A stretch of 55,303 bases of DNA, taken from positions 1 through 55,303 of the IMG/VR virus record IMGVR_UViG_3300006026_000017; one strand, given 5' to 3'. A program made the translations under genes and the position numbers. Source of the DNA: a virus. Positions 1 to 55,303 of the stretch are shown here, piece by piece (position 1 is the first letter of the stretch; each line of letters opens with the position of its first letter). The notes under the pieces were generated by a model. It searched no databases. It was not told where the DNA came from and saw only the letters and a program-made list of their open reading frames with translations.

Positions 1-2
1 AT

Positions 3-68
3 ATCATTCAAGATAGTCGTGGTAATGTCACCAGAAAAATCTCAATCGAGTACAAGGAGGAAGAATGA
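3..68 (+). CDS. C-terminal end of an unidentified upstream gene (partial)
   Basis: Reading from base 3 gives 21 sense codons ending in KISIEYKEEE and a TGA at 66-68. The stop overlaps the ATG of the next gene in an ATGA arrangement, the standard junction throughout this region, which supports it being a real gene end. The visible residues are too few to assign a family. The purine-rich tract that encodes its last residues also serves as the Shine-Dalgarno of the next gene. Confidence 0.6.
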   Translation: MIQDSRGNVTRKISIEYKEEE

Positions 69-301
69 CTGCGGTAATTTACTCTAATGGAAGCCAAGAA
101 TGTGAGAGAATGGCATCTCTCTTAAAGTCATTGGGTGGTGAGTTTTTGGAATATAAATTGAATCATCACTTTACTCAAAAAGGATTTGAGGCAGAGTTTG
201 GTAAAGATGCTGAGTACCCACAAATTAACATTGGGTTTAGGCACGTTGGTAGTATGAAGGAAACTCTCAACTTTATGAAAGAGCACGGAATGTTTGTATG
301 A
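65..301 (+). CDS. Glutaredoxin-like protein with a changed active site
   Basis: This 78-residue protein has the size and layout of a short phage glutaredoxin. It has an N-terminal beta strand (VIYSNGS), a helix, the cis-proline motif (YPQI at about residues 51-54) and a C-terminal glutathione-binding-like segment (HVGSMKETL). Such proteins are often annotated in T4-like cyanophages as NrdC/glutaredoxin, the electron donor for ribonucleotide reductase. The usual CPxC is replaced by S10-Q-E-C13, so only the C-terminal cysteine remains, the reverse of ordinary monothiol glutaredoxins. A strong Shine-Dalgarno (aaggaggaag) precedes the ATG, which overlaps the previous stop. Fold assignment is fairly secure; catalytic activity is doubtful. 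Confidence 0.7.
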   Translation: MTAVIYSNGSQECERMASLLKSLGGEFLEYKLNHHFTQKGFEAEFGKDAEYPQINIGFRHVGSMKETLNFMKEHGMFV

Positions 302-501
302 ATTTTGAACTCTCAATGGAGGACTATACTATCATTCTTAATGCCCTTCATTACTATAAAAAAGTAGATAAAAAGGGAAATTTTATTGATTTTGATGATG
401 ATAGAGTCAATAAATTGAGAGATAAGTTAGCATATCAACTTGTTTGGGGTAATACTGATATAGATAATTTTGTAGATAAACCTAATTTAGGTTTTCAATA
501 A
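298..501 (+). CDS. Small hypothetical protein, paralogue-like to 7972-8184
   Basis: A 67-residue soluble protein starting on an ATG that overlaps the stop of the glutaredoxin-like gene (ATGA), so the two are probably translationally coupled. I recognise no functional domain. The segment YTIILNALHYYKKVDKKGNF followed by VNKLRDKL resembles IGIILSALEELDRRDEYL followed by STLHNKL in the protein at 7972-8184. The two may be diverged copies of one small alpha-helical family. Confidence 0.75.
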   Translation: MNFELSMEDYTIILNALHYYKKVDKKGNFIDFDDDRVNKLRDKLAYQLVWGNTDIDNFVDKPNLGFQ

Positions 502-514
502 TTAGGAGTTTCGT

Positions 515-724
515 ATGAAACCATTAGTCCTGATTGCCTGTTTCCTACCACTAGGCATTATTTGGATTATAATGAAACTCAGTCTGTGGATCGCAGCAGT
601 TAATGACGAACAGAAGTATGTCAGAGCAGAATCCAAAAAACCACACGGACCTTATGTGGCAAACGCATATGCAGACGTTGATGAAGAGGAAGAGGAGTAT
701 GGAGATCGCACAGACTATCGATGA
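515..724 (+). CDS. Small single-pass membrane protein with acidic tail
   Basis: 69 residues. The N-terminal 28 residues are strongly hydrophobic (LVLIACFLPLGIIWIIMKLSLWIAA), giving one membrane segment. The tail is polar and ends in a Glu run (DEEEEEYGD). A Shine-Dalgarno-like aggag lies 8 bases before the ATG. The Glu-coding purine run doubles as the Shine-Dalgarno of the next gene, which starts inside this one. No family is recognised; it probably sits in the host membrane. Topology and function are unknown. Confidence 0.7.
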   Translation: MKPLVLIACFLPLGIIWIIMKLSLWIAAVNDEQKYVRAESKKPHGPYVANAYADVDEEEEEYGDRTDYR

Positions 725-848
725 AGCACTTTATCAGTATTATACTGTAGAGAAGGGTGTTCCTGTACCTAATTGGAAAACAAATAAAAATCCTCAGTGG
801 TGGGTAGACTACCTTGAAAAACTGGGCATTGACAAGAACAATCCATAG
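699..848 (+). CDS. Small hypothetical protein (49 aa)
   Basis: The ATG at 699 lies directly behind the purine run gaagaggaagaggag of the upstream gene and is preferred over an in-frame ATG at 603, which lacks a ribosome-binding site and would add a low-quality extension. The product (MEIAQTIDEALYQYY and WWVDYLEKLGI) is soluble and probably helical. It overlaps the previous gene by 26 bases in another frame. No function is recognised. Its last codons contain the -35 element of the promoter at 829-857. Confidence 0.7.
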   Translation: MEIAQTIDEALYQYYTVEKGVPVPNWKTNKNPQWWVDYLEKLGIDKNNP

Positions 849-857
849 TGCTATAAT
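829..857 (+). promoter_or_regulatory. Perfect sigma70-type promoter
   Basis: TTGACA (829-834) and TATAAT (852-857) are separated by exactly 17 bases, a full match to the bacterial vegetative promoter consensus. It lies at the end of the 699-848 gene and just upstream of the ATG at 880, so it should be read by host RNA polymerase and start an early transcript for the genes from 880 onward. Confidence 0.8.
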
Positions 858-879
858 CCGATTATAAAACAAGATTATC

Positions 880-1086
880 ATGGACTATCGACCTTATTCA
901 CCAGAGTGGCATCGTAAAAGATACCTTAAAGAAGCTTTGGATAAGTATATTGATGATTATGTTGACAATAAAACCATTTATTCTGATATATTGGATATTT
1001 TAGAGAATAGATCAGAATCTGCATATGCAGAGTTTAATAAAATTACTGAACTTGAAAATATGATCTATAAATCTCCCAAAAGTTAA
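880..1086 (+). CDS. Small hypothetical protein (68 aa)
   Basis: First gene behind the consensus promoter at 829-857, so likely expressed early. The N-terminus (MDYRPYSPEWHRKRYLKEAL) is basic and aromatic; the rest is helical and acidic (KYIDDYVDNK). No membrane segment, cysteine motif or recognised domain. The ATG lies 23 bases after the TATAAT, leaving a leader of about 16 bases and no clear Shine-Dalgarno. Confidence 0.7.
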   Translation: MDYRPYSPEWHRKRYLKEALDKYIDDYVDNKTIYSDILDILENRSESAYAEFNKITELENMIYKSPKS

Positions 1087-1109
1087 ATACACTTTTATAG
1101 AGTTTTAAA

Positions 1110-1298
1110 ATGGAACCTTCAGACATAACACTTGAAAATCCATCAAAAATGTTTGCATATGAAAAAATTTCAAGAGAAATTGATTTGATAGATGATATTG
1201 AACTTGCTAAAAAAATGTGTAAGTGTTATGTAAAATTGAACTTAAAACAGGAAGAGACAATTACAAACATGCTTCGTTATGAATCAAAATCATGGTAA
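1110..1298 (+). CDS. Small hypothetical protein (62 aa)
   Basis: A helical, Lys/Glu-rich soluble protein (ISREIDLIDDIELAKKM then CKCYVKLNL). A TTAAATA box in the spacer before it resembles the CTAAATA boxes seen before other genes, but the start has no strong ribosome-binding site. The stop overlaps the next start by 7 bases. No function is recognised. Confidence 0.65.
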   Translation: MEPSDITLENPSKMFAYEKISREIDLIDDIELAKKMCKCYVKLNLKQEETITNMLRYESKSW

Positions 1299-1528
1299 AT
1301 TTAATTAAATCAACTGATCCACAGTATTTTGAACAAACTTCAGATTTGCCATATGATAGACACAAATACAAAATTGTGTTCAAAGATGGTAGATCTATTA
1401 TTCTAAACAATTATGACGAAATGCGTGGAGTTTGGTTTGAATATGTTCGGAATTGGAGAGATGCTAAAGTAGAAGTTTTGGATAACAATACACAACCAAA
1501 AGGATTTAAAAATTCGAATGGAGAATAA
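1292..1528 (+). CDS. Conserved cyanophage-type hypothetical protein (78 aa)
   Basis: Starts inside the end of the previous gene and ends with a TAA that touches the following ATGs. The core (HKYKIVFKDGRSIILNNYDEM, then YVRNWRDAKVEVLD) looks like a small beta-sheet domain. I associate this pattern with small unknown proteins of T4-like cyanophages, from memory only. No catalytic or metal-binding motif is visible. Confidence 0.7.
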   Translation: MVNLIKSTDPQYFEQTSDLPYDRHKYKIVFKDGRSIILNNYDEMRGVWFEYVRNWRDAKVEVLDNNTQPKGFKNSNGE

Positions 1529-1531
1529 TGA

Positions 1532-1930
1532 ATGCCACCAAGGAAGAAGACTTCTACAACTCCGAAAGCGAAGGCAAAGAGTACAAGGACTTCGACGAAA
1601 AGTACGATGCCTACATCCAAGCAACCTGCGAAGAAACCTTCGGCAAGGAAAACTGCCACGAAAAAACCTATCGTAAAGAAACCTACGACGAAGACTTCTG
1701 GCAAGAATACCACAACAACACCAAAGAAAAGAAAAACAACCCCTAATCCCAAAAGAAAAAAATTTTCACCCGAAGAAATGCATCCCTTTAAAGCATTCCC
1801 TTATCGATTAGAGTATAAAGATGGAAACGACACCAGAATCTGCCACTTTGAGTGTGAAGAGCACAGAGACAAACACATTAAACGATACGGACTTCGAAAA
1901 AACCAATACTTTATCGACAGTCTTACCTAA
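1532..1930 (+). CDS. Histone-H1-like basic tail fused to a small C-terminal domain
   Basis: 132 residues. Residues 1-80 are almost only Lys, Thr, Pro, Ala, Ser and Arg (repeated KKPTTK- and TKKP-like units), resembling eukaryotic H1 or bacterial histone-like tails and expected to bind nucleic acid. Residues 83-132 form a compact domain (MHPFKAFPYRLEYKDGND followed by RICHFECEEH and DKHIKRYGL) with two Cys and several His that could bind a metal. An ATG at 1528 opens a competing 72-residue frame, but that frame is the acidic shadow of this basic repeat. Possible roles are DNA compaction or nucleoid remodelling, inferred from composition only. Confidence 0.75.
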   Translation: MPPRKKTSTTPKAKAKSTRTSTKSTMPTSKQPAKKPSARKTATKKPIVKKPTTKTSGKNTTTTPKKRKTTPNPKRKKFSPEEMHPFKAFPYRLEYKDGNDTRICHFECEEHRDKHIKRYGLRKNQYFIDSLT

Positions 1931-1937
1931 TGTACTA

Positions 1938-2048
1938 ATGTTAGGGTTGCTTTTTTTAATGACCCTTGTTATAATCTATGCTGGGTATGTTAAAGGCGAC
2001 ATGCACTTACTAACAGTTCTCAAAAACGCAAAAGAATTTTATGACTAA
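1938..2048 (+). CDS. Very small membrane protein (36 aa)
   Basis: From the ATG at 1938 the product is MLGLLFLMTLVIIYAGYVKG and a short polar tail, so it is essentially one transmembrane helix. The frame stays open upstream to an ATG at 1821, but that part overlaps the basic-tail gene over its conserved C-terminal domain, so the later start is preferred. Neither start has a good Shine-Dalgarno. The stop overlaps the next start by 8 bases. Function unknown. Confidence 0.5.
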   Translation: MLGLLFLMTLVIIYAGYVKGDMHLLTVLKNAKEFYD

Positions 2049-2211
2049 AAGAACTTTCACTGGTAAAGGTGGAGAAACCTGGGAGTGGGAAGAAACCTCT
2101 GAAGTTACCGAGGCAATCAAAAATCTTCACGATAAAGAACGCCAAATGAGACTTGCACAAGAAATTCAAAAATTAGAAGCAAAAGCACCTGATTATGGAA
2201 TTGGAAAATGA
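2041..2211 (+). CDS. Small hypothetical protein (56 aa)
   Basis: Begins MTKRTFTGKGGETWEWEETS and continues as a charged helix (NLHDKERQMRLAQEIQKLEAK) that could form a coiled coil. The start overlaps the membrane-protein gene by 8 bases and the TGA overlaps the next ATG (ATGA), so both ends fit the operon pattern. No known domain is recognised. It is short enough to be missed by automated calling. Confidence 0.7.
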   Translation: MTKRTFTGKGGETWEWEETSEVTEAIKNLHDKERQMRLAQEIQKLEAKAPDYGIGK

Positions 2212-2429
2212 AACTACTAACACTTGAAGATTATAAAAATGCCGGAGAAACATTCTGGCCAAAGTATTGGTATGTTGCCAAAGAACTTGGCGAAAATGCT
2301 AAAGCAGAAGATATTTTGAAAGTTCTTGAGTCTATTGGTGCAGTTGCACTGAGATTAAAGATGGAAGAAAAAGAGTGTCCATTTGGATTCAATAAAAAAG
2401 GGGAGGAAAATGAAATCAAAACTGAGTGA
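2208..2429 (+). CDS. Small hypothetical protein (73 aa)
   Basis: Starts at the ATGA junction with the gene before it. It is mostly helical (LTLEDYKNAGETFWPKYW, AEDILKVLESIGAVALRL) and ends in a charged tail containing ECPFGFNKK. The last 20 bases overlap the next gene, whose Shine-Dalgarno (gggagg) lies inside this frame. No domain is recognised. Confidence 0.7.
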   Translation: MKLLTLEDYKNAGETFWPKYWYVAKELGENAKAEDILKVLESIGAVALRLKMEEKECPFGFNKKGEENEIKTE

Positions 2430-2685
2430 TTCTTTTGGTGGTACTGTAGAAAAAAATATTCCCGAAGATGTTGAGTGGATTGATGATACTTTCTACATCA
2501 AAACCACTCGCTTTGGATTATACACAAGTATCTTGAAAGATCCTCTTGGTCAGCATTTTATCACTGGTGGTACAAAAGAAGGAGTGCTAAATGTCACACG
2601 TTGGCATCTTAAGTGCTTACAAGAAGGGACACTAGATGAACACACAAGAGTTGTAAATAGTGGTGTTGTTGGTGGTAAACTTTGA
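2410..2685 (+). CDS. Conserved cyanophage-type hypothetical protein (91 aa)
   Basis: The ATG at 2410 is chosen because gggagg sits just before it; an upstream in-frame ATG at 2383 lacks a site and would deepen the overlap. The protein has a beta-rich core (VEWIDDTFYIKTTRFGLYT, then DPLGQHFITGGT) and a helix (NVTRWHLKCLQEGTLDEH). I know similar proteins only as unknowns in marine T4-like phages. It ends on a TGATG junction. Confidence 0.7.
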   Translation: MKSKLSDSFGGTVEKNIPEDVEWIDDTFYIKTTRFGLYTSILKDPLGQHFITGGTKEGVLNVTRWHLKCLQEGTLDEHTRVVNSGVVGGKL

Positions 2686-2864
2686 TGTATGAACAACTTA
2701 ATTGTTTTGAGGAAGCATTAAAACACTTCGGCACAAGAGTTGAAGTTATCACTGCTATGGAAATGTCAAGGAGAATCTCTCCTGAAGATGCATATCAGAT
2801 GATTAAAGATGAACTCAAAGAGGTAAAGAAATGTCGTAAACAATTTCAAAAAAATGACCGTTGA
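2685..2864 (+). CDS. Small hypothetical protein (59 aa)
   Basis: Starts at the TGATG junction. Predicted helical and charged (MYEQLNCFEEALKHFGTRVE, ending EVKKCRKQFQKNDR) with a basic C-terminus. No domain recognised. It overlaps the next start by 11 bases. The start is preferred over a TTG one codon earlier. Confidence 0.65.
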   Translation: MYEQLNCFEEALKHFGTRVEVITAMEMSRRISPEDAYQMIKDELKEVKKCRKQFQKNDR

Positions 2865-3015
2865 TAGTTTAAAAATTCATCAAAATGAAGATGGGTCTTT
2901 TAGTCTTGAATGGGACAAGCAAGACCCAAAATGGAATTGGATGAATGACTTGACAAGCAAAGAGATTGAAACTATAATGAACGAAGCAATCAGGAACCAA
3001 CTCAATGAAACCTGA
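2854..3015 (+). CDS. Small conserved cyanophage-type protein (53 aa)
   Basis: Begins MTVDSLKIHQNEDGSFSLEW and contains DKQDPKWNWMNDLTSKEIET. This pattern (an EDGSF strand, EWDKxDPKW, then a short LTSKEI helix) recurs, as far as I recall, as an unknown small protein in T4-like cyanophages. It overlaps both neighbours (11 bases each side). No catalytic residues are evident. Confidence 0.75.
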   Translation: MTVDSLKIHQNEDGSFSLEWDKQDPKWNWMNDLTSKEIETIMNEAIRNQLNET

Positions 3016-3451
3016 AGATTCCTACTACAATCAACGCCGAAATCGTCTCTCCGATGTTGTCACAGAGTATCTTACTGACGAATCTCTGACAGCAAAAGAT
3101 TTTTACAGAGATTTGATGGCAGAAGTTCAGGCATGGGTTGATTATCATGAAAAGGAATTAAAACGTGCTTCGGAAGCAAAAAATCTTCTGGAAGGAAAAT
3201 TTGAAATTAATCTTGATGTTCCTGATACTATAACTGGTATCAGTTCTGCAACTCTTGAAGATTGGAATGAGTTCTGGTATTCTCCGGAAGCACAAGGTGG
3301 ATGGGGAAATACTCCTTACACTAAGGAACAAATCAGAGAATTTAATATGAAAGAGCAAGCATATTATGATGCTCGGGCAAAACTTGACGCTCAACAAGAA
3401 TATTTGAGCACAAAATCAAAGTATTATTTTGACAAAGACAGGAACAAGTAA
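3005..3451 (+). CDS. Hypothetical helical protein (148 aa)
   Basis: Two long charged helical regions (about residues 10-62 and 105-148) flank a middle segment rich in Trp, Gly and Tyr (LEDWNEFWYSPEAQGGWGN). The C-terminal half (EQAYYDARAKLDAQQEYLST) could form a coiled coil. No membrane segment or known motif. The stop and the next start share bases (TAATG), so the downstream gene is probably coupled. Confidence 0.75.
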   Translation: MKPEDSYYNQRRNRLSDVVTEYLTDESLTAKDFYRDLMAEVQAWVDYHEKELKRASEAKNLLEGKFEINLDVPDTITGISSATLEDWNEFWYSPEAQGGWGNTPYTKEQIREFNMKEQAYYDARAKLDAQQEYLSTKSKYYFDKDRNK

Positions 3452-3681
3452 TGGCATTATCACAATCAGTTGAAGATTCTCTGCAGGAAGCACAGCAGTC
3501 TCTCAGAAATGCTCTGGCATATGCAGCCAGACAAGAACGTTCAATGGTTTGTAGTGTAATTGCTGATCTTATCGGCAAAATAGATTCATTGCAAAGTACA
3601 GATTCCATTCTTGATAAGTTGGAAAGTAGAGGACCGGGTGACAGTGGATTCTTTGGTGCAAAATTTGATTTTGACGATTGA
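3451..3681 (+). CDS. Small helical hypothetical protein (76 aa)
   Basis: Predicted to be a helical hairpin (VEDSLQEAQQSLRNALAYAA and VCSVIADLIGKIDSLQS) with a Gly/Phe/Asp-rich C-terminus (GPGDSGFFGAKFDFDD). It begins on the stop of the preceding gene. An 82-base spacer follows, so it probably ends this coupled run. No function recognised. Confidence 0.75.
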   Translation: MALSQSVEDSLQEAQQSLRNALAYAARQERSMVCSVIADLIGKIDSLQSTDSILDKLESRGPGDSGFFGAKFDFDD

Positions 3682-3763
3682 TTGCACAATCCCAAAGAAA
3701 ATCTTAAATTTCTAGATAGTTGTGAATTCTTCTGTTAGAATTTGAAAACATCGCAAAAAATCT

Positions 3764-3970
3764 ATGACACTTCCATTCAATGGTAAAAAACTAACCGAAA
3801 AAGAAGAAAAAAGTATGAAAATTGCCTTAGAACAGGCAGATATTCGGGCAATTCATCCAGAAAGGATGGAAGCACTGGCAGAATCTATGGTGGAAAAACT
3901 TAAAATGACACCAAAAGGTCAAGCAACTAACACAAAAGGATGGAGGACTTGCAATCCTTTGAATGATTGA
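3764..3970 (+). CDS. Small hypothetical protein (68 aa)
   Basis: Preceded by an 82-base spacer that contains a weak TTAGAAT -10-like element. The protein is charged and helical (LTEKEEKSMKIALEQADIRA) and ends in a Lys/Gly/Trp segment (GWRTCNPLND). No known domain. It is separated from CP12 by a late-promoter-like box. Confidence 0.7.
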   Translation: MTLPFNGKKLTEKEEKSMKIALEQADIRAIHPERMEALAESMVEKLKMTPKGQATNTKGWRTCNPLND

Positions 3971-3974
3971 CTAA

Positions 3975-3982
3975 AATAAATA
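3975..3982 (+). promoter_or_regulatory. Late-promoter-like box AATAAATA
   Basis: AATAAATA lies 28 bases before the CP12 start. It matches the NATAAATA form of the T4-type late promoter (TATAAATA), which is read by host polymerase with the phage late sigma gp55. In an AT-rich spacer a chance match is possible. Confidence 0.5.
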
Positions 3983-4009
3983 AGTAATAACGCTTTACAA
4001 AAACTTTGT

Positions 4010-4237
4010 ATGGAAAGTATCGAAAAGCACATTGAAAAAGACAAAGAGATCTTGAATGATCCTACTGTCTCTCCACAAATGCGTCGTCACATTGAAGGTG
4101 AACTGCATGATTTGGAAGAGTATGCAGAAAATCATAAAAAAGAAATTGAAGCAGGAGATCATCACGATCCAACTTATCTTGAGATTTATTGCGATGTAAA
4201 TCCTGATGCAGATGAATGTAGGATTTATGAAGATTGA
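4010..4237 (+). CDS. cp12: CP12-like Calvin-cycle inhibitor
   Basis: 75 residues ending in YCDVNPDADECRIYED, the C-terminal signature of CP12. CP12 is the small disordered protein that bridges GAPDH and phosphoribulokinase and switches the Calvin cycle off when its cysteines are oxidised. The C-terminal Cys pair is kept. The N-terminal Cys pair and the canonical AWD-VEEL core are absent or replaced by a charged helix (QMRRHIEGELHDLEEYAENH), which fits the short phage form. Cyanophage CP12 is thought to block carbon fixation so that host carbon flows through the pentose phosphate route to NADPH and nucleotides. It stands alone between two late-like boxes. Other pentose phosphate genes are not in this window. 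Confidence 0.88.
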   Translation: MESIEKHIEKDKEILNDPTVSPQMRRHIEGELHDLEEYAENHKKEIEAGDHHDPTYLEIYCDVNPDADECRIYED

Positions 4238-4239
4238 TA

Positions 4240-4246
4240 CTAAATA
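4240..4246 (+). promoter_or_regulatory. Late-promoter-like box CTAAATA
   Basis: CTAAATA lies directly after the CP12 stop and 22 bases before the next ATG. The same heptamer precedes the fibre gene at 10617 and gp8 at 38756, which strengthens the case that it is a phage promoter element. No start site has been mapped. Confidence 0.45.
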
Positions 4247-4268
4247 CTTGTTGATTTGATTTAAAAAA

Positions 4269-4937
4269 ATGCAAATAAATTGTTTAGTTGGAATTGCTAT
4301 AAGCGCAAATCCAGTAGGAACTTCGTGGAATAATAATGAAAAAATTAAATTCACGGGTATAAGTTTTAGGGCAGAACCCGATTTTACTGGAAGAGTTTTA
4401 AAACAAAACTATACTGATGGTGATAGTGTTAATACTCTTTTGGATGAAAAAGGTCCAATCAATCTTATTTTGAGTAGAGATAGATGGGATAAAGATCCAG
4501 AGTCTGGTATCTCAACAACTGCTTCTTTAGAAGTTTTTTCCTACGTAGATGCACCAGAATCTATTCGATCTAGTATACCATTTTCGGGCAGTGTAGATGA
4601 GATATATTTTAATCCAGATAATGTAGATTCTTCAGAAGAGGTTGGCATCTCTACAGATACAAATTCTGAAGAATCTGGGGAATCGGAAGAATCTGAAACT
4701 TATTTGCATAAACCAGATCCATCTCTTGTTAAAGATTATTTAAAACATGCATCAGATAATCAGTATGTTTTTGCTTATTATTATAATGTTGGGGTTGGTT
4801 GGTCATGTTTTAGAACATATCCTGCACCGGAAAACTATGATTATTCTGGAAGAGTGGTAACAATTCCTGATGGAGATTACACTTCACTAATTGACATGCC
4901 TAGACCACCAAGGTATGAAGATCTTCCTGAAGTGTGA
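4269..4937 (+). CDS. Hypothetical protein, diverged paralogue of 5083-5511
   Basis: 222 residues. The N-terminal part (FTGRVLKQNYTDGDSVNTLL) aligns with YNGRILRDNFDTVEKVNALI of the gene at 5083. The C-terminal part (HASDNQYVFAYYYNVGVGWS, then GRVVTIPDGDY) aligns with AADDNYGAEYTYHFVNGEWV and KQVEIPAG. Between them lies a low-complexity Glu/Ser insert (EESGESEESE) that the shorter copy lacks. The conserved family start (MGTRSLIG) is degenerate here. The partner belongs to a widespread phage/bacterial family without known function. The strong terminator at 4958 follows. Confidence 0.8.
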   Translation: MQINCLVGIAISANPVGTSWNNNEKIKFTGISFRAEPDFTGRVLKQNYTDGDSVNTLLDEKGPINLILSRDRWDKDPESGISTTASLEVFSYVDAPESIRSSIPFSGSVDEIYFNPDNVDSSEEVGISTDTNSEESGESEESETYLHKPDPSLVKDYLKHASDNQYVFAYYYNVGVGWSCFRTYPAPENYDYSGRVVTIPDGDYTSLIDMPRPPRYEDLPEV

Positions 4938-4957
4938 CAGTTAAATAGGTGGCATAC

Positions 4958-4981
4958 AAGGGGGTTTCGACCCCTTTTTTT
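4958..4981 (+). terminator. Rho-independent terminator
   Basis: AAGGGG and CCCCTT form a GC-rich stem around the loop TTTCGA, followed directly by a T-run. It closes the CP12/4269 transcript unit. The upstream AGGTGGCATAC resembles the GTGGCACA tail found beside other intergenic hairpins in this window. Confidence 0.85.
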
Positions 4982-4993
4982 CGTGTATATTAA

Positions 4994-5067
4994 GAAGGTG
5001 GTTGAGAGATCACCGACCTCCTACGGGACTAAACCAATCGCAGGCGCTGGTCACCCTGCACCACTTC
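4994..5067 (+). ncRNA. Candidate structured 5' leader RNA
   Basis: The spacer between the terminator and the ATG at 5083 is more GC-rich than its surroundings and can fold. GAAG-G-TGGT (4994-5002) pairs with ACCACTTC (5060-5067) with one bulge, enclosing GCAGG (5040-5044) paired with CCTGC (5055-5059) and a left side-arm around GGTTGAGAGATCACC. The fold ends 15 bases before the start codon, and there is no Shine-Dalgarno. I do not recognise a riboswitch class. This is an eye fold without covariation support. Confidence 0.3.
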
Positions 5068-5082
5068 ACTTGAATTTTCATT

Positions 5083-5511
5083 ATGGGTACTCGCTCACTG
5101 ATCGGTAAACAACTCTCTGATGGTAGCATCCTCGGTGTTTACTGCCATTATGATGGTTATCCTGCCTACAATGGTCGCATTCTGCGTGACAACTTCGACA
5201 CTGTTGAGAAAGTTAATGCACTGATTGACGGTGGTAATATGTCCTGTACCTGGACTAATGCAGGTTGGAACAATGAAACTCTGCCTAAGACTGGCCCTCT
5301 TTATTACACCATGCGTAATGAGACTTTGGAGAGTAATGCACCACAACTCTACAAAGATCTGAATGAGTTTATGGTTGCTGCTGATGATAATTATGGTGCA
5401 GAATATACCTATCACTTTGTGAATGGTGAGTGGGTCTGTCATGATCTCAATGCTGGTCCCGATCGTCACATGGTCAAACAGGTTGAGATTCCTGCTGGTC
5501 CACTTGCATAA
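5083..5511 (+). CDS. Conserved phage protein of unknown function (MGTRSLIG family)
   Basis: 142 residues starting MGTRSLIGKQLSDGSILGVY with CHYDGYPAYNGRIL, a signature I recognise from many phage and bacterial proteins of unknown function. The conserved segment CHYDGYP with C-terminal EYTYHFVNGEWVCHDL suggests a compact beta-rich fold with conserved aromatics. The start follows a possibly structured leader and has no Shine-Dalgarno. Codon use is less AT-rich than in the virion genes. A GC-rich hairpin follows. A diverged copy lies just upstream at 4269-4937. Confidence 0.8.
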   Translation: MGTRSLIGKQLSDGSILGVYCHYDGYPAYNGRILRDNFDTVEKVNALIDGGNMSCTWTNAGWNNETLPKTGPLYYTMRNETLESNAPQLYKDLNEFMVAADDNYGAEYTYHFVNGEWVCHDLNAGPDRHMVKQVEIPAGPLA

Positions 5512-5519
5512 CCTGCACA

Positions 5520-5554
5520 GGGGGCACTGAAACGCCCCCATATGCCCCTATAAT
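5520..5554 (+). promoter_or_regulatory. GC-rich hairpin followed by a -10 box (terminator/promoter spacer)
   Basis: GGGGGC (5520-5525) and GCCCCC (5534-5539) form a perfect stem over an 8-base loop but lack a T-run, so termination would be weak. TATAAT at 5549-5554 follows, with CTGAAA 16 bases upstream as a poor -35. The layout suggests a boundary where one unit ends and the 5583 gene begins. Confidence 0.5.
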
Positions 5555-5582
5555 ACGTTCATACACAAAGGGAAGACCACTC

Positions 5583-6077
5583 ATGCCTGTTGATTCGATC
5601 ATCCACTCCATCGACTCTGAGACCTTTGCTGAGTTTTGTGCTCAACGTGACGCACAGAATACCATCCAACTGAATGTTACAAAGTGGTGCTATATACTGT
5701 GTGATGCACTGCTGAAGAACTACATTGATTACAGCATCAAGTCTCATCAACGTTATGTTAAAGAGTATGGCAACATTCAAAATGTTGACATTGTAAAGTA
5801 TGACTATCATCAGGCATGTATTGAAGACCTGAAGAATGGTCAGTGTGGTTATGAGTTTACTGTAGAGTCTGGACGTAAGTATCACAAAATCATGATGAGT
5901 GCCAATGGTTCTCGTTCTGTTCATGCTTTTGTTGACAAGAAGACTGGTGAAGTGTATAAACCTGCCAGCATCAAGTCTCCTGCCAAAGGTGTTCGTTATG
6001 ACTTGCGATTGATTGAGCAACGTGAGTGGTTGCTTGAGCACGCAGATTGGGCGGGAGAATATTTGTATATGAAGTAA
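5583..6077 (+). CDS. Conserved marine-phage hypothetical protein (164 aa)
   Basis: The C-terminal part (SRSVHAFVDKKTGEVYKPAS, KSPAKGVRYDLRLIEQRE) is a signature I recall from many cyanophages and other marine T4-like phages, always without a function. The N-terminal half is helical. No signal peptide, membrane segment or catalytic motif is seen. It follows the TATAAT at 5549 and is preceded by a weak purine-rich site (gggaag). Confidence 0.8.
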   Translation: MPVDSIIHSIDSETFAEFCAQRDAQNTIQLNVTKWCYILCDALLKNYIDYSIKSHQRYVKEYGNIQNVDIVKYDYHQACIEDLKNGQCGYEFTVESGRKYHKIMMSANGSRSVHAFVDKKTGEVYKPASIKSPAKGVRYDLRLIEQREWLLEHADWAGEYLYMK

Positions 6078-6079
6078 TT

Positions 6080-6229
6080 ATGAATCGAACTGAAACTCTA
6101 GCATATGGTTCTCTTGTTCTTTTATTGACTGTGTTGACTATTCATACAGTAAATGTTGAGCAAGAGAGACCAGAACTTCGCGAAAGTATTTGTGCAACAC
6201 TTCCACAACCACATCCAGATTGTCAATGA
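6080..6229 (+). CDS. Small membrane protein with CATLxQPHPDC tail
   Basis: 49 residues. One membrane helix (LAYGSLVLLLTVLTIHTV) is followed by a short polar tail ending CATLPQPHPDCQ. The ATG at 6080 lies 2 bases after the previous stop and is preferred over an upstream in-frame start inside that gene. The tail motif recurs in the protein at 7466-7639 (CATLSQPHPDC), so the two are paralogues. The two Cys flanking Pro/His residues could form a disulfide or bind metal on one membrane face. No function is known to me. Confidence 0.7.
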   Translation: MNRTETLAYGSLVLLLTVLTIHTVNVEQERPELRESICATLPQPHPDCQ

Positions 6230-6429
6230 ATTACACTAAAGAACAACTTGTAGATGCACTCTGTGCAGAATGGGAGTATCTTTGTCCTGATGATTTCGAT
6301 CCTGAAGTAGAACTTGATGCAAGTGAATATCGTATTGAGATGGAGAAACTGACGGCAGAACAACTCATTAGAGAAACTGGAACTGATGAGTATTTTACTC
6401 TTGATGAGTATATGGGACGTTATGGGTAA
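6226..6429 (+). CDS. Small acidic hypothetical protein (67 aa)
   Basis: Starts on the ATGA junction with the membrane-protein gene. Strongly acidic and probably helical (KEQLVDALCAEWEYLCPDDF, then LTAEQLIRETGTDEYF). An upstream in-frame start at 6190 lies inside the conserved tail of the previous gene and is rejected. No family recognised. Confidence 0.7.
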   Translation: MNYTKEQLVDALCAEWEYLCPDDFDPEVELDASEYRIEMEKLTAEQLIRETGTDEYFTLDEYMGRYG

Positions 6430-6468
6430 AATGTGTTAGAATGAACATGCAATCAAATTGAGGTTACT

Positions 6469-6633
6469 ATGAACGATCAACGTCATTATCACACCGAAAG
6501 TGAGCGCCGCCAACTGGATGGAGTTGTCCACGATGCGGATACAAATGGTTGGAATATTTCTAAACTGAATAGAATGAAAACTCGTGCAAATAATCTTCCT
6601 GATGATTCTTTGATTACTGATGATGTTTCATGA
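6469..6633 (+). CDS. Small hypothetical protein (54 aa)
   Basis: Begins MNDQRHYHTESERRQLDGVV after the Shine-Dalgarno-like gagg. Hydrophilic, with a basic middle (NISKLNRMKTRANN) and an acidic end. A TTAGAAT element in the 39-base spacer may be a promoter -10. It ends on an ATGA junction with the next ORF. No function recognised. Confidence 0.6.
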   Translation: MNDQRHYHTESERRQLDGVVHDADTNGWNISKLNRMKTRANNLPDDSLITDDVS

Positions 6634-6764
6634 CAAGTAAAGAAAAACTCATCTTCATTGGTTCTTTCGTTTGGTTAATGCACTGGGGGACATGTCTAGC
6701 ATCTACACTTCTGGATACGGTTATTCTAAAAAACTCTGTGAGGATGTTACCTCTTGGTTTCTGA
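6630..6764 (+). CDS. Possible small membrane protein (44 aa)
   Basis: Starts on an ATGA junction and encodes a hydrophobic segment (LIFIGSFVWLMHWGTCLA). The last 73 bases overlap the metallopeptidase gene in another frame, so its C-terminal half may be constrained or meaningless. Coupling to the previous stop and the hydrophobic N-terminus favour a real gene; the long overlap argues against it. Confidence 0.45.
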   Translation: MTSKEKLIFIGSFVWLMHWGTCLASTLLDTVILKNSVRMLPLGF

Positions 6765-7168
6765 ACAAGTATTATCCACGTCATAAGATTGATGTGGATA
6801 TTGTCCACCGAGGATTGAAACGTGACAAAGTTGTGGGGTATTGTGATGTTATTGGTCCATCTTATCGTCCACGTCACTTTCTAATTGAACTTCAATCTGA
6901 TATGTTCAAGGAGTTGTATATAAAAACTCTTTTTCATGAACTGACCCATTTGGCACAGTGGGTTGATGGTTCACTGCGGTTTCGGCATGGAAAAATGAGA
7001 TATTGTCAAGAACCAGTGGAAAATTATGATTATGAAGACCAACCACACGAAATTGAGGCACGGAATAGTGAAACAATCCTATATGATTTGTATATGAGTG
7101 ATAAACAAGATAGTCCGGTTGAACAGGTGGCACAGAGATCATTTCCGAACCGCCTGACGGCTGTATAA
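6692..7168 (+). CDS. SprT-like zinc metallopeptidase
   Basis: 158 residues from the ATG at 6692, which follows a run of five G; an in-frame start at 6671 is possible. The zinc-binding helix HELTHLAQW (residues 82-90) gives the HExxH motif, and a downstream QPHEIEA segment (about 118-124) could supply a third ligand. Size and layout fit small phage SprT/WLM-type predicted metallopeptidases. Related cellular proteins act on DNA-protein crosslinks, but a phage substrate cannot be inferred. A TATAAT overlapping its stop probably drives the next gene. Confidence 0.7.
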   Translation: MSSIYTSGYGYSKKLCEDVTSWFLNKYYPRHKIDVDIVHRGLKRDKVVGYCDVIGPSYRPRHFLIELQSDMFKELYIKTLFHELTHLAQWVDGSLRFRHGKMRYCQEPVENYDYEDQPHEIEARNSETILYDLYMSDKQDSPVEQVAQRSFPNRLTAV

Positions 7169-7169
7169 T
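7164..7169 (+). promoter_or_regulatory. -10 element TATAAT
   Basis: TATAAT overlaps the stop codon of the metallopeptidase gene and lies 28 bases before the ATG at 7197. The base pair TG directly upstream is shifted by one from an extended -10. The best -35 (TTTCCG, 16 bases upstream) is weak, so an activator or extended contact may be needed. Confidence 0.4.
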
Positions 7170-7196
7170 TACAAGGTAATCAAGGGAACACACCCA

Positions 7197-7463
7197 ATGC
7201 AACTGACCAACTCCGCCACCATCGTTGACTTCTTCCCTGAGGCGTTCATCGCTGAAGCATGTGAGAAGAAGGGTATGAAGGTTGTAGTTAAGCGTTTCAT
7301 GAAGCGTGTCACTTTCCGTGCTACTGGTCAGAAATCCTATAGCGTTGTAGGTATGATTGATGCCAAGAATGAGTGGGCATCCCGTATTGCTAAGGGTGCT
7401 GAGGTTACTGGTTACAACACCGAAAAAATGCCTGCTGGTGAGTATATGCCCCTCTACTGCTGA
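7197..7463 (+). CDS. Hypothetical protein (88 aa)
   Basis: A small alpha/beta protein (FFPEAFIAEACEKKGMKVVV, RVTFRATGQKSYSVVGMI) with a basic middle and no membrane segment. Codon use is more GC-rich (ACC, GAG, AAG) than in the virion genes, like other early-type genes here. A TATAAT lies 28 bases upstream and a purine-rich site (aaggg) precedes the ATG. No family recognised. Confidence 0.75.
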   Translation: MQLTNSATIVDFFPEAFIAEACEKKGMKVVVKRFMKRVTFRATGQKSYSVVGMIDAKNEWASRIAKGAEVTGYNTEKMPAGEYMPLYC

Positions 7464-7465
7464 TT

Positions 7466-7639
7466 ATGTTCTCTAAAGTCACACAATACGGACTCGCTGG
7501 CATTTTTCTCTGTATTGCTCTCGGTAGTTATCTTAACTTTCTAGCAGAGCGTGATGCTAAGATGTTCAAAGCATACGATGCGTGTGCTACACTCTCACAA
7601 CCACATCCTGACTGTAATGTTCACTCAAGAAGACCATGA
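7466..7639 (+). CDS. Small membrane protein, paralogue of 6080-6229
   Basis: 57 residues: MFSKVTQYGLAGIFLCIALG forms one membrane helix, followed by a charged linker and the motif CATLSQPHPDC, then a short basic tail. The motif is nearly identical to that of the protein at 6080. The spacing between membrane helix and motif is similar, which supports duplication and a functional role for the tail. It starts 2 bases after the previous stop and overlaps the next gene by 23 bases. Confidence 0.7.
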   Translation: MFSKVTQYGLAGIFLCIALGSYLNFLAERDAKMFKAYDACATLSQPHPDCNVHSRRP

Positions 7640-7766
7640 GTTTATCGACTTCTTGTTTGGTAAACTCACATCTCTGACTGATACTGAGATGATTGATTTG
7701 CACGATGACGATACTGCTGGTATCGACGCTCTTGAATTCAAACAACTGGAAAACGACAATGTGTGA
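7617..7766 (+). CDS. Small acidic hypothetical protein (49 aa)
   Basis: MFTQEDHEFIDFLFGKLTSL followed by an acidic helix (DTEMIDLHDDDTAGIDALEF). The start lies inside the paralogous membrane-protein gene, just behind its QPHPDC codons. An earlier in-frame ATG at 7551 is rejected because it would overlap the membrane protein further without a ribosome-binding site. It ends overlapping the next ATG. Confidence 0.6.
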   Translation: MFTQEDHEFIDFLFGKLTSLTDTEMIDLHDDDTAGIDALEFKQLENDNV

Positions 7767-7938
7767 ACTGAACGCAACTAAAGAGCAAGTGAACGTTATC
7801 ATCCAACGATTGGAAGATGCAATCAGTGTTTGTTACACTGCACCAGAGAATCCTAAGGAGGAGGGTTATCCTTATGCGACAGGATTTGCACGGTCTGCAA
7901 TGCAGGGAGCAGTTGAAGATCTTAGGAATCTAATGTGA
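7759..7938 (+). CDS. Small hypothetical protein (59 aa)
   Basis: Starts within the end of the previous gene (ATGTGTGA). Helical, with a loop rich in Pro, Gly and Tyr (APENPKEEGYPYATGFARSA) between two amphipathic helices. No domain recognised. A TATAAT overlaps its stop and may drive the next gene. Confidence 0.65.
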   Translation: MCELNATKEQVNVIIQRLEDAISVCYTAPENPKEEGYPYATGFARSAMQGAVEDLRNLM

Positions 7939-7971
7939 TATAATTAGAGTTGTAGTAAGCAAAAAAGCACT

Positions 7972-8184
7972 ATGACTTTTGAGAAGAATATACCACTGAA
8001 TGTTCAAGAGATTGGTATTATTCTATCTGCTCTTGAAGAATTGGACAGAAGAGATGAATATCTTATTGCGCGGGAATATGGAAGTGTTTCTACACTCCAC
8101 AATAAACTAAATTCCATCTATGATATGATGGACAAAACCGAAATTGGAATCCGCTATGAACCATCAATTGAACCTTCCTTCTGA
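7972..8184 (+). CDS. Small hypothetical protein (70 aa), relative of 298-501
   Basis: MTFEKNIPLNVQEIGIILSA followed by LEELDRRDEYL and LHNKLNSIYDMM, a pattern similar to the protein at 298-501. Probably a short helical domain. A TATAAT about 30 bases upstream suggests its own promoter. It overlaps the next gene by 29 bases. No function recognised. Confidence 0.7.
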   Translation: MTFEKNIPLNVQEIGIILSALEELDRRDEYLIAREYGSVSTLHNKLNSIYDMMDKTEIGIRYEPSIEPSF

Positions 8185-8374
8185 ATACACTTCTTGGGTT
8201 GATAACATGTCTGCTTCTGTAACTCCTGCCACTAATCCAGAACTATGGTATCAGTGGTATGAAATTGTGAAAGAAGATGCACCTAACATTCTTGATACAT
8301 TTATTGAGAATACTGCTGCCAAAATGGAACTGACTGTTGATTACTTTGTTGCGGAGTTCCTTCCTAATGACTGA
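8156..8374 (+). CDS. Hypothetical protein (72 aa)
   Basis: A small acidic protein (MNHQLNLPSEYTSWVDNMSA, NPELWYQWYEIVKEDAPNIL, TVDYFVAEFLPND) with several Trp and Tyr. Two starts are possible (8144 and 8156); the later gives the shorter overlap with the previous gene and is preferred. It overlaps the next gene by 8 bases. No domain recognised. Confidence 0.65.
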   Translation: MNHQLNLPSEYTSWVDNMSASVTPATNPELWYQWYEIVKEDAPNILDTFIENTAAKMELTVDYFVAEFLPND

Positions 8375-8558
8375 AGAAGTTGTACCCAAAAAGATTGAAG
8401 ATCCTATCTTCCGTTTGTTATCCGCAAAAGCACAAGTTGAAAACGTGATTAAACTGATTGAAGATAATCCCTATGAACAGTATATGTTTATGCATTTGAA
8501 TACTGTCAAATGGGAGTTGGATCGACAGTTGAAAAATATACAGATAACTAAAGAATGA
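8367..8558 (+). CDS. Small helical hypothetical protein (63 aa)
   Basis: The product (MTEEVVPKKIEDPIFRLLSA, AQVENVIKLIEDNPY, NTVKWELDRQLKNI) is predicted to be helical throughout. The start overlaps the end of the previous gene, and the TGA overlaps the next ATG. An upstream in-frame start at 8337 would lie inside the previous coding frame. No function recognised. Confidence 0.65.
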   Translation: MTEEVVPKKIEDPIFRLLSAKAQVENVIKLIEDNPYEQYMFMHLNTVKWELDRQLKNIQITKE

Positions 8559-8791
8559 AAAATCTCTACATTCTTGATTATTGGGTATCATTTCCTTCTT
8601 CCGAGTATGGTGGTTTGGTTACTCTCATTGCAGAAAATGATCAAGAAGCATTCGATATTCTTGCTGCTGAAGATCAATTAGACCCCGATAATGCTCATAT
8701 AGATAAACTTATGCCAAACATTATCAATGCCACCAAACTTAAGTTGGCAGATGAATATGAATCTGGTATAATAGACGCATTCATTACTTAA
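8555..8791 (+). CDS. Hypothetical protein (78 aa)
   Basis: MKNLYILDYWVSFPSSEYGG followed by LVTLIAENDQEAFDIL suggests a ferredoxin-like or similar alpha/beta fold with a strand, a turn and a helix. The rest is helical and acidic. It starts on an ATGA junction and is followed 3 bases later by the next ATG. No family recognised. Confidence 0.7.
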   Translation: MKNLYILDYWVSFPSSEYGGLVTLIAENDQEAFDILAAEDQLDPDNAHIDKLMPNIINATKLKLADEYESGIIDAFIT

Positions 8792-8794
8792 CTT

Positions 8795-8947
8795 ATGGAA
8801 CCAAAATATCGAATCGAAGAAGAACTTACTGCAGGATTGAATCTTGTGGCAAGTGAACTAACAAAAGAAGAGTGTCAAAAAAAATATGATGAACTTTTAA
8901 ATATGGGTATTAGTCCTGACCGCATCAAAATCACTCGTGAATCCTGA
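8795..8947 (+). CDS. Small hypothetical protein (50 aa)
   Basis: MEPKYRIEEELTAGLNLVAS, then ELTKEECQKKYDELLNMGIS and a short basic end. It resembles a small helix-turn-helix-sized bundle, but no DNA-binding signature is clear. It begins 3 bases after the previous stop and overlaps the next start by 11 bases. Confidence 0.65.
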   Translation: MEPKYRIEEELTAGLNLVASELTKEECQKKYDELLNMGISPDRIKITRES

Positions 8948-9242
8948 ATTTCCACCCAATTTTCCTCATGAACCTCCTCAAGGATACAGATACGAAATCG
9001 TTCCCAAAAACGCTTCTACTATTGCAATTTGGACTGTATGCAACCCTGGGTTTGTTTATAATGGTGGTAATGATGTTCGTTGTATCTGGGGATTCTACAA
9101 CTCAAAGAAACGATGCTACTATGCGCCTATTAACTCCACCAAGCAAGGTGATCAGGTAGACATTGACTCTACAACTCCCTATACGGCGATGCAACTCAAC
9201 TTAAATCCTTTAGAAAATGTCTTATATTCCAAAAATAAATGA
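8937..9242 (+). CDS. Conserved cyanophage-type hypothetical protein (101 aa), GTG start
   Basis: Contains PPQGYRYEIVPKNASTIAIW, RCIWGFYNSKKRCYYAPINS and TTPYTAMQLNLNPLE, a pattern I recall from a recurrent unknown protein family of T4-like cyanophages. The start is GTG at 8937; the next in-frame ATG would remove most of the conserved domain. A competing ORF in another frame (8968-9159) is a shadow. The fold looks beta-rich. It overlaps the next gene by 26 bases. Confidence 0.75.
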   Translation: MNPEFPPNFPHEPPQGYRYEIVPKNASTIAIWTVCNPGFVYNGGNDVRCIWGFYNSKKRCYYAPINSTKQGDQVDIDSTTPYTAMQLNLNPLENVLYSKNK

Positions 9243-9453
9243 TTATGTAATATGGAAAGACTCCCTTGGTAACATTACTGAGGGATGGATTTATTTTGTG
9301 GGCCAAGAATATATAACTATTGAGATAGGTGTTAAATGTAAGGATGATGAAAATATTAAACACTGTCCATTGCATAAAAAAACACATTGTCTAGTTGTTT
9401 GTCACAATTGGTATTGGGATCAATTAAAATATATTAAATCTAGAGATGAATAA
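9217..9453 (+). CDS. Conserved cyanophage-type small protein (78 aa)
   Basis: MSYIPKINDYVIWKDSLGNI with WIYFVGQEYITIEIGVKCKD looks like an SH3-like or small beta-barrel domain. KHCPLHKKTHCLVVCHNWYW contains clustered Cys and His that might bind a metal. I recall close relatives only as unknown proteins in cyanophages. Its TAA shares bases with the ATG of the first oxygenase gene, linking it to the following cluster. Confidence 0.75.
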   Translation: MSYIPKINDYVIWKDSLGNITEGWIYFVGQEYITIEIGVKCKDDENIKHCPLHKKTHCLVVCHNWYWDQLKYIKSRDE

Positions 9454-10097
9454 TGAATATGTATTATGCTAAATCTTTGTTTCCAATACACATATTTCAA
9501 AACAACATAAAAAATAATCATATCCTTCAGGACGAACTTTTAGAAAAGATTGAGAATATGCATCAATCTGGAAAAATGAAAGTTCCAGATGGATGGTTAA
9601 CATCTAACCTATCTACATCATTTAGTTATTTTGATGAAAATAAATCTCTGTTTAATGAAACTCAAACGTTAGAGACATATTATGATTACGTTTCTAAATT
9701 TTTTGATTTAGAAACTGAATTTTCAATTTTTGCCATGTGGTGGAATTATTATTCCAACGGAGAATGGCAAGAACAACATACACATGTCTCTAAAAGTATT
9801 TTTGGATATCCGCCAACTTTTTCTTGTGTGCATTTTTTAAAATTTAATCCAGAAATACATGAACCGCTCATATTTGTTGATCCAAATGAGCATCTGAGAT
9901 ATTCATCTCTTGATATGGAATTTACTGGATATAATAACAGATATAAATTAAACGTAAGGGAAGGAGATCTTGTAATGTTCCCTTCATATTTGACACATTA
10001 TGTCAGACCAGGAAAACCAACTCCTGAATATCCTAGAATCACAATTGCCTTTAATTTAATACTTCAAAAATATGGAACACTCACACCAAACAATTGA
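9453..10097 (+). CDS. Predicted Fe(II)/2-oxoglutarate oxygenase (TIGR02466-like)
   Basis: 214 residues. The C-terminal half has the signature of the PF13759/TIGR02466 double-stranded beta-helix family: H109-T-H111 (QEQHTHVSKS), a following strand SCVHFLKF, GDLVMFPSYLTHYV with H182, and PRITIAFNL with R195 for 2-oxoglutarate binding. Such enzymes couple 2-oxoglutarate decarboxylation to hydroxylation, but substrates of the phage members are unknown. The start overlaps the stop of the previous gene. It is the first of four oxygenase-like genes here. The Arg and distal His are clear; the metal triad is inferred. Confidence 0.8.
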   Translation: MNMYYAKSLFPIHIFQNNIKNNHILQDELLEKIENMHQSGKMKVPDGWLTSNLSTSFSYFDENKSLFNETQTLETYYDYVSKFFDLETEFSIFAMWWNYYSNGEWQEQHTHVSKSIFGYPPTFSCVHFLKFNPEIHEPLIFVDPNEHLRYSSLDMEFTGYNNRYKLNVREGDLVMFPSYLTHYVRPGKPTPEYPRITIAFNLILQKYGTLTPNN

Positions 10098-10584
10098 TCT
10101 CTCGTTTTCGGATAATTTCCTCTCAAAAGAGGAGCACGAAATTATCTATGATTATTGTATCAAAAATGGGAGTTATACTTTTGGAGAAAGGGATCATGGA
10201 GATAGTGTTCCTTGTGGATTTGTGCATCAAATTCCAGAAACTCATCTTGTTTATAAAATCTTAGATAATATTTTACGCGAACGTGTAGAATTTATTCGCG
10301 ATATGAAATTGTCTAGGATGTATATAAATTGTTTTGCTCCAAGAGAGAATGGATATTTCCATACTGATGGCAATTTTATTACATTTTTATATTATCCAAA
10401 TTTAGAGCAGTATGATATTGATGAGGGAGGAGAAACAAAGTTTTTGGTAAATGACAATATTCAAGGTATTTTGCCTATACCAAATCGAATGGTGATATTT
10501 GATGGAAATATTAAACATTCGGCAACCGGTTTTCGAAATCACCATCGTTTTACTGTTGCAATCAAATATAAATATTCTTCATGA
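10072..10584 (+). CDS. Predicted prolyl-4-hydroxylase-type 2OG-Fe(II) oxygenase
   Basis: 170 residues with the P4H-superfamily core. H97-T-D99 in GYFHTDGN provides the HxD pair, followed by LYYPN and DEGGETKF. PIPNRMVIFDGNIKHSATGF holds the distal H149, and HHRFTVAIKYK has R159. In this superfamily the product can be hydroxyproline or another hydroxylated residue or small molecule. The start overlaps the end of the previous oxygenase by 26 bases. A CTAAATA box and the fibre gene follow at once, so a fibre substrate is an inference from position. Confidence 0.85.
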   Translation: MEHSHQTIDLSFSDNFLSKEEHEIIYDYCIKNGSYTFGERDHGDSVPCGFVHQIPETHLVYKILDNILRERVEFIRDMKLSRMYINCFAPRENGYFHTDGNFITFLYYPNLEQYDIDEGGETKFLVNDNIQGILPIPNRMVIFDGNIKHSATGFRNHHRFTVAIKYKYSS

Positions 10585-10589
10585 CAGAT

Positions 10590-10596
10590 CTAAATA
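10590..10596 (+). promoter_or_regulatory. Late-promoter-like box CTAAATA
   Basis: CTAAATA lies 20 bases before the ATG of the fibre gene, directly after the oxygenase stop. The same heptamer precedes 4269 and gp8. This would place the fibre gene under late control. It is a sequence match only. Confidence 0.5.
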
Positions 10597-10616
10597 TAAA
10601 AAAGAGACCTTGATAA

Positions 10617-13220
10617 ATGGCAATTTCTACTAATAAAACAGAAATATATGCGGAAGGTACAACTGATATTAGTTGGACTAGGTTTCAGACTAACTTAGGG
10701 GCACAAGAACCAACTAATATTAGATTTGGAGTTTATAAAAGAGATACATCAGATGCGGAACAACCATTAGTTCCTGATGCTATTGAAAATGAAAATATTG
10801 GTACAGAAGAATCTGGTAATCTTCGTGTTGGTGCTTTTCGTGGTGCAATTAAGGATCATACTGTAACTTTTGACAATGCTTCTGAATATGAAAACGTACA
10901 ATTTGACAAATATTTTGGTTCAAATTTAGTTAAAAATGTGCCAAAAAATCTTAATGTTGATGGCATTATCTATTCCAATAAAATTAACAAACCTGCTGCA
11001 AGAATAGATGTCGAAGAATCTGTTCGTAATTTCACCATTGATGTTGGAACATCTGGTGCAATTTATGGTGCTGGTGGACCTTCGTATCAGGGTCTTGACA
11101 ACTTTGATGGTTCTATTGGAGTTGTAGATGCTGCCATTAGCGAAAATCCTGCATGTGATGGTGCTATTTTGTATGGATGGTATACTAGAACTACAAATGC
11201 ATCAACAAACGGAACATCAAATATTAATCAACTTGTAATCATTTGGAATGGTGAAGTTGTATATAATGAACCTGGTAGTAACGTTAGTTTAACAACTGAT
11301 GATGGAACAGCATATTCAAATTGGGCAGATGGTGTAGATGCTTCTGGATGGTCTGCAAGTGATCTTTCCACTTATATGTTTGATGGTAATTTGAATACTT
11401 TTGCAAAAGCAGAAACTAGTAATACGGATTTCTTAGGATGGAGTAATTCGGGCACAAATCTTCCTGCACTTCAAGGTCCTGTAGAAATTTACATAAAATA
11501 TGCGGATTTTGCAAACTATTCATATGAAGTAAATGGATCAGGTGTTACGCCAACATTATATTCATCTCCGGCAGGGGAAGCTGACTGGCTTACTATTTCT
11601 GAAGGAACTGTCAATAGTTTTAGAGTGACAGCTCCAGCAAGTAATATTAATATTCAAATTGCTGCTATAAGATCAAATGGAGTTATATTAACTCCAACTG
11701 CATTATATGGTGGATCTGGAGTTAGTGGAGTTACAATTAATGGATATATATACAGTCCTTTAAGTCATTTTAATAGTACTAATGGATGGCATAAAGATGG
11801 TACAACATGTGGAACTGCTGATGGGAGTAATAGTGAGTTTGTAAATGGTTTTAATGTGGGCAGAAAACGACTGTCTAATGTTGATACATCAGCATATTCG
11901 ACATGGGCAGATGGTGTTCAAGCTTCTGGATGGTTTGCAAGTGATCTTTCCACTTATATGTTTGATGGAAATTTAAATAGGTTCTCAAAAGCAGAAACTA
12001 GTAATATAGATTACTTAGGATGGGACAACTCAGGTACAGGTCTTGCGACACTTCAAGGTCCTGTCGAAATTTACATAGCATATGCAAATGTTGGAAATTA
12101 CACTTATCAGGTAAATGGAGCATCTGTGACTCCAGATACAACAGGAGCACCAGATGCTGGTGCTTGGATTACTCTTTCGACAGGAAGCGTTAATAGTTTT
12201 AGAGTTACAGCTCCAGCAAGTAATATTAATGTTCAAATTGCTGCTGTAAGATCGAATGGAGTTATATTACTACATGCAAATCCACCATCTACTCAAATTG
12301 AAGGAATTTCTGGAGGAACGGCACTTTATGTTGATTCCGACTCAAATTCTCGTAATTTTAAGATTAGTTTAGAATCTTCTGGTGGTTCATTTGGTAAATT
12401 ATATGGTGGCGGTGGTGGTGGTATTACCGGCAATTCTGGTACTTCAGCATCAAGATCCAGTTGCGTAAGAAATCAAGATAATAGTTACAATTATGTACAA
12501 CCCCGAACATGTACTGGGTCATATACCAATCCACCTCAATATGGAAATACAAATACCCCTGCAACTGTTCGACGTTATCAACATACTCTAGGTCCTGGCG
12601 GTAGAAATGCCAACGAAGGTGAAAGAGAACAATCCAGATGGTGGGATCAGAGAGCAGAAAATCATTGTAGAACAGTTTATGGAGGAAATCATTATGGAGG
12701 GCATCCAGGACCTGGCGCAAATGGGCATAATGATTGGGATCCATATGTTCGTGCTGGTCACCCCTGGTGGGTAGAAGGTGCCTGGATACATTATTGTAAT
12801 TTTCCTGGATTCTCAAATCCAACTTATCCTGGAAATACTGTTTATTACAACTATTCTTGTCCTGCAAATATCTATGTGCCAGGAAGTCGTAGTTTTTCTG
12901 GTAGTATTACAAGTCCTGGCGGACTTGGTGGAATTGGAGGAAAAGGTCAAGGATATCAACGTTCATTTGAATCTGGAACAGCAGGTGGAACACCATCACC
13001 AGTTAGTTGTAGTTCATTAGGTTCACTTTGGAGTGGACCTTCTGTAACGGGAAGTACTGGATCACCTGGAACATCTGGTGGAAACTGGGGAGAACCAGGC
13101 ACAAGTTCTGATGTTGCGACTGGTGGATTAGCAGGATATTCGTATAAGAAATCAGAATCACAGATTGATATTGAAGTTATTGGTGGTGATGATAGTCGAT
13201 TAAAGGGAAGAAATAACTGA
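10617..13220 (+). CDS. Gly-rich tail-fibre or virion surface protein with duplicated domain
   Basis: 867 residues. The N-terminus (about 1-150) resembles the particle-attachment part of cyanophage structural proteins. Two related modules follow (residues 232-358 and 426-551), both containing ASDLSTYMFDGNLN, LQGPVEIYI and VNSFRVTAPASNIN, in the style of a beta-sandwich carbohydrate-binding repeat. The C-terminal third (about 600-850) is very rich in Gly, Pro, Tyr, Trp, His and Cys (GAWIHYCNFPGF, NTVYYNYSCPANIYV, SPGTSGGNWGEPG). A fibre or spike role is inferred from this composition and its late-like promoter. It sits among 2OG oxygenases, a zinc-ribbon pair and a halogenase, whose possible targets (Pro, Trp, Tyr) are abundant here. 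No chaperone is seen. Confidence 0.75.
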   Translation: MAISTNKTEIYAEGTTDISWTRFQTNLGAQEPTNIRFGVYKRDTSDAEQPLVPDAIENENIGTEESGNLRVGAFRGAIKDHTVTFDNASEYENVQFDKYFGSNLVKNVPKNLNVDGIIYSNKINKPAARIDVEESVRNFTIDVGTSGAIYGAGGPSYQGLDNFDGSIGVVDAAISENPACDGAILYGWYTRTTNASTNGTSNINQLVIIWNGEVVYNEPGSNVSLTTDDGTAYSNWADGVDASGWSASDLSTYMFDGNLNTFAKAETSNTDFLGWSNSGTNLPALQGPVEIYIKYADFANYSYEVNGSGVTPTLYSSPAGEADWLTISEGTVNSFRVTAPASNINIQIAAIRSNGVILTPTALYGGSGVSGVTINGYIYSPLSHFNSTNGWHKDGTTCGTADGSNSEFVNGFNVGRKRLSNVDTSAYSTWADGVQASGWFASDLSTYMFDGNLNRFSKAETSNIDYLGWDNSGTGLATLQGPVEIYIAYANVGNYTYQVNGASVTPDTTGAPDAGAWITLSTGSVNSFRVTAPASNINVQIAAVRSNGVILLHANPPSTQIEGISGGTALYVDSDSNSRNFKISLESSGGSFGKLYGGGGGGITGNSGTSASRSSCVRNQDNSYNYVQPRTCTGSYTNPPQYGNTNTPATVRRYQHTLGPGGRNANEGEREQSRWWDQRAENHCRTVYGGNHYGGHPGPGANGHNDWDPYVRAGHPWWVEGAWIHYCNFPGFSNPTYPGNTVYYNYSCPANIYVPGSRSFSGSITSPGGLGGIGGKGQGYQRSFESGTAGGTPSPVSCSSLGSLWSGPSVTGSTGSPGTSGGNWGEPGTSSDVATGGLAGYSYKKSESQIDIEVIGGDDSRLKGRNN
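11310..12269 (+). repeat. Direct internal duplication in the fibre gene (about 380 bp units)
   Basis: The DNA of 11310-11690 and 11892-12269 is related along its full length, starting at gcatattc and ending at ggagttatatta. The first base of each copy is 582 bases apart, with unrelated sequence between. Several stretches (caagtgatctttccacttat, agctccagcaagtaatatta) are identical, so the duplication is fairly recent or maintained by recombination. It encodes the two beta-sandwich-like modules. Confidence 0.85.
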
Positions 13221-13256
13221 TATAAATTATTTTAGATTATCTATTTTTAAGAAAGC

Positions 13257-13697
13257 ATGATGGAAGTTGATGAAGAATTTACGTTTGCTTTTGCCGCATA
13301 TCTTTTAAATTATGGTGAGGGTCTGGAAGCAAGTGAAAAGGAAATTAAGAGAAGATTGGAAATTTGTCAAACGTGTGACAAATTTCAAGCACTTCCTCCA
13401 CCAAATGAAGACGAAAAAGAGTCTCTTATGAAAAAATTTGGAAAAACAGAACCATTTCATGCGTGTACATTGTGTGGATGTTTATTGGAGGCAAAGGTCC
13501 GAACATTTTTTGATAGATGTCCTATAATGAAGTGGTATCCTGCGATTATTGACGAACAAGAATGTGAAAGAGAACAGTGGAAGAAACATCATGAAAAGTT
13601 TGTGAGATTATATAATCAAAAGGCAAACGATTATGTGCAGTGGTGGGCAAAACGTGATATAATTGAAGAAGAATTATCTGGTGATAAAGATGAGTAA
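13257..13697 (+). CDS. Zinc-ribbon-like protein (paralogue of 14285-14584)
   Basis: 146 residues. The core reads RLEICQTCDKF, then CTLCGCLLEAKVRTFFDRCP and IMKW: four Cys pairs or singles in a C-x2-C ... C-x2-C-G-C ... C-P-x3-W pattern. The protein at 14285 has the same order (RLNICNTCPYF, CKKCGCWLTHKVKFKISECP, ILKWG). This looks like a small zinc-binding module of a family known to me only as unknown. The N-terminus and C-terminus are charged helices. A TATAAATT box lies upstream. It overlaps the next oxygenase gene by 8 bases. A metal or protein-partner role is inferred. Confidence 0.75.
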   Translation: MMEVDEEFTFAFAAYLLNYGEGLEASEKEIKRRLEICQTCDKFQALPPPNEDEKESLMKKFGKTEPFHACTLCGCLLEAKVRTFFDRCPIMKWYPAIIDEQECEREQWKKHHEKFVRLYNQKANDYVQWWAKRDIIEEELSGDKDE

Positions 13698-14298
13698 TAT
13701 GAGTGAAATGGTTAATAACCGTGGAGAGTACCAAGATTTTATAGGATCATATTCAAATTTTATTGATAGTTCTTTATGCAAGTATATTATTAAGACTTTT
13801 AATTATTATCAAAACATTGGTGCTGTCATGTGTGGTGGCGAACAATTTAAGAATACTTGTGCCGGGAGATTTGATTGGGCAATTGATTTAAATGAAATGC
13901 AGTCACATATGAAAGATCTTCATCCAGATTTTTTAAATGATCAATTATCAAATGCATGGAATGAATATAGTACTATTTTTGGTAATTTAAGAGATAATGG
14001 ACCAGTTTATAGTTTAACTCAAAAGGTTCAAAAGACTCCAACTGGTGGGGGTTATCATGTTTGGCACGATGAGAATAGTTCTATGATTACTGGTAATCGT
14101 GTGGCAGTATGGATGTTGTATTTGAATGATGATTATGAAGGTGGAGAGACTGAGTTTTTATATTATAAGAAAAGAATACAACCTGAACGCGGAAAGTTAT
14201 TAATTTGGCCAGCAGGTTATACTCATTGTCATAAAGGCAATATGGTACTTTCTGGAACTAAGTATGTTATTACGGGGTGGTTTTATGGAGCAAAATAG
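13690..14298 (+). CDS. Predicted 2OG-Fe(II) oxygenase (prolyl-hydroxylase-like)
   Basis: 202 residues from the ATG at 13690, which overlaps the zinc-ribbon stop. The core reads GGYHVWHDENS (H126 with E128, an HxE instead of HxD pair), VAVWMLYLNDDYEGGETEFL, then GKLLIWPAGYTHCHKG with H179 and H181 as candidate distal ligands, and TKYVITGWFY with K191 as the probable 2-oxoglutarate base. The layout is a typical P4H fold. HxE sites are known in some family members but weaken the call of activity. It is sandwiched between the two zinc-ribbon genes, so a partner function is plausible. Confidence 0.75.
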   Translation: MSNMSEMVNNRGEYQDFIGSYSNFIDSSLCKYIIKTFNYYQNIGAVMCGGEQFKNTCAGRFDWAIDLNEMQSHMKDLHPDFLNDQLSNAWNEYSTIFGNLRDNGPVYSLTQKVQKTPTGGGYHVWHDENSSMITGNRVAVWMLYLNDDYEGGETEFLYYKKRIQPERGKLLIWPAGYTHCHKGNMVLSGTKYVITGWFYGAK

Positions 14299-14584
14299 AG
14301 AAGAATTTCCTTCATTACCTGAGCAAGGTAAAAATTTAACCAAGTTTATTGTTGAAGTTGTGAAGGATGTAGTTCCTAAAACTAAATCTAATTCTTCTGA
14401 TGAAATGAAGAAGTTGATCTTTACTTCAGCAGAGGAGCAACAACAAAGACTTAATATTTGTAATACTTGTCCATATTTTGCTGCACAAGAGAAAAGATGT
14501 AAGAAATGTGGTTGTTGGTTAACACATAAGGTTAAGTTTAAAATATCAGAATGTCCAATTTTAAAGTGGGGTAAAATCGAATGA
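14285..14584 (+). CDS. Zinc-ribbon-like protein, second copy
   Basis: 99 residues from the ATG at 14285, inside the end of the preceding oxygenase gene. An earlier in-frame start at 14264 lies deeper in that gene and is not used. After a charged N-terminus it carries RLNICNTCPYF and CKKCGCWLTHKVKFKISECP followed by ILKWG, the same spacing as the protein at 13257. It is shorter and lacks the C-terminal helix. The zinc-ribbon/oxygenase pairing occurs twice in a row, which suggests functional linkage. No reaction is inferred. Confidence 0.75.
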   Translation: MEQNREEFPSLPEQGKNLTKFIVEVVKDVVPKTKSNSSDEMKKLIFTSAEEQQQRLNICNTCPYFAAQEKRCKKCGCWLTHKVKFKISECPILKWGKIE

Positions 14585-15201
14585 CAAATCAAATTAATGA
14601 CGAATATATCTTTCCAATACCTTATTGGTGGATTGATATTACTGATATTGATAATGACAAGATGTTAGAAGCATGTTATGAGATAGAACGTAATGATCCA
14701 GGAAGAACTAGGTCAAATATTGGAGGATATCAAACAGTTGATTTATCTCATGATCATCCTGCATTTCGTGATTTATTAAATCATATACAATCGATTGCAG
14801 AGACTGTATATGAAAAAGCATATTTACCGTTTTGGAATTCTCCTTATAAGATTAGTATTGGTAATTACTGGTGTAACATCAATCGAAAACATGCTTTTAA
14901 TATGAATCATGTTCATCCAGGATCTTTTCTTTCTGGAGTATATTATGTAAAAGCAGATTCAGAATTAGATCAAGGTTCTATTACATTTCGTAGAGATCAT
15001 AATTGGGTAATGCAACATCGTAATTATTTTACAGATCCCAAAAAAAAGGGTGAATGTCCTGCATTTTTAGAAGAATGTGTAAGTTTACCTGCACGGACAG
15101 GAGCACTTTTATTATTTCCTTCATCTCTTCCTCATCACGTTGAACCAAATCAAACTGATGCTGATAGAGTTGCTATTTCTTTTAATATTGATTTAAAATG
15201 A
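14581..15201 (+). CDS. Predicted 2OG-Fe(II) oxygenase (TIGR02466-like), paralogue of 9453-10097
   Basis: 206 residues. It has the PF13759/TIGR02466 signature: SIGNYWCNINRKHAFNMNHV with H110-V-H112 and SFLSGVYYVK, then GALLLFPSSLPHHV with H185 and H186, and DRVAISFNI with R196. The fold and motif order match the oxygenase at 9453, but sequence has diverged strongly. It starts on an ATGA junction with the zinc-ribbon gene and overlaps the halogenase start by 4 bases, so it is probably translated with the halogenase. A substrate cannot be read from sequence. Confidence 0.8.
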   Translation: MTNQINDEYIFPIPYWWIDITDIDNDKMLEACYEIERNDPGRTRSNIGGYQTVDLSHDHPAFRDLLNHIQSIAETVYEKAYLPFWNSPYKISIGNYWCNINRKHAFNMNHVHPGSFLSGVYYVKADSELDQGSITFRRDHNWVMQHRNYFTDPKKKGECPAFLEECVSLPARTGALLLFPSSLPHHVEPNQTDADRVAISFNIDLK

Positions 15202-16817
15202 AGATTAAACGTGTATGTATTGTTGGAGCAGGTTCATCTGGATGGATGGCAGCTGCTCTTTTAAGTAAGTTATGTCCACATTTAGAGATTGCAATTGTAG
15301 AGGATAAGAATACCAAATCAATTGGAGTTGGTGAGTCAACTCTTGGGCATTTCAATAGGTTTCTACAATTGTTGGAACTTAAGGATGAAGATTGGATGCC
15401 TGCTTGTCATGCCACATATAAGAATTCAATTCGTTTCACCAATTTTAGAGAGGGAAATGGAGAATCATTTGAGTATCCATTTTCTCGTAAATTTGATGAT
15501 AAATTTGCACCAAGTGGCATGACCACCTGGGGGCAATTAGCACTTCTTGATCCTCATAACTTTGGTCCTGAAACATTTGCAGAAATGTTCACGGACAATA
15601 CTTTTCTTGCAAAGTATAATCGCTGTACTTATAATCAAGATGGGCGACTTCGTTCTTTTTATTTTAAGTATGATACTGCATATCATTTGGATGCAGATTT
15701 ATTTGGACAGTATTTAAAGAATAAGGTTGCTATTCCTCATGGTGTAAATGTTATTCAAGGGCATGTAACTGGATGTCAATCTGTAAGCACATCTGATTCA
15801 ACTCTTGAATATATTGTTCTTGATTATGAAAGGAAAGTATATGCTGATCTGTATATTGACTGTACTGGATTTAAATCTGAAATCTTAGAAAAGTTTGCTT
15901 CATCGCAATTTATATCTTATGATAAGAGGTTGTTAAATGATAGTGCTTTTGCCACTCAAATTCCTTATGTGAATAAGGAAGAGGAAATGCGTAATGTGAC
16001 TGACTGTCATGCTATGAACAATGGATGGGTTTGGAATATTCCTCTTTGGAATCGTATTGGTACAGGTTATTGCTATTCATCTAAATTTTGTACACGGGAT
16101 GAAGCAGAAGTAGAGTTTCGTAAACATTTAGGTGAACGTGGTAAGAATGCTAAACTGTCTCATATTAATATTAAACATGGTAGGCATACTGAAGCATGGA
16201 AATATAATGTAGTTGGTATTGGATTAGCATATGGATTCTTAGAACCTCTTGAATCGACTGGTTTATTGACAACACATGAAAATCTTATTCATCTTGCATA
16301 TACTCTAAACATGCGTGAAGGTTATATAACTCAGGTTGAAAGAGATAATTATAATTGTGTTGTATCAGAGGAAATTGATCATCTTAGTGACTTTATTGCA
16401 ATTCATTATGCTTTCTCAAAGAGAACTGATACACCCTATTGGAAAGAAGTTACACAGAATATTCATTATTATCCGACATCTACTAGTGAGTGGCAATTAA
16501 AATATGATAGTATTGTTAATTGGGGAAAGGATATGTATATAAATCATAGTTATCCTCACTCTGGAGTAGCATATATTGCTGCAGGGCATGGATTTAACCC
16601 AATTCCTTCTATTGATTTCTTACAATTTAATTTGAGTCGATTGGAATCTATGTGTGAGTTCATGGGGAAACCTAATCCTAGAACAAATAGTATTGAAGGA
16701 TTGAATGAACTTAAAGAACAATGGTTGATGTATCGTAGTGATGTGATAAGGTATGTTCAATCTCTACCAACACACTATCAGTTTCTGAAAGAGTACATTT
16801 ATAAGGGAGATTCATGA
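15198..16817 (+). CDS. Flavin-dependent (tryptophan) halogenase homologue
   Basis: 539 residues, the usual length. N-terminal FAD-binding GxGxxG (IVGAGSSGWMAA, residues 8-19), then IGVGEST (42-48). K75 in TYKNSIRF corresponds to the halogenase catalytic lysine (K79 in PrnA). GWVWNIP (276-282) is the class signature GWxWxIP, and LESTG (351-355) places E352 at the position of the conserved Glu. The enzyme uses reduced flavin and oxygen to make hypohalous acid and halogenates an aromatic ring. A viral member, VirX1 from a cyanophage, was reported to iodinate diverse substrates. Its flavin reductase is not seen nearby. It ends the coupled oxygenase/zinc-ribbon run. Confidence 0.93.
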   Translation: MKIKRVCIVGAGSSGWMAAALLSKLCPHLEIAIVEDKNTKSIGVGESTLGHFNRFLQLLELKDEDWMPACHATYKNSIRFTNFREGNGESFEYPFSRKFDDKFAPSGMTTWGQLALLDPHNFGPETFAEMFTDNTFLAKYNRCTYNQDGRLRSFYFKYDTAYHLDADLFGQYLKNKVAIPHGVNVIQGHVTGCQSVSTSDSTLEYIVLDYERKVYADLYIDCTGFKSEILEKFASSQFISYDKRLLNDSAFATQIPYVNKEEEMRNVTDCHAMNNGWVWNIPLWNRIGTGYCYSSKFCTRDEAEVEFRKHLGERGKNAKLSHINIKHGRHTEAWKYNVVGIGLAYGFLEPLESTGLLTTHENLIHLAYTLNMREGYITQVERDNYNCVVSEEIDHLSDFIAIHYAFSKRTDTPYWKEVTQNIHYYPTSTSEWQLKYDSIVNWGKDMYINHSYPHSGVAYIAAGHGFNPIPSIDFLQFNLSRLESMCEFMGKPNPRTNSIEGLNELKEQWLMYRSDVIRYVQSLPTHYQFLKEYIYKGDS

Positions 16818-17156
16818 AAAAAAGAGTTAAAATCACTAAAAATAGGTAAAAAAGTAATTAAAAAGGTATTTAAAAACATATATTAGTGTTTTGTTTAATG
16901 AGAATCAATTGCAATAAGAGTTGAGAAATACTTGTAGAAACCCCTCCAGGTCTTGTGAGTTTAGCGAGCGTACTATGAAACGCGAAGTTTGTCAAGTCAC
17001 GGGCGCGGCAAAATGCTACGAGATCCACACATTTCGTTACGAGATCTTATAAATAATCGTTATGAATCTCGACGAGATATATCAGGTATCATATACTTGA
17101 CATCTCGTCGAGACATCAGTATAATAACAACGTAACATCAAATCTCGACGAGAATC
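16818..17156 (+). other. 339-base intergenic region, mostly non-coding
   Basis: The longest spacer in the window. It has an AT-rich first 90 bases, then a mixed-GC part. A 25-codon ORF (16975-17052, MKREVCQVTGAAKCYEIHTF) and a 12-codon ORF at 17062 are possible but unsupported. It holds the TATAAATA late-like box at 17048-17055, two palindromes and part of a third, several copies of the ACGAGAT heptamer, and the consensus promoter at 17097. I see no tRNA. The likely function is regulation or replication initiation. Confidence 0.6.
17097..17125 (+). promoter_or_regulatory. Consensus sigma70 promoter with an operator-like palindrome in its spacer
   Basis: TTGACA (17097-17102), 17 bases, TATAAT (17120-17125): a perfect consensus. 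The 17-base spacer contains the palindrome TCTCGTCGAGA (17103-17113). A protein bound there would block polymerase. A second palindrome (17143-17153) lies downstream of the start and a third upstream (17067-17077). The arrangement resembles a repressed early promoter. The regulator is not identified. Confidence 0.8.
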
Positions 17157-17354
17157 ATGTACGACGACTACGAGTTCGAATACGAGTATAACAACGAGTC
17201 ATATACATACGATCTCGACGAGATGTGCGAGTATCATATGGCACGTTCACAAACATCTATGCGAGATATGCACGAGACATATCATAATGATGATGATGAG
17301 TATGCACGAGATTCATGCGATTATGACACGCTTGCATACAGGCATTATGCATGA
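17157..17354 (+). CDS. Tyr/Asp/Glu-rich small protein
   Basis: 65 residues with 12 Tyr, 19 Asp or Glu and only 4 Arg and no Lys (YDDYEFEYEYNNESY, MHETYHNDDDEYARD). The ATG follows the third TCTCGACGAGA palindrome and the promoter at 17097 with a short leader and a weak GAGA purine site. Its composition is that of an acidic DNA-mimic-like protein, but it may be partly a by-product of ACGAG repeats read as Tyr-Glu, Asp-Glu or His-Glu codons. No family is recognised. It could also be a non-coding repeat tract that is open by chance; the context of promoter plus start favours expression. Confidence 0.5.
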   Translation: MYDDYEFEYEYNNESYTYDLDEMCEYHMARSQTSMRDMHETYHNDDDEYARDSCDYDTLAYRHYA

Positions 17355-17360
17355 TATAAT
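17332..17360 (+). promoter_or_regulatory. Sigma70-type promoter
   Basis: TTGCAT (17332-17337) and TATAAT (17355-17360) are 17 bases apart at the end of the Tyr-rich ORF. The sixth ACGAGAT copy on the + strand (17374-17380) lies directly downstream, near the expected start site. It would drive the 17385 gene. Confidence 0.6.
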
Positions 17361-17384
17361 ACGCACACAACGCACGAGATTCGC

Positions 17385-17540
17385 ATGTACACACTACACA
17401 AGCGCATGGTAAGTGTAACACTTGACATCGAGTGTTATGATGACTTGCCCCTGGAAGATTTGGACTGGCGAGAAGTCCTAGATCTTCAAGGTGACGAGCA
17501 TGTCCAAGTTACCATCAAGGAAACGGCAGATATCTTTTAA
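17385..17540 (+). CDS. Small acidic cyanophage-type protein (51 aa)
   Basis: MYTLHKRMVSVTLDIECYDD continues with LPLEDLDWREVLDLQGDEHV. The part from VTLDIECYDDL onward resembles a small protein I recall from cyanophage genomes (ECYDD-x-DWR-x-LDLQGDE). A second start at 17406 would give 44 residues and the conserved core. It is likely a short beta-alpha domain. A promoter lies directly upstream. No function is known. Confidence 0.65.
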   Translation: MYTLHKRMVSVTLDIECYDDLPLEDLDWREVLDLQGDEHVQVTIKETADIF

Positions 17541-17545
17541 ACTAC

Positions 17546-17627
17546 CAGTTCCCAGATTGGCACACTAATAATATTTGATTCTCAATAAGCATTCGTTATT
17601 GAGAACAGTGTGCCAATCTGGGAACTG
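17546..17627 (+). repeat. Large nested inverted repeat (hairpin A)
   Basis: A perfect 21-bp outer stem (17546-17566 with 17607-17627; left arm starts CAGTTCCCAG) encloses an inner perfect 10-bp stem (TTCTCAATAA at 17579-17588 with TTATTGAGAA at 17596-17605, loop of 7). No T-run follows, so it is not a standard terminator. The inner stem relates it to the hairpins at 18108 and 19385. RNA processing, recombination or attenuation are possible roles. Confidence 0.85.
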
Positions 17628-17719
17628 CACACAAATCTCCTCATGGGGTTCGTGATCGTGTATTGTTGTTTTGTGGGTGAGAATTCTCTTCACTAACTCC
17701 CCACGAAGTTTTTAACATC

Positions 17720-18088
17720 ATGACCGCAATCAATTTCTTTCACTTTGCCCCTGCAATTGAGGTGCTGGAAAGTGTCACAATCTGGGGCGCACGGGTTTAT
17801 GCCATCGGGTCTGAAATCTTCACCGTGACGGCAATCCTTTGGTGCCTGAACTTTCTGGGCAACATGATACAAAAGACTTTTGAGTTTGGTTATGCATTCG
17901 GCAAATTCTATCGCCGTTATGTACACTCTCACCTGAAGTCTACTGCCATTCGTGTTATCGCCCTGCTGATTCTTCTGGGTCAGTTAACCTTTGAGGGCGC
18001 ACAGGTTATCTACAACAACCGTCGTGAAATCTTGGAGAAAGTTAACACTTTCCGTCACAACGTTGGATCTTACTTTGTGTATGCTTGA
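17720..18088 (+). CDS. Multi-pass membrane protein (122 aa)
   Basis: Hydrophobic stretches at about residues 45-65 (SEIFTVTAILWCLNFLGNMI region near 30-52) and 77-93 (IRVIALLILLGQLTFEGA) suggest two membrane helices linked by a basic loop (YRRYVHSHLKSTA). The C-terminus is charged (NNRREILEKVNTFRHN). Cyanophage genomes often hold such small inner-membrane proteins, which are unknown in function. A sigma70-like -10 (TATTGT) of the same type as in the cassettes lies upstream. Lysis or host-membrane modification are possible, without a diagnostic motif. Confidence 0.7.
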   Translation: MTAINFFHFAPAIEVLESVTIWGARVYAIGSEIFTVTAILWCLNFLGNMIQKTFEFGYAFGKFYRRYVHSHLKSTAIRVIALLILLGQLTFEGAQVIYNNRREILEKVNTFRHNVGSYFVYA

Positions 18089-18107
18089 TTCTTTATAGTA
18101 ACTGTGC

Positions 18108-18207
18108 CGATTCTCAATAGACATTTATTATTGAGAATCGCGGCTGCCCGTGTGCGGTCACCTAAGTGGCACAGTCAATGAGCACAGTGCTCAAAATCGT
18201 GTATTGT
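18108..18207 (+). repeat. Intergenic cassette B: hairpin, conserved block, promoter
   Basis: CGATTCTCAATA (18108-18119) pairs perfectly with TATTGAGAATCG (18129-18140), loop 9. A conserved block with GCCCGTGTGCGGTCACC and TAAGTGGCACA follows (18141-18172), then TCAAAATCGTGTATTGT with TATTGT at 18202-18207 as a -10-like box. Cassette C (19385) repeats the first 65 bases almost exactly. It separates the membrane-protein gene from the next gene and would restart transcription. Confidence 0.8.
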
Positions 18208-18230
18208 ATCAACAGTTGAGAAATTCAATC

Positions 18231-18365
18231 ATGTTTGACGAACTTTGGTCTGAGATTGCTGATGCTCCCGGTGAGATCTTCGATGTTATTGAATACAAGG
18301 AAGAATGGGAAAAAGATGATAAGTTTGACGTAGAAGGTTACATTAAAGGAAACACCGATTATTGA
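18231..18365 (+). CDS. Small acidic hypothetical protein (44 aa)
   Basis: MFDELWSEIADAPGEIFDVI followed by a charged stretch (EYKEEWEKDDKF). The ATG lies 24 bases after the TATTGT of cassette B. An in-frame start further upstream at 18150 would run through the cassette and is rejected. The stop and next ATG share bases. No family recognised. Confidence 0.6.
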   Translation: MFDELWSEIADAPGEIFDVIEYKEEWEKDDKFDVEGYIKGNTDY

Positions 18366-18565
18366 TGTCTTTCGTATCAACTTTCACCTATTCTAAAATG
18401 AACACTAATCTTGAAATGTTGACTGCCCGAGAACAACTAATGGAGGACATTGATTCCATTTGTGATGAGTTCTTTTGTCAGAACTTTCCTAACTCTCAGG
18501 AACAGTTTGAGGAACTAACCCGCATCCTGTGTGATGCTGTCTGCAAAAACTTTCCCACTAACTGA
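18365..18565 (+). CDS. Small cysteine-containing hypothetical protein (66 aa)
   Basis: Contains MNTNLEMLTAREQLMEDIDS, then ICDEFFCQNFPNSQEQFEEL and RILCDAVCKNFPTN with two C-x4-5-C-like spacings (CDEFFCQNFP and CDAVCKNFP), an internal repeat of C-x3-4-C-x-NFP. This suggests a small helical duplication or metal site. Starts possible at 18365 and 18401; the first keeps the TGATG junction with the previous gene. Function unknown. Confidence 0.6.
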   Translation: MSFVSTFTYSKMNTNLEMLTAREQLMEDIDSICDEFFCQNFPNSQEQFEELTRILCDAVCKNFPTN

Positions 18566-18570
18566 TTCAA

Positions 18571-18759
18571 ATGACTGACAACATTATCGATCGTGATGCA
18601 CTTCAAGATGCCATGATTCAGCAAATCTTGGATGATATGGACATCAAAACAATGATGGCAATTCTTTATGATAACATGAGTGAGAGTTATGATAAGTATT
18701 CAGTTGAAGAATTGATTGCAGAAGTAGAAGAATACTATCCAGATTTGTTGGAGGATTGA
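18571..18759 (+). CDS. Small acidic helical protein (62 aa)
   Basis: MTDNIIDRDALQDAMIQQIL then DDMDIKTMMAILYDNMSESY and ELIAEVEEYYPDLLED. Probably helical with a conserved-looking C-terminal motif (EYYPDLLED), which I recall in other small cyanophage proteins. It follows the previous gene by 5 bases. Cassette D follows the stop. Confidence 0.65.
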   Translation: MTDNIIDRDALQDAMIQQILDDMDIKTMMAILYDNMSESYDKYSVEELIAEVEEYYPDLLED

Positions 18760-18766
18760 TGTCACA

Positions 18767-18839
18767 AACTGGTCGGCTGCCCGACCAGTTGGATAGGTGG
18801 CACACGAAATAGGCACAGGGGTCAAAATCGTGTATTGTA
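18767..18839 (+). repeat. Intergenic cassette D: hairpin, GTGGCACA block, promoter
   Basis: AACTGGTCGG (18767-18776) pairs perfectly with CCGACCAGTT (18781-18790), loop CTGC. GGATAGGTGGCACAC follows, then TAGGCA (18810-18815), 17 bases containing GTCAAAATCG, and TATTGT (18833-18838). Apart from a different hairpin it matches the plan of B and C (GTGGCACA block, CAAAATCG spacer, TATTGT). The hairpin may end upstream transcription, and the rest may start the next unit. Confidence 0.7.
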
Positions 18840-18844
18840 GACCC

Positions 18845-19018
18845 ATGAACAAAACACAGATGACTGACACACTCCAAGACCTCCAAGATTTCATGTTCGA
18901 TACCATGTGCTCTGCAGATATGGCAGTCGATTGGTATTGTGATCGTTTCGACGTTAGTGCAACTGACGACGTGATAGATTTCGTGCTTGATGCACACTTT
19001 GCATTCTTCGGTGAGTGA
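18845..19018 (+). CDS. Small hypothetical protein (57 aa)
   Basis: MNKTQMTDTLQDLQDFMFDT, then MCSADMAVDWYCDRF and DDVIDFVLDAHFAFFGE. It starts just after the promoter of cassette D, giving a very short leader. The earlier in-frame start at 18797 runs through the cassette and is rejected. Helical and acidic. No family recognised. It is followed after one base by the next ATG. Confidence 0.65.
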   Translation: MNKTQMTDTLQDLQDFMFDTMCSADMAVDWYCDRFDVSATDDVIDFVLDAHFAFFGE

Positions 19019-19019
19019 C

Positions 19020-19172
19020 ATGAATTACGCTGAAATTCTCAAGGTTTGGAATAGCGAAACGCCTGATGATTTCGCTATCTTCAGTGAGTTCTACTATCAA
19101 ATGTTTGGGGAGGATTTTGACATCCCCTACACAACAGATTCAACCCGTTCTGCATTCTTTCCCTACGACTAA
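19020..19172 (+). CDS. Small acidic hypothetical protein (50 aa)
   Basis: MNYAEILKVWNSETPDDFAI followed by FSEFYYQMFGEDFDIPYTTD and ending FFPYD. Aromatic- and acid-rich. The start is near the previous TGA and the end shares bases with the next ATG (TAATG). Earlier in-frame ATGs lie inside the previous gene. Function unknown. Confidence 0.65.
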   Translation: MNYAEILKVWNSETPDDFAIFSEFYYQMFGEDFDIPYTTDSTRSAFFPYD

Positions 19173-19372
19173 TGACTGAGACTAAATTCATTCTTCACGG
19201 TCAATTTCAACGCGATAATGGTTGGATTATGAACGACAGTTTGAGTTATATTGCTGCCACAAAACAAGAGGCGATTGCAACATGTAAGCGTCTCAATCCT
19301 GACTTCATGATTCACACCGTAAGGGAGGATCATAGTGTGCCTGAGGTTGTGAAACTGCAACCGCTTCGTTAA
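19172..19372 (+). CDS. Small hypothetical protein (66 aa)
   Basis: MTETKFILHGQFQRDNGWIM followed by YIAATKQEAIATCKRLNPDF and a C-terminal strand (MIHTVREDHSVPEVVKLQPL). The beta-strand, helix, strand order suggests a compact alpha/beta fold. It starts in a TAATG junction. Cassette C follows the stop by 12 bases. No function recognised. Confidence 0.7.
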   Translation: MTETKFILHGQFQRDNGWIMNDSLSYIAATKQEAIATCKRLNPDFMIHTVREDHSVPEVVKLQPLR

Positions 19373-19384
19373 CACTAACCGTTC

Positions 19385-19484
19385 CGATTCTCAATAGACA
19401 TTTTTTATTGAGAATCGCGGCCGCCCGTGTGCGGTCACCTAAGTGGCACACGATTTTGGCACGGCGTCCAAAATCGACTATCTT
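19385..19484 (+). repeat. Intergenic cassette C: hairpin, conserved block, promoter
   Basis: CGATTCTCAATA (19385-19396) pairs with TATTGAGAATCG (19406-19417), loop 9. The block GGCCGCCCGTGTGCGGTCAC and TAAGTGGCACA follows (to 19450) with a small CCGC/GCGG hairpin in it. TTGGCA (19456-19461), 17 bases containing CCAAAATCG, and TATCTT (19479-19484) form the promoter part. The copy differs from cassette B by one base in the block and a few in the loop. Confidence 0.8.
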
Positions 19485-19536
19485 AGAGGAGTGGAGGGGA
19501 TCGCGCCCTTCCCGCCCGTTCTTTCTCTTCTCTCTC

Positions 19537-19899
19537 ATGCGTAAGATCGAAACCCAAATGATTGCCGCAATCAAGAATAACATTGATTGGAAGTGCGACA
19601 ACACTGAGGTTATTCACACTTGCGACAATGTGAATCCTCCCGTGTCTCATGTATATTTGCACGGGAACAAAATTGCTGAGGTTGGCGATGACTTCCTCAA
19701 ATTGTTTGACGGCGGTTATCAATCCAAGACTACAAAGTCACGTTTGAATGCACTTCTCTCTGAGTTTGGTTACACTTGCGGAACTAAGCAAGAGTATATT
19801 TTCCAGAAACAATTTGAATGGTTCATTCAAATGTTTGACCTGACAGAAGAGGCAATGCGGACTATTCCATTCACCAACGGAATGCGTTTGGCAGGATGA
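19537..19899 (+). CDS. Hypothetical protein (120 aa)
   Basis: MRKIETQMIAAIKNNIDWKC with TEVIHTCDNVNPPVSHVYLH, then FLKLFDGGYQSKTTKSRLNA and a C-terminal helix (FEWFIQMFDLTEEAMRTI). It may be a small DNA- or protein-binding fold; similar proteins are unknown to me by function. An in-frame ATG at 19408 would extend into the cassette and is rejected. The leader of about 50 bases ends in a pyrimidine tract (ttctttctcttctctctc) and has no Shine-Dalgarno. Confidence 0.7.
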   Translation: MRKIETQMIAAIKNNIDWKCDNTEVIHTCDNVNPPVSHVYLHGNKIAEVGDDFLKLFDGGYQSKTTKSRLNALLSEFGYTCGTKQEYIFQKQFEWFIQMFDLTEEAMRTIPFTNGMRLAG

Positions 19900-19954
19900 C
19901 AACTCTGGGGGTTAGATTCCCCCCCTCAATTGTTTTCACTTTATCTCTTCAATC

Positions 19955-20881
19955 ATGACTCAAAACCTTCATATCGAACACCCCGAAGATACCATCCTCA
20001 CAGGTGATACTTCGTTCCTGCAATCCATCAAATCCGACTTTCACCTTTCGGTTAAAATGGACGGCGCTCCTGCTATTGTTTGGGGACAGAATCCTGCCAC
20101 CGGCAATTGGTTTGTGGGCACCAAATCTGTGTTCAATAAAGTGAAGATTAAGATCAATGAATCTCACCAGGACATTGATGCTAACCATACTGGAGAGGTA
20201 GCAGAAATCCTTCACAAATGCTTTGACTATCTGCCACAAAACAAAGGCATTTTTCAGGGTGATTTTATTGGTTTCGGTGGATCTGATGAATATACCCCAA
20301 ACACAATTACCTACAAATTCGATGACATAATTGATCAGGAAATCATCATTGCTCCAAATACAGTTTACACCGCAGAATCTGACCTGCGTGATGCTGTAGC
20401 AGCACCGATGAAATATATCATCACTGACACATCTTATTGTAAGTTTGTCTTCCCTAAGGCATACATTTGGTCGGGTTCTTATTTGGAAGGTGCGGACGGG
20501 TTTGAGATGCCTCCGATCATCGATTTGATCCGTGAGTTGATGTCTAAGACTGAGTTTGTTTCTGATAAAGATGCAAAGCAAATTAAGAAAAATGTTAACA
20601 GCGCCATCCGTAACGGTTTGGGAATTACTCCCTACGATTTCATGGGTAACGTTAACCTTTGTTCTTTGTATGGGTTCATGATGGTTTTAAAGGATGAGTT
20701 GATGCATCAGTGCCGGAATGTTGGTCCTAGGGCATTCATCGGTCAGGATGAAATCTCTGCAGAGGGTTACGTTATGGACAGTGAGTTTGGTACATTTAAG
20801 TTGGTAGATCGTCGGCGTTTCAGTGCTGCCAACTTCAACAATTCCCGCTTCCAAACTAATATCCAAAACGGTATCGCCTGA
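19955..20881 (+). CDS. Ligase/nucleotidyltransferase-like protein
   Basis: 308 residues. Motif I of the DNA/RNA ligase and capping-enzyme superfamily is clear: K34-M-D-G-A-P (SVKMDGAPAIVWG), where the Lys would take AMP or GMP. Motif III-like GDFIGF is at 102-107. EGYVM at 270-274 fits motif IV and FKLVDRRRF at 281-289 fits motif V, so the order and spacing are right. It resembles an uncharacterised phage family (KxDGAPA, VGTKSIFNK) that I know as DUF6267-like. Ligation or covalent nucleotide transfer is likely; substrate unknown. It starts after a pyrimidine-rich spacer without a clear Shine-Dalgarno. Confidence 0.75.
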   Translation: MTQNLHIEHPEDTILTGDTSFLQSIKSDFHLSVKMDGAPAIVWGQNPATGNWFVGTKSVFNKVKIKINESHQDIDANHTGEVAEILHKCFDYLPQNKGIFQGDFIGFGGSDEYTPNTITYKFDDIIDQEIIIAPNTVYTAESDLRDAVAAPMKYIITDTSYCKFVFPKAYIWSGSYLEGADGFEMPPIIDLIRELMSKTEFVSDKDAKQIKKNVNSAIRNGLGITPYDFMGNVNLCSLYGFMMVLKDELMHQCRNVGPRAFIGQDEISAEGYVMDSEFGTFKLVDRRRFSAANFNNSRFQTNIQNGIA

Positions 20882-20928
20882 TACAGAACGGGCGCGCCCT
20901 CTCCGGTATCTTAGAACAGTTGAAAGCA

Positions 20929-21183
20929 ATGCACCCCATGAACGGATTCGCAAACTACGAAACCTGGAATGCCGCCCTCTGGATCGGTAACGATGAGTTC
21001 CTCTACAATACCGCGCGCGCCTGCGTTGAATTTGCCGAGGGTGAGAACCCCTGGGTCAAGTTCGTGCGATGCATGACCGACGGGCAGATCGGTCGCCACC
21101 TCGTCAAGACTGGCGACGGCGTGCGGTGGGATGACCCTGCCATCGATGCCGTTGAGATGGCGGAGATGATGGCGGACCTCTGA
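20929..21183 (+). CDS. Conserved small protein with GFANYETWN motif (84 aa)
   Basis: Contains MNGFANYETWNAALWIGNDE, followed by LYNTARACVEFAEG. The motif GFANYETWN-x-ALWI-xND is, in my memory, a small conserved family in phages and bacteria without known function. Alternative starts are the TTG at 20920 and the ATG at 20938. Codon use is strongly GC-rich (GCC, CTC, GGC), unlike the virion genes. A TATCTTAGA element like that of cassette C lies upstream (about 20908). Confidence 0.75.
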   Translation: MHPMNGFANYETWNAALWIGNDEFLYNTARACVEFAEGENPWVKFVRCMTDGQIGRHLVKTGDGVRWDDPAIDAVEMAEMMADL

Positions 21184-21229
21184 GGGCATCCGCCTTCCGT
21201 GATACAATACCACCAAACGAAACCAACTA

Positions 21230-21472
21230 ATGGCAAAGGCAATCGGCAACACACGCAGCACCGACACTAACCTGAAGGGGCAGGCGCTCCGTGCTAGCAG
21301 CGGCAGCGGGATGACCTTCACCAAGGCGCGGGGGTTGGGCGCTTCTATGGTGGCAGATTTGGATGCAGTGAAGCGCAAGGCACGGGAACAATACCGCGCC
21401 GACCGCATTGCTGCCGCCCGTGATCGCTTGGCAGATCGCCAGGCATACTCCCCCCTTGCCTGCCGCTACTGA
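21230..21472 (+). CDS. Basic hypothetical protein in GC-rich island (80 aa)
   Basis: MAKAIGNTRSTDTNLKGQAL is followed by a Gly/Ser stretch and a long basic helix (DAVKRKAREQYRADRIAAARDR). Rich in Ala and Arg with GC-ending codons. A GATACAAT -10-like element lies about 25 bases before the ATG. It may bind nucleic acid, inferred from charge. Opposite-strand ORFs here are GC-rich shadows. The strong terminator follows. Confidence 0.65.
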   Translation: MAKAIGNTRSTDTNLKGQALRASSGSGMTFTKARGLGASMVADLDAVKRKAREQYRADRIAAARDRLADRQAYSPLACRY

Positions 21473-21499
21473 CCCCCATGCGTTCGTGACCACAGCAGT

Positions 21500-21523
21500 G
21501 CCCCCGGTCTGGGGGCGTTTTTT
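21500..21523 (+). terminator. Rho-independent terminator
   Basis: GCCCCC and GGGGGC form a perfect GC stem (loop GGTCT), followed by GTTTTTT. It ends the GC-rich early block, after which base composition returns to AT-rich. Confidence 0.9.
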
Positions 21524-21548
21524 GTGCGCCGCGTGTTGCCCCCCCGTA

Positions 21549-21640
21549 TATAAAAACGCCTAACTACCCTAATCTATAAAGTGTTACGAAAGGCATGTAT
21601 AAATCTCAATGAGTAAAAAATTTTTTTCACTATATAAAAA
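21549..21640 (+). promoter_or_regulatory. Cluster of TATAAA-type boxes
   Basis: TATAAAAA (21549), TATAAA (21575), TATAAATC (21598) and TATAAAAA (21633) lie in 90 bases of AT-rich DNA between the terminator and the 21662 gene. A tract of AAAAAA followed by TTTTTTT at about 21615 is nearly palindromic. The best late-promoter match is 21598. Whether these are one or several promoters, or only an AT-rich spacer, cannot be decided. Confidence 0.35.
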
Positions 21641-21661
21641 TTAGGCACAGGATTCAAAGAT

Positions 21662-21832
21662 ATGCAAAAAAATCCGCAGGAAAATTTAACAACCGTAGAG
21701 ATCGATCCAGTATCGGGGGAGCATTATATTGTAATACCTGAGTGGGTATGTGATGAGAACGGGTGGTACGAGGGAGTAGAAGTAAACATCGAGGTTGATG
21801 GAGATTCTATTATAATACGGGGAGTTGACTGA
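21662..21832 (+). CDS. AbrB/SpoVT-like small protein (56 aa)
   Basis: MQKNPQENLTTVEIDPVSGE then HYIVIPEWVCDENGWYEGVE and a C-terminal strand (VNIEVDGDSIIIRGV). The pattern (strand, IPE-x-V or IPxxxL, GWxEGxxV, terminal strand) is that of swapped-hairpin AbrB-type domains, found in transcription regulators, antitoxins and many small cyanophage proteins. No toxin partner is adjacent. It follows the TATAAA cluster. A near-consensus promoter overlaps its stop. Confidence 0.6.
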   Translation: MQKNPQENLTTVEIDPVSGEHYIVIPEWVCDENGWYEGVEVNIEVDGDSIIIRGVD

Positions 21833-21853
21833 GTATAGATAGAGTGTTATGAT
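21825..21853 (+). promoter_or_regulatory. Near-consensus sigma70 promoter
   Basis: TTGACT (21825-21830), 17 bases, TATGAT (21848-21853), with one mismatch in each hexamer. The -35 overlaps the end of the AbrB-like gene. The ATG of the glycosyltransferase-like gene follows 23 bases after the -10. Confidence 0.65.
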
Positions 21854-21875
21854 ACTGATGTAGTTACTTACAGTT

Positions 21876-22634
21876 ATGGCTAAAGGATTCACTGTTAAAG
21901 CAAAAGCACCAAAACCGTCTGAGTCAACACAAGAGTGGGACTATGATAAAGCAAAAGAAATGATCAAGGGGAAAACAGTTGTATTCTGTCTTCCCGGTAG
22001 AGGTGTTTCATACACATATTTGAAGAACTTTGTACAACTTTGTTTTGATCTTGTACAAGCAGGGGCGAGTATCCAGATCTCGCAGGATTACTCCTCCATG
22101 GTAAACTTTGCAAGATGCAAGTGTCTTGGAGCAAACGTACTGCGAGGTCCGGATCAAGTGCCCTGGGATGGTAAGTTAAATTATGATTATCAACTGTGGA
22201 TTGACAGTGATATCGTATTTAATGCCGAAAAATTCTGGCAGTTGGTCTTAATGGACAAAGATATTGCAAGTGGATGGTATTGTACGGAAGACGGGCGCAC
22301 GACTTCTGTTGCACACTGGTTAGATGAAGACGACTTCAAAAATAATGGCGGAGTCATGAATCATGAAACTCTCGAAACAATTGCCAAGCGCAAAAAACCA
22401 TTCACTGTAGACTATGCAGGATTTGGATGGTTGCTGATCAAGAAAGGAGTCTTCGAACATGATGAGATGAAGTATCCGTGGTTTGCACCAAAGATGCAAG
22501 TTTTTGATTCTGGTGCAGTACAAGATATGTGTGGAGAGGATGTAAGTTTCTGTCTGGACGCGATTGCAGCAGGATTTGAGATTTGGTGTGATCCTCGCAT
22601 TCGCGTTGGTCACGAAAAAACTCGAGTAATCTGA
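21876..22634 (+). CDS. GT-A-fold glycosyltransferase-like protein
   Basis: 252 residues. After a charged N-terminus it has KTVVFCLPGRGVSYTYLKNF, a Rossmann-like nucleotide-sugar start, then ISQDYSSMVNFARCKCLGAN and YQLWIDSDIVFNAEKF, where D-S-D is the DxD-type metal site of GT-A enzymes. The C-terminal part (YAGFGWLLIKKGVFEHDEMK, CGEDVSFCLDAIAAGFEI) fits the acceptor half, including the ED-V motif. Such proteins are frequent in cyanophages. The donor and acceptor are unknown; virion glycans or DNA are possible. Confidence 0.7.
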   Translation: MAKGFTVKAKAPKPSESTQEWDYDKAKEMIKGKTVVFCLPGRGVSYTYLKNFVQLCFDLVQAGASIQISQDYSSMVNFARCKCLGANVLRGPDQVPWDGKLNYDYQLWIDSDIVFNAEKFWQLVLMDKDIASGWYCTEDGRTTSVAHWLDEDDFKNNGGVMNHETLETIAKRKKPFTVDYAGFGWLLIKKGVFEHDEMKYPWFAPKMQVFDSGAVQDMCGEDVSFCLDAIAAGFEIWCDPRIRVGHEKTRVI

Positions 22635-22795
22635 TGAAAGAGACAAAATATACAATCCTCCACAAGGGAAAGGTCTTATATAAGAACTTGACAGAGGAAG
22701 AATATTTTGATATTATGGAGGACCTTTCGATAGAGTATTATCAGAAAGGTTCTCCAAGACCTCAAGATCTTGAAACAAAAATGTTTAGTATTTAA
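22634..22795 (+). CDS. Small cyanophage-type hypothetical protein (53 aa)
   Basis: MKETKYTILHKGKVLYKNLT, then EEEYFDIMEDLSIEYYQKGS and a short end (PRPQDLETKMFSI). I recall this pattern (KGKV strand followed by EEEY helix and a PRP/D linker) as a recurrent small protein next to late genes in T4-like cyanophages. The ATG overlaps the glycosyltransferase stop. Function unknown. Confidence 0.75.
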   Translation: MKETKYTILHKGKVLYKNLTEEEYFDIMEDLSIEYYQKGSPRPQDLETKMFSI

Positions 22796-22803
22796 GGAGT
22801 ATT

Positions 22804-22953
22804 ATGGCAGTTCGTTCAAAAGTTGGTTTGGTCAAAGATGGTTTTCAACCTGGTAAACCGAAAAAAACTCGTCAAGGAAGTAGTGCAAATACGAAATATG
22901 CATCAACGTCTCGTAATAATGCAAGAAAAGCATACCGTGGTCAAGGTCGTTAA
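22804..22953 (+). CDS. Small basic cyanophage-type protein (49 aa)
   Basis: MAVRSKVGLVKDGFQPGKPK continues KKTRQGSSANTKYASTSRNN and ends ARKAYRGQGR. A highly basic, low-complexity protein whose start (SKVG-VKDGF-PG-PKKTRQG) and end (YRGQGR) recur, as I recall, in small proteins of many T4-like cyanophages. It could bind DNA or the virion. An ggag Shine-Dalgarno precedes the ATG. A CATAAATG box follows the stop. Confidence 0.75.
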   Translation: MAVRSKVGLVKDGFQPGKPKKTRQGSSANTKYASTSRNNARKAYRGQGR

Positions 22954-22955
22954 TA

Positions 22956-22963
22956 CATAAATG
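22956..22963 (+). promoter_or_regulatory. Late-promoter-like box CATAAATG
   Basis: CATAAATG, one base off NATAAATA, lies 22 bases before the ATG at 22985. The position is as expected for a late promoter. Confidence is limited by the mismatch at the last base. Confidence 0.4.
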
Positions 22964-22984
22964 TAGTAATGTAAATTTGTCACC

Positions 22985-23710
22985 ATGGCATGTTTGATAG
23001 CAAATCTTCCTTCAATTGAAGTATGGGTTCGTAAAGAATATCTAACAGATCATCAAAGCGGGCATGGTGAATTTGTAAAGGGCGTCTGGGTTTCGATTAA
23101 ATCGATTCCTGGGCGTGCTTTTTATTTTGAGACATATCTACCAGAATATGCCGCAATGTACGATAAATTGCCTATCAGCGCCTTTGTCTCGAATCCTGAG
23201 ACCCCTTCTCCTGATATGAACCTACCAAACCTTCAGTTTTGGAATTGTATGGATTACGGAGTCGTCTCGGTGGATAAAAAGTTTATTGGTTCAATGGATT
23301 TTGAATGTTATACAAGAGATCATGGCATCGTAAAGGGCACTTATGTATGTACAATTGATAATTATCACCATGATCCAGACTATGTTGACTATGCCACAAG
23401 TGAAAATCCTGCCGAACATAAGTCACATAATCTAATTAAACTTGAAAATGGGCAGTATGCACTCTATCCAAACAATAGATTGCGTATTTTTGACAATAGT
23501 TTAACTCCTGTTAATCCAAAAATGCCTGATTTTAAGGTTTCGACGCAATATTATCAAGTCGAGAACGGAAATGATCGACTTGGAATGGGTCGTGAGGACG
23601 AATATTTTTGGAAAACTGCAAAAGAACGCGAAAAACTAGAAGAAAAACTAGAAGAAAATCTAGAAGAGATGTACAAATCTCAAGATGGTCGCCCTTTAGA
23701 TTTACAATAA
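22985..23710 (+). CDS. Conserved cyanophage-type protein (241 aa)
   Basis: Starts MACLIANLPSIEVWVRKEYL, then GHGEFVKGVWVSIKSIPGRA, FYFETYLPEYAAMYDKLPIS and FWNCMDYGVVSVDKKFIGSM. I recognise this as a strongly conserved protein of marine T4-like phages without known function, always near late genes. The C-terminus is a charged helix (EREKLEEKLEENLEEMYK) that may form a coiled coil. No catalytic motif is visible. A late-like box precedes it and another overlaps its stop. A structural or assembly role is inferred from context only. Confidence 0.8.
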   Translation: MACLIANLPSIEVWVRKEYLTDHQSGHGEFVKGVWVSIKSIPGRAFYFETYLPEYAAMYDKLPISAFVSNPETPSPDMNLPNLQFWNCMDYGVVSVDKKFIGSMDFECYTRDHGIVKGTYVCTIDNYHHDPDYVDYATSENPAEHKSHNLIKLENGQYALYPNNRLRIFDNSLTPVNPKMPDFKVSTQYYQVENGNDRLGMGREDEYFWKTAKEREKLEEKLEENLEEMYKSQDGRPLDLQ

Positions 23711-23713
23711 ATA
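23706..23713 (+). promoter_or_regulatory. Late-promoter-like box AATAAATA
   Basis: AATAAATA overlaps the stop of the preceding gene, 59 bases before the next ATG. It fits NATAAATA. The transcript would start with a leader holding the 20-bp palindrome at 23745. Confidence 0.45.
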
Positions 23714-23744
23714 CGAAATAGGGATAGCAACCCCTCAAAAAGTT

Positions 23745-23764
23745 CTGTTTTTGTACAAAAACAG
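23745..23764 (+). repeat. Perfect 20-bp palindrome in a late leader
   Basis: CTGTTTTTGT is followed directly by its reverse complement ACAAAAACAG. The last bases overlap the Shine-Dalgarno (agg) of the 23772 gene, so RNA folding or a bound protein could hide the ribosome-binding site. Confidence 0.75.
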
Positions 23765-23771
23765 GAAAAAA

Positions 23772-23948
23772 ATGGCAAATTCACCCGTAGATAGAGACAA
23801 AAACTACATGAAGTCTATGTGGGGAACTTCAAGTTTAATAACAGATTACTGGTCACTCCCAAGAAAAACAAAATATTCTGAAGAAAGAGTGCTTCAAGAG
23901 ATTATGCACGATGATCTCAACTTAGGACAAAAAAATCTCAACGAATAA
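23772..23948 (+). CDS. Small hypothetical protein before gp25 (58 aa)
   Basis: MANSPVDRDKNYMKSMWGTS, SLITDYWSLPRKTKYSEERV, then a charged end. A small conserved-looking protein upstream of the baseplate genes; a baseplate role is possible from position. The ATG at 23772 follows aggaaaaaa. An earlier in-frame ATG at 23751 lies inside the palindrome and is rejected. TATAAATA lies just after the stop. Confidence 0.7.
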   Translation: MANSPVDRDKNYMKSMWGTSSLITDYWSLPRKTKYSEERVLQEIMHDDLNLGQKNLNE

Positions 23949-23950
23949 GA

Positions 23951-23958
23951 TATAAATA
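23951..23958 (+). promoter_or_regulatory. Perfect T4-type late promoter TATAAATA
   Basis: TATAAATA lies 17 bases before the gp25 start in an AT-rich spacer. It is the exact T4 late consensus and marks the start of the baseplate transcript. Confidence 0.75.
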
Positions 23959-23974
23959 ATTCAAAAATTATAAA

Positions 23975-24376
23975 ATGGCAGTCCAAAGGATATCACGATC
24001 ATTCAAAGATATTAGTCTGTCCTTTGTTCCACATCCCGTAACAAAGGACTTGCCTATCATTAAAAATGAAAATGCAATTATTCGTTCTGTCAGAAATTTA
24101 ATTGAAACAACCACAAAGGAAAAATTTTTTAATTCCAATTTTGGAACTGATGTGAGAGATCTTTTGTTTGAAAATCCATCTCTTGGAACTGAAATAACAA
24201 TAAAATCTCAAATTACAGACGCAATTAATGCATATGAAGAAAGAGTTGATAATTTATTAGTTGAAGTTGACTTTTCACCAGACCTTCATGGCATTGAAGT
24301 TTCTATTCATTTTGATATTAAAGGAAAAGAATTTCCAACACAATCCATTAATTTCATACTAGAGGCAACGAGATAA
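23975..24376 (+). CDS. gp25: Baseplate wedge subunit gp25
   Basis: 133 residues, close to the 132 of T4 gp25. The lysozyme-related gp25 fold is recognised by FKDISLSFVPHPVTKDLPII, AIIRSVRNLIETTTKEKFFN, FGTDVRDLLFENPS and a C-terminal beta strand (VSIHFDIKGKEFPTQSINFI). gp25 joins the wedge and starts sheath assembly. The position directly before gp6 is the same as in other cyanophages. The stop is followed after one base by the gp6 ATG. It begins the late operon with the promoter at 23951. Confidence 0.95.
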   Translation: MAVQRISRSFKDISLSFVPHPVTKDLPIIKNENAIIRSVRNLIETTTKEKFFNSNFGTDVRDLLFENPSLGTEITIKSQITDAINAYEERVDNLLVEVDFSPDLHGIEVSIHFDIKGKEFPTQSINFILEATR

Positions 24377-24377
24377 A

Positions 24378-26312
24378 ATGCCTTTCACAAAGTTTAACAA
24401 TTTAGATTTTGATCAGATAAAAGTATCGATCAAAGATTATCTAAGGGCAAATTCAACATTTACTGATTTTGATTTCGAAGGATCAAATCTTTCAATCTTG
24501 ATTGATATACTTGCTTACAATACTTATATTAATGCCTTTAACACTAATATGGTTGCCAATGAGGCATTCATAGATTCTGCAACATTAAGAGAGAATGTTG
24601 TTGGACTGGCAAGAAATATTGGATATGTGCCTAAATCAAGAAAAGCTGCAAGAGCAGTAGTATCATTTGATGCGGTTTTTAGTGGATCATCTTCACAAAC
24701 GCTGACTTTAAAATCTGGTTTAGTTTGTGTTGGTAAAATAAGCAATAGTTCATATGTATACTCGATACCAGAAGATATTACAGTAAAAACATCAGACTCT
24801 GGGAATCAAAAAATTGCCAGTTTCAATAATATTGAAATATATGAAGGACTGTTGATTAGAAATACATTTTCGGTCGATACTTCATTAGACCAAAAATTTA
24901 TTTTAGATAATCCAAATATAGATACTTCATCCATTAGAGTTTATGTTAAAGGTGAGAATGAATCTGGAAATGGTCGAGAATATAAAGTAGTTGATAATAT
25001 CATTGATATTGATGGAACATCTGAGATATTCTTAATTCAAGAAATCAAAGATGAAAAATACCAAATAATTTTTGGTGATGGTATTTTTGGCAAAAAACTT
25101 TCAAATGGATCTGTAGTTACTGTAAGTTACATCGTCACAGATGGTGAAAATGGAAACGGTGCTTCTAATTTCTCGTTTAATGGAATTTTTGAATATGTAA
25201 ATCAAGAAGGACTTTTCGTACAACCTGATCTCGACGAAACAATCTCTGTATTCACTCTATTAAGTTCTAGAGAGGGTAAAGGAATAGAGTCTATAGATTC
25301 TATCAAATACTATGCTCCAAGGGCATATAGTGCCCAAAACAGAGCAGTTACGACAAGGGATTATGAATATATTGTGAGACAAATATATCCTAATGCAGAA
25401 GCAGTTTCTGTAATTGGTGGCGAAGAAATGGATCCACCAGAGTTTGGAACAGTTATTGTTTCTATTAAACCAAAAAATGGAACGTTTCTCTCAGATTTTA
25501 CAAAAAATCAAGTTTTAAATAAACTAAAAGATTATGCTGTCACAGGCATAAATCAAAAAATAGTTGATCTTAAGATATTATACGTTGAAATAGAATCTTC
25601 GGTATATTACAATTCTTCCCAGATATCAACTCCAAGCACACTTAAGACTTCTGTTATTTCAACATTAGAAAAATATGCCCAATCCGCAGATTTAGGTAAG
25701 TTTGGTGGTAGATTTAAATACAGTAAGGTTCAACAAGTTATTGATAATACAAATTCAGCAATCACTTCAAATATCACAAAGGTGAGAATGAGAAGAGATA
25801 TGAAATCTTCTATAAACAATTTTGCGCAATATGAAGTTTGTTTTGGCAATAAATTTCATATAAATGAATACGGATACAATATAAAAAGTAGTGGATTTAA
25901 AGTCGATGGTGAGTTAAGCGTAGTTTACTTTACAGATACACCAAATAAAACTCCTGATGGAAATTTGGATGGTAGTGGAAAAGGAATTTTATCTGTAGTT
26001 AAGGAAACTGATAACGGAAATCCAGAAGTTGTAATTCAATCTGTTGGAATTGTTGATTATACTGAGGGTGAAGTTTTGATCGGTACAATAAAGATAACAG
26101 ATACTTTATTGGCAGATGGTATTATAGAAATACAAGCATTTCCAGAATCTAATGATGTAATTGGACTAAAAGATTTATTCCTAGTATTTGACGTTGGTGC
26201 TAGCGTATCTACGATAAATATGAGAAGAGATACAATATCTTCTGGGGAAAGTATATCTGGAACAAGGTATATTACGACATCAAGTTATCCAAACGGAAAG
26301 TTAACGAGGTAG
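24378..26312 (+). CDS. gp6: Baseplate wedge subunit gp6
   Basis: 644 residues, near T4 gp6 (660). The N-terminus (FNNLDFDQIKVSIKDYLRAN) and NLSILIDILAYNTYINAFNT are typical of the gp6/baseplate J-like fold, followed by TLRENVVGLARNIGYVPKSR. The middle has GDGIFGKKLSNGSVVTVSYI, another J-like signature, and the ring-forming helices follow (TTRDYEYIVRQIYPNAEAVS). gp6 dimers join wedges around the hub. It lies between gp25 and the giant wedge protein and overlaps neither. Confidence 0.95.
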   Translation: MPFTKFNNLDFDQIKVSIKDYLRANSTFTDFDFEGSNLSILIDILAYNTYINAFNTNMVANEAFIDSATLRENVVGLARNIGYVPKSRKAARAVVSFDAVFSGSSSQTLTLKSGLVCVGKISNSSYVYSIPEDITVKTSDSGNQKIASFNNIEIYEGLLIRNTFSVDTSLDQKFILDNPNIDTSSIRVYVKGENESGNGREYKVVDNIIDIDGTSEIFLIQEIKDEKYQIIFGDGIFGKKLSNGSVVTVSYIVTDGENGNGASNFSFNGIFEYVNQEGLFVQPDLDETISVFTLLSSREGKGIESIDSIKYYAPRAYSAQNRAVTTRDYEYIVRQIYPNAEAVSVIGGEEMDPPEFGTVIVSIKPKNGTFLSDFTKNQVLNKLKDYAVTGINQKIVDLKILYVEIESSVYYNSSQISTPSTLKTSVISTLEKYAQSADLGKFGGRFKYSKVQQVIDNTNSAITSNITKVRMRRDMKSSINNFAQYEVCFGNKFHINEYGYNIKSSGFKVDGELSVVYFTDTPNKTPDGNLDGSGKGILSVVKETDNGNPEVVIQSVGIVDYTEGEVLIGTIKITDTLLADGIIEIQAFPESNDVIGLKDLFLVFDVGASVSTINMRRDTISSGESISGTRYITTSSYPNGKLTR

Positions 26313-26313
26313 T

Positions 26314-29300
26314 ATGGCAGATACTAAATTTGACGCAAGAATAAAAGTAAGTCAAATTATAAAAAATCAAATTCCAGAATTTATTTCTTCAAATGAAGAA
26401 AATTTTGTGGAATTTTTAAAGCAGTATTATATTTCCCAAGAATATAGAGGATCTTCTTTAGATATTGGCAGCAATTTTGACCAATACCTTAAATTAGACA
26501 ATCTTACTCATGATACGGTATCAAGAGAATATGTCCTTACGCAAAATGTGTTTTATAGTGATGATGTAATTCATGTAGATTCTACATCCGGATTTCCTGA
26601 TGAATATGGACTACTGAAAATAAATAATGAGATAATTACATATACTGGAAAAACTTCAACTTCTTTTACAGGCGCAATACGTGGATTTAGCGGAGTTGAG
26701 TCTTTTGATGCTGAAGATAGAGGTCAAAAAAATTTAGTATTTAGATCGTCTTCTGTAGAAACACATTCGACAAATGATAAAGTATTAAATTTAAGTAATT
26801 TATTTTTAAAAGAATTTTTTAAAAAATTAAAATATCAATTTTTACCTGGTCTGGAAGAAATTGATTTTGCTTCTGGACTTAATCTAGGAACTTTTATTAA
26901 AGAATCAAAATCATTATTTCAATCAAAGGGAACAGTTGATTCGTTTAAGATATTATTTAAAGTTCTTTATAATGTTGATGCAAAAATAATAGATACTGAG
27001 GAATTTTTAATCAAATCATCTTCTGCAGAATATATTAGGAGAAAAGTTCTTTTTGCTAGATTGCGCAGTGGAACAAATCCAACAAAAATAATTGGTCAAA
27101 CTTTAATAAGTTCAGATGGAACAGCATCTGCACCAATATCTGAAATTGATTATTATCCATCAACAGGCGGAGATGATATATACAGAATTTCTATATTTGA
27201 AGGATATAATGATAGAGATCTTTTGATAGGATCTTTTAAGGAAACTCCAGTAAGTAAAGTTATCGGAGATGTTTCTGCAGGATCGCAGACAATAACAGTG
27301 GACTCTACCGTTGGACTTCCATCTTCTGGTAATGTAATATCTGGAAACAATTCAATATCATATACTAGAAAATCAGTAAATCAATTATTCGGATGTAGTG
27401 GAATATTAGAAAATATTTCTGATTCTGATGAGATAAAATCTAGTGATTATGTATACTCATATGAGGATGGTGATGTTAATAAAATAGTCACATTTGAAGT
27501 CAAAAACATTTTATCCGAATTTAATTTTGATAGTAATTACAATTTAGTAGAAGAAAATGATCCTATAAGTATTAACAATTTGGGCGAGTATGTAGAGGAT
27601 GTTGGGGAAGACAATACATATAAGCAATTTGTTTTTAATAGTTGGATATACAATACTTCATCCAGGTTTCAAATTGAAAGTTCTTCTAGTAATACTTCAC
27701 ACATTTTACGGGAGCACCCAAACAAAAATAGTTTGAAAGTAGGAGATGATATTCAAATTTTTTATAGAGGTTCTATTCAACCTATTGGTGAGGCAACTGT
27801 TCTCAGTATTTTTGCGAACCAATCAAATTCTACAAAAGGAGATTTAATAATTTCAAATTTGGTTCTTAATAATCCTAACATTGATTTAACAGAGGGTTTA
27901 AATCTGGACATTAGAAGAGTTATTAAAAAAGCAAAAATTTCATCCACTTCAATACCCTTGAAGTATTCTGATGTTATGGCAAACATTCAGAATACTTATG
28001 ATGAGGACAGTAAAAATATATACGTTGCAACCAATTCAATACCAGATTATGAAATAAATGCAGAGGATATATCCCTAGAAATTCAAAGTTTGGATGCGGT
28101 AAGTAATAATACGATTATTTTTTCTTCCGAAACATCGTTAAAATTTTTATTAGGAGATAAAATAACTTACACTCATTCTGCAGATGGAAATGCGATTATT
28201 GGATTGGAAAATAATAAAGAATATTTTGTTAAGGTTCAAAACCAAAATGCCATAAAATTATATACATCATTATCTGCAGTAGTTACGGATACGTTCCTAA
28301 CACTATCGACAGAGTCATTAACTGCATCCAGCCATAAATTTACATTATCCAAACTTTTCTCGAAAGAAATAGTACCAAGTCTTTCATTAAGAAAATTTCC
28401 ATTAGAATCTAGCAAAAATACAAGAACTAAGATAAAAACAATTCCAAATACAACTGTTGCTACTTTGATTAATGGTGTCGAAGTTTCTACCTATAAAGAT
28501 GTTGATAGGGTTTTTTATGGACCTATACAAAAAATAGATATTTTAGAACAGGGAGAAAATTATGATGTAGTAAATCCACCGCAAATTCAAATAAGTGACC
28601 CAACAGGAATTGGTGGAACTACATGTTTAGTTTCTCCAATCATTTCTGGATCAGTAAAATCAATTTTACTTGATGTAAAAGATATACCAATCAAAAAAAT
28701 ATCATCAGTTTCAATATCTGGTGGAAATGGCACTGGATGCGTTTTAGAGCCAGTTATTGAAAACAAACACAGAGAAATTGAATTTGATGCAACTATCAGT
28801 GTTAATGCATCCACAGATTCTATTTCATTTGTAAATAATCATTATTTTAGTGATGGTCAAAGAGTAGTTTATAATAAAAATAATAATGATCCAATAGGAA
28901 TAGGAACATTTGGTGGATCTAATTTAGATCAAAATAAATTTTTGTTAAATGGTGGATCTTATTTTGTAAAATATATAACTGCCAAAAGTATAGGATTATA
29001 TGAGTCACTAAATGATTATATTGCAGGAATTAATACTGTTGGATTTACTACCACAAATACTGCTGGTATTCATAAAATAAGAACCTTTGATTATGATAAA
29101 TTATTAACAGACATTCGTGTAATTGAACCTGGTAGTGGATATGAGCATAGAAGTATTATTATTACTCCAGAAAACAGAAATATTTCTATATCAACAACTC
29201 GATCTTCAATTAATTTCAAAAACCATGGATTTAAAGATGGTTCTATTGTAAAATACACTAGTACTAGTGAAATTTCCGGATTAAATAATTCGCAAAATTA

Positions 29301-32300
29301 TCATTTAATTAAATTGGATGATGATTCTTTTAGATTAGCAAATGACCAAATTGATTATTCTAAAAAGAAATATATTAATTTTGGGGATATTGGTGGTAAT
29401 GTAGATCATATATTTAATTATTCTTCAATTACTGTAGATATTAACGTATCATATGCAAATACTGGACAAATAATTACCGCTACTCCTGTGGTTAGGGGAG
29501 AAATTATTGATATTAGCATTAATGAATCTGGGAGTAAATATGGTTCTGAGGTATTAAATTATGAAAATCCACCTTTAGTTTTTATAAAAAATGGAAAGGG
29601 TGCTGTAGTATCTCCAGTAATTATAAATGGTATAATTGATAGTGTTACCGTACTTAATGGTGGATCTGAGTATTATTCATTACCAGATCTTATTATTAAT
29701 ACAAAATCTGGTGCTGGTGCAAAATTAAAACCAATTATTGATACTAGCACTGGAAAATTAACAGGTGTTTTTGTAGTAAAAGGTGGTATTGGTTACAAAC
29801 AGTCTGATACTATCGATGTTGAAACAGTTGGAAAAGGTTGTAAAATTAATCCAAGAATTAGACCTTTAACAATTAACTCAAATTCAAAATTTGGAGATGA
29901 AACTATAAGACCCATAATTAATACTCAAGAAGCAACATATACGGTTCTTGGTTATTTGGACAAATTGAGAGAATCTTTAAAAGATAACTTTGGAACAGAA
30001 AATTCAGGATCTGAGCACTCTCCAATTATTGGGTGGGCGTATGATGGAAATCCAATTTATGGATCATTTGGTTATATAAATCCAAATGATGCTACTGCAG
30101 TAAAGAGAATTGAGTCAGGATACACTTTAGATTCCTCTAAAATTTATGATAGACCAAGTTTAACAAGTTTTGCTGAGGGAATATTTGTTGAAGATTATGT
30201 TTTTGATGGTTCTGGAGATTTAGATGAACATAATGGAAGATTTACAAAAACTCCAGACTTTCCAAATGGAACATATGCATATTTTTCCACGATAATTCCT
30301 GATCCAAGTATTCCTGGAAAATTTTTGCCAGATTTTCCTTATTTTATAGGAGACACATATAAATCAGATCTTCTTGATGGAGTTTTGGATCAAAATCAAG
30401 AAAATTTCGATCTGCAAAATTCTGGTTTATTGAGAAATACTGCACCATATAGACTTGGGCAAAAGTTTTCCAAAAATGATTACGTAGATTTTGAATTTAT
30501 TGATAGATTTGATGCAGCAAAAATCGATTTTTCATCTAAAGGGGATATTTCATCTTTTTCAATAGATGTAGATGGATTTGATTATAAAGTTGGAGATCCT
30601 TTAACTTTTGACAATTCTAAGGTTCAAGGTTCTGGAGTTTCTGCAGAAGTTTCTGAAGTTAAAGGTAAAGACATAACATCTGTTTCTTATACGGAATTAA
30701 AAGAATCGAATGTTGTTTTAGAAAAAGAATCATTTGGATTGAGACTTCATGTTAACCCTTATCATACTTTTAATAATCAAAGTTATGTAAAGATAGACAA
30801 TGAGTCAACCAATATACCGGGATTGAGTGGGTTTCATAAAATTAATGTAGAATATAACACATCAGTTTTAAGTGAAGAAATAGTTATTAATTCTGGAATA
30901 GTTACTGATATTTTTGTATCATCTATCCCAAAAACAATTTCCATAGGCAGTACCATAGGAATTGGGACTGAAAATATGGAAGTATTGAATGTTTTCAATA
31001 ATAGTAGAATTGTTAGAGCAAAAAGATCTGTTTTAGGTATAGCACATAGTGTTGGATCTGTTGTTACATACAGACCGGATTCATTTACAATACCTTTTGT
31101 TATAGATGAAATTGACTCTTTTAAAAATAAAAAAGTATATTTTAATCCTACACAATCAATTGGGATCGGAACTACTCCAGGAAATTCATCAGAAGTTTCT
31201 TATACAATTAACAATATAGAAAATACAATATCATTATTGAATGGATCAATCTATCTTCCAAATCACGGATTTAAAGATAAGGAAAAAGTAACAATTGCTC
31301 GCCCTTCCGGAACATCTGCAATAACAGTTCACAATAATTCGACTGGTAACCAGTTCCAATTATTAAATTCTGTTGAAAATGAAACGGTTTATATTATTAA
31401 AAAATCTGATGATATTGTTGGTATAATTACATCTTTGACTGGCATTGGAAACTCTGATTCTGGGTTATCATTTGTTACAAATGGTACAAATGATCATGAA
31501 TATTATTTCCAATCACAAAATAATCAAATAACAGTTGATGCTAGTGAAATTAATGCTACCGTATCTGTATCTACTAGTCATGGATTACAAAAAGATGATA
31601 TTGTGAAATTGAATGTGATTCCGAATAATAATGTTGGAATAGGGTCTTCGACATCGTTAAAGTCAATATTCAATACTAATATCCAAAGAATTTTAATTAA
31701 TCCTGTAGGATTTAATTCATCAGGAATTAATACAACAAATAACTCTATAACTATTCCAAATAATAATTTTTCAACTGGAGATAAAGTGTTCTATGAAGCA
31801 GATATAGAAGCTTCTGGATTATCTACAGGATCGTATTATTATATTTTAAAGTTAAGTGATGATGTAATTTCCTTATCGGAAACTTTATATGATGCAACTT
31901 CAAAAAATCTAGCAGTAGTGAGTATTGGAGGAACTGGAGGAAGTTCTCAAAAATTAAGTCTTGTAAATCCACAAATCAATGTAATTAAAAATAATAATCT
32001 AGTTTTTGATATAAGCGATTCTTCATTTGCTAACAAAACAATTAAGTTTTTTAAAGACAACAATTATGTTAATGAATTTATTTCAACATCGGATGAAACT
32101 TCTTTTAATGTAATTGGTGTTGGAACTCCTGGACAATCTGGAGCAAAAGTAACGTTAAATTATACAGATAGCATTGATTATGATTTATACTATATTGTCG
32201 AAGATCTGGTAGAAGGTGCTTTTGTTTTGCCGGATAAAGATGTAAGGTCTTTCTCCAAAATTTCATATATTGATAGTTTTTATAATAATACATTTACAGT

Positions 32301-35300
32301 TTCAAGTGTTGGATTAACCACATTTGCAGTTAATCTTGTTGGTCTACCAGAAGTATCACAATATACAACAGGAGATGTAAAATCTTTCGAATATTCAACA
32401 AATTCCAAAACTGCGATTGGACCTATATCAAAAATTAGAAAAGTATCTCCTGGATTCAATTATAAATCATTACCATCATTTACTGGTGTAGAAAGTGATT
32501 TGGGTGATGGTGCAGGTATAAGTTTATTGACTAATACAATAGGAGTACCTCAAAGTATCAATATAGTTAATACTGGATTTTCATTCCCAACAGACAAAAC
32601 TTTATCACCGAGCGGCATTCTTCCAATTATTGCCAATTTAAAAGAAAATCAACAAATATTAGATATTACAGTAACATCCGGTGGAAGTGGTTATTATTCA
32701 GAACCATCAATGGTTCTGGTTGATTCAGAAACAAGAAAATCTGTAGATACTGCATCCTTTATTGCGGAATTGGATGGAAGTTCTATTTCTAGAGTTGTTT
32801 CCGTAAATGCAACCGGATTAGATCTGAAAAAATATGAATTAATATCAACAAATAATACTAATGGAATTTTAATAAACACTATTGAATATCAATCCGGAAT
32901 TGTAACTTGCATTTTGAGCACACCAATTGGAGGATTTTTAACTCCTCCATTTGCAGCAAACGACCAAATATTTGTTGAGGGAGTTGAAAAAACAGACACA
33001 AGTGGTGATGGATTTAATTCCACAGATCTTGGATATCGATATTTTACTGTATTAGAATATCAAAACACCTCTCCAGCTAAAATAGTATTTGATATAAGTA
33101 AATTCACATCTGATCCAGGGACTCCCATTAAAACACAAACCTTTGCATCTGTCGTTAATAAATCAGCACTTCCAACACTTGAAGTTACTCTAGAGGAAAG
33201 TCCATTTATTCCTAATGAAGAAATATTAATAGATATTGGTAATGGATACGTACTCTCAGATAACATTATTATAAGTTCTGAAGCAAATATTGCTAAAATA
33301 GATGGACCAGATTTTATTAAAGTTGGATATAGTATAAAGGGAATAAGTTCTGGATCAACTGCAAAAATCAATAAAATTACTTCATTGTCCGGAAGATTTA
33401 AAATAAATCCAGTATATTCAACCAGTGATGGATGGAGATCAAATACGGGCGCATTAAGTGAGGACTATCAAGTTCTTTCTGATAATGATTACTATCAAAA
33501 GTTGTCATATTCAATTAAGAGTCCCATATCATATGAAACTTTAATAGATCCTGTTAATAAACTAGTACACTCAACGGGTTTAAAGAATTTTGCAGATGTT
33601 GGAATTACCTCTTCCGTTTCAATTGGTCTTGGAGATACTACTTCAACACTCTCGATTGTTATTGACTTTGCTTCGGATTTGAGAATTGATAGAATAAAAG
33701 AATTTGATATTGTAAAAGATATTGATGTAGTATTAGAAAAAGATTTAAATCCGGGTAATATTGATCAATATATTAAAAAGTCAAAATATGTTGAATTTCA
33801 GAATAAAAACCTAACAGATTATTTTGTATGCAAAACAAACAGAGTATTATCAATTGATAATGTTGAAAATGAATTTTCCAGTGTTACTTTTGGGCAAGAA
33901 AAATACGTCGATCTTATTACATATCCAAGATTTTTAAAATATTCTAGTTTCTTAGTTCAAAGCGTTGGTATTGGTAGTACAGAACAACAATTTGATGACT
34001 TAGTTGTTTTAAATGATAATCTTAATAGTTATACTATCAATAGAGGAACACTAGTAAATTCGAATGAAATAGAATATTATAGTGAAGTTGGTGGATTTCT
34101 TGATGAATTCGGAAACTTGTCTTTGAGATACGAACCAGAAGATCCTTTCGAAAAAACTTATAATATTAAAGTTTATAGAAATAATTTTGATACTGGTTTA
34201 AGTGGGATAGGAACAACATCTATAGGATTTGTTGACATCACTTCAAATGTTAAGACGGTGGGAGTTGGTTCAACTTCACAAATAGTTGGTATTGCAACAT
34301 CTTCTACTGAAGCAATTTTAACTGAGATTATTGCCATAGATTCGTTGACAGATAAAATAAATTTCTTTGAAGTTGCAACTGTCAATAATGGAACAATTTC
34401 AAACCATGCAGAATATTATTTTGATACTGAAAATTTAATCGGAAAGAGTTCTGATCCATTTGTATCAATTGGTTCTACAATTGATACAAATGGAACTTTG
34501 AAGATAAATTTAACTAATCTGAAATCAAATAATATTATCTACAAAACAAAAACTATAAACATTGGACCGTCTTCAGTTGGTCTTGGATCTACATATAGAT
34601 TTTTGGCAAATGGACAACCAGAAGGTTCTGAAAGATCTGCTTTTCTTCAATCAACACACGTTGAAACCGGAAATCTTTCTGTTGGATTAGGAACAATTAT
34701 AGCATCATTTGATTCAAATACAGTTGCATCTTCAAAATCACTAGTAAAAATTAAAAATATTGATAGTGGCAATACATCTGTCCATCAAATTTTATTATTA
34801 GATGACAAAACAGATACTTTTATAATGCCAAAATTCTATGTTTCTATGGCAAGTACAACTGGCATTGGAACATTTGATTCAAATATTGTTGGCGGAAATG
34901 CAAATTTATTGTTCTACCCAGATTTTAATGCAAATTATGAAATAAGCATGTATTCTCAAGTTCTCTACAGAGAATTGGATATTGAAAATATAACTTTAGA
35001 CAAAGAATATGGAAATATTATAGAATCTATTAAAAATAGCAGATTTAATGCAATTAATGGTGATGGAAATGATCAATTGGAATTTGAAATGGAATATAAT
35101 GGAGTACCAATTTTCCAAAAAACATTCGATCCTACAGACACTGCAAAGTTAAATAGATCTACTGGAGTATTTTCAATAAATGATCACTTCTTCAGTAATA
35201 ATGAAAGTCTAACATATACTCCAACATCAACTTTCTTAGGAGTTGCAGCAACTTCTATTGGAATTGGAACAACATCCGTAGGAGGAACAGTTTTTGTTGG

Positions 35301-38300
35301 CGACTTTATTGCAGGACTTTCAACCATTACAGGAATTTCTTCATCACTATTAGAGTTTTTTGAAGTTGGTCAGACTGTTAGTGGACCATCAGTCCCAGCA
35401 TCAACACAAATTGTAAGTATTGGAAATACTTTCCAATACTTTATTGGAAATGTTGTTGGTGTAGGATCTACAGTTATAACTGGTATTGCTAATACCTCTA
35501 TATTTAAAGTTAATGCTGGTATTTTCTCTGGCGATGGAACTTCATTAGGAACTATTCAATCAATTGGCCAAGAAACAGTAACCTCAAATCAAACTATTGA
35601 TGTTGGAATTGGAAGAACATATTATACTGATAATGTTGGATTGGGCATTTCTCTTTCCAATGTCAGTACTGCATCTACGATTAGACAATCATATGTCTGT
35701 GGATTAACGACGGACGTTTGCCCATCAAATGTATTTGCTATTGTTAGTGATCCAAACACATTTAAACTAACAGGAACAAATAATAGTAGTGTGGCATTTA
35801 CATTTACTAACACTGGTGGAGGAAATGCACATACTTTAACTATGAATAAAAATATTGAGAAAACTTTAATCAATATTGATGGTATAACTCAACACCCTAT
35901 CGCATTTTCACCAATTTCTTATACAATAAATGATAATATTACAAATTCTCAAGAATATATTAGATTAAGTGGTATTTCTACAATTAATCCAAGAGATCTA
36001 TTAAAAATTGATGATGAATATCTTGAAGTTATTATTGTTGGATTGGGAACAACTGCATCTGGTCCAATAACTAGAACTGGTACAACACCTTTAATAAAAG
36101 CAAAGAGGGGTGCTGTTGGTTCTGTAGCAAGCACTCATACTTCTGGAAGCACAGCACAATTGTATAAAGGATCTTACAATATTGTTGGAAACAAACTTCA
36201 TTTCACATCTGCACCAAAAGGATCTGGAGAGAATGACAGAGAAAATTCTTCGGGAATAAAATTTGAAAGATCATCGTTTAATGGTAGGGTTTTCTTAAGA
36301 CAGGATTACTCTAAAAATATTATCTATGATGATATTTCATCCAAATTTAATGGTATTGGCAGAACTTTTACATTAAAGAATTCTGGTCAAGATGTTGATT
36401 ACGTCGAACCAGGAAGTGGTTTTTTATATGTAAACGAAATATTTCAAACACCAACTACAGCAAATAATGAAGGAAATAATTATGATTTAAATGATAATGG
36501 ATCTACAACTGACATAGTTTTTACTGGAATAAAAGATCCTGTTGATGATGATATTATTATTTCAAATTCTGACGTTAATCAGAATGGTATTCCTAGAGGA
36601 GGTATAATTGTATCTCTTGGTTCTACTCCAGGACTTGGTTATGCACCTCTTGTAGGGGCATCTGTCACTGCTGTAGTTGGTGCTGGTGGAAGTATTGTTT
36701 CTGTTGGTTTAGGAACTACAGATCATCCAGGTTCTGGATATAATGGATTAATTGGTATTGCAGTTACTGTTTTTGAAGAAAATCATGTTGGAACAGAAGC
36801 AAGTGTTGTTGCTACTGTTGGATTAGGAGGAACACTAACTTTCACTGTTGATAACGGTGGAACTGGATATACTAATCCACAAATATTTGTTTCCGACCCA
36901 TCATATTCCAATTTAAATGCTATTGGAATTTCTAGACTGGGAATTGGTACAACCACAGATACTGGAATTGGATTTGCTGTCAACTTGGAGGTTGGTGCTG
37001 CTTCTACAACAGGAATAGGATCAACTTATTTCGAAGTTACTAATTTTGAAGTAATTAATAATGGATATTCATTTAACAGAGGTGATAAATTCACAATTGT
37101 TGGATTGGTTACTGATGCAAATCTTTCAGAACCAATTCATAATTTTGAACTGGAAGTTTTAGAAACATACCATGATAATTTTGCATTATGGCAGTTTGGA
37201 GAAATGGATTTTATAGATTCTATAAAATTATCTCAAGATGGTGAAAAAGTAAGATTCCCATTGTATTATAATGGAGACTTATTAAACTTTGAGCGGGATT
37301 TGAGTGATCCAAATTCTATACCAATTGATTTGAAAGAATTGCTTGTCATTTATATAAATGGAATACTACAAATTCCAGGAGAATCATATAATTTTGATGG
37401 AGGAACTAGTATAGTATTTTCTAGTGCCCCAGATGCGGAAGATGATGTTGACATTTTCTTCTATCGAGGAACTAGAGGTGTTGATAGTAAAATTGAAACA
37501 ATTAATGAAATTGTTGGTATTGGTGATCAAATTCAAATCATGAAAGAACCAAATTTTGTATTGACAAGAGATCAAAATCCAAGAACAATTTTTGACATCA
37601 GAGAATCTGATCTTATAGAAACAAATATCTATACTGGACCTGGAATTAGTACTGAAGGTGATGCACAGTCATCTCAATTTATTACCAATGAAAAATTTGT
37701 TGATATAATTCCACAAAAATCTGACATCATAATTAATGGTAATGAAATTTCTAAATCTAGAAACAGAATTGCATCTAAAGTATATCCGACATCCAGATTA
37801 ATTTCAGATTTATCATCATCAGATAGTCAAATATTTGTTGATGATGCACAATCATTTGATTATGAAGAAAATGAATTATCTATCAACATTCCTGAGTTTG
37901 ATTTAATTATTTTGGAAGGAGTTGATAAAACTCCAGCACAACTTCAAGTTGTCGTATCTAGTGCATCTACAATTTCATCTATCAATATTATTTCTGGTGG
38001 ATCTGGATATGAAGTAGGATCAGTTGATGTGGAATTTTCAAATCCTTCAAATGGAATAGGTGCGGGAATAGGAACAATTGCACAAGCAACAGCAACTGTT
38101 TCTGCTGCTGGAACTGTTTCTTCTATATCAGTTACTAATGGTGGATTTGGATATTCAACAGCAAATTTACCTCAAGTATTAGTTCCTTTACCTACAAATA
38201 AAATAGAAAATGTAACTTCTGTGAAATTTGTAGATGGTTTCTCTGGAATTATTACAGGAGTTACGACAACAACAACTTCAGGAAATCCTGCTATTAGATT

Positions 38301-38715
38301 TGAATTATATAACAAAGAGGGTCAATTTGGAAATTCTTTAAAAGTTGGTTATCCATTCTTTGTATCAAATAGTACGGTAGGCACTGGAGTTACATCACTT
38401 ACAGGTGCAGGAGTTACTATTGGAATTGGAACTACATCAATTGATAATATCTACGAAGTTGCAGAAGTTTCAATATCACCAAATAATGATAAAGTTGGAA
38501 TTGTTACATGTAGAGCTATTGTTGCTGATTTAAATTACAATCCCGCAAATACAAATTTTGGAAAGTTCTCTTGGGGAAGATTTTCAAATTTAACTAGAGA
38601 ATCGGCACAACAATTTACTATTTCTGGAAATACTGTTTCTGGATTATCTACATATCCACAAATTCAAAGAAGGGGATATGGACTTCGTGATAGTGGATCA
38701 TATTCCAATTCATAA
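26314..38715 (+). CDS. Giant baseplate/virion protein with YHYH domain (4133 aa)
   Basis: The N-terminus (ARIKVSQIIKNQIPEFISSN, NFVEFLKQYYI) is the start I associate with the large structural protein after gp6 in cyanophages; by position it corresponds to T4 gp7, which is only about 1030 residues. Residues about 1205-1365 form a YHYH domain (HSPIIGWAYDGNPIYGSFGY, LDEHNGRFTKTPDFPNGTYA). Much of the rest is built from beta repeats (GSGYE-x-P, VGIGTT, GIGST) that suggest a long fibrous or beta-helical structure. The C-terminal 500 residues include the ILQIPGESYNF segment shared by such proteins. One uninterrupted reading frame of 12.4 kb, started two bases after gp6. Assembly of the repeats should be confirmed. 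Confidence 0.85.
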   Translation: MADTKFDARIKVSQIIKNQIPEFISSNEENFVEFLKQYYISQEYRGSSLDIGSNFDQYLKLDNLTHDTVSREYVLTQNVFYSDDVIHVDSTSGFPDEYGLLKINNEIITYTGKTSTSFTGAIRGFSGVESFDAEDRGQKNLVFRSSSVETHSTNDKVLNLSNLFLKEFFKKLKYQFLPGLEEIDFASGLNLGTFIKESKSLFQSKGTVDSFKILFKVLYNVDAKIIDTEEFLIKSSSAEYIRRKVLFARLRSGTNPTKIIGQTLISSDGTASAPISEIDYYPSTGGDDIYRISIFEGYNDRDLLIGSFKETPVSKVIGDVSAGSQTITVDSTVGLPSSGNVISGNNSISYTRKSVNQLFGCSGILENISDSDEIKSSDYVYSYEDGDVNKIVTFEVKNILSEFNFDSNYNLVEENDPISINNLGEYVEDVGEDNTYKQFVFNSWIYNTSSRFQIESSSSNTSHILREHPNKNSLKVGDDIQIFYRGSIQPIGEATVLSIFANQSNSTKGDLIISNLVLNNPNIDLTEGLNLDIRRVIKKAKISSTSIPLKYSDVMANIQNTYDEDSKNIYVATNSIPDYEINAEDISLEIQSLDAVSNNTIIFSSETSLKFLLGDKITYTHSADGNAIIGLENNKEYFVKVQNQNAIKLYTSLSAVVTDTFLTLSTESLTASSHKFTLSKLFSKEIVPSLSLRKFPLESSKNTRTKIKTIPNTTVATLINGVEVSTYKDVDRVFYGPIQKIDILEQGENYDVVNPPQIQISDPTGIGGTTCLVSPIISGSVKSILLDVKDIPIKKISSVSISGGNGTGCVLEPVIENKHREIEFDATISVNASTDSISFVNNHYFSDGQRVVYNKNNNDPIGIGTFGGSNLDQNKFLLNGGSYFVKYITAKSIGLYESLNDYIAGINTVGFTTTNTAGIHKIRTFDYDKLLTDIRVIEPGSGYEHRSIIITPENRNISISTTRSSINFKNHGFKDGSIVKYTSTSEISGLNNSQNYHLIKLDDDSFRLANDQIDYSKKKYINFGDIGGNVDHIFNYSSITVDINVSYANTGQIITATPVVRGEIIDISINESGSKYGSEVLNYENPPLVFIKNGKGAVVSPVIINGIIDSVTVLNGGSEYYSLPDLIINTKSGAGAKLKPIIDTSTGKLTGVFVVKGGIGYKQSDTIDVETVGKGCKINPRIRPLTINSNSKFGDETIRPIINTQEATYTVLGYLDKLRESLKDNFGTENSGSEHSPIIGWAYDGNPIYGSFGYINPNDATAVKRIESGYTLDSSKIYDRPSLTSFAEGIFVEDYVFDGSGDLDEHNGRFTKTPDFPNGTYAYFSTIIPDPSIPGKFLPDFPYFIGDTYKSDLLDGVLDQNQENFDLQNSGLLRNTAPYRLGQKFSKNDYVDFEFIDRFDAAKIDFSSKGDISSFSIDVDGFDYKVGDPLTFDNSKVQGSGVSAEVSEVKGKDITSVSYTELKESNVVLEKESFGLRLHVNPYHTFNNQSYVKIDNESTNIPGLSGFHKINVEYNTSVLSEEIVINSGIVTDIFVSSIPKTISIGSTIGIGTENMEVLNVFNNSRIVRAKRSVLGIAHSVGSVVTYRPDSFTIPFVIDEIDSFKNKKVYFNPTQSIGIGTTPGNSSEVSYTINNIENTISLLNGSIYLPNHGFKDKEKVTIARPSGTSAITVHNNSTGNQFQLLNSVENETVYIIKKSDDIVGIITSLTGIGNSDSGLSFVTNGTNDHEYYFQSQNNQITVDASEINATVSVSTSHGLQKDDIVKLNVIPNNNVGIGSSTSLKSIFNTNIQRILINPVGFNSSGINTTNNSITIPNNNFSTGDKVFYEADIEASGLSTGSYYYILKLSDDVISLSETLYDATSKNLAVVSIGGTGGSSQKLSLVNPQINVIKNNNLVFDISDSSFANKTIKFFKDNNYVNEFISTSDETSFNVIGVGTPGQSGAKVTLNYTDSIDYDLYYIVEDLVEGAFVLPDKDVRSFSKISYIDSFYNNTFTVSSVGLTTFAVNLVGLPEVSQYTTGDVKSFEYSTNSKTAIGPISKIRKVSPGFNYKSLPSFTGVESDLGDGAGISLLTNTIGVPQSINIVNTGFSFPTDKTLSPSGILPIIANLKENQQILDITVTSGGSGYYSEPSMVLVDSETRKSVDTASFIAELDGSSISRVVSVNATGLDLKKYELISTNNTNGILINTIEYQSGIVTCILSTPIGGFLTPPFAANDQIFVEGVEKTDTSGDGFNSTDLGYRYFTVLEYQNTSPAKIVFDISKFTSDPGTPIKTQTFASVVNKSALPTLEVTLEESPFIPNEEILIDIGNGYVLSDNIIISSEANIAKIDGPDFIKVGYSIKGISSGSTAKINKITSLSGRFKINPVYSTSDGWRSNTGALSEDYQVLSDNDYYQKLSYSIKSPISYETLIDPVNKLVHSTGLKNFADVGITSSVSIGLGDTTSTLSIVIDFASDLRIDRIKEFDIVKDIDVVLEKDLNPGNIDQYIKKSKYVEFQNKNLTDYFVCKTNRVLSIDNVENEFSSVTFGQEKYVDLITYPRFLKYSSFLVQSVGIGSTEQQFDDLVVLNDNLNSYTINRGTLVNSNEIEYYSEVGGFLDEFGNLSLRYEPEDPFEKTYNIKVYRNNFDTGLSGIGTTSIGFVDITSNVKTVGVGSTSQIVGIATSSTEAILTEIIAIDSLTDKINFFEVATVNNGTISNHAEYYFDTENLIGKSSDPFVSIGSTIDTNGTLKINLTNLKSNNIIYKTKTINIGPSSVGLGSTYRFLANGQPEGSERSAFLQSTHVETGNLSVGLGTIIASFDSNTVASSKSLVKIKNIDSGNTSVHQILLLDDKTDTFIMPKFYVSMASTTGIGTFDSNIVGGNANLLFYPDFNANYEISMYSQVLYRELDIENITLDKEYGNIIESIKNSRFNAINGDGNDQLEFEMEYNGVPIFQKTFDPTDTAKLNRSTGVFSINDHFFSNNESLTYTPTSTFLGVAATSIGIGTTSVGGTVFVGDFIAGLSTITGISSSLLEFFEVGQTVSGPSVPASTQIVSIGNTFQYFIGNVVGVGSTVITGIANTSIFKVNAGIFSGDGTSLGTIQSIGQETVTSNQTIDVGIGRTYYTDNVGLGISLSNVSTASTIRQSYVCGLTTDVCPSNVFAIVSDPNTFKLTGTNNSSVAFTFTNTGGGNAHTLTMNKNIEKTLINIDGITQHPIAFSPISYTINDNITNSQEYIRLSGISTINPRDLLKIDDEYLEVIIVGLGTTASGPITRTGTTPLIKAKRGAVGSVASTHTSGSTAQLYKGSYNIVGNKLHFTSAPKGSGENDRENSSGIKFERSSFNGRVFLRQDYSKNIIYDDISSKFNGIGRTFTLKNSGQDVDYVEPGSGFLYVNEIFQTPTTANNEGNNYDLNDNGSTTDIVFTGIKDPVDDDIIISNSDVNQNGIPRGGIIVSLGSTPGLGYAPLVGASVTAVVGAGGSIVSVGLGTTDHPGSGYNGLIGIAVTVFEENHVGTEASVVATVGLGGTLTFTVDNGGTGYTNPQIFVSDPSYSNLNAIGISRLGIGTTTDTGIGFAVNLEVGAASTTGIGSTYFEVTNFEVINNGYSFNRGDKFTIVGLVTDANLSEPIHNFELEVLETYHDNFALWQFGEMDFIDSIKLSQDGEKVRFPLYYNGDLLNFERDLSDPNSIPIDLKELLVIYINGILQIPGESYNFDGGTSIVFSSAPDAEDDVDIFFYRGTRGVDSKIETINEIVGIGDQIQIMKEPNFVLTRDQNPRTIFDIRESDLIETNIYTGPGISTEGDAQSSQFITNEKFVDIIPQKSDIIINGNEISKSRNRIASKVYPTSRLISDLSSSDSQIFVDDAQSFDYEENELSINIPEFDLIILEGVDKTPAQLQVVVSSASTISSINIISGGSGYEVGSVDVEFSNPSNGIGAGIGTIAQATATVSAAGTVSSISVTNGGFGYSTANLPQVLVPLPTNKIENVTSVKFVDGFSGIITGVTTTTTSGNPAIRFELYNKEGQFGNSLKVGYPFFVSNSTVGTGVTSLTGAGVTIGIGTTSIDNIYEVAEVSISPNNDKVGIVTCRAIVADLNYNPANTNFGKFSWGRFSNLTRESAQQFTISGNTVSGLSTYPQIQRRGYGLRDSGSYSNS

Positions 38716-38729
38716 GTGCAATTAAGTCA

Positions 38730-38737
38730 ACTAAATA
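38730..38737 (+). promoter_or_regulatory. Late-promoter-like box ACTAAATA
   Basis: CTAAATA in the 40-base spacer after the giant gene, 18 bases before the gp8 start. The same core precedes 4269 and 10617. A second AT-rich box (AAAATAACTAAA) follows. Confidence 0.5.
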
Positions 38738-38755
38738 AAAGAAAAAATAACTAAA

Positions 38756-40339
38756 ATGTCTGGAGCTATTGTAACAGATCAATTTAGAGTTTCTAATGCG
38801 GAAAATTTCGTAAATTCTTTTGATCTCAATACAAATTCATATTATCTATTTGTTGGATTGGCTAATCCAACAGAAGATTATTTTGGTAGAAGCACTTCTT
38901 GGAATGTTTCGACCCCTTCACCAAAGGATGATTTTTCAAATACTGCACATACCAAGGATACGATTATTTTTGGCAAAAAAATAACTTCCGTTGGTTTAAG
39001 AAGATTAGTAAAGAAAAGATCATGGGTTTCCGGTACGAAATATGAAATGTATAGAGATGATTATAACTCCTCAAATCGCTCTCCAATAACAAATTCCAGC
39101 AGATTATATGACACAAGTTATTATGTAATAACATCTGAGTTTAAAGTTTATATTTGTATAGATAATGGATCTTCTGGAGATAATTTAACGGGAAATCCAT
39201 CAATTGATGAACCAAGATTTACTGGTTTAGAACCTGCTGCAGCAGGTTCTAGTGGGGACGGATATCTCTGGAAATATCTGTTTACTATCGATCCTACAGA
39301 TGTTATAAAATTTGACTCTACAGATTATATTCCTCTTCCAAATAATTGGAATACAACTGATAATGCGGTTTTAAAAAATATCAGAGAAAATGGAAATTCT
39401 GATGCAAATAACAATCAAATAAAAAAAGTTTATATTGCAAATAAGGGTTCTGGATATAGTGGATCTGGAGTTTGTGACATATTAGGCGATGGAACTGGAG
39501 GAAAAGTTCAAATTGAAATTAATGGAACTGGAGAAATCACTTCTGCAATAATTACAAAAGGTGGAAGTGGATATTCTTATGGAATTGTTGATTTAGATCC
39601 ATTTAATGAATCTGTATTTTCTGATGCAAATATTAATAATCATGCGGAATTAATTCCAATTATTCCCCCATCAAAGGGACATGGATATGACATATATCAA
39701 GAATTAGGTGCTGACAAAATTCTTTTATATGTTCGTTTTGACGATAGCAGTAGAGACTTCCCAACCACAACAAAATTTTCCCAAATTGGTTTGATTAAAA
39801 ATCCTAAAAAATATGGTGTAGATGAATTATTTACCGATTCTCAGTTTAATGGACTTCATGCAGTTAGATTGAGTACCGCCATTCAATCACCAATTATTGG
39901 AGAAATAATCGAACAATCCTATACTGATAATAATTCAAATTCAGTAAAAGCTAGAGGTTATGTTGCTTCTTATGATGATTCTACTAGAATTTTAAAATAT
40001 TATCAAGATAGAAGTTTGTATTTTGCGGATGAAAAGACTCATAAAGATAGTAAAGAAAATAGAACCGTAGAAACTAGAGGAGTTTTACAAATCACCTCTA
40101 CTGGGGGTAATATTTCATTTTTAAGTAGCAGTCAAACATCATCTGTAGATTCTACTCTGAATGGATCAACCATGACAGTTGATGGTAGTGTTATTGATTT
40201 GGGCGTTTCATTTACAGATGGTGTTGCTGCACCGGAGATAAATAAAAACACGGGTGAAATACTTTATCTAGATAATAGACCTGTGATTTCTAGAAATACT
40301 AGACAAAAAGAAGATATCAAAGTAATACTGGAATTCTAA
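38756..40339 (+). CDS. gp8: Baseplate wedge subunit gp8
   Basis: 527 residues against 334 in T4. The start AIVTDQFRVSNAENFVNSFD, the segment GSSGDGYLWKYLFTIDPTDV (T4: GDGYVWEYLF) and the end LDNRPVISRNTRQKEDIKVI (T4: ENRPPIIMAMDQTEEINILF) identify gp8. The extra length lies mainly in the middle, including a GSGY repeat (NKGSGYSGSGVCDI, GGSGYSYGIVDL) like those in the giant proteins. gp8 dimers bind gp7 and gp6 in the wedge. A 24-bp perfect palindrome lies within the gene at 39228. Confidence 0.93.
   Translation: MSGAIVTDQFRVSNAENFVNSFDLNTNSYYLFVGLANPTEDYFGRSTSWNVSTPSPKDDFSNTAHTKDTIIFGKKITSVGLRRLVKKRSWVSGTKYEMYRDDYNSSNRSPITNSSRLYDTSYYVITSEFKVYICIDNGSSGDNLTGNPSIDEPRFTGLEPAAAGSSGDGYLWKYLFTIDPTDVIKFDSTDYIPLPNNWNTTDNAVLKNIRENGNSDANNNQIKKVYIANKGSGYSGSGVCDILGDGTGGKVQIEINGTGEITSAIITKGGSGYSYGIVDLDPFNESVFSDANINNHAELIPIIPPSKGHGYDIYQELGADKILLYVRFDDSSRDFPTTTKFSQIGLIKNPKKYGVDELFTDSQFNGLHAVRLSTAIQSPIIGEIIEQSYTDNNSNSVKARGYVASYDDSTRILKYYQDRSLYFADEKTHKDSKENRTVETRGVLQITSTGGNISFLSSSQTSSVDSTLNGSTMTVDGSVIDLGVSFTDGVAAPEINKNTGEILYLDNRPVISRNTRQKEDIKVILEF
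39228..39251 (+). repeat. 24-bp perfect palindrome inside gp8
   Basis: TAGAACCTGCTG is followed directly by its exact reverse complement CAGCAGGTTCTA. It encodes LEPAAAGS next to the conserved GDGYLWKY. A perfect palindrome this long is not expected by chance in a 55 kb window. Confidence 0.85.
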
Positions 40340-40342
40340 AAA

Positions 40343-43300
40343 ATGTCCCAAAAAACTAATTTAAATTCAAGTCCATATTATGACGATTTTGACTCTGGAA
40401 AAAATTTCCATCGCGTTTTATTTAAACCAGGATTTCCAGTTCAATCGAGAGAATTAACAACTTTGCAATCAATATTGCAAGATCAAGTCGAAAAATTTGG
40501 ATCACATTTTTTTAAAGAAGGATCTGCTGTTATTTCTGGTGGCGTAAGATATGAGAGTCAGTATTATGCGGTAAAAGTTAAATCTGTTGTATCTGGAATT
40601 AATATATCATTATATTTAAATAATCTTGTTGGTAAAGAAATCAAAGGTCAAGATTCACAAGTTACTGCAAAAATTAGATCAGTTTTACCTGCATCAGAAT
40701 CTGATGAGGGATATAATACTTTATATGTAAAATATGATCAGGGAAATAGTAGTTTTGAATTCCAACCATTTATTGATAGTGAAGGATTAGTCGTTCAAGA
40801 ATCTGTTGTTTATGGAAATACAACGATTGCTTCTGGTGACTTAGTTGCGGAGTGTATTGATTTTAGTGCTACCGCAATTGGATCATCATATTCAATTTCC
40901 GATAGTGTTTATTTTATTAGAGGTCATTTTGTCAATATTCTTGGACAAGAATTAATATTAGATCAGTATACAAATACACCTTCTTATAGAATTGGTCTAG
41001 AAATAAGTGAAGAAATTATAACTGCTAAAGATGATAATACATTATATGATAATGCAAAAGGATTTTCGAACTATGCTGCTCCAGGTTCAGATAGATTAAA
41101 GATCACAGCAAAACTTTCCAAAAAATTGATATCAGACTTTGATGATAAAAATTTCATAGAAATCGAAAGAGTTAATAACGGTACAATAATTACTAGAAAT
41201 GAACCGACCAATAATTACAATATTTTAGAAGATTATTTTGCAAAAAGAACATTTGAAGAATCTGGAAATTATTCGGTAAAAAATTATAATATTGAACTTC
41301 AAGAGAGTTTAAATGACAGAGTATCTTCGAATGGTTTGTACTTAAATACAGAACTCACACTGGATGGAAATACTCCTTCGGAAGATTTATCAATTCTAAA
41401 AATTTCCCCAGGAACTTCATATGTAGAAGGGTATAAAATTGACACTCAAAGTACTTATATTGATGTAGAAAAACCTAGAGAAACTTCACAATCAACACAA
41501 ACGTCCGTTCCTTTCGAAATGGGCAACCTATTGAAAGTTAATAATGTTTCAGGCACTCCTATAATTGGAATCAATAATAATTCATACTTAAATTTACAAA
41601 GTAGAAGAAAAGAATCTACAATTGCAGGAGCAGGGACAACAATTGGACAGGCAAGAGTTTATAACTTTTCTCCCAGTGAAACATATGAAAATACTTCCTC
41701 GCAGTGGGATTTATATCTTTTTGATATTCAAACATATACTATATTAACATTGAATGATGCTGCTTCACTTACAGCATCAACTAATATAAAAGGTAGAAGT
41801 AGTGGTGCTAGTGGATATGTTGTATCTGTAAATGGTCAAGAAGTTACTTTAAACCAAACTTCTGGTTCTTTCTTGCAAGGTGAGCAAATTTTAATTAATG
41901 GAACTACTGAAACAAGTAGATCTATCAAATCTATAAAAATATATGATGTATCTGACATTAAATCAGTATATCAAAATACTGAAGTACTTTCTGGGTTTTC
42001 CACTGATTTTGTTGCAGATTCTGTTTTAGAAAAACAAATTGGAAATAATTTCAGTATAGTTGATACCTTAGAGATTAATGGGGGGATTGCAACCTGCCCA
42101 GGAAAAAGTTTTGTTGGAATAAAAAGCGATACAATCATTAGATATCAGAGATCTGGAATTGATTCAGAGACTTTTAACAGAGTTGAATCTGTTTCCGATG
42201 ATGGATCATCAATTACATTATCGGGATTATCTACAGTTTCAAATGTTTGTGATGGTGCAATTGCTAATGGACAATCGGTAACATTCTCATTTGGTTTTCC
42301 AACAATTTCAAATAAACAAAACGCTTCTTTGTTTACGGAGTTACCAGCATCGAATATTGCCGAAGTAAATTTTTTAAATTCTAATATCAATATTTCCAAG
42401 CAAATAACTTCAAAGTCTACAGATAGTAGTGGACGATTAACTGTTAGTCTTTCTGATGTGGGAATATCCAGTGCATTTTTTGATGCTTTTGATGAAGAAA
42501 AATATTCTATTATCTATTCGGATGGTTCTATTGAACCATTATCTTCAGATCAATTTTCTCTCCAAAATAACATTGTCACGTTTAAAGGTTTAAGAACCTC
42601 CCAATCATCAGTTACAGTAAATACGTCACTCAAAAAATCATCAATTGTAAATAAATTAAAAACATTAGATAGAAGTCAAAAAACTTCCATTGCATTTACT
42701 AGATCGGGAATTTCTACTTCATATGGATTAACTTCAAATCCATATTATGGTTTGAGAGTTGAAGATGATGAAATTTGTCTGAATACTACAGATGTATTAA
42801 AATTATTGGCAATATATGAATCTATTGATGGTGCTGCTCCAGTATTAGATACACTTTCCTTTAACTCTTCTTTAGGTTTAGATACAAATTCTATCCTTGG
42901 AGAACAAGTGATAGGAAAAACTAGCAATGCAGTTGGCCAAATTGTAACTCGCAAATCAACATCCGAAATAGAAATTGTATATTTAAATGATCAAAAATTT
43001 GATCCGGGAGAAACAGTTTTATTTAAAGAATCTTTAATAGAAAGTCCAATTTCATCAATAACTATTGGACAATATATAAACAGAATTGGAGATTATACCT
43101 TAGATAATGGACAAAAAAATGAATATTATGGATATTCTAAAATTGTTAGAAAGTTTGGAGTCAGGTCTCCATCAAGAAGATTATTAGTCATATTTGATAA
43201 ATATACGTCAACTGGTTCAATGGGAGATGTATTTACAATCTCTAGTTATGATACTGGACTTGAAAATATTCCACTCAATTCATCTGGTGTCAGATTATCT

Positions 43301-46300
43301 GATCTTTTGGATTTTAGACCAAGAGTTTCTGATTTTAACGTTGTAACAGCAACAAGATCTCCATTTGATTTCTTATCCAGAGATTTTTCTGCAACTTCAT
43401 TTGAGGTCATTTCGCCTAATGAATCTTCTACATTATTCTATTCAAATTATTTGCCCAGAATAGATAAACTCGTTTTAGATAAACAAGGAAAGTTTAGATT
43501 AATAAAAGGAAATCCTGAGATAAACCCATCAGAACCTTCAAATAGATTTGGTGGAATGGAAATTGCTTCCATAGAACTGCCAGCATATCTTTTTAATTCC
43601 AGAGATGCAAAAATATCTCTCATAGATAATGCAAGATTTACTATGAAAGATATTGGTAGAATAAGAGATAGAGTCGAAAACTTGGAAAGAGTTACTTCAC
43701 TGTCGCTTTTGGAATTGGATACAAAATCATTGCAAATTAAAGATAATGATGGATTTTCAAAATTCAAATCTGGATTTGTTGTTGATGACTTCAAAGATTT
43801 ATCTTTAGTTAATATTAGTGATCCCGATAATAATATTATTATTGACATTAATAATAATCAATTAGTTACTGATAGAGACGAATTTTCATTAAAATCCATT
43901 TTAGCACCAGCACAATCTTTAAATTTGAATACCTTAGATTATAATACAGATTACGAATTATTTGATAGTAATCTCAAAAAAACTGGAGATGTTGTTACTC
44001 TCGATTATGTTGAAGAAGAATGGGGAGTTTTAACTCAACCATTAGCAACTAGAGTATCAAATGTCAATCCATTTAACGTAATATCCACAACTGGAACAAT
44101 TACGCTTTCTCCAAGAAATGATACATGGACAAGAACGATAGTTGTTCAAGGTGCTGCCAGAACTAATTGGATTGCTTGGTGGAGTGGAGCAGAAACATTT
44201 GAGAATAGATTGACGAGTGAATTAATTAATAGAACTGCTGATCCCTTTATGAGATCCAGAAATGTTGAATTCCAATCAGCTTCTTTACCTTCACTGACAA
44301 GATTTTATTCTTCTTTAGATTCAAACTCCCAAGTTGATATTATCCCAAAATTATTAGAGATATCTATGGTTAGTGGAGTTTTCCAAGTTGGAGAAACTGT
44401 GCAAGGGTTTGTTGGCGATCAAAAAATAATTACTTTTAGAGTAGCAACTCAATCTCATAAGAGAGGTCCATATAATGCTACAATTAATGATGAGGGAGCA
44501 CAATTTTACACATATAATCCATACGACAATCCCAATTTAGTTCCTTTATCTGGTTATAATTCTGCATCAACTGTTCTGAATGTTGATATTTCATCATTAG
44601 CAGAAGAAGCAGTTGGAGAATTTAATGGAAGAGTTGAAGTAGGAATGACTTTGATTGGTACTACCTCTGGAGCAGAAGCAACTTTAACAAGAAATCGATT
44701 GATAAGTGATTATGAAGGACATATTTTAGGTTCTTTCTTCATAAGAGATCCTAATCAAAGTCCTCAACCTTCTGTTAGGATAACGACTGGAGAAAAAACA
44801 TTCAAACTAAGTTCTAATATAAATTCTTCCGAGGTTTTACCAGAAGGTTATGTAGTATCTACTGCAGAAGGAAATTACACTTCTGAAGGAACTGTTCAAA
44901 CTATTCAAGAATTCTTATTAACAGTAAGAAGGCAAGCACCTCCTCCACCACCTCCACCGCCACCACCACCAGTAAACTGGGGAGATCCTTTGGCGCAATC
45001 ATTTGCAGTTACAGATGATAGTGGATATATTTCATCAATTGATCTTTGGTTCTATCAAAAGGATACATTTCAACCTGTTATACTTGAACTTAGAACAATG
45101 GAACTGGGTCTCCCAACTACTCAGTTGGTTAGTAATAATTCAGTTATTGAAATACTTCCTGAGGACATTGTCGTTTCTACAGATGGACGAAATAGTGCAT
45201 TTACCAGAGCAACATTCCCAAGTCCTGTTTATGTTGAGAGAGGACAAAGTTATGCGATAGTTTTACTGTCCCCATATTCAAACAATCATTATGTTTGGAC
45301 CGCTAAAATGGGGGAAAGCACTTCAGAAACTAAAAATTTACCAGATTCTGAAACAGTTATCTATTCTAGACAATATATTGGTGGCACTCTATTCAAATCG
45401 CAAAATGGAGTAACTTGGTCTGCAGACCAACTTGAAGACATGAAGTTCAGAGTCAATAGATGTAGATTTACTTCTACTGAAGGCACTGCATATTTTTATA
45501 ATCCATCTCTCCAAAGAACATCTCTTAAAAGGGATTTTAACTCACCAAGTACTTATTCAACAGAAAATAATCCAATAACTGTCTATCCAAGAAAATTAAA
45601 TGTTGGTCTTCAAACAACATTTGATTCTGGATCTATACTTACAGTTGGCAGAAAGGTGGGAACAGATGGTTCATCAACAACTGGAATTATTGAACAAGTT
45701 GGAGGAGAAATTCTTACAACAACTCTAACAAATGTTGGAGTTGGATATTCTGTGGGATCATATTCTAATGTTCCTCTTTACAATATATCAGGATCTGGTA
45801 GTGGAGCACTTGCAAATATTGTCATAAATTCTTCCGGAGAATTATCTAGTTTATCAATAGCATCTAGTGGAATTGGTTATGTTCAGGGAGATGTTCTTGG
45901 ATTGACTACTTCTAACGTTGAGAAAGGTTCTGGAGCAAGTATAACAGTTGCATCCACCAGAGGCATCAACATGCTGTATCTTACAGATGTTGTTGGGGAA
46001 ACTTTCTATCCTAATGGTACTACTGCATTATCATATTATAATGGAAATACTGCAGTATCTTTGGGATCAACATATACTACCAGTAGTGTAGTTTCCGAAG
46101 AAATATACAGTGGAAATGTTTTTGAAGTTTATGATCACAGTCATGGAATGCACGCTTCTAACAATTCTGTGAAAATTTTTGGAGTTGAACCAACCACAGT
46201 TGGAGTTAAACTTTCACAAGATTTAGTTGCAGACTCAAATACATTAACTGTAGATAATGTTGGAATATTTACAACATTTGAAGGTCAACCAGTAGGATCT

Positions 46301-47407
46301 GGACTTAATGAAAGTACAGGATATCTATTAGTTGGAAATGAGATAATTGAATATAATAATTATAATGAATCTGCGAATACAATAACGATTAATGCAAGAG
46401 AAATAGATTCAACTATTACAAGAAAACATCTTGCAGGTTCTATAGTGTATAAGTATGAATTAAATGGAGTTTCTTTGAGGAGAATCAACAAAAATCATAC
46501 TATGACTACAAATAGCAATACAATCAATTCAAATAAAACGATTGATTCGTATCAAATGCAATTTGATAGATCGTCAAGAACATCGGGAGATAATCTGTTG
46601 TCATTCGCAGATGAAAGAAAAGTTGGTGGAAATGAGTGTATTTTATCTCAAAATATTCAATATAATTCAATTCTTCCATTTTTTGATGTGTTTTCCCCAG
46701 CAAATACAGCAATAGAATCTTCTATAAGAACAGTTTCTGCTACTAGTGCTAGCGGATCTGAAGTGTCATTCCAAGATATTGGATATATCCCACTGCAATT
46801 AAATACTACTAATGAATTGAATTCAACTAGAATGATTGCATCTCATATCAATGAGACTGATAATTTATCATCTCTTCCCAATAATAAATCTTTGACCATT
46901 GCAATCAATATGCAGGGAACTACGTATGCTTCACCTATGATTAATATTAGTTCTTATGCAAATATAAATCTCTTTAGAAATAGAGTTGATTTACCAGTTA
47001 GAGATTATGTTAATGATTCAAGAACAAATCAATTAAGTGGTGATCCACATTCATCAGTCTATATTACGAAAAAAATAACTTTAAAAAATCCTGCAACATC
47101 TTTAAAAGTTCTTTTATCGGCATATAAAGATTCATCTGCAGATTTTAGAGTTCTTTATAGACTTTTCAAATCCGATAGTTCTGAAATTGATCAAACCTAT
47201 GAATTATTCCCAGGATATGATAATTTAAATAGTGGAAGACCTGATACTTTTGTAAGATCTAGTTTGGACAATGAATTCTTAGATTATGAATTTACTGCCG
47301 ATAATGTTTCAGAATATGATGGATTTGTTATAAAAATAGTAATGAGTGGAACTAATGAATCGAAACCAATCAGAATTAAAGATTTTAGAGCAATAGCATT
47401 ATCATGA
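40343..47407 (+). CDS. Giant DUF4815-type fibre/baseplate protein (2354 aa)
   Basis: The N-terminus (NSSPYYDDFDSGKNFHRVLF, KPGFPVQSRELTTLQSILQD, GSHFFKEGSAVISGG) is the DUF4815 domain found in cyanophage fibre-like proteins. The middle has fibrous beta repeats. Near residue 1535 an 11-residue proline run is followed by VNWGDPLAQSFAVTDDSGYI, a conserved cyanophage segment, and an Ig-like or carbohydrate-binding-like part (SIDLWFYQKDTFQPVILELR). The C-terminus (SKPIRIKDFRAIALS) is well defined. It takes the place of T4 gp9/gp10 and could form the fibre connector. It follows gp8 by 3 bases and overlaps the next gene. Confidence 0.85.
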   Translation: MSQKTNLNSSPYYDDFDSGKNFHRVLFKPGFPVQSRELTTLQSILQDQVEKFGSHFFKEGSAVISGGVRYESQYYAVKVKSVVSGINISLYLNNLVGKEIKGQDSQVTAKIRSVLPASESDEGYNTLYVKYDQGNSSFEFQPFIDSEGLVVQESVVYGNTTIASGDLVAECIDFSATAIGSSYSISDSVYFIRGHFVNILGQELILDQYTNTPSYRIGLEISEEIITAKDDNTLYDNAKGFSNYAAPGSDRLKITAKLSKKLISDFDDKNFIEIERVNNGTIITRNEPTNNYNILEDYFAKRTFEESGNYSVKNYNIELQESLNDRVSSNGLYLNTELTLDGNTPSEDLSILKISPGTSYVEGYKIDTQSTYIDVEKPRETSQSTQTSVPFEMGNLLKVNNVSGTPIIGINNNSYLNLQSRRKESTIAGAGTTIGQARVYNFSPSETYENTSSQWDLYLFDIQTYTILTLNDAASLTASTNIKGRSSGASGYVVSVNGQEVTLNQTSGSFLQGEQILINGTTETSRSIKSIKIYDVSDIKSVYQNTEVLSGFSTDFVADSVLEKQIGNNFSIVDTLEINGGIATCPGKSFVGIKSDTIIRYQRSGIDSETFNRVESVSDDGSSITLSGLSTVSNVCDGAIANGQSVTFSFGFPTISNKQNASLFTELPASNIAEVNFLNSNINISKQITSKSTDSSGRLTVSLSDVGISSAFFDAFDEEKYSIIYSDGSIEPLSSDQFSLQNNIVTFKGLRTSQSSVTVNTSLKKSSIVNKLKTLDRSQKTSIAFTRSGISTSYGLTSNPYYGLRVEDDEICLNTTDVLKLLAIYESIDGAAPVLDTLSFNSSLGLDTNSILGEQVIGKTSNAVGQIVTRKSTSEIEIVYLNDQKFDPGETVLFKESLIESPISSITIGQYINRIGDYTLDNGQKNEYYGYSKIVRKFGVRSPSRRLLVIFDKYTSTGSMGDVFTISSYDTGLENIPLNSSGVRLSDLLDFRPRVSDFNVVTATRSPFDFLSRDFSATSFEVISPNESSTLFYSNYLPRIDKLVLDKQGKFRLIKGNPEINPSEPSNRFGGMEIASIELPAYLFNSRDAKISLIDNARFTMKDIGRIRDRVENLERVTSLSLLELDTKSLQIKDNDGFSKFKSGFVVDDFKDLSLVNISDPDNNIIIDINNNQLVTDRDEFSLKSILAPAQSLNLNTLDYNTDYELFDSNLKKTGDVVTLDYVEEEWGVLTQPLATRVSNVNPFNVISTTGTITLSPRNDTWTRTIVVQGAARTNWIAWWSGAETFENRLTSELINRTADPFMRSRNVEFQSASLPSLTRFYSSLDSNSQVDIIPKLLEISMVSGVFQVGETVQGFVGDQKIITFRVATQSHKRGPYNATINDEGAQFYTYNPYDNPNLVPLSGYNSASTVLNVDISSLAEEAVGEFNGRVEVGMTLIGTTSGAEATLTRNRLISDYEGHILGSFFIRDPNQSPQPSVRITTGEKTFKLSSNINSSEVLPEGYVVSTAEGNYTSEGTVQTIQEFLLTVRRQAPPPPPPPPPPPVNWGDPLAQSFAVTDDSGYISSIDLWFYQKDTFQPVILELRTMELGLPTTQLVSNNSVIEILPEDIVVSTDGRNSAFTRATFPSPVYVERGQSYAIVLLSPYSNNHYVWTAKMGESTSETKNLPDSETVIYSRQYIGGTLFKSQNGVTWSADQLEDMKFRVNRCRFTSTEGTAYFYNPSLQRTSLKRDFNSPSTYSTENNPITVYPRKLNVGLQTTFDSGSILTVGRKVGTDGSSTTGIIEQVGGEILTTTLTNVGVGYSVGSYSNVPLYNISGSGSGALANIVINSSGELSSLSIASSGIGYVQGDVLGLTTSNVEKGSGASITVASTRGINMLYLTDVVGETFYPNGTTALSYYNGNTAVSLGSTYTTSSVVSEEIYSGNVFEVYDHSHGMHASNNSVKIFGVEPTTVGVKLSQDLVADSNTLTVDNVGIFTTFEGQPVGSGLNESTGYLLVGNEIIEYNNYNESANTITINAREIDSTITRKHLAGSIVYKYELNGVSLRRINKNHTMTTNSNTINSNKTIDSYQMQFDRSSRTSGDNLLSFADERKVGGNECILSQNIQYNSILPFFDVFSPANTAIESSIRTVSATSASGSEVSFQDIGYIPLQLNTTNELNSTRMIASHINETDNLSSLPNNKSLTIAINMQGTTYASPMINISSYANINLFRNRVDLPVRDYVNDSRTNQLSGDPHSSVYITKKITLKNPATSLKVLLSAYKDSSADFRVLYRLFKSDSSEIDQTYELFPGYDNLNSGRPDTFVRSSLDNEFLDYEFTADNVSEYDGFVIKIVMSGTNESKPIRIKDFRAIALS

Positions 47408-47607
47408 TCTCAGTTGAAGGACATAAAAATCTTAAAAGAGACAATGAAACAGGTGCTATCATTAACGTTGATAGCACCGAATATAATCGACATGTTCAAA
47501 ATAAAAAAAATAGAAAAATTCGACAGGATGAAATTGATAACATTAAAAATGATATCAGTGAAATAAAAACTATCTTAATGCAAATTTTAGAAAACAAAAC
47601 AGTATAA
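47404..47607 (+). CDS. Small coiled-coil protein (67 aa)
   Basis: MISVEGHKNLKRDNETGAII, then a basic linker and a C-terminal helix (DEIDNIKNDISEIKTILMQI) with heptad-like spacing. I recall similar proteins (GHKNL-RD-TGAI-N start) between the fibre and neck genes in cyanophages. A structural or assembly role is inferred. Its ATG overlaps the fibre stop. A 10-bp stem hairpin lies in its 5' part (47452-47478). Confidence 0.75.
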   Translation: MISVEGHKNLKRDNETGAIINVDSTEYNRHVQNKKNRKIRQDEIDNIKNDISEIKTILMQILENKTV

Positions 47608-47615
47608 TATAAATA
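47608..47615 (+). promoter_or_regulatory. Perfect T4-type late promoter TATAAATA
   Basis: TATAAATA follows the stop of the small coiled-coil gene and lies 26 bases before the next ATG, an ideal distance for a late start site. Confidence 0.75.
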
Positions 47616-47640
47616 TTCTATAGAAGAAGTCTCTAGATTT

Positions 47641-47979
47641 ATGTCAGTATATGTATCAAATATTGTAATCGAATCTGGTGCTAGTTTTGACACTGTTTTT
47701 GAATTTGAAGATTTTGCTGATGAGTCAGCACTCGATTTAACTGATAACACAGTTTCAGCACAATTGAGAAAGCATTATGGCAGTTCTACTGCTGTTTCTT
47801 TTGCTTCGACAATTACTTCTGCTTCTGGAGGAAAAATTTCCATTGAATTGTCTCCAACACAAACATCCGCTTTAAAACAAGGAAGGTATGTTTATGATGT
47901 AGTGATAGAAAGCACAGGAGGTAAAAAAACAAAACTTGTTGAAGGATCAGCAATTGTTCGTCCCGGAGTAACGAGGTAA
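47641..47979 (+). CDS. Virion structural protein (112 aa)
   Basis: MSVYVSNIVIESGASFDTVF, then DFADESALDLTDNTVSAQLR, ISIELSPTQTSALKQGRYVY and a final segment (GGKKTKLVEGSAIVRPGVTR). An Ig-like all-beta fold, similar to small cyanophage virion proteins I recall as structural. A perfect late promoter precedes it. It may decorate the tail or fibre. The next ATG follows after 4 bases. Confidence 0.75.
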   Translation: MSVYVSNIVIESGASFDTVFEFEDFADESALDLTDNTVSAQLRKHYGSSTAVSFASTITSASGGKISIELSPTQTSALKQGRYVYDVVIESTGGKKTKLVEGSAIVRPGVTR

Positions 47980-47983
47980 TTAA

Positions 47984-48955
47984 ATGCCAAAAGTTCTTGT
48001 AAAAAGAAGTGGCGAATCTTTAGTTTCAGTAAAAGACCGAGTAGGTTCTGAAAATGCTGTAAGAGTTTTAACAAGTGCAGCATCTGCTCCTGCAAAATTA
48101 ACTCAACTCGATGATGTTGATAGTACTAATAAAACTGATGGAGTATTAGTAGTTTACGACGCACCATCCAGTAAATTTGTAATGACGGACACTATTGATG
48201 GTCCGATAAAAATTACTGATACGACAAATTCAATATCACCTTCTACTGGAGCATTAGTAGTTTCTGGTGGTATGGGTGTAGGTGGAAATCTTCATGTTGC
48301 AGGAATTGCAACATTTGGTACAAGTACAATTGTAATTGATGGTGATAATAATACAATTACTATTGGAGAAGAACTTTTTATTGGAGCAGAAGAATTAAGA
48401 AGTTCTACATTAAAAGTTAGTGGAAACAGTACACTTGGTTCTAGTGGAGGTATAACCACAACAGGTGGTGATTTATTTGTAGGTCAAGGTCTTCAAGTTG
48501 CTGGAGTTTCCACATTCATAGGACAAGCAACTTTCAAGGGAGGAACTATAAATCTTGGAGATGAAAATTCTGATAATATTAATATTGGAGGAGAGTTTGT
48601 ATCAAATTTAGTTCCTGATGCAACGAATTTATATGATCTCGGAACTGATGAGAAAAGATGGAGAAACGCATTTGTTTCAGGAATAACTTCAACAAATAAT
48701 TTATATGTTGTTGGAGTATCTACTTTTACAAATACCCTTAATATAACTGGTATATTAACTGCAAGTCAAGGTCTTTATTATGATGCTAATGATTTTGATG
48801 GTCCTAATGGAATTGCATATTTTAATAATACCGGGAAATTAGTAAGTGCTACTAGTAATGCCACAGAAACTCTTACAGAAACAAATTTAGTTCTAACCAC
48901 AAATTCTTCCGGAATTCCTAAATGGTCTTCAGTGATAGATGGTGGAGAGTTTTAA
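47984..48955 (+). CDS. Fibre-like virion protein with repeated motifs (323 aa)
   Basis: The N-terminus (MPKVLVKRSGESLVSVKDRV) is followed by AKLTQLDDVDSTNKTDGVLV, a phage-fibre-like shaft start. The body has repeated Gly/Ser/Thr beta units (GGMGVGGNLHVAGIATFGTS, GLQVAGVSTFIGQATFKGGT, VVGVSTFTNTLNITGILTAS) of the kind used for triple-beta-helix fibres, with LYDLGTDEKRWRNAFVSGIT typical of tail fibres. It could be a collar or tail fibre; T4 has wac between gp12 and gp13 at this position, so a fibritin-like role is possible. Confidence 0.7.
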   Translation: MPKVLVKRSGESLVSVKDRVGSENAVRVLTSAASAPAKLTQLDDVDSTNKTDGVLVVYDAPSSKFVMTDTIDGPIKITDTTNSISPSTGALVVSGGMGVGGNLHVAGIATFGTSTIVIDGDNNTITIGEELFIGAEELRSSTLKVSGNSTLGSSGGITTTGGDLFVGQGLQVAGVSTFIGQATFKGGTINLGDENSDNINIGGEFVSNLVPDATNLYDLGTDEKRWRNAFVSGITSTNNLYVVGVSTFTNTLNITGILTASQGLYYDANDFDGPNGIAYFNNTGKLVSATSNATETLTETNLVLTTNSSGIPKWSSVIDGGEF

Positions 48956-48961
48956 TAAATA
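48954..48961 (+). promoter_or_regulatory. Late-promoter-like box AATAAATA
   Basis: AATAAATA overlaps the fibre gene stop, 22 bases before the gp13 start. The T4-type spacing fits. Confidence 0.55.
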
Positions 48962-48982
48962 ATTTTAAAGGAATATTCATTT

Positions 48983-49822
48983 ATGGCACAACCATCAACT
49001 AGACAGGAACTGGTGGATTATTGTCTTAGGCGTCTTGGTGCTCCAGTTTTAGAAATAAATGTGGATGATGATCAAATCGATGATTTGGTTGATGATGCCA
49101 TACAATATTTTCAGGAAAGACACTTTGATGGTGTCGAACGAATGTATTTGAAATATAAAATTACTCAGGAAGATATTGATAGAGGTAAAGCTGGCGGAAC
49201 AAGTGGAGTTGGAATAGTTACAACAACAGGAACATCGACGATTGTTGGAGCAGCAACTACTTTTAATTTTTATGAAAACTCAAACTACATTAAAGTTCCA
49301 GATTCTGTAATTGGAATAGAAAAAATATTTAAATTTGATACTAGTTCAATATCCGGAGGAATGTTCAGTATCAAATATCAATTATTTTTGAATGATATGT
49401 ATTATTTTAATTCTGTGGATTTATTACAATATAGCATGGTTAAAACATATTTGGAAGATATTGACTTTCTTTTAACTACAGACAAACAAGTTAGATTTAA
49501 CAAGAGACAAGATAGGTTATATTTAGATATTGATTGGTCTTCTCAAAGTAAAGATGATTTCATTGTTATCGATTGTTATAGAGCACTAGATCCAACATCA
49601 TTTAGTCAAATTTACAATGATTCCTTCCTTAAAAAATATTTAACTGCTCTTATAAAAAGACAGTGGGGACAAAATCTTATTAAGTTTAGAGGAGTTAAAC
49701 TTCCTGGAGGAATAGAACTAAATGGGAGAGAAATATACGAAGATGCAGAAAGAGAAATAGATCAGTTGAAACAAACCATGTCATTAGAGCATGAATTACC
49801 ACCCTTAGATCTTATTGGATAA
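48983..49822 (+). CDS. gp13: Neck protein gp13
   Basis: 279 residues (T4 gp13: 309). The start MAQPSTRQELVDYCLRRLGA, PVLEINVDDDQIDDLVDDAI, QYFQERHFDGVERMYLKYKI identifies gp13. It ends with a helix (EIYEDAEREIDQLKQTMSLE) followed by LPPLDLIG. With gp14 it forms the neck that closes the filled head and meets the tail. The late box at 48954 precedes it. The stop shares bases with the gp14 ATG. Confidence 0.95.
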   Translation: MAQPSTRQELVDYCLRRLGAPVLEINVDDDQIDDLVDDAIQYFQERHFDGVERMYLKYKITQEDIDRGKAGGTSGVGIVTTTGTSTIVGAATTFNFYENSNYIKVPDSVIGIEKIFKFDTSSISGGMFSIKYQLFLNDMYYFNSVDLLQYSMVKTYLEDIDFLLTTDKQVRFNKRQDRLYLDIDWSSQSKDDFIVIDCYRALDPTSFSQIYNDSFLKKYLTALIKRQWGQNLIKFRGVKLPGGIELNGREIYEDAEREIDQLKQTMSLEHELPPLDLIG

Positions 49823-51252
49823 TGGCACTTAATCCCTTTTTTCTTCACGGAACTTCCAGTGAGCAATTTCTTGTTCAAGATTTAATAAATGAACATATTA
49901 GAATGTTTGGGATGGAGGTCACTTACATCCCCAGAAAAATGATTGATATTGATAATGTATTTAATGAAGTACAATCATCGAAATTTGATGATAATTTTAT
50001 TCTTGAGGCATATTTAAATAATTATGAAGGTCATACAGGTCAAGGAGATCTTATGACAAAATTTGGCATTTCTTTAAGAGATGAAATAACTTTAACTATT
50101 TCAAAAGAAAGATTTGAAGATTTTATTTCACCATTTTTAATCGGTAGACTTGATGGTGCAGAAGCTGATTCTAGTTATGATGATGGTTCTACGGTAAAGA
50201 TAAGTTCTAGACCTAAAGAAGGAGATTTAATATATTTTCCACTATCATCAAGATTGTTCGAAATTAAATTTGTAGAGCATGAAAGTCCTTTCTACCAATT
50301 AAATAAAAATTATACTTATGAACTAAAGTGTGAATTATTCGAATATGAAGATGAAATTGTCGATACAAATATTACAGATATTGATGAACTGCTTGATGAT
50401 CAAGGATACCTTGTAGATCTTACTTTAGTTTCAGCAGGAACAACTGCAACCGCAACTGCAACAATTGGAACTGGTTACATTAGAGAAATATTCTTAACTA
50501 ATGATGGTTACAATTATACATCTGCTCCAACTGTAGCAATCTCTACAGCACCTGCTGGTGGCACTAATGCTTCTGCTGTAGCAACATTAAAAACAGTTTC
50601 TGGCAGCAAAACAATAGATCAGATACTTTTGACTAATGCTGGTGCTGGATATACGGTTGCACCCACAATTACAATAAGTGGGGGTGGTGGAACTGGTGCG
50701 GCAGCAACTTGTTCTGTTGGTGTTGGTGTTACTGGTGTCGTTAGTTTGACTATGACTGATTATGGATCTGGTTATATTACTGCACCAACTGTAACCGTAG
50801 CAGGACCAGGATCTGGAACGACAGCAACAGTAAATTCAATTCTGTATTCTGGAAATCTTTTTTCTAGAATTAATACTGTAGATTCTCTTAGAATTATAAA
50901 TTCTGGTGTAGGATATACTGCAGCACCTACCGTAACTATATCTGATCCTGCAGTACTATCCGGAATTGGAACGTTTGAACTTGGAGAAAAAGTTACTGGA
51001 GGAACTTCGGGTACTATTGGAAGAGTTAAAAATTGGAATAAGGAAGATCTTATATTGCGTGTTGGAAATGTTTCTGGAACATTTGCTGATGGCGAAGTCA
51101 TAACAGGAGCAGAATCCGGTGCAGTTTATGCATTTAAATCTTCCACAGAGAATGAGACTATTAATGATAAATATCAAGATAACTTGGATATTGAATCCGT
51201 GGCAGATTCAATTCTAGACTTTACAGAATCTAATCCCTTTGGAACTTACTAA
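49822..51252 (+). CDS. gp14: Neck protein gp14 with a repeat insertion
   Basis: 476 residues against 256 in T4. The N-terminal 200 residues (NPFFLHGTSSEQFLVQDLIN, EHIRMFGMEVTYIPRKMIDI, GQGDLMTKFGISLRDEITLT) and the last 40 (DKYQDNLDIESVADSILDFT) are gp14. Between about residues 203 and 435 lies an insertion of three to four GxGYTxAPTVTIS units and one GTSGTIG/GTFADGEVITG unit. The insertion is probably exposed on the neck surface, as a display module. gp14 completes the head-tail joint with gp13. It overlaps both neighbours by one base. Confidence 0.93.
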   Translation: MALNPFFLHGTSSEQFLVQDLINEHIRMFGMEVTYIPRKMIDIDNVFNEVQSSKFDDNFILEAYLNNYEGHTGQGDLMTKFGISLRDEITLTISKERFEDFISPFLIGRLDGAEADSSYDDGSTVKISSRPKEGDLIYFPLSSRLFEIKFVEHESPFYQLNKNYTYELKCELFEYEDEIVDTNITDIDELLDDQGYLVDLTLVSAGTTATATATIGTGYIREIFLTNDGYNYTSAPTVAISTAPAGGTNASAVATLKTVSGSKTIDQILLTNAGAGYTVAPTITISGGGGTGAAATCSVGVGVTGVVSLTMTDYGSGYITAPTVTVAGPGSGTTATVNSILYSGNLFSRINTVDSLRIINSGVGYTAAPTVTISDPAVLSGIGTFELGEKVTGGTSGTIGRVKNWNKEDLILRVGNVSGTFADGEVITGAESGAVYAFKSSTENETINDKYQDNLDIESVADSILDFTESNPFGTY

Positions 51253-52049
51253 TGTTAGGAACTTATTACTATCACGAAATAATCAGAAAAACTATCGTTG
51301 CTTTTGGAACGATGTTTAATGATATTCACATTAAACATGATAATTCTTCCGGAGGCACTTTAAGTGATATGAAAGTTCCTTTGGCATATGCACCCATTCA
51401 AAAATTTCTGGCAAGGATTGAACAACAAAGCGATTTAAATAAACCCGTTCAAATTACATTACCAAGAATGTCATTTGAAATGATGGGAATAAATTACGAT
51501 TCATCCAGAAAAACTTCAGTTACTTCAACATTTAAAGCGACGGATGGAGCAAATGTCAAAAAAGTATACATGCCCGTCCCATATAATATTAATTTTGAAC
51601 TCAACATTTTAAGTAAACTGAATGAAGATGCCCTTCAAATTATTGAACAAATTTTACCATATTTTCAACCATCATTTAATGTAACGGTAGATCTAATCAG
51701 TTCTATTGGAGAAAAGAAAGATATTCCTGTTGTTTTAAATTCAATATCTCTTCAGGATGATTATGAAGGAGATTATAGCACCAGAAGAGCTTTGATATAT
51801 ACATTACAATTTACAGCTAAAACATATCTCTTTGGACCTGTTGCCGAATCCACAGATGGATTGATTAAAAAAGTTATTGTTGATCAGCATGATGGAGTCG
51901 ATACACAAACAGCAAAACGATCTGTCAGATATACTGTCACACCAGATCCTATTACTGCCGGACCAAATGATGATTTTGGATTTAGCGAATCAATAGATTT
52001 CTTCACAGATTCTAAAGAATATAGTCCAACTCAACAAACTGACATCTGA
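51252..52049 (+). CDS. gp15: Tail completion and sheath stabiliser gp15
   Basis: 265 residues (T4 gp15: 272). MLGTYYYHEIIRKTIVAFGT, MFNDIHIKHDNSSGG, KVPLAYAPIQKFLARIEQQS, TLPRMSFEMMGINYD and IIEQILPYFQPSFNVT match the T4 gp15 pattern (EQILPYFQPHFNTT). gp15 caps the tail and joins it to the neck. The end has SESIDFFTDSKEYSPTQQTD. The ATG overlaps the gp14 stop. Confidence 0.95.
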   Translation: MLGTYYYHEIIRKTIVAFGTMFNDIHIKHDNSSGGTLSDMKVPLAYAPIQKFLARIEQQSDLNKPVQITLPRMSFEMMGINYDSSRKTSVTSTFKATDGANVKKVYMPVPYNINFELNILSKLNEDALQIIEQILPYFQPSFNVTVDLISSIGEKKDIPVVLNSISLQDDYEGDYSTRRALIYTLQFTAKTYLFGPVAESTDGLIKKVIVDQHDGVDTQTAKRSVRYTVTPDPITAGPNDDFGFSESIDFFTDSKEYSPTQQTDI

Positions 52050-52054
52050 TTTTT

Positions 52055-52474
52055 ATGAGTGATAATTATCATAGCATAGATAAAGCTCTTAATGTTGAGA
52101 GTGGGATTGTTGATGAAAAATCATCTCAACAATTAAATATTGTCGAAAAAAAGGATCAGGATATTCAAAAAGATTATGAATATACCAGAGCAAATTTGTA
52201 TTCTTTGATAGAAAAGGGTCAAGAAGCAATTAATGGAATCATGGAAGTTGCCGGTGAGGGTGCAAGTCCAAGAGCATATGAAGTTGCAGGTCAATTAATC
52301 AAAAGTGTTGCTGACACTACAGATAAACTCATAGATCTTCAAAAGAAACTTAAAGATGTTGAAGAAGATACTAAAAAAACAACAAACAACGTAACTAATA
52401 ATGCGGTGTTTGTTGGATCAACATCAGAATTACAAAAAATGCTGAAGCAAGGTTTCCTAAATAATAAAGAATAG
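52055..52474 (+). CDS. gp16: Terminase small subunit gp16
   Basis: 139 residues (T4 gp16: 164). Recognised by QKDYEYTRANLYSLIEKGQE, AINGIMEVAGEGASPRAYEV, AGQLIKSVADTTDKLIDLQK, DVEEDTKKTTNNVTNNAVFV and SELQKMLKQGF. It is a helical coiled-coil protein that forms rings and recognises DNA for packaging with gp17. It starts 5 bases after the gp15 stop. gp17 is separated from it here by three inserted structural genes, unlike T4. Confidence 0.93.
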   Translation: MSDNYHSIDKALNVESGIVDEKSSQQLNIVEKKDQDIQKDYEYTRANLYSLIEKGQEAINGIMEVAGEGASPRAYEVAGQLIKSVADTTDKLIDLQKKLKDVEEDTKKTTNNVTNNAVFVGSTSELQKMLKQGFLNNKE

Positions 52475-52488
52475 TACTTTTATTAGTG

Positions 52489-53616
52489 ATGGCAACAAAA
52501 TCTGGTGATCAAGGACTTCGTGATTGGTTTGGTAAATCCAAGTCTTCTGATGGTAAACCAGGTTGGGTTCAACTTGGTGGCAAATATGCAGGAAAACCTT
52601 GTGCTCGTCAACCAGGTCAAACCTCCACACCAAAATGTGGCAGTTCTAAAATGAAAAGAAATTTGAATGATAAAGAAGAAGAAAGGGCAAGAAGAAGAAA
52701 AAATCGCCAAGATCCAAATCAACCAGAAAAAACTGGTGGAGCAAAACCAACTAACGTAAAAACTGAAGAAATGAATATTCAAGAAGTAAAAGACAAACCA
52801 GGTAAGGGTAGCGGCAAAAAAGATGCCTGTTATCATAAGGTAAAGTCTCGTTATTCTGTATGGCCTTCTGCTTATGCTTCAGGAGCACTTGTAAAGTGCC
52901 GTAAGGTTGGTGCTGCTAATTGGGGCAATAAGTCCGAATCATATGAGTTTTCTAACTGGAGAGATGATTTTAAGGCAACTGAATATGAGTTTATTGATCT
53001 TATCAAACCTGAACCACTGAAAGGTGAACAGATTGATGAAGGACAAAAGTGTTGGCCCGGATATGAGAAGAAAGGCACTAAAAAGATGTTTGGTAAGACC
53101 TACAATAACTGTGTAAAGAAGGAAGAAGTTGAATCTAAGATTGGTGGCGGCAATCTCAAAAAAATTGCAGGAAAGGCAGTAAAGAGAGTTGATGCTGATG
53201 TTGATGGTGATGTTGATACTAAAGACATGAAATCCAATGAAACTGGAGAGTTTTTACCATCACCAAATGGAAAGAAAAAGTTAAAACCGAAAGTAAGGTT
53301 TGAAGAATTTTCTGATTGGAGATCAGAACTTGAACTTGATGAAGCAATTGATAAATCCAAAATGAAGTGCAATAAACCAAAGGCGCAAGCAGTTGGAGAC
53401 TCACTTACTGGAAAATCTCATGTTGTAAAAGCATGTGAAGGTGGAAAGGAAAAGATTATTCGTTTTGGGCAAAGAGGTGTAAAAGGTTCTCCAAAAAAAG
53501 AAGGAGAATCTAAGAAATATGCTTCCAGGAGACATAGATTTCAATCTAGACATGCAAAGAACATTGCTAAAGGCAAAATGTCTGCAGCATACTGGGCAAA
53601 CAAAGTTAAATGGTGA
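52489..53616 (+). CDS. DUF5872-like basic protein (375 aa)
   Basis: Start MATKSGDQGLRDWFGKSKSS, DGKPGWVQLGGKYAGKPCAR, QPGQTSTPKCGSSKMKRNLN is a DUF5872-type module. A second module (KDACYHKVKSRYSVWPSAYA, SGALVKCRKVGAANWGNKSE) and a basic C-terminus (KYASRRHRFQSRHAKNIAKG, KMSAAYWANKVKW) follow. Two similar elements, YEFSNWRDDF and FEEFSDWRSEL, lie about 120 residues apart. The C-x-P, KCGS and Lys/Arg-rich parts suggest a DNA-binding or packaged protein. Similar modules also occur in other large viruses, as I recall. It sits between the terminase subunits. Function unknown. Confidence 0.75.
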   Translation: MATKSGDQGLRDWFGKSKSSDGKPGWVQLGGKYAGKPCARQPGQTSTPKCGSSKMKRNLNDKEEERARRRKNRQDPNQPEKTGGAKPTNVKTEEMNIQEVKDKPGKGSGKKDACYHKVKSRYSVWPSAYASGALVKCRKVGAANWGNKSESYEFSNWRDDFKATEYEFIDLIKPEPLKGEQIDEGQKCWPGYEKKGTKKMFGKTYNNCVKKEEVESKIGGGNLKKIAGKAVKRVDADVDGDVDTKDMKSNETGEFLPSPNGKKKLKPKVRFEEFSDWRSELELDEAIDKSKMKCNKPKAQAVGDSLTGKSHVVKACEGGKEKIIRFGQRGVKGSPKKEGESKKYASRRHRFQSRHAKNIAKGKMSAAYWANKVKW

Positions 53617-53622
53617 GGTAGA

Positions 53623-53931
53623 ATGAAAAGTTTTCAACAATTTCTCTCAGAAAGCATCACTATTAATGGTGATTTTAACGGAACTCTTAATGTAGGAGGT
53701 TCTCAACCAGAACAGGCACAAGAATCATTCTTTGCTGATGTTGTCTGGGAAGGAAAGATGTATCGTCTAGAAGTAGAAGGTGCGATGCTTTCTAAGAATG
53801 AACTTGCAGAACAAATTCAGGACGAGTATCCTGGAGCGATTGTTCATAACATTTATCCAGGTCAGGTAAATACTTCGAGAATCAAAAACGCACAAAGATA
53901 TCAACCAGAAAGATTAAGTTGGAGTGACTGA
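53623..53931 (+). CDS. Possible capsid-targeted internal protein (102 aa)
   Basis: The N-terminus MKSFQQFLSES resembles the capsid-targeting sequence of T4 internal proteins (MKTYQEFIAE), which the gp21 protease cuts after a Leu/Ile-x-Glu; here L8-S-E10. The rest (DFNGTLNVGGSQPEQAQESF, DVVWEGKMYRLEVEGAMLSK, EYPGAIVHNIYPGQVNT) is an alpha/beta domain. Similar short proteins are known in cyanophages, but their role is not. Internal or ejected protein is the inference; a purely structural role is the alternative. A gaggtaga Shine-Dalgarno precedes the ATG. Confidence 0.7.
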   Translation: MKSFQQFLSESITINGDFNGTLNVGGSQPEQAQESFFADVVWEGKMYRLEVEGAMLSKNELAEQIQDEYPGAIVHNIYPGQVNTSRIKNAQRYQPERLSWSD

Positions 53932-54668
53932 TGGGATTTAGGAATTATATTTGGGATGAAGAATTTAATTTAAATGTTTCTCGTGGTAAGACACGAGGAG
54001 CATCACAAATCCACAAGTTCGGTGCAACTCCATCTCAATCAACAAACACAACTGCAACGGTATGGGATAAAGAGGATACTCTCTATCCATGGAGTGCATT
54101 TGATACTGCTGGTGTTCTTGTAGCAGCACAAGTCGGTGCCGATGACAACGGTAAGGTTGTTACCATCCAAGGTCTTGATGAAAACTTTGAGTTGACATCA
54201 GAGACATTTACATTGTCTAGTGCTGGTACTGTCACAGGAACTCAGACATTTAAAAGAGTGTATCGTGGATTTATTTCCAGTGGTTCTGATAATGTCGGAC
54301 AACTTAACTTCAGTAGAGGCGGAACACAAGTTCTGAGAATTCTTGCTGGTGCAGGACAAACTCTAATGGCAATTTACACTGTTCCTGCTGGGTATACTGG
54401 TTATTTGTATCATGGTAACTCAAGTGCCGAAGGAAATGCTCATGGGACTGGTTTCATGTATGCCAGGTATAATTCCGTCGCAACAGCATTCAGAGTTGCT
54501 CATACATTTGAAGTAAATGGTAATGGTGGTCCTTATGATTATAAGTTTTCATTCCCACAGGAACTTCCAGAAAAAACAGATATTGATGTTCGTATAACTA
54601 CTGGTACTTCAAACAACGGTAGATTTACTGCCTCTTATGACATTTTACTAATTAAAAACGAGTTGTAA
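53931..54668 (+). CDS. Virion structural protein, beta-sandwich type (245 aa)
   Basis: The start MGFRNYIWDEEFNLNVSRGK, then TTATVWDKEDTLYPWSAFDT, GKVVTIQGLDENFELTSETF, SAGTVTGTQTFKRVYRGFIS, and TLMAIYTVPAGYTGYLYHGN. The pattern of long strands with VTIQGLD and TFKRVYR resembles phage head or neck decoration proteins found in several marine phages. It shares a base with the previous stop and precedes gp17 by 14 bases. A capsid or neck role is inferred from position between gp16 and gp17. Confidence 0.7.
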   Translation: MGFRNYIWDEEFNLNVSRGKTRGASQIHKFGATPSQSTNTTATVWDKEDTLYPWSAFDTAGVLVAAQVGADDNGKVVTIQGLDENFELTSETFTLSSAGTVTGTQTFKRVYRGFISSGSDNVGQLNFSRGGTQVLRILAGAGQTLMAIYTVPAGYTGYLYHGNSSAEGNAHGTGFMYARYNSVATAFRVAHTFEVNGNGGPYDYKFSFPQELPEKTDIDVRITTGTSNNGRFTASYDILLIKNEL

Positions 54669-54682
54669 AAAGGAGTTTCGTT

Positions 54683-55303
54683 ATGAGTGAAGTATATCTT
54701 GGTAATCCAAATCTAAAAAAAGCAAATACACCGATAGAGTTTACAGAGGAACAAATTATTGAGTTCCTCAAATGTAAGGAAGATCCCGTATATTTTGCCA
54801 ATAACTACATTAAGATTGTTTCTCTTGATGAAGGTTTAACCCAGTTCCATCCATACCATTTTCAGGAAAAGTTAATTCATAATTTTCATAATAACAGATT
54901 TAATATCTGTAAGATGCCTCGTCAGACTGGTAAATCTACTACAGTTGTATCTTATCTTTTGCATTATGCGGTCTTTAACGACAGTGTGAACATTGGTATT
55001 CTAGCAAACAAGGCGGCAACCGCAAGAGAACTTCTCAGTAGATTACAAACTGCATATGAGAATTTGCCACGATGGATGCAACAAGGTATCATATCATGGA
55101 ACAAAGGTAGTCTGGAGTTAGAAAATGGCAGTAAGATATTGGCAGCTTCTACGTCTGCAAGTGCTGTCCGAGGTATGTCATTTAACATCCTCTTTCTCGA
55201 CGAGTTCGCGTTCGTCCCGAATCATGTTGCTGACTCGTTCTTTGCATCTGTTTATCCTACTATTACTTCTGGTAAAAACACCAAAGTAATTATCGTATCA
55301 ACC
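54683..55303 (+). CDS. gp17: Terminase large subunit gp17 (partial, N-terminal ATPase)
   Basis: The first 207 residues are present; the window ends in frame. KEDPVYFANNYIKIVSLDEG is a gp17 start. Walker A is R80-QTGKST (KMPRQTGKST; T4: SRQLGKTT). Walker B is ILFLDEFAF (169-177). The motor strand (ILANKAATARELLSRLQTAY) follows the T4 pattern. gp17 uses ATP to package DNA and its C-terminal nuclease, missing here, cuts the concatemer. A strong Shine-Dalgarno (aaaaaggag) precedes the ATG. No intron or inserted gene is seen in the visible part. Confidence 0.96.
   Translation, partial: MSEVYLGNPNLKKANTPIEFTEEQIIEFLKCKEDPVYFANNYIKIVSLDEGLTQFHPYHFQEKLIHNFHNNRFNICKMPRQTGKSTTVVSYLLHYAVFNDSVNIGILANKAATARELLSRLQTAYENLPRWMQQGIISWNKGSLELENGSKILAASTSASAVRGMSFNILFLDEFAFVPNHVADSFFASVYPTITSGKNTKVIIVST

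What the first reader, a model, noticed from the sequence alone, without database searches (positions are those of the whole stretch)
9453..16817. Oxygenase/halogenase cluster built around a Trp/Tyr/Pro-rich fibre: possible virion-tailoring system
Seen: four predicted Fe(II)/2OG oxygenases (9453, 10072, 13690, 14581), two paralogous zinc-ribbon proteins (13257, 14285) and a flavin-dependent halogenase (15198) surround an 867-residue fibre whose C-terminal third is rich in Pro, Trp, Tyr and Gly. From 13257 onward the genes are joined by overlapping starts and stops. Known: such enzymes hydroxylate Pro or small molecules and halogenate aromatic rings; VirX1 is a cyanophage halogenase. Inferred: the cluster modifies the fibre, or a shared small substrate or host surface glycan.
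Basis: partly seen in the sequence, partly recalled or inferred. Interest (0 to 1): 0.75.

Follow-up and report, generated by a model that had tools for sequence, protein, structure and literature searches.

The report
Phage tail-fibre halogenation/hydroxylation gene cassette
A cyanobacterial virus carries, in one gene block with a tail-fibre protein, a halogen-adding enzyme closely related to the known iodinating enzyme VirX1 and four oxygen-adding enzymes; because related phages swap such enzymes in and out together with the fibre tips, the fibre itself is the most likely target, which would answer what VirX1-type enzymes do in nature.

Summary
Four Fe(II)/2OG oxygenases, two Cys-ribbon proteins and a flavin halogenase flank an 867-aa fibre, with overlapping genes from 13257. 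The halogenase is a VirX1 orthologue (crystal 6QGM, E=6e-206; sister to VirX1/Syn9 in the tree) with intact catalytic motifs.

Comparative work favours the fibre-tailoring idea. Gly-rich tip proteins of the Syn9 gp38 family occur in exactly 20 of 50,697 phage records, the same 20 that carry the closest VirX1-type halogenases, and the genes are adjacent. Two near-identical groups of S-RIM44 isolates differ by a whole swap at one locus: tips + chaperone-like gene + halogenases + oxygenases versus another tip + one oxygenase. The same two cassette kinds alternate at a second fibre locus (Syn9, S-RIM8). Enzymes therefore follow the tip type, not the place. Late-promoter-like elements precede fibres and tips but no halogenase (0/13) and 1/43 oxygenases, so enzymes are probably read through with fibres. 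In the window's nearest relative only the halogenase is cleanly missing.

Not shown: any modification, or which residue. Trp/Tyr/Pro richness does not distinguish halogenase-linked tips, so that part of the first argument fails. Published proposals found do not mention fibres.

The parts
9453..10097 (+). OX1, Fe(II)/2OG oxygenase (PF13759-like, HxH..H..R motif)
   Evidence: orthologue upstream of the fibre in L048
10072..10584 (+). OX2, Fe(II)/2OG oxygenase (PF13640-like, HxD..H; weak FlmC-family match)
   Evidence: orthologue in L048
10567..10574 (+). late-promoter-like TATAAATA, 50 nt before the fibre start
   Evidence: conserved position in L044
10590..10596 (+). late-promoter-like CTAAATA, 27 nt before the fibre start
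   Evidence: conserved position in L044
10617..13220 (+). 867-aa fibre / candidate substrate; tandem repeated middle domain, Gly-rich variable C-terminal tip
   Evidence: no PDB or significant Pfam match
12297..13220 (+). C-terminal tip region of the fibre (Gly/aromatic-rich, conserved Gly motifs with variable loops)
   Evidence: structure prediction failed (pLDDT 27.6)
13257..13697 (+). ZR1, Cys-ribbon protein (phrog_13558 / DUF6171-like)
   Evidence: present in L044
13690..14298 (+). OX3, prolyl-4-hydroxylase-like Fe(II)/2OG oxygenase (HxE..H)
   Evidence: nearest solved structures are collagen-type P4H and LH3
14285..14584 (+). ZR2, Cys-ribbon paralogue
14581..15201 (+). OX4, TIGR02466/PF13759 oxygenase; orthologous to oxygenases of VirX1-type cassettes
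15198..16817 (+). VirX1-type flavin-dependent halogenase; cleanly absent from the sister contig

Best explanation
The block is a fibre cassette: one adhesin-type tail-fibre protein plus the enzymes that oxidise, and in this phage also halogenate, side chains of that fibre before or during virion assembly. Proposed working order: the late promoter before 10617 drives fibre and downstream enzymes together (inferred); P4H-like and PF13759 oxygenases hydroxylate residues in the fibre (inferred); the VirX1-type halogenase, using host-supplied reduced flavin, adds Br, I or Cl to exposed Tyr or Trp in the tip loops (inferred); the ribbons act as small metal-binding assembly helpers (weakly inferred). 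The likely benefit is altered receptor binding or greater tip stability in seawater. Shown: gene content, intact motifs, orthology to VirX1, co-occurrence and joint swapping of tips with enzymes. Not shown: the reaction, the residue, or presence of the fibre in virions.
For: (1) Co-occurrence: Syn9 gp38-family tips hit exactly 20 of 50,697 records, gp40 the same 20 plus one weak, identical to the 20 records with the best window-halogenase matches, 37.8-56% identity over at least 99% of the query. (2) Adjacency in Syn9, S-CREM1, Sf-FP1, P-TIM40, S-WAM1, P-RSM6, S-RIM44, S-SZBM1 and IMG/VR contigs; halogenase within 5 kb of a PF21722 tip in 9 of 13 genomes, 1.3 expected by rotation, at most 8 in 20,000 trials. 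(3) S-RIM44 isolates with about 95% identical downstream flanks swap tips+gp40+2 halogenases+oxygenases for another tip+121-aa gene+one oxygenase; the second trio sits at another fibre locus in S-RIM8, comparable to where Syn9 has the first kind: enzymes follow the tip. (4) Late-promoter-like elements precede 14/25 tips and the window fibre, 0/13 halogenases and 1/43 array oxygenases. (5) Window halogenase sister to the Syn9 copy, support 100/99, 6QGM best hit; the ten best phage hits of OX4 all lie in such cassettes. (6) Oxygenases resemble protein hydroxylases: OX3 to P4H/LH3; JmjC_2 members in related arrays. (7) The usual tip folds like the Pam3 receptor-binding fibre (7ypx, E=1.5e-7).
Against: No modification has been measured. 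The 20 records are only about 8 lineages. Tip composition shows no Tyr/Trp/Pro enrichment. Some VirX1-type halogenases lie elsewhere (S-B64 in the replication module, L024) and more distant ones sit among metabolic genes. The window's fibre is not a Gly_rich_2 tip and its structure prediction failed. The nearest relative keeps fibre and oxygenases without the halogenase, so halogenation is not essential. OX clustering is only modest in several genomes (P 2e-5 to 0.39).
Confidence: 0.66

Rival explanations
1. The enzymes modify the host cell-surface receptor or glycan during infection, for example to block superinfection or re-adsorption of progeny. They are linked to the tip because both concern the same receptor.
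For: Receptor-blocking genes beside receptor-binding genes are known in other phages (own knowledge). This explains tip-linked swapping equally well.
Against: Enzymes appear to be read through from late structural promoters, late for exclusion. No secretion signal or membrane anchor was noticed in the enzymes, though none was tested for. Related oxygenase families resemble protein hydroxylases.
Confidence: 0.14
2. Auxiliary metabolism: the halogenase makes a halogenated small molecule (antibiotic protection) and the oxygenases draw down 2-oxoglutarate or act on metabolites or damaged DNA.
For: These are the published proposals (PMC2984593, PMC3037559, PMC10452541). Distant halogenases do sit among metabolic genes.
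Against: No PKS/NRPS or other small-molecule pathway genes were seen in the cassettes examined; enzymes swap with tips at two loci; 1:1 co-occurrence with a tip family.
Confidence: 0.12
3. Hitch-hiking: fibre loci are recombination hot spots that collect unrelated morons; the linkage has no functional meaning.
For: Cyanophage genomes hold many oxygenases elsewhere, and clustering is weak in some genomes. The window block lies in a small-gene region that lacks it in S-SKS1.
Against: The same gene order is kept across distant genera with overlapping genes. Cassette type, not location, predicts the enzymes. Tip family and halogenase type match 20/20.
Confidence: 0.08

Closest known systems
VirX1 (cyanophage Syn10 flavin-dependent halogenase, PDB 6QGM)
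   Same: 56% identity over the whole protein, identical catalytic blocks, sister branch in the tree (Syn9 copy); lies in a related fibre-tip cassette.
   Different: VirX1 is described as a broad small-molecule iodinase; the review read here lists no pathway or native substrate for it (PMC8407142). The window's copy sits in another fibre cassette with two Cys ribbons and only four oxygenases.
T-even/S16 gp38 adhesin and cyanophage Pam3 fibre gp24 with chaperone gp25
   Same: Usual cassette tips are Gly-rich with variable loops and match the Pam3 fibre fold; a gene of about 155 aa follows them, comparable to the 162-aa chaperone of the Pam3 fibre (PMC9608196).
   Different: The passages read on gp38 and Pam3 mention no modifying enzymes. 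The chaperone identity of gp40 is by position only (no structural or Pfam match). The window fibre itself does not match the tip family.
Mimivirus L230 collagen lysyl hydroxylase acting on viral collagen L71
   Same: A virus-encoded Fe(II)/2OG enzyme that hydroxylates the virus's own collagen-like protein (PMC9546862).
   Different: Eukaryotic giant virus, collagen substrate, glucosylation rather than halogenation; no cassette with an adhesin.
QhpG / LodB maturases
   Same: Halogenase-like flavoenzyme; QhpG dihydroxylates a Trp inside a protein (PMC7876137). Weak sequence matches to the window halogenase.
   Different: They take part in making a quinone cofactor in an enzyme (LodB from own knowledge); they do not halogenate and are not viral.

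Membership tests
Flavin-dependent halogenase (VirX1 type) | FAD motif GxGxxG, WxWxIP motif, catalytic Lys and Glu | tested here: met
   GAGSSG, WVWNIP, TYKNSIRF Lys and PLEST Glu identical or equivalent to 6QGM; PF04820 337 bits, cut-off 21
Flavin-dependent halogenase (VirX1 type) | branches with VirX1 rather than with other phage halogenases | tested here: met
   sister to the Syn9 copy L002_h9001, 100/99; Syn9 and Syn10 copies score alike
Flavin-dependent halogenase (VirX1 type) | halogenating activity | not testable with these tools
   needs assay
Fe(II)/2OG oxygenases | facial-triad motif and family score above curated cut-off | tested here: met
   OX1, OX3, OX4 above cut-off; OX2 just below (24.9 vs 27) but HxD..H kept
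Fe(II)/2OG oxygenases that modify proteins | protein substrate | tested here: inconclusive
   OX3 nearest solved structures are P4H and LH3, substrate not shown
VirX1-type tip cassette as in Syn9/S-RIM44 | Gly_rich_2 (PF21722) tips | tested here: not met
   window fibre has no PF21722 match; Syn9-type tips do
VirX1-type tip cassette as in Syn9/S-RIM44 | about 155-aa phrog_1787 gene after the tips | tested here: not met
   absent from the window block; two phrog_13558 ribbons instead
VirX1-type tip cassette as in Syn9/S-RIM44 | fibre + VirX1-type halogenase + orthologous oxygenase in one overlapping run | tested here: met
   (fibre to ZR1 gap is 36 bp; ZR1 to halogenase overlap)
gp38-like polyglycine adhesin | PGII sandwich fold | tested here: inconclusive
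   window tip model failed (pLDDT 27.6); related Gly-rich tips match Pam3 fibre
DUF6171 Cys ribbon | Pfam curated score | tested here: inconclusive
   18.0 and 23.5 bits vs 27; phrog_13558 5e-11 and 5e-16

The most novel reading that the evidence does not exclude
A widespread family of cyanophage cassettes in which halogenases and multiple oxygenases chemically diversify the receptor-binding tips (halogenated and hydroxylated residues), a post-translational layer of adhesin variation with tip-specific enzyme sets that are exchanged as units; this would be the natural role of VirX1.
Probability: 0.5. Interest if true: 0.92.

Novelty: new variant of a known kind. Interest (0 to 1): 0.76.

Why it matters
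VirX1 is a well-studied biocatalyst for which the review read here lists no native pathway. If its substrate is the neighbouring fibre tip, this would be an example of a bacteriophage halogenating its own virion protein, would help explain why marine phages carry so many 2OG oxygenases near tail fibres, and would add a chemical layer to host-range evolution. It is directly testable by mass spectrometry on existing phage isolates (Syn9, Syn10, S-RIM44).

Tried and rejected
Composition as evidence: tips near halogenases are not enriched in Tyr/Trp/Pro (a few minus-strand tips were read poorly in that script, so it is a weak negative). Folding the window tip: pLDDT 27.6, discarded. Direct tblastn of the window fibre against phages: no match. 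The tip profile against PDB sequences: none. gp40 as a Tfa chaperone: no sequence support, position only. 'Only the VirX1 clade is tip-linked': rejected, the label is scattered over the tree (7 changes against 7.5 shuffled), so tip linkage is the common state with exceptions. Simple counts of late-promoter motifs: not enriched overall (6 vs 14 expected and 4 vs 7 expected), so only their positions are used. DNA base modification by the oxygenases: no modifying partners in the block; the phrog label 'DNA endonuclease V' looks like a mislabel. Literature search for FlmC: nothing. The primary VirX1 paper is not held, so a remark on gene neighbours there cannot be excluded.
Full report
WHAT IS THERE. 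The window is a 55.3-kb IMG/VR virus fragment of a T4-like cyanophage; its gp13-like protein is 85% identical to that of Synechococcus phage S-SKS1. OX1-OX2 overlap, and all genes from ZR1 to the halogenase overlap. All 88 examined PF13759/PF13640-type relatives carry HxH or HxD, with a distal His in nearly all full-length rows, and the halogenase shares the catalytic blocks of VirX1, the best PDB hit (6QGM, E=6e-206). In a tree of 45 phage halogenases it is sister to the Syn9 copy (100/99); the Syn9 and Syn10 genes score alike against it.

NEAREST RELATIVE. Only one other contig in the viral collection was found to encode a relative of this fibre (61-62%) and of the ribbons (ZR2 88%). It has OX1, OX2, fibre, ZR1, OX3, ZR2, OX4 in the same order, the same pair of late-promoter-like elements at -49 and -27 of the fibre, but no halogenase anywhere in its 17.3 kb. 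At the junction the OX4 stop is followed directly by the sequence that follows the halogenase in the window. The halogenase is thus an accessory gained or lost as one gene. Its own closest relative (70%) sits in a Syn9-type cassette (L008). The two fibres differ by a repeated middle domain, a large Gly-rich insert and variable tip loops.

THE GENERAL PATTERN. Across phage records and IMG/VR contigs the VirX1-type halogenase lies at the end of tail-fibre genes: large fibres, two or three Gly-rich tip paralogues, a gene of about 155 aa, one to four halogenases, then a run of oxygenases, mostly overlapping. The tips match PF21722 and phrog_863, category tail, and their predicted fold matches the Pam3 cyanophage fibre (E=1.5e-7, TM 0.54), whose TNF-like and Gly-rich domains are described as recognising the host (PMC9608196). 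The model is of moderate confidence (pLDDT 67).

STATISTICS. The Syn9 gp38 tip family is found in 20 of 50,697 records. These are exactly the 20 top halogenase records (37.8-56% identity over at least 99% of the query); gp40 gives the same 20 plus one weak hit. About 463 records named Synechococcus, Prochlorococcus or Cyanophage carry a gp13 homologue, so a match of two sets of 20 is not chance, although relatedness reduces them to about eight lineages. In whole genomes, a halogenase lies within 5 kb of a PF21722 tip in 9 of 13, against 1.3 by rotation (never above 8 in 20,000). Oxygenase clustering around the halogenase is significant in some genomes and weak in others (P 2e-5 to 0.39), because these phages hold many oxygenases elsewhere. 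Of 31 halogenase loci of at least 11 kb, 24 have a Gly-rich tip, 24 have two or more oxygenases and 20 have both; three have neither (the window itself counts as without a Gly-rich tip by that rule).

NATURAL EXPERIMENT. S-RIM44 isolates fall into two groups. KX349291 has three Gly tips, gp40, two halogenases and a run of oxygenases between the giant structural gene and gp13. KX349292, with a 94.8% identical downstream flank, has at that place a non-Gly tip, a 121-aa gene and one PF13759 oxygenase. Its tip family occurs in 78 records. In S-RIM8 the second trio lies at a different fibre locus, before the methyltransferase and helicase, comparable to the separate fibre locus where Syn9 carries the first kind. 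So two cassette kinds occur at two loci in all four combinations: enzyme content is predicted by the tip, not by the position. Sf-CH11 shows a third arrangement, two Gly-rich fibres around two oxygenase-type genes, a halogenase and two further oxygenase-type genes.

EXPRESSION. T4-type late-promoter-like elements (consensus from own knowledge) precede 14 of 25 tips, 5 of 8 gp40 genes, 3 of 3 gp13 genes and the window fibre, but 0 of 13 halogenases and 1 of 43 array oxygenases. The motif is not enriched overall; only the positions are informative. The simplest reading is read-through from fibre to enzymes late in infection. OX1 and OX2 lie upstream of that promoter.

MECHANISM. Enzyme families point to protein substrates: OX3 is closest to bacterial and human collagen-type prolyl and lysyl hydroxylases, and related arrays contain JmjC_2 proteins, whose characterised relatives hydroxylate ribosomal proteins (own knowledge). 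VirX1 has an open, accessible active site (PMC8407142), and a halogenase-like flavoprotein, QhpG, is known to act on a Trp inside a protein (PMC7876137). I therefore propose hydroxylation and halogenation of fibre-tip side chains. What is shown is genetic; the chemistry is inferred. Tip composition does not help to choose the residue.

LITERATURE. Held papers propose antibiotic protection (PMC2984593), 2OG/NtcA control or DNA repair (PMC3037559), or host-metabolite change (PMC10452541) for these enzymes; none of the passages or search results read proposed the fibre. The primary VirX1 paper was not available. Viral precedent exists in mimivirus, whose L230 hydroxylates viral collagen L71 (PMC9546862).

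VERDICT. Real, intact, and part of a broader pattern for which I found no description; the fibre is the best-supported substrate (0.66), without biochemical proof. The window itself is a variant: it fails two defining features of the usual cassette (PF21722 tip, phrog_1787 gene) while keeping an orthologous halogenase and oxygenase beside a fibre.

Noticed in passing
window 17067-17223: Four perfect TCTCGWCGAGA palindromes (0.3 expected even with one mismatch) downstream of the halogenase; one lies in the spacer of a perfect TTGACA-17-TATAAT promoter at 17097-17125, just before the ORF at 17157. It looks like a repressor-controlled early promoter; the region is conserved in L044.
   Followed up: partly
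cassette oxygenases, e.g. window 9453-10097 and 14581-15201: 54 of 88 oxygenases carry HxH instead of HxD at the metal motif, with a near-invariant distal His and Arg: a possible three-His Fe(II)/2OG site.
   Followed up: partly
phrog_274 and phrog_1644 annotations: PHROG labels 'DNA endonuclease V' and 'minor coat protein' are attached to families of 2OG-oxygenase-like (PF13640, DUF6445) proteins, probably mislabels that spread to phage annotations.
   Followed up: no
S-RIM44 KX349292 104394-106274 and S-RIM8 NC_047733 27938-29946: A second, commoner trio: non-Gly tip + about 121-aa gene + one 2OG oxygenase, found at two different fibre loci. It suggests oxygenases are partners of fibre tips well beyond the halogenase cassettes.
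   Followed up: partly
record behind L031 (handle G020), 48121-49332: A second halogenase copy is interrupted by one TAA; partial halogenase matches also remain in P-TIM40 at 183737-184705.
   Followed up: no
L009 from 19861, L013 from 16710, L018, L020: Some contigs hold four or five halogenases of several clades around one tip cluster, as if each tip had its own.
   Followed up: no
window 26314-38715: A single 4133-aa ORF between gp6-like and gp8-like baseplate genes, unusually long for a T4-like baseplate protein.
   Followed up: no
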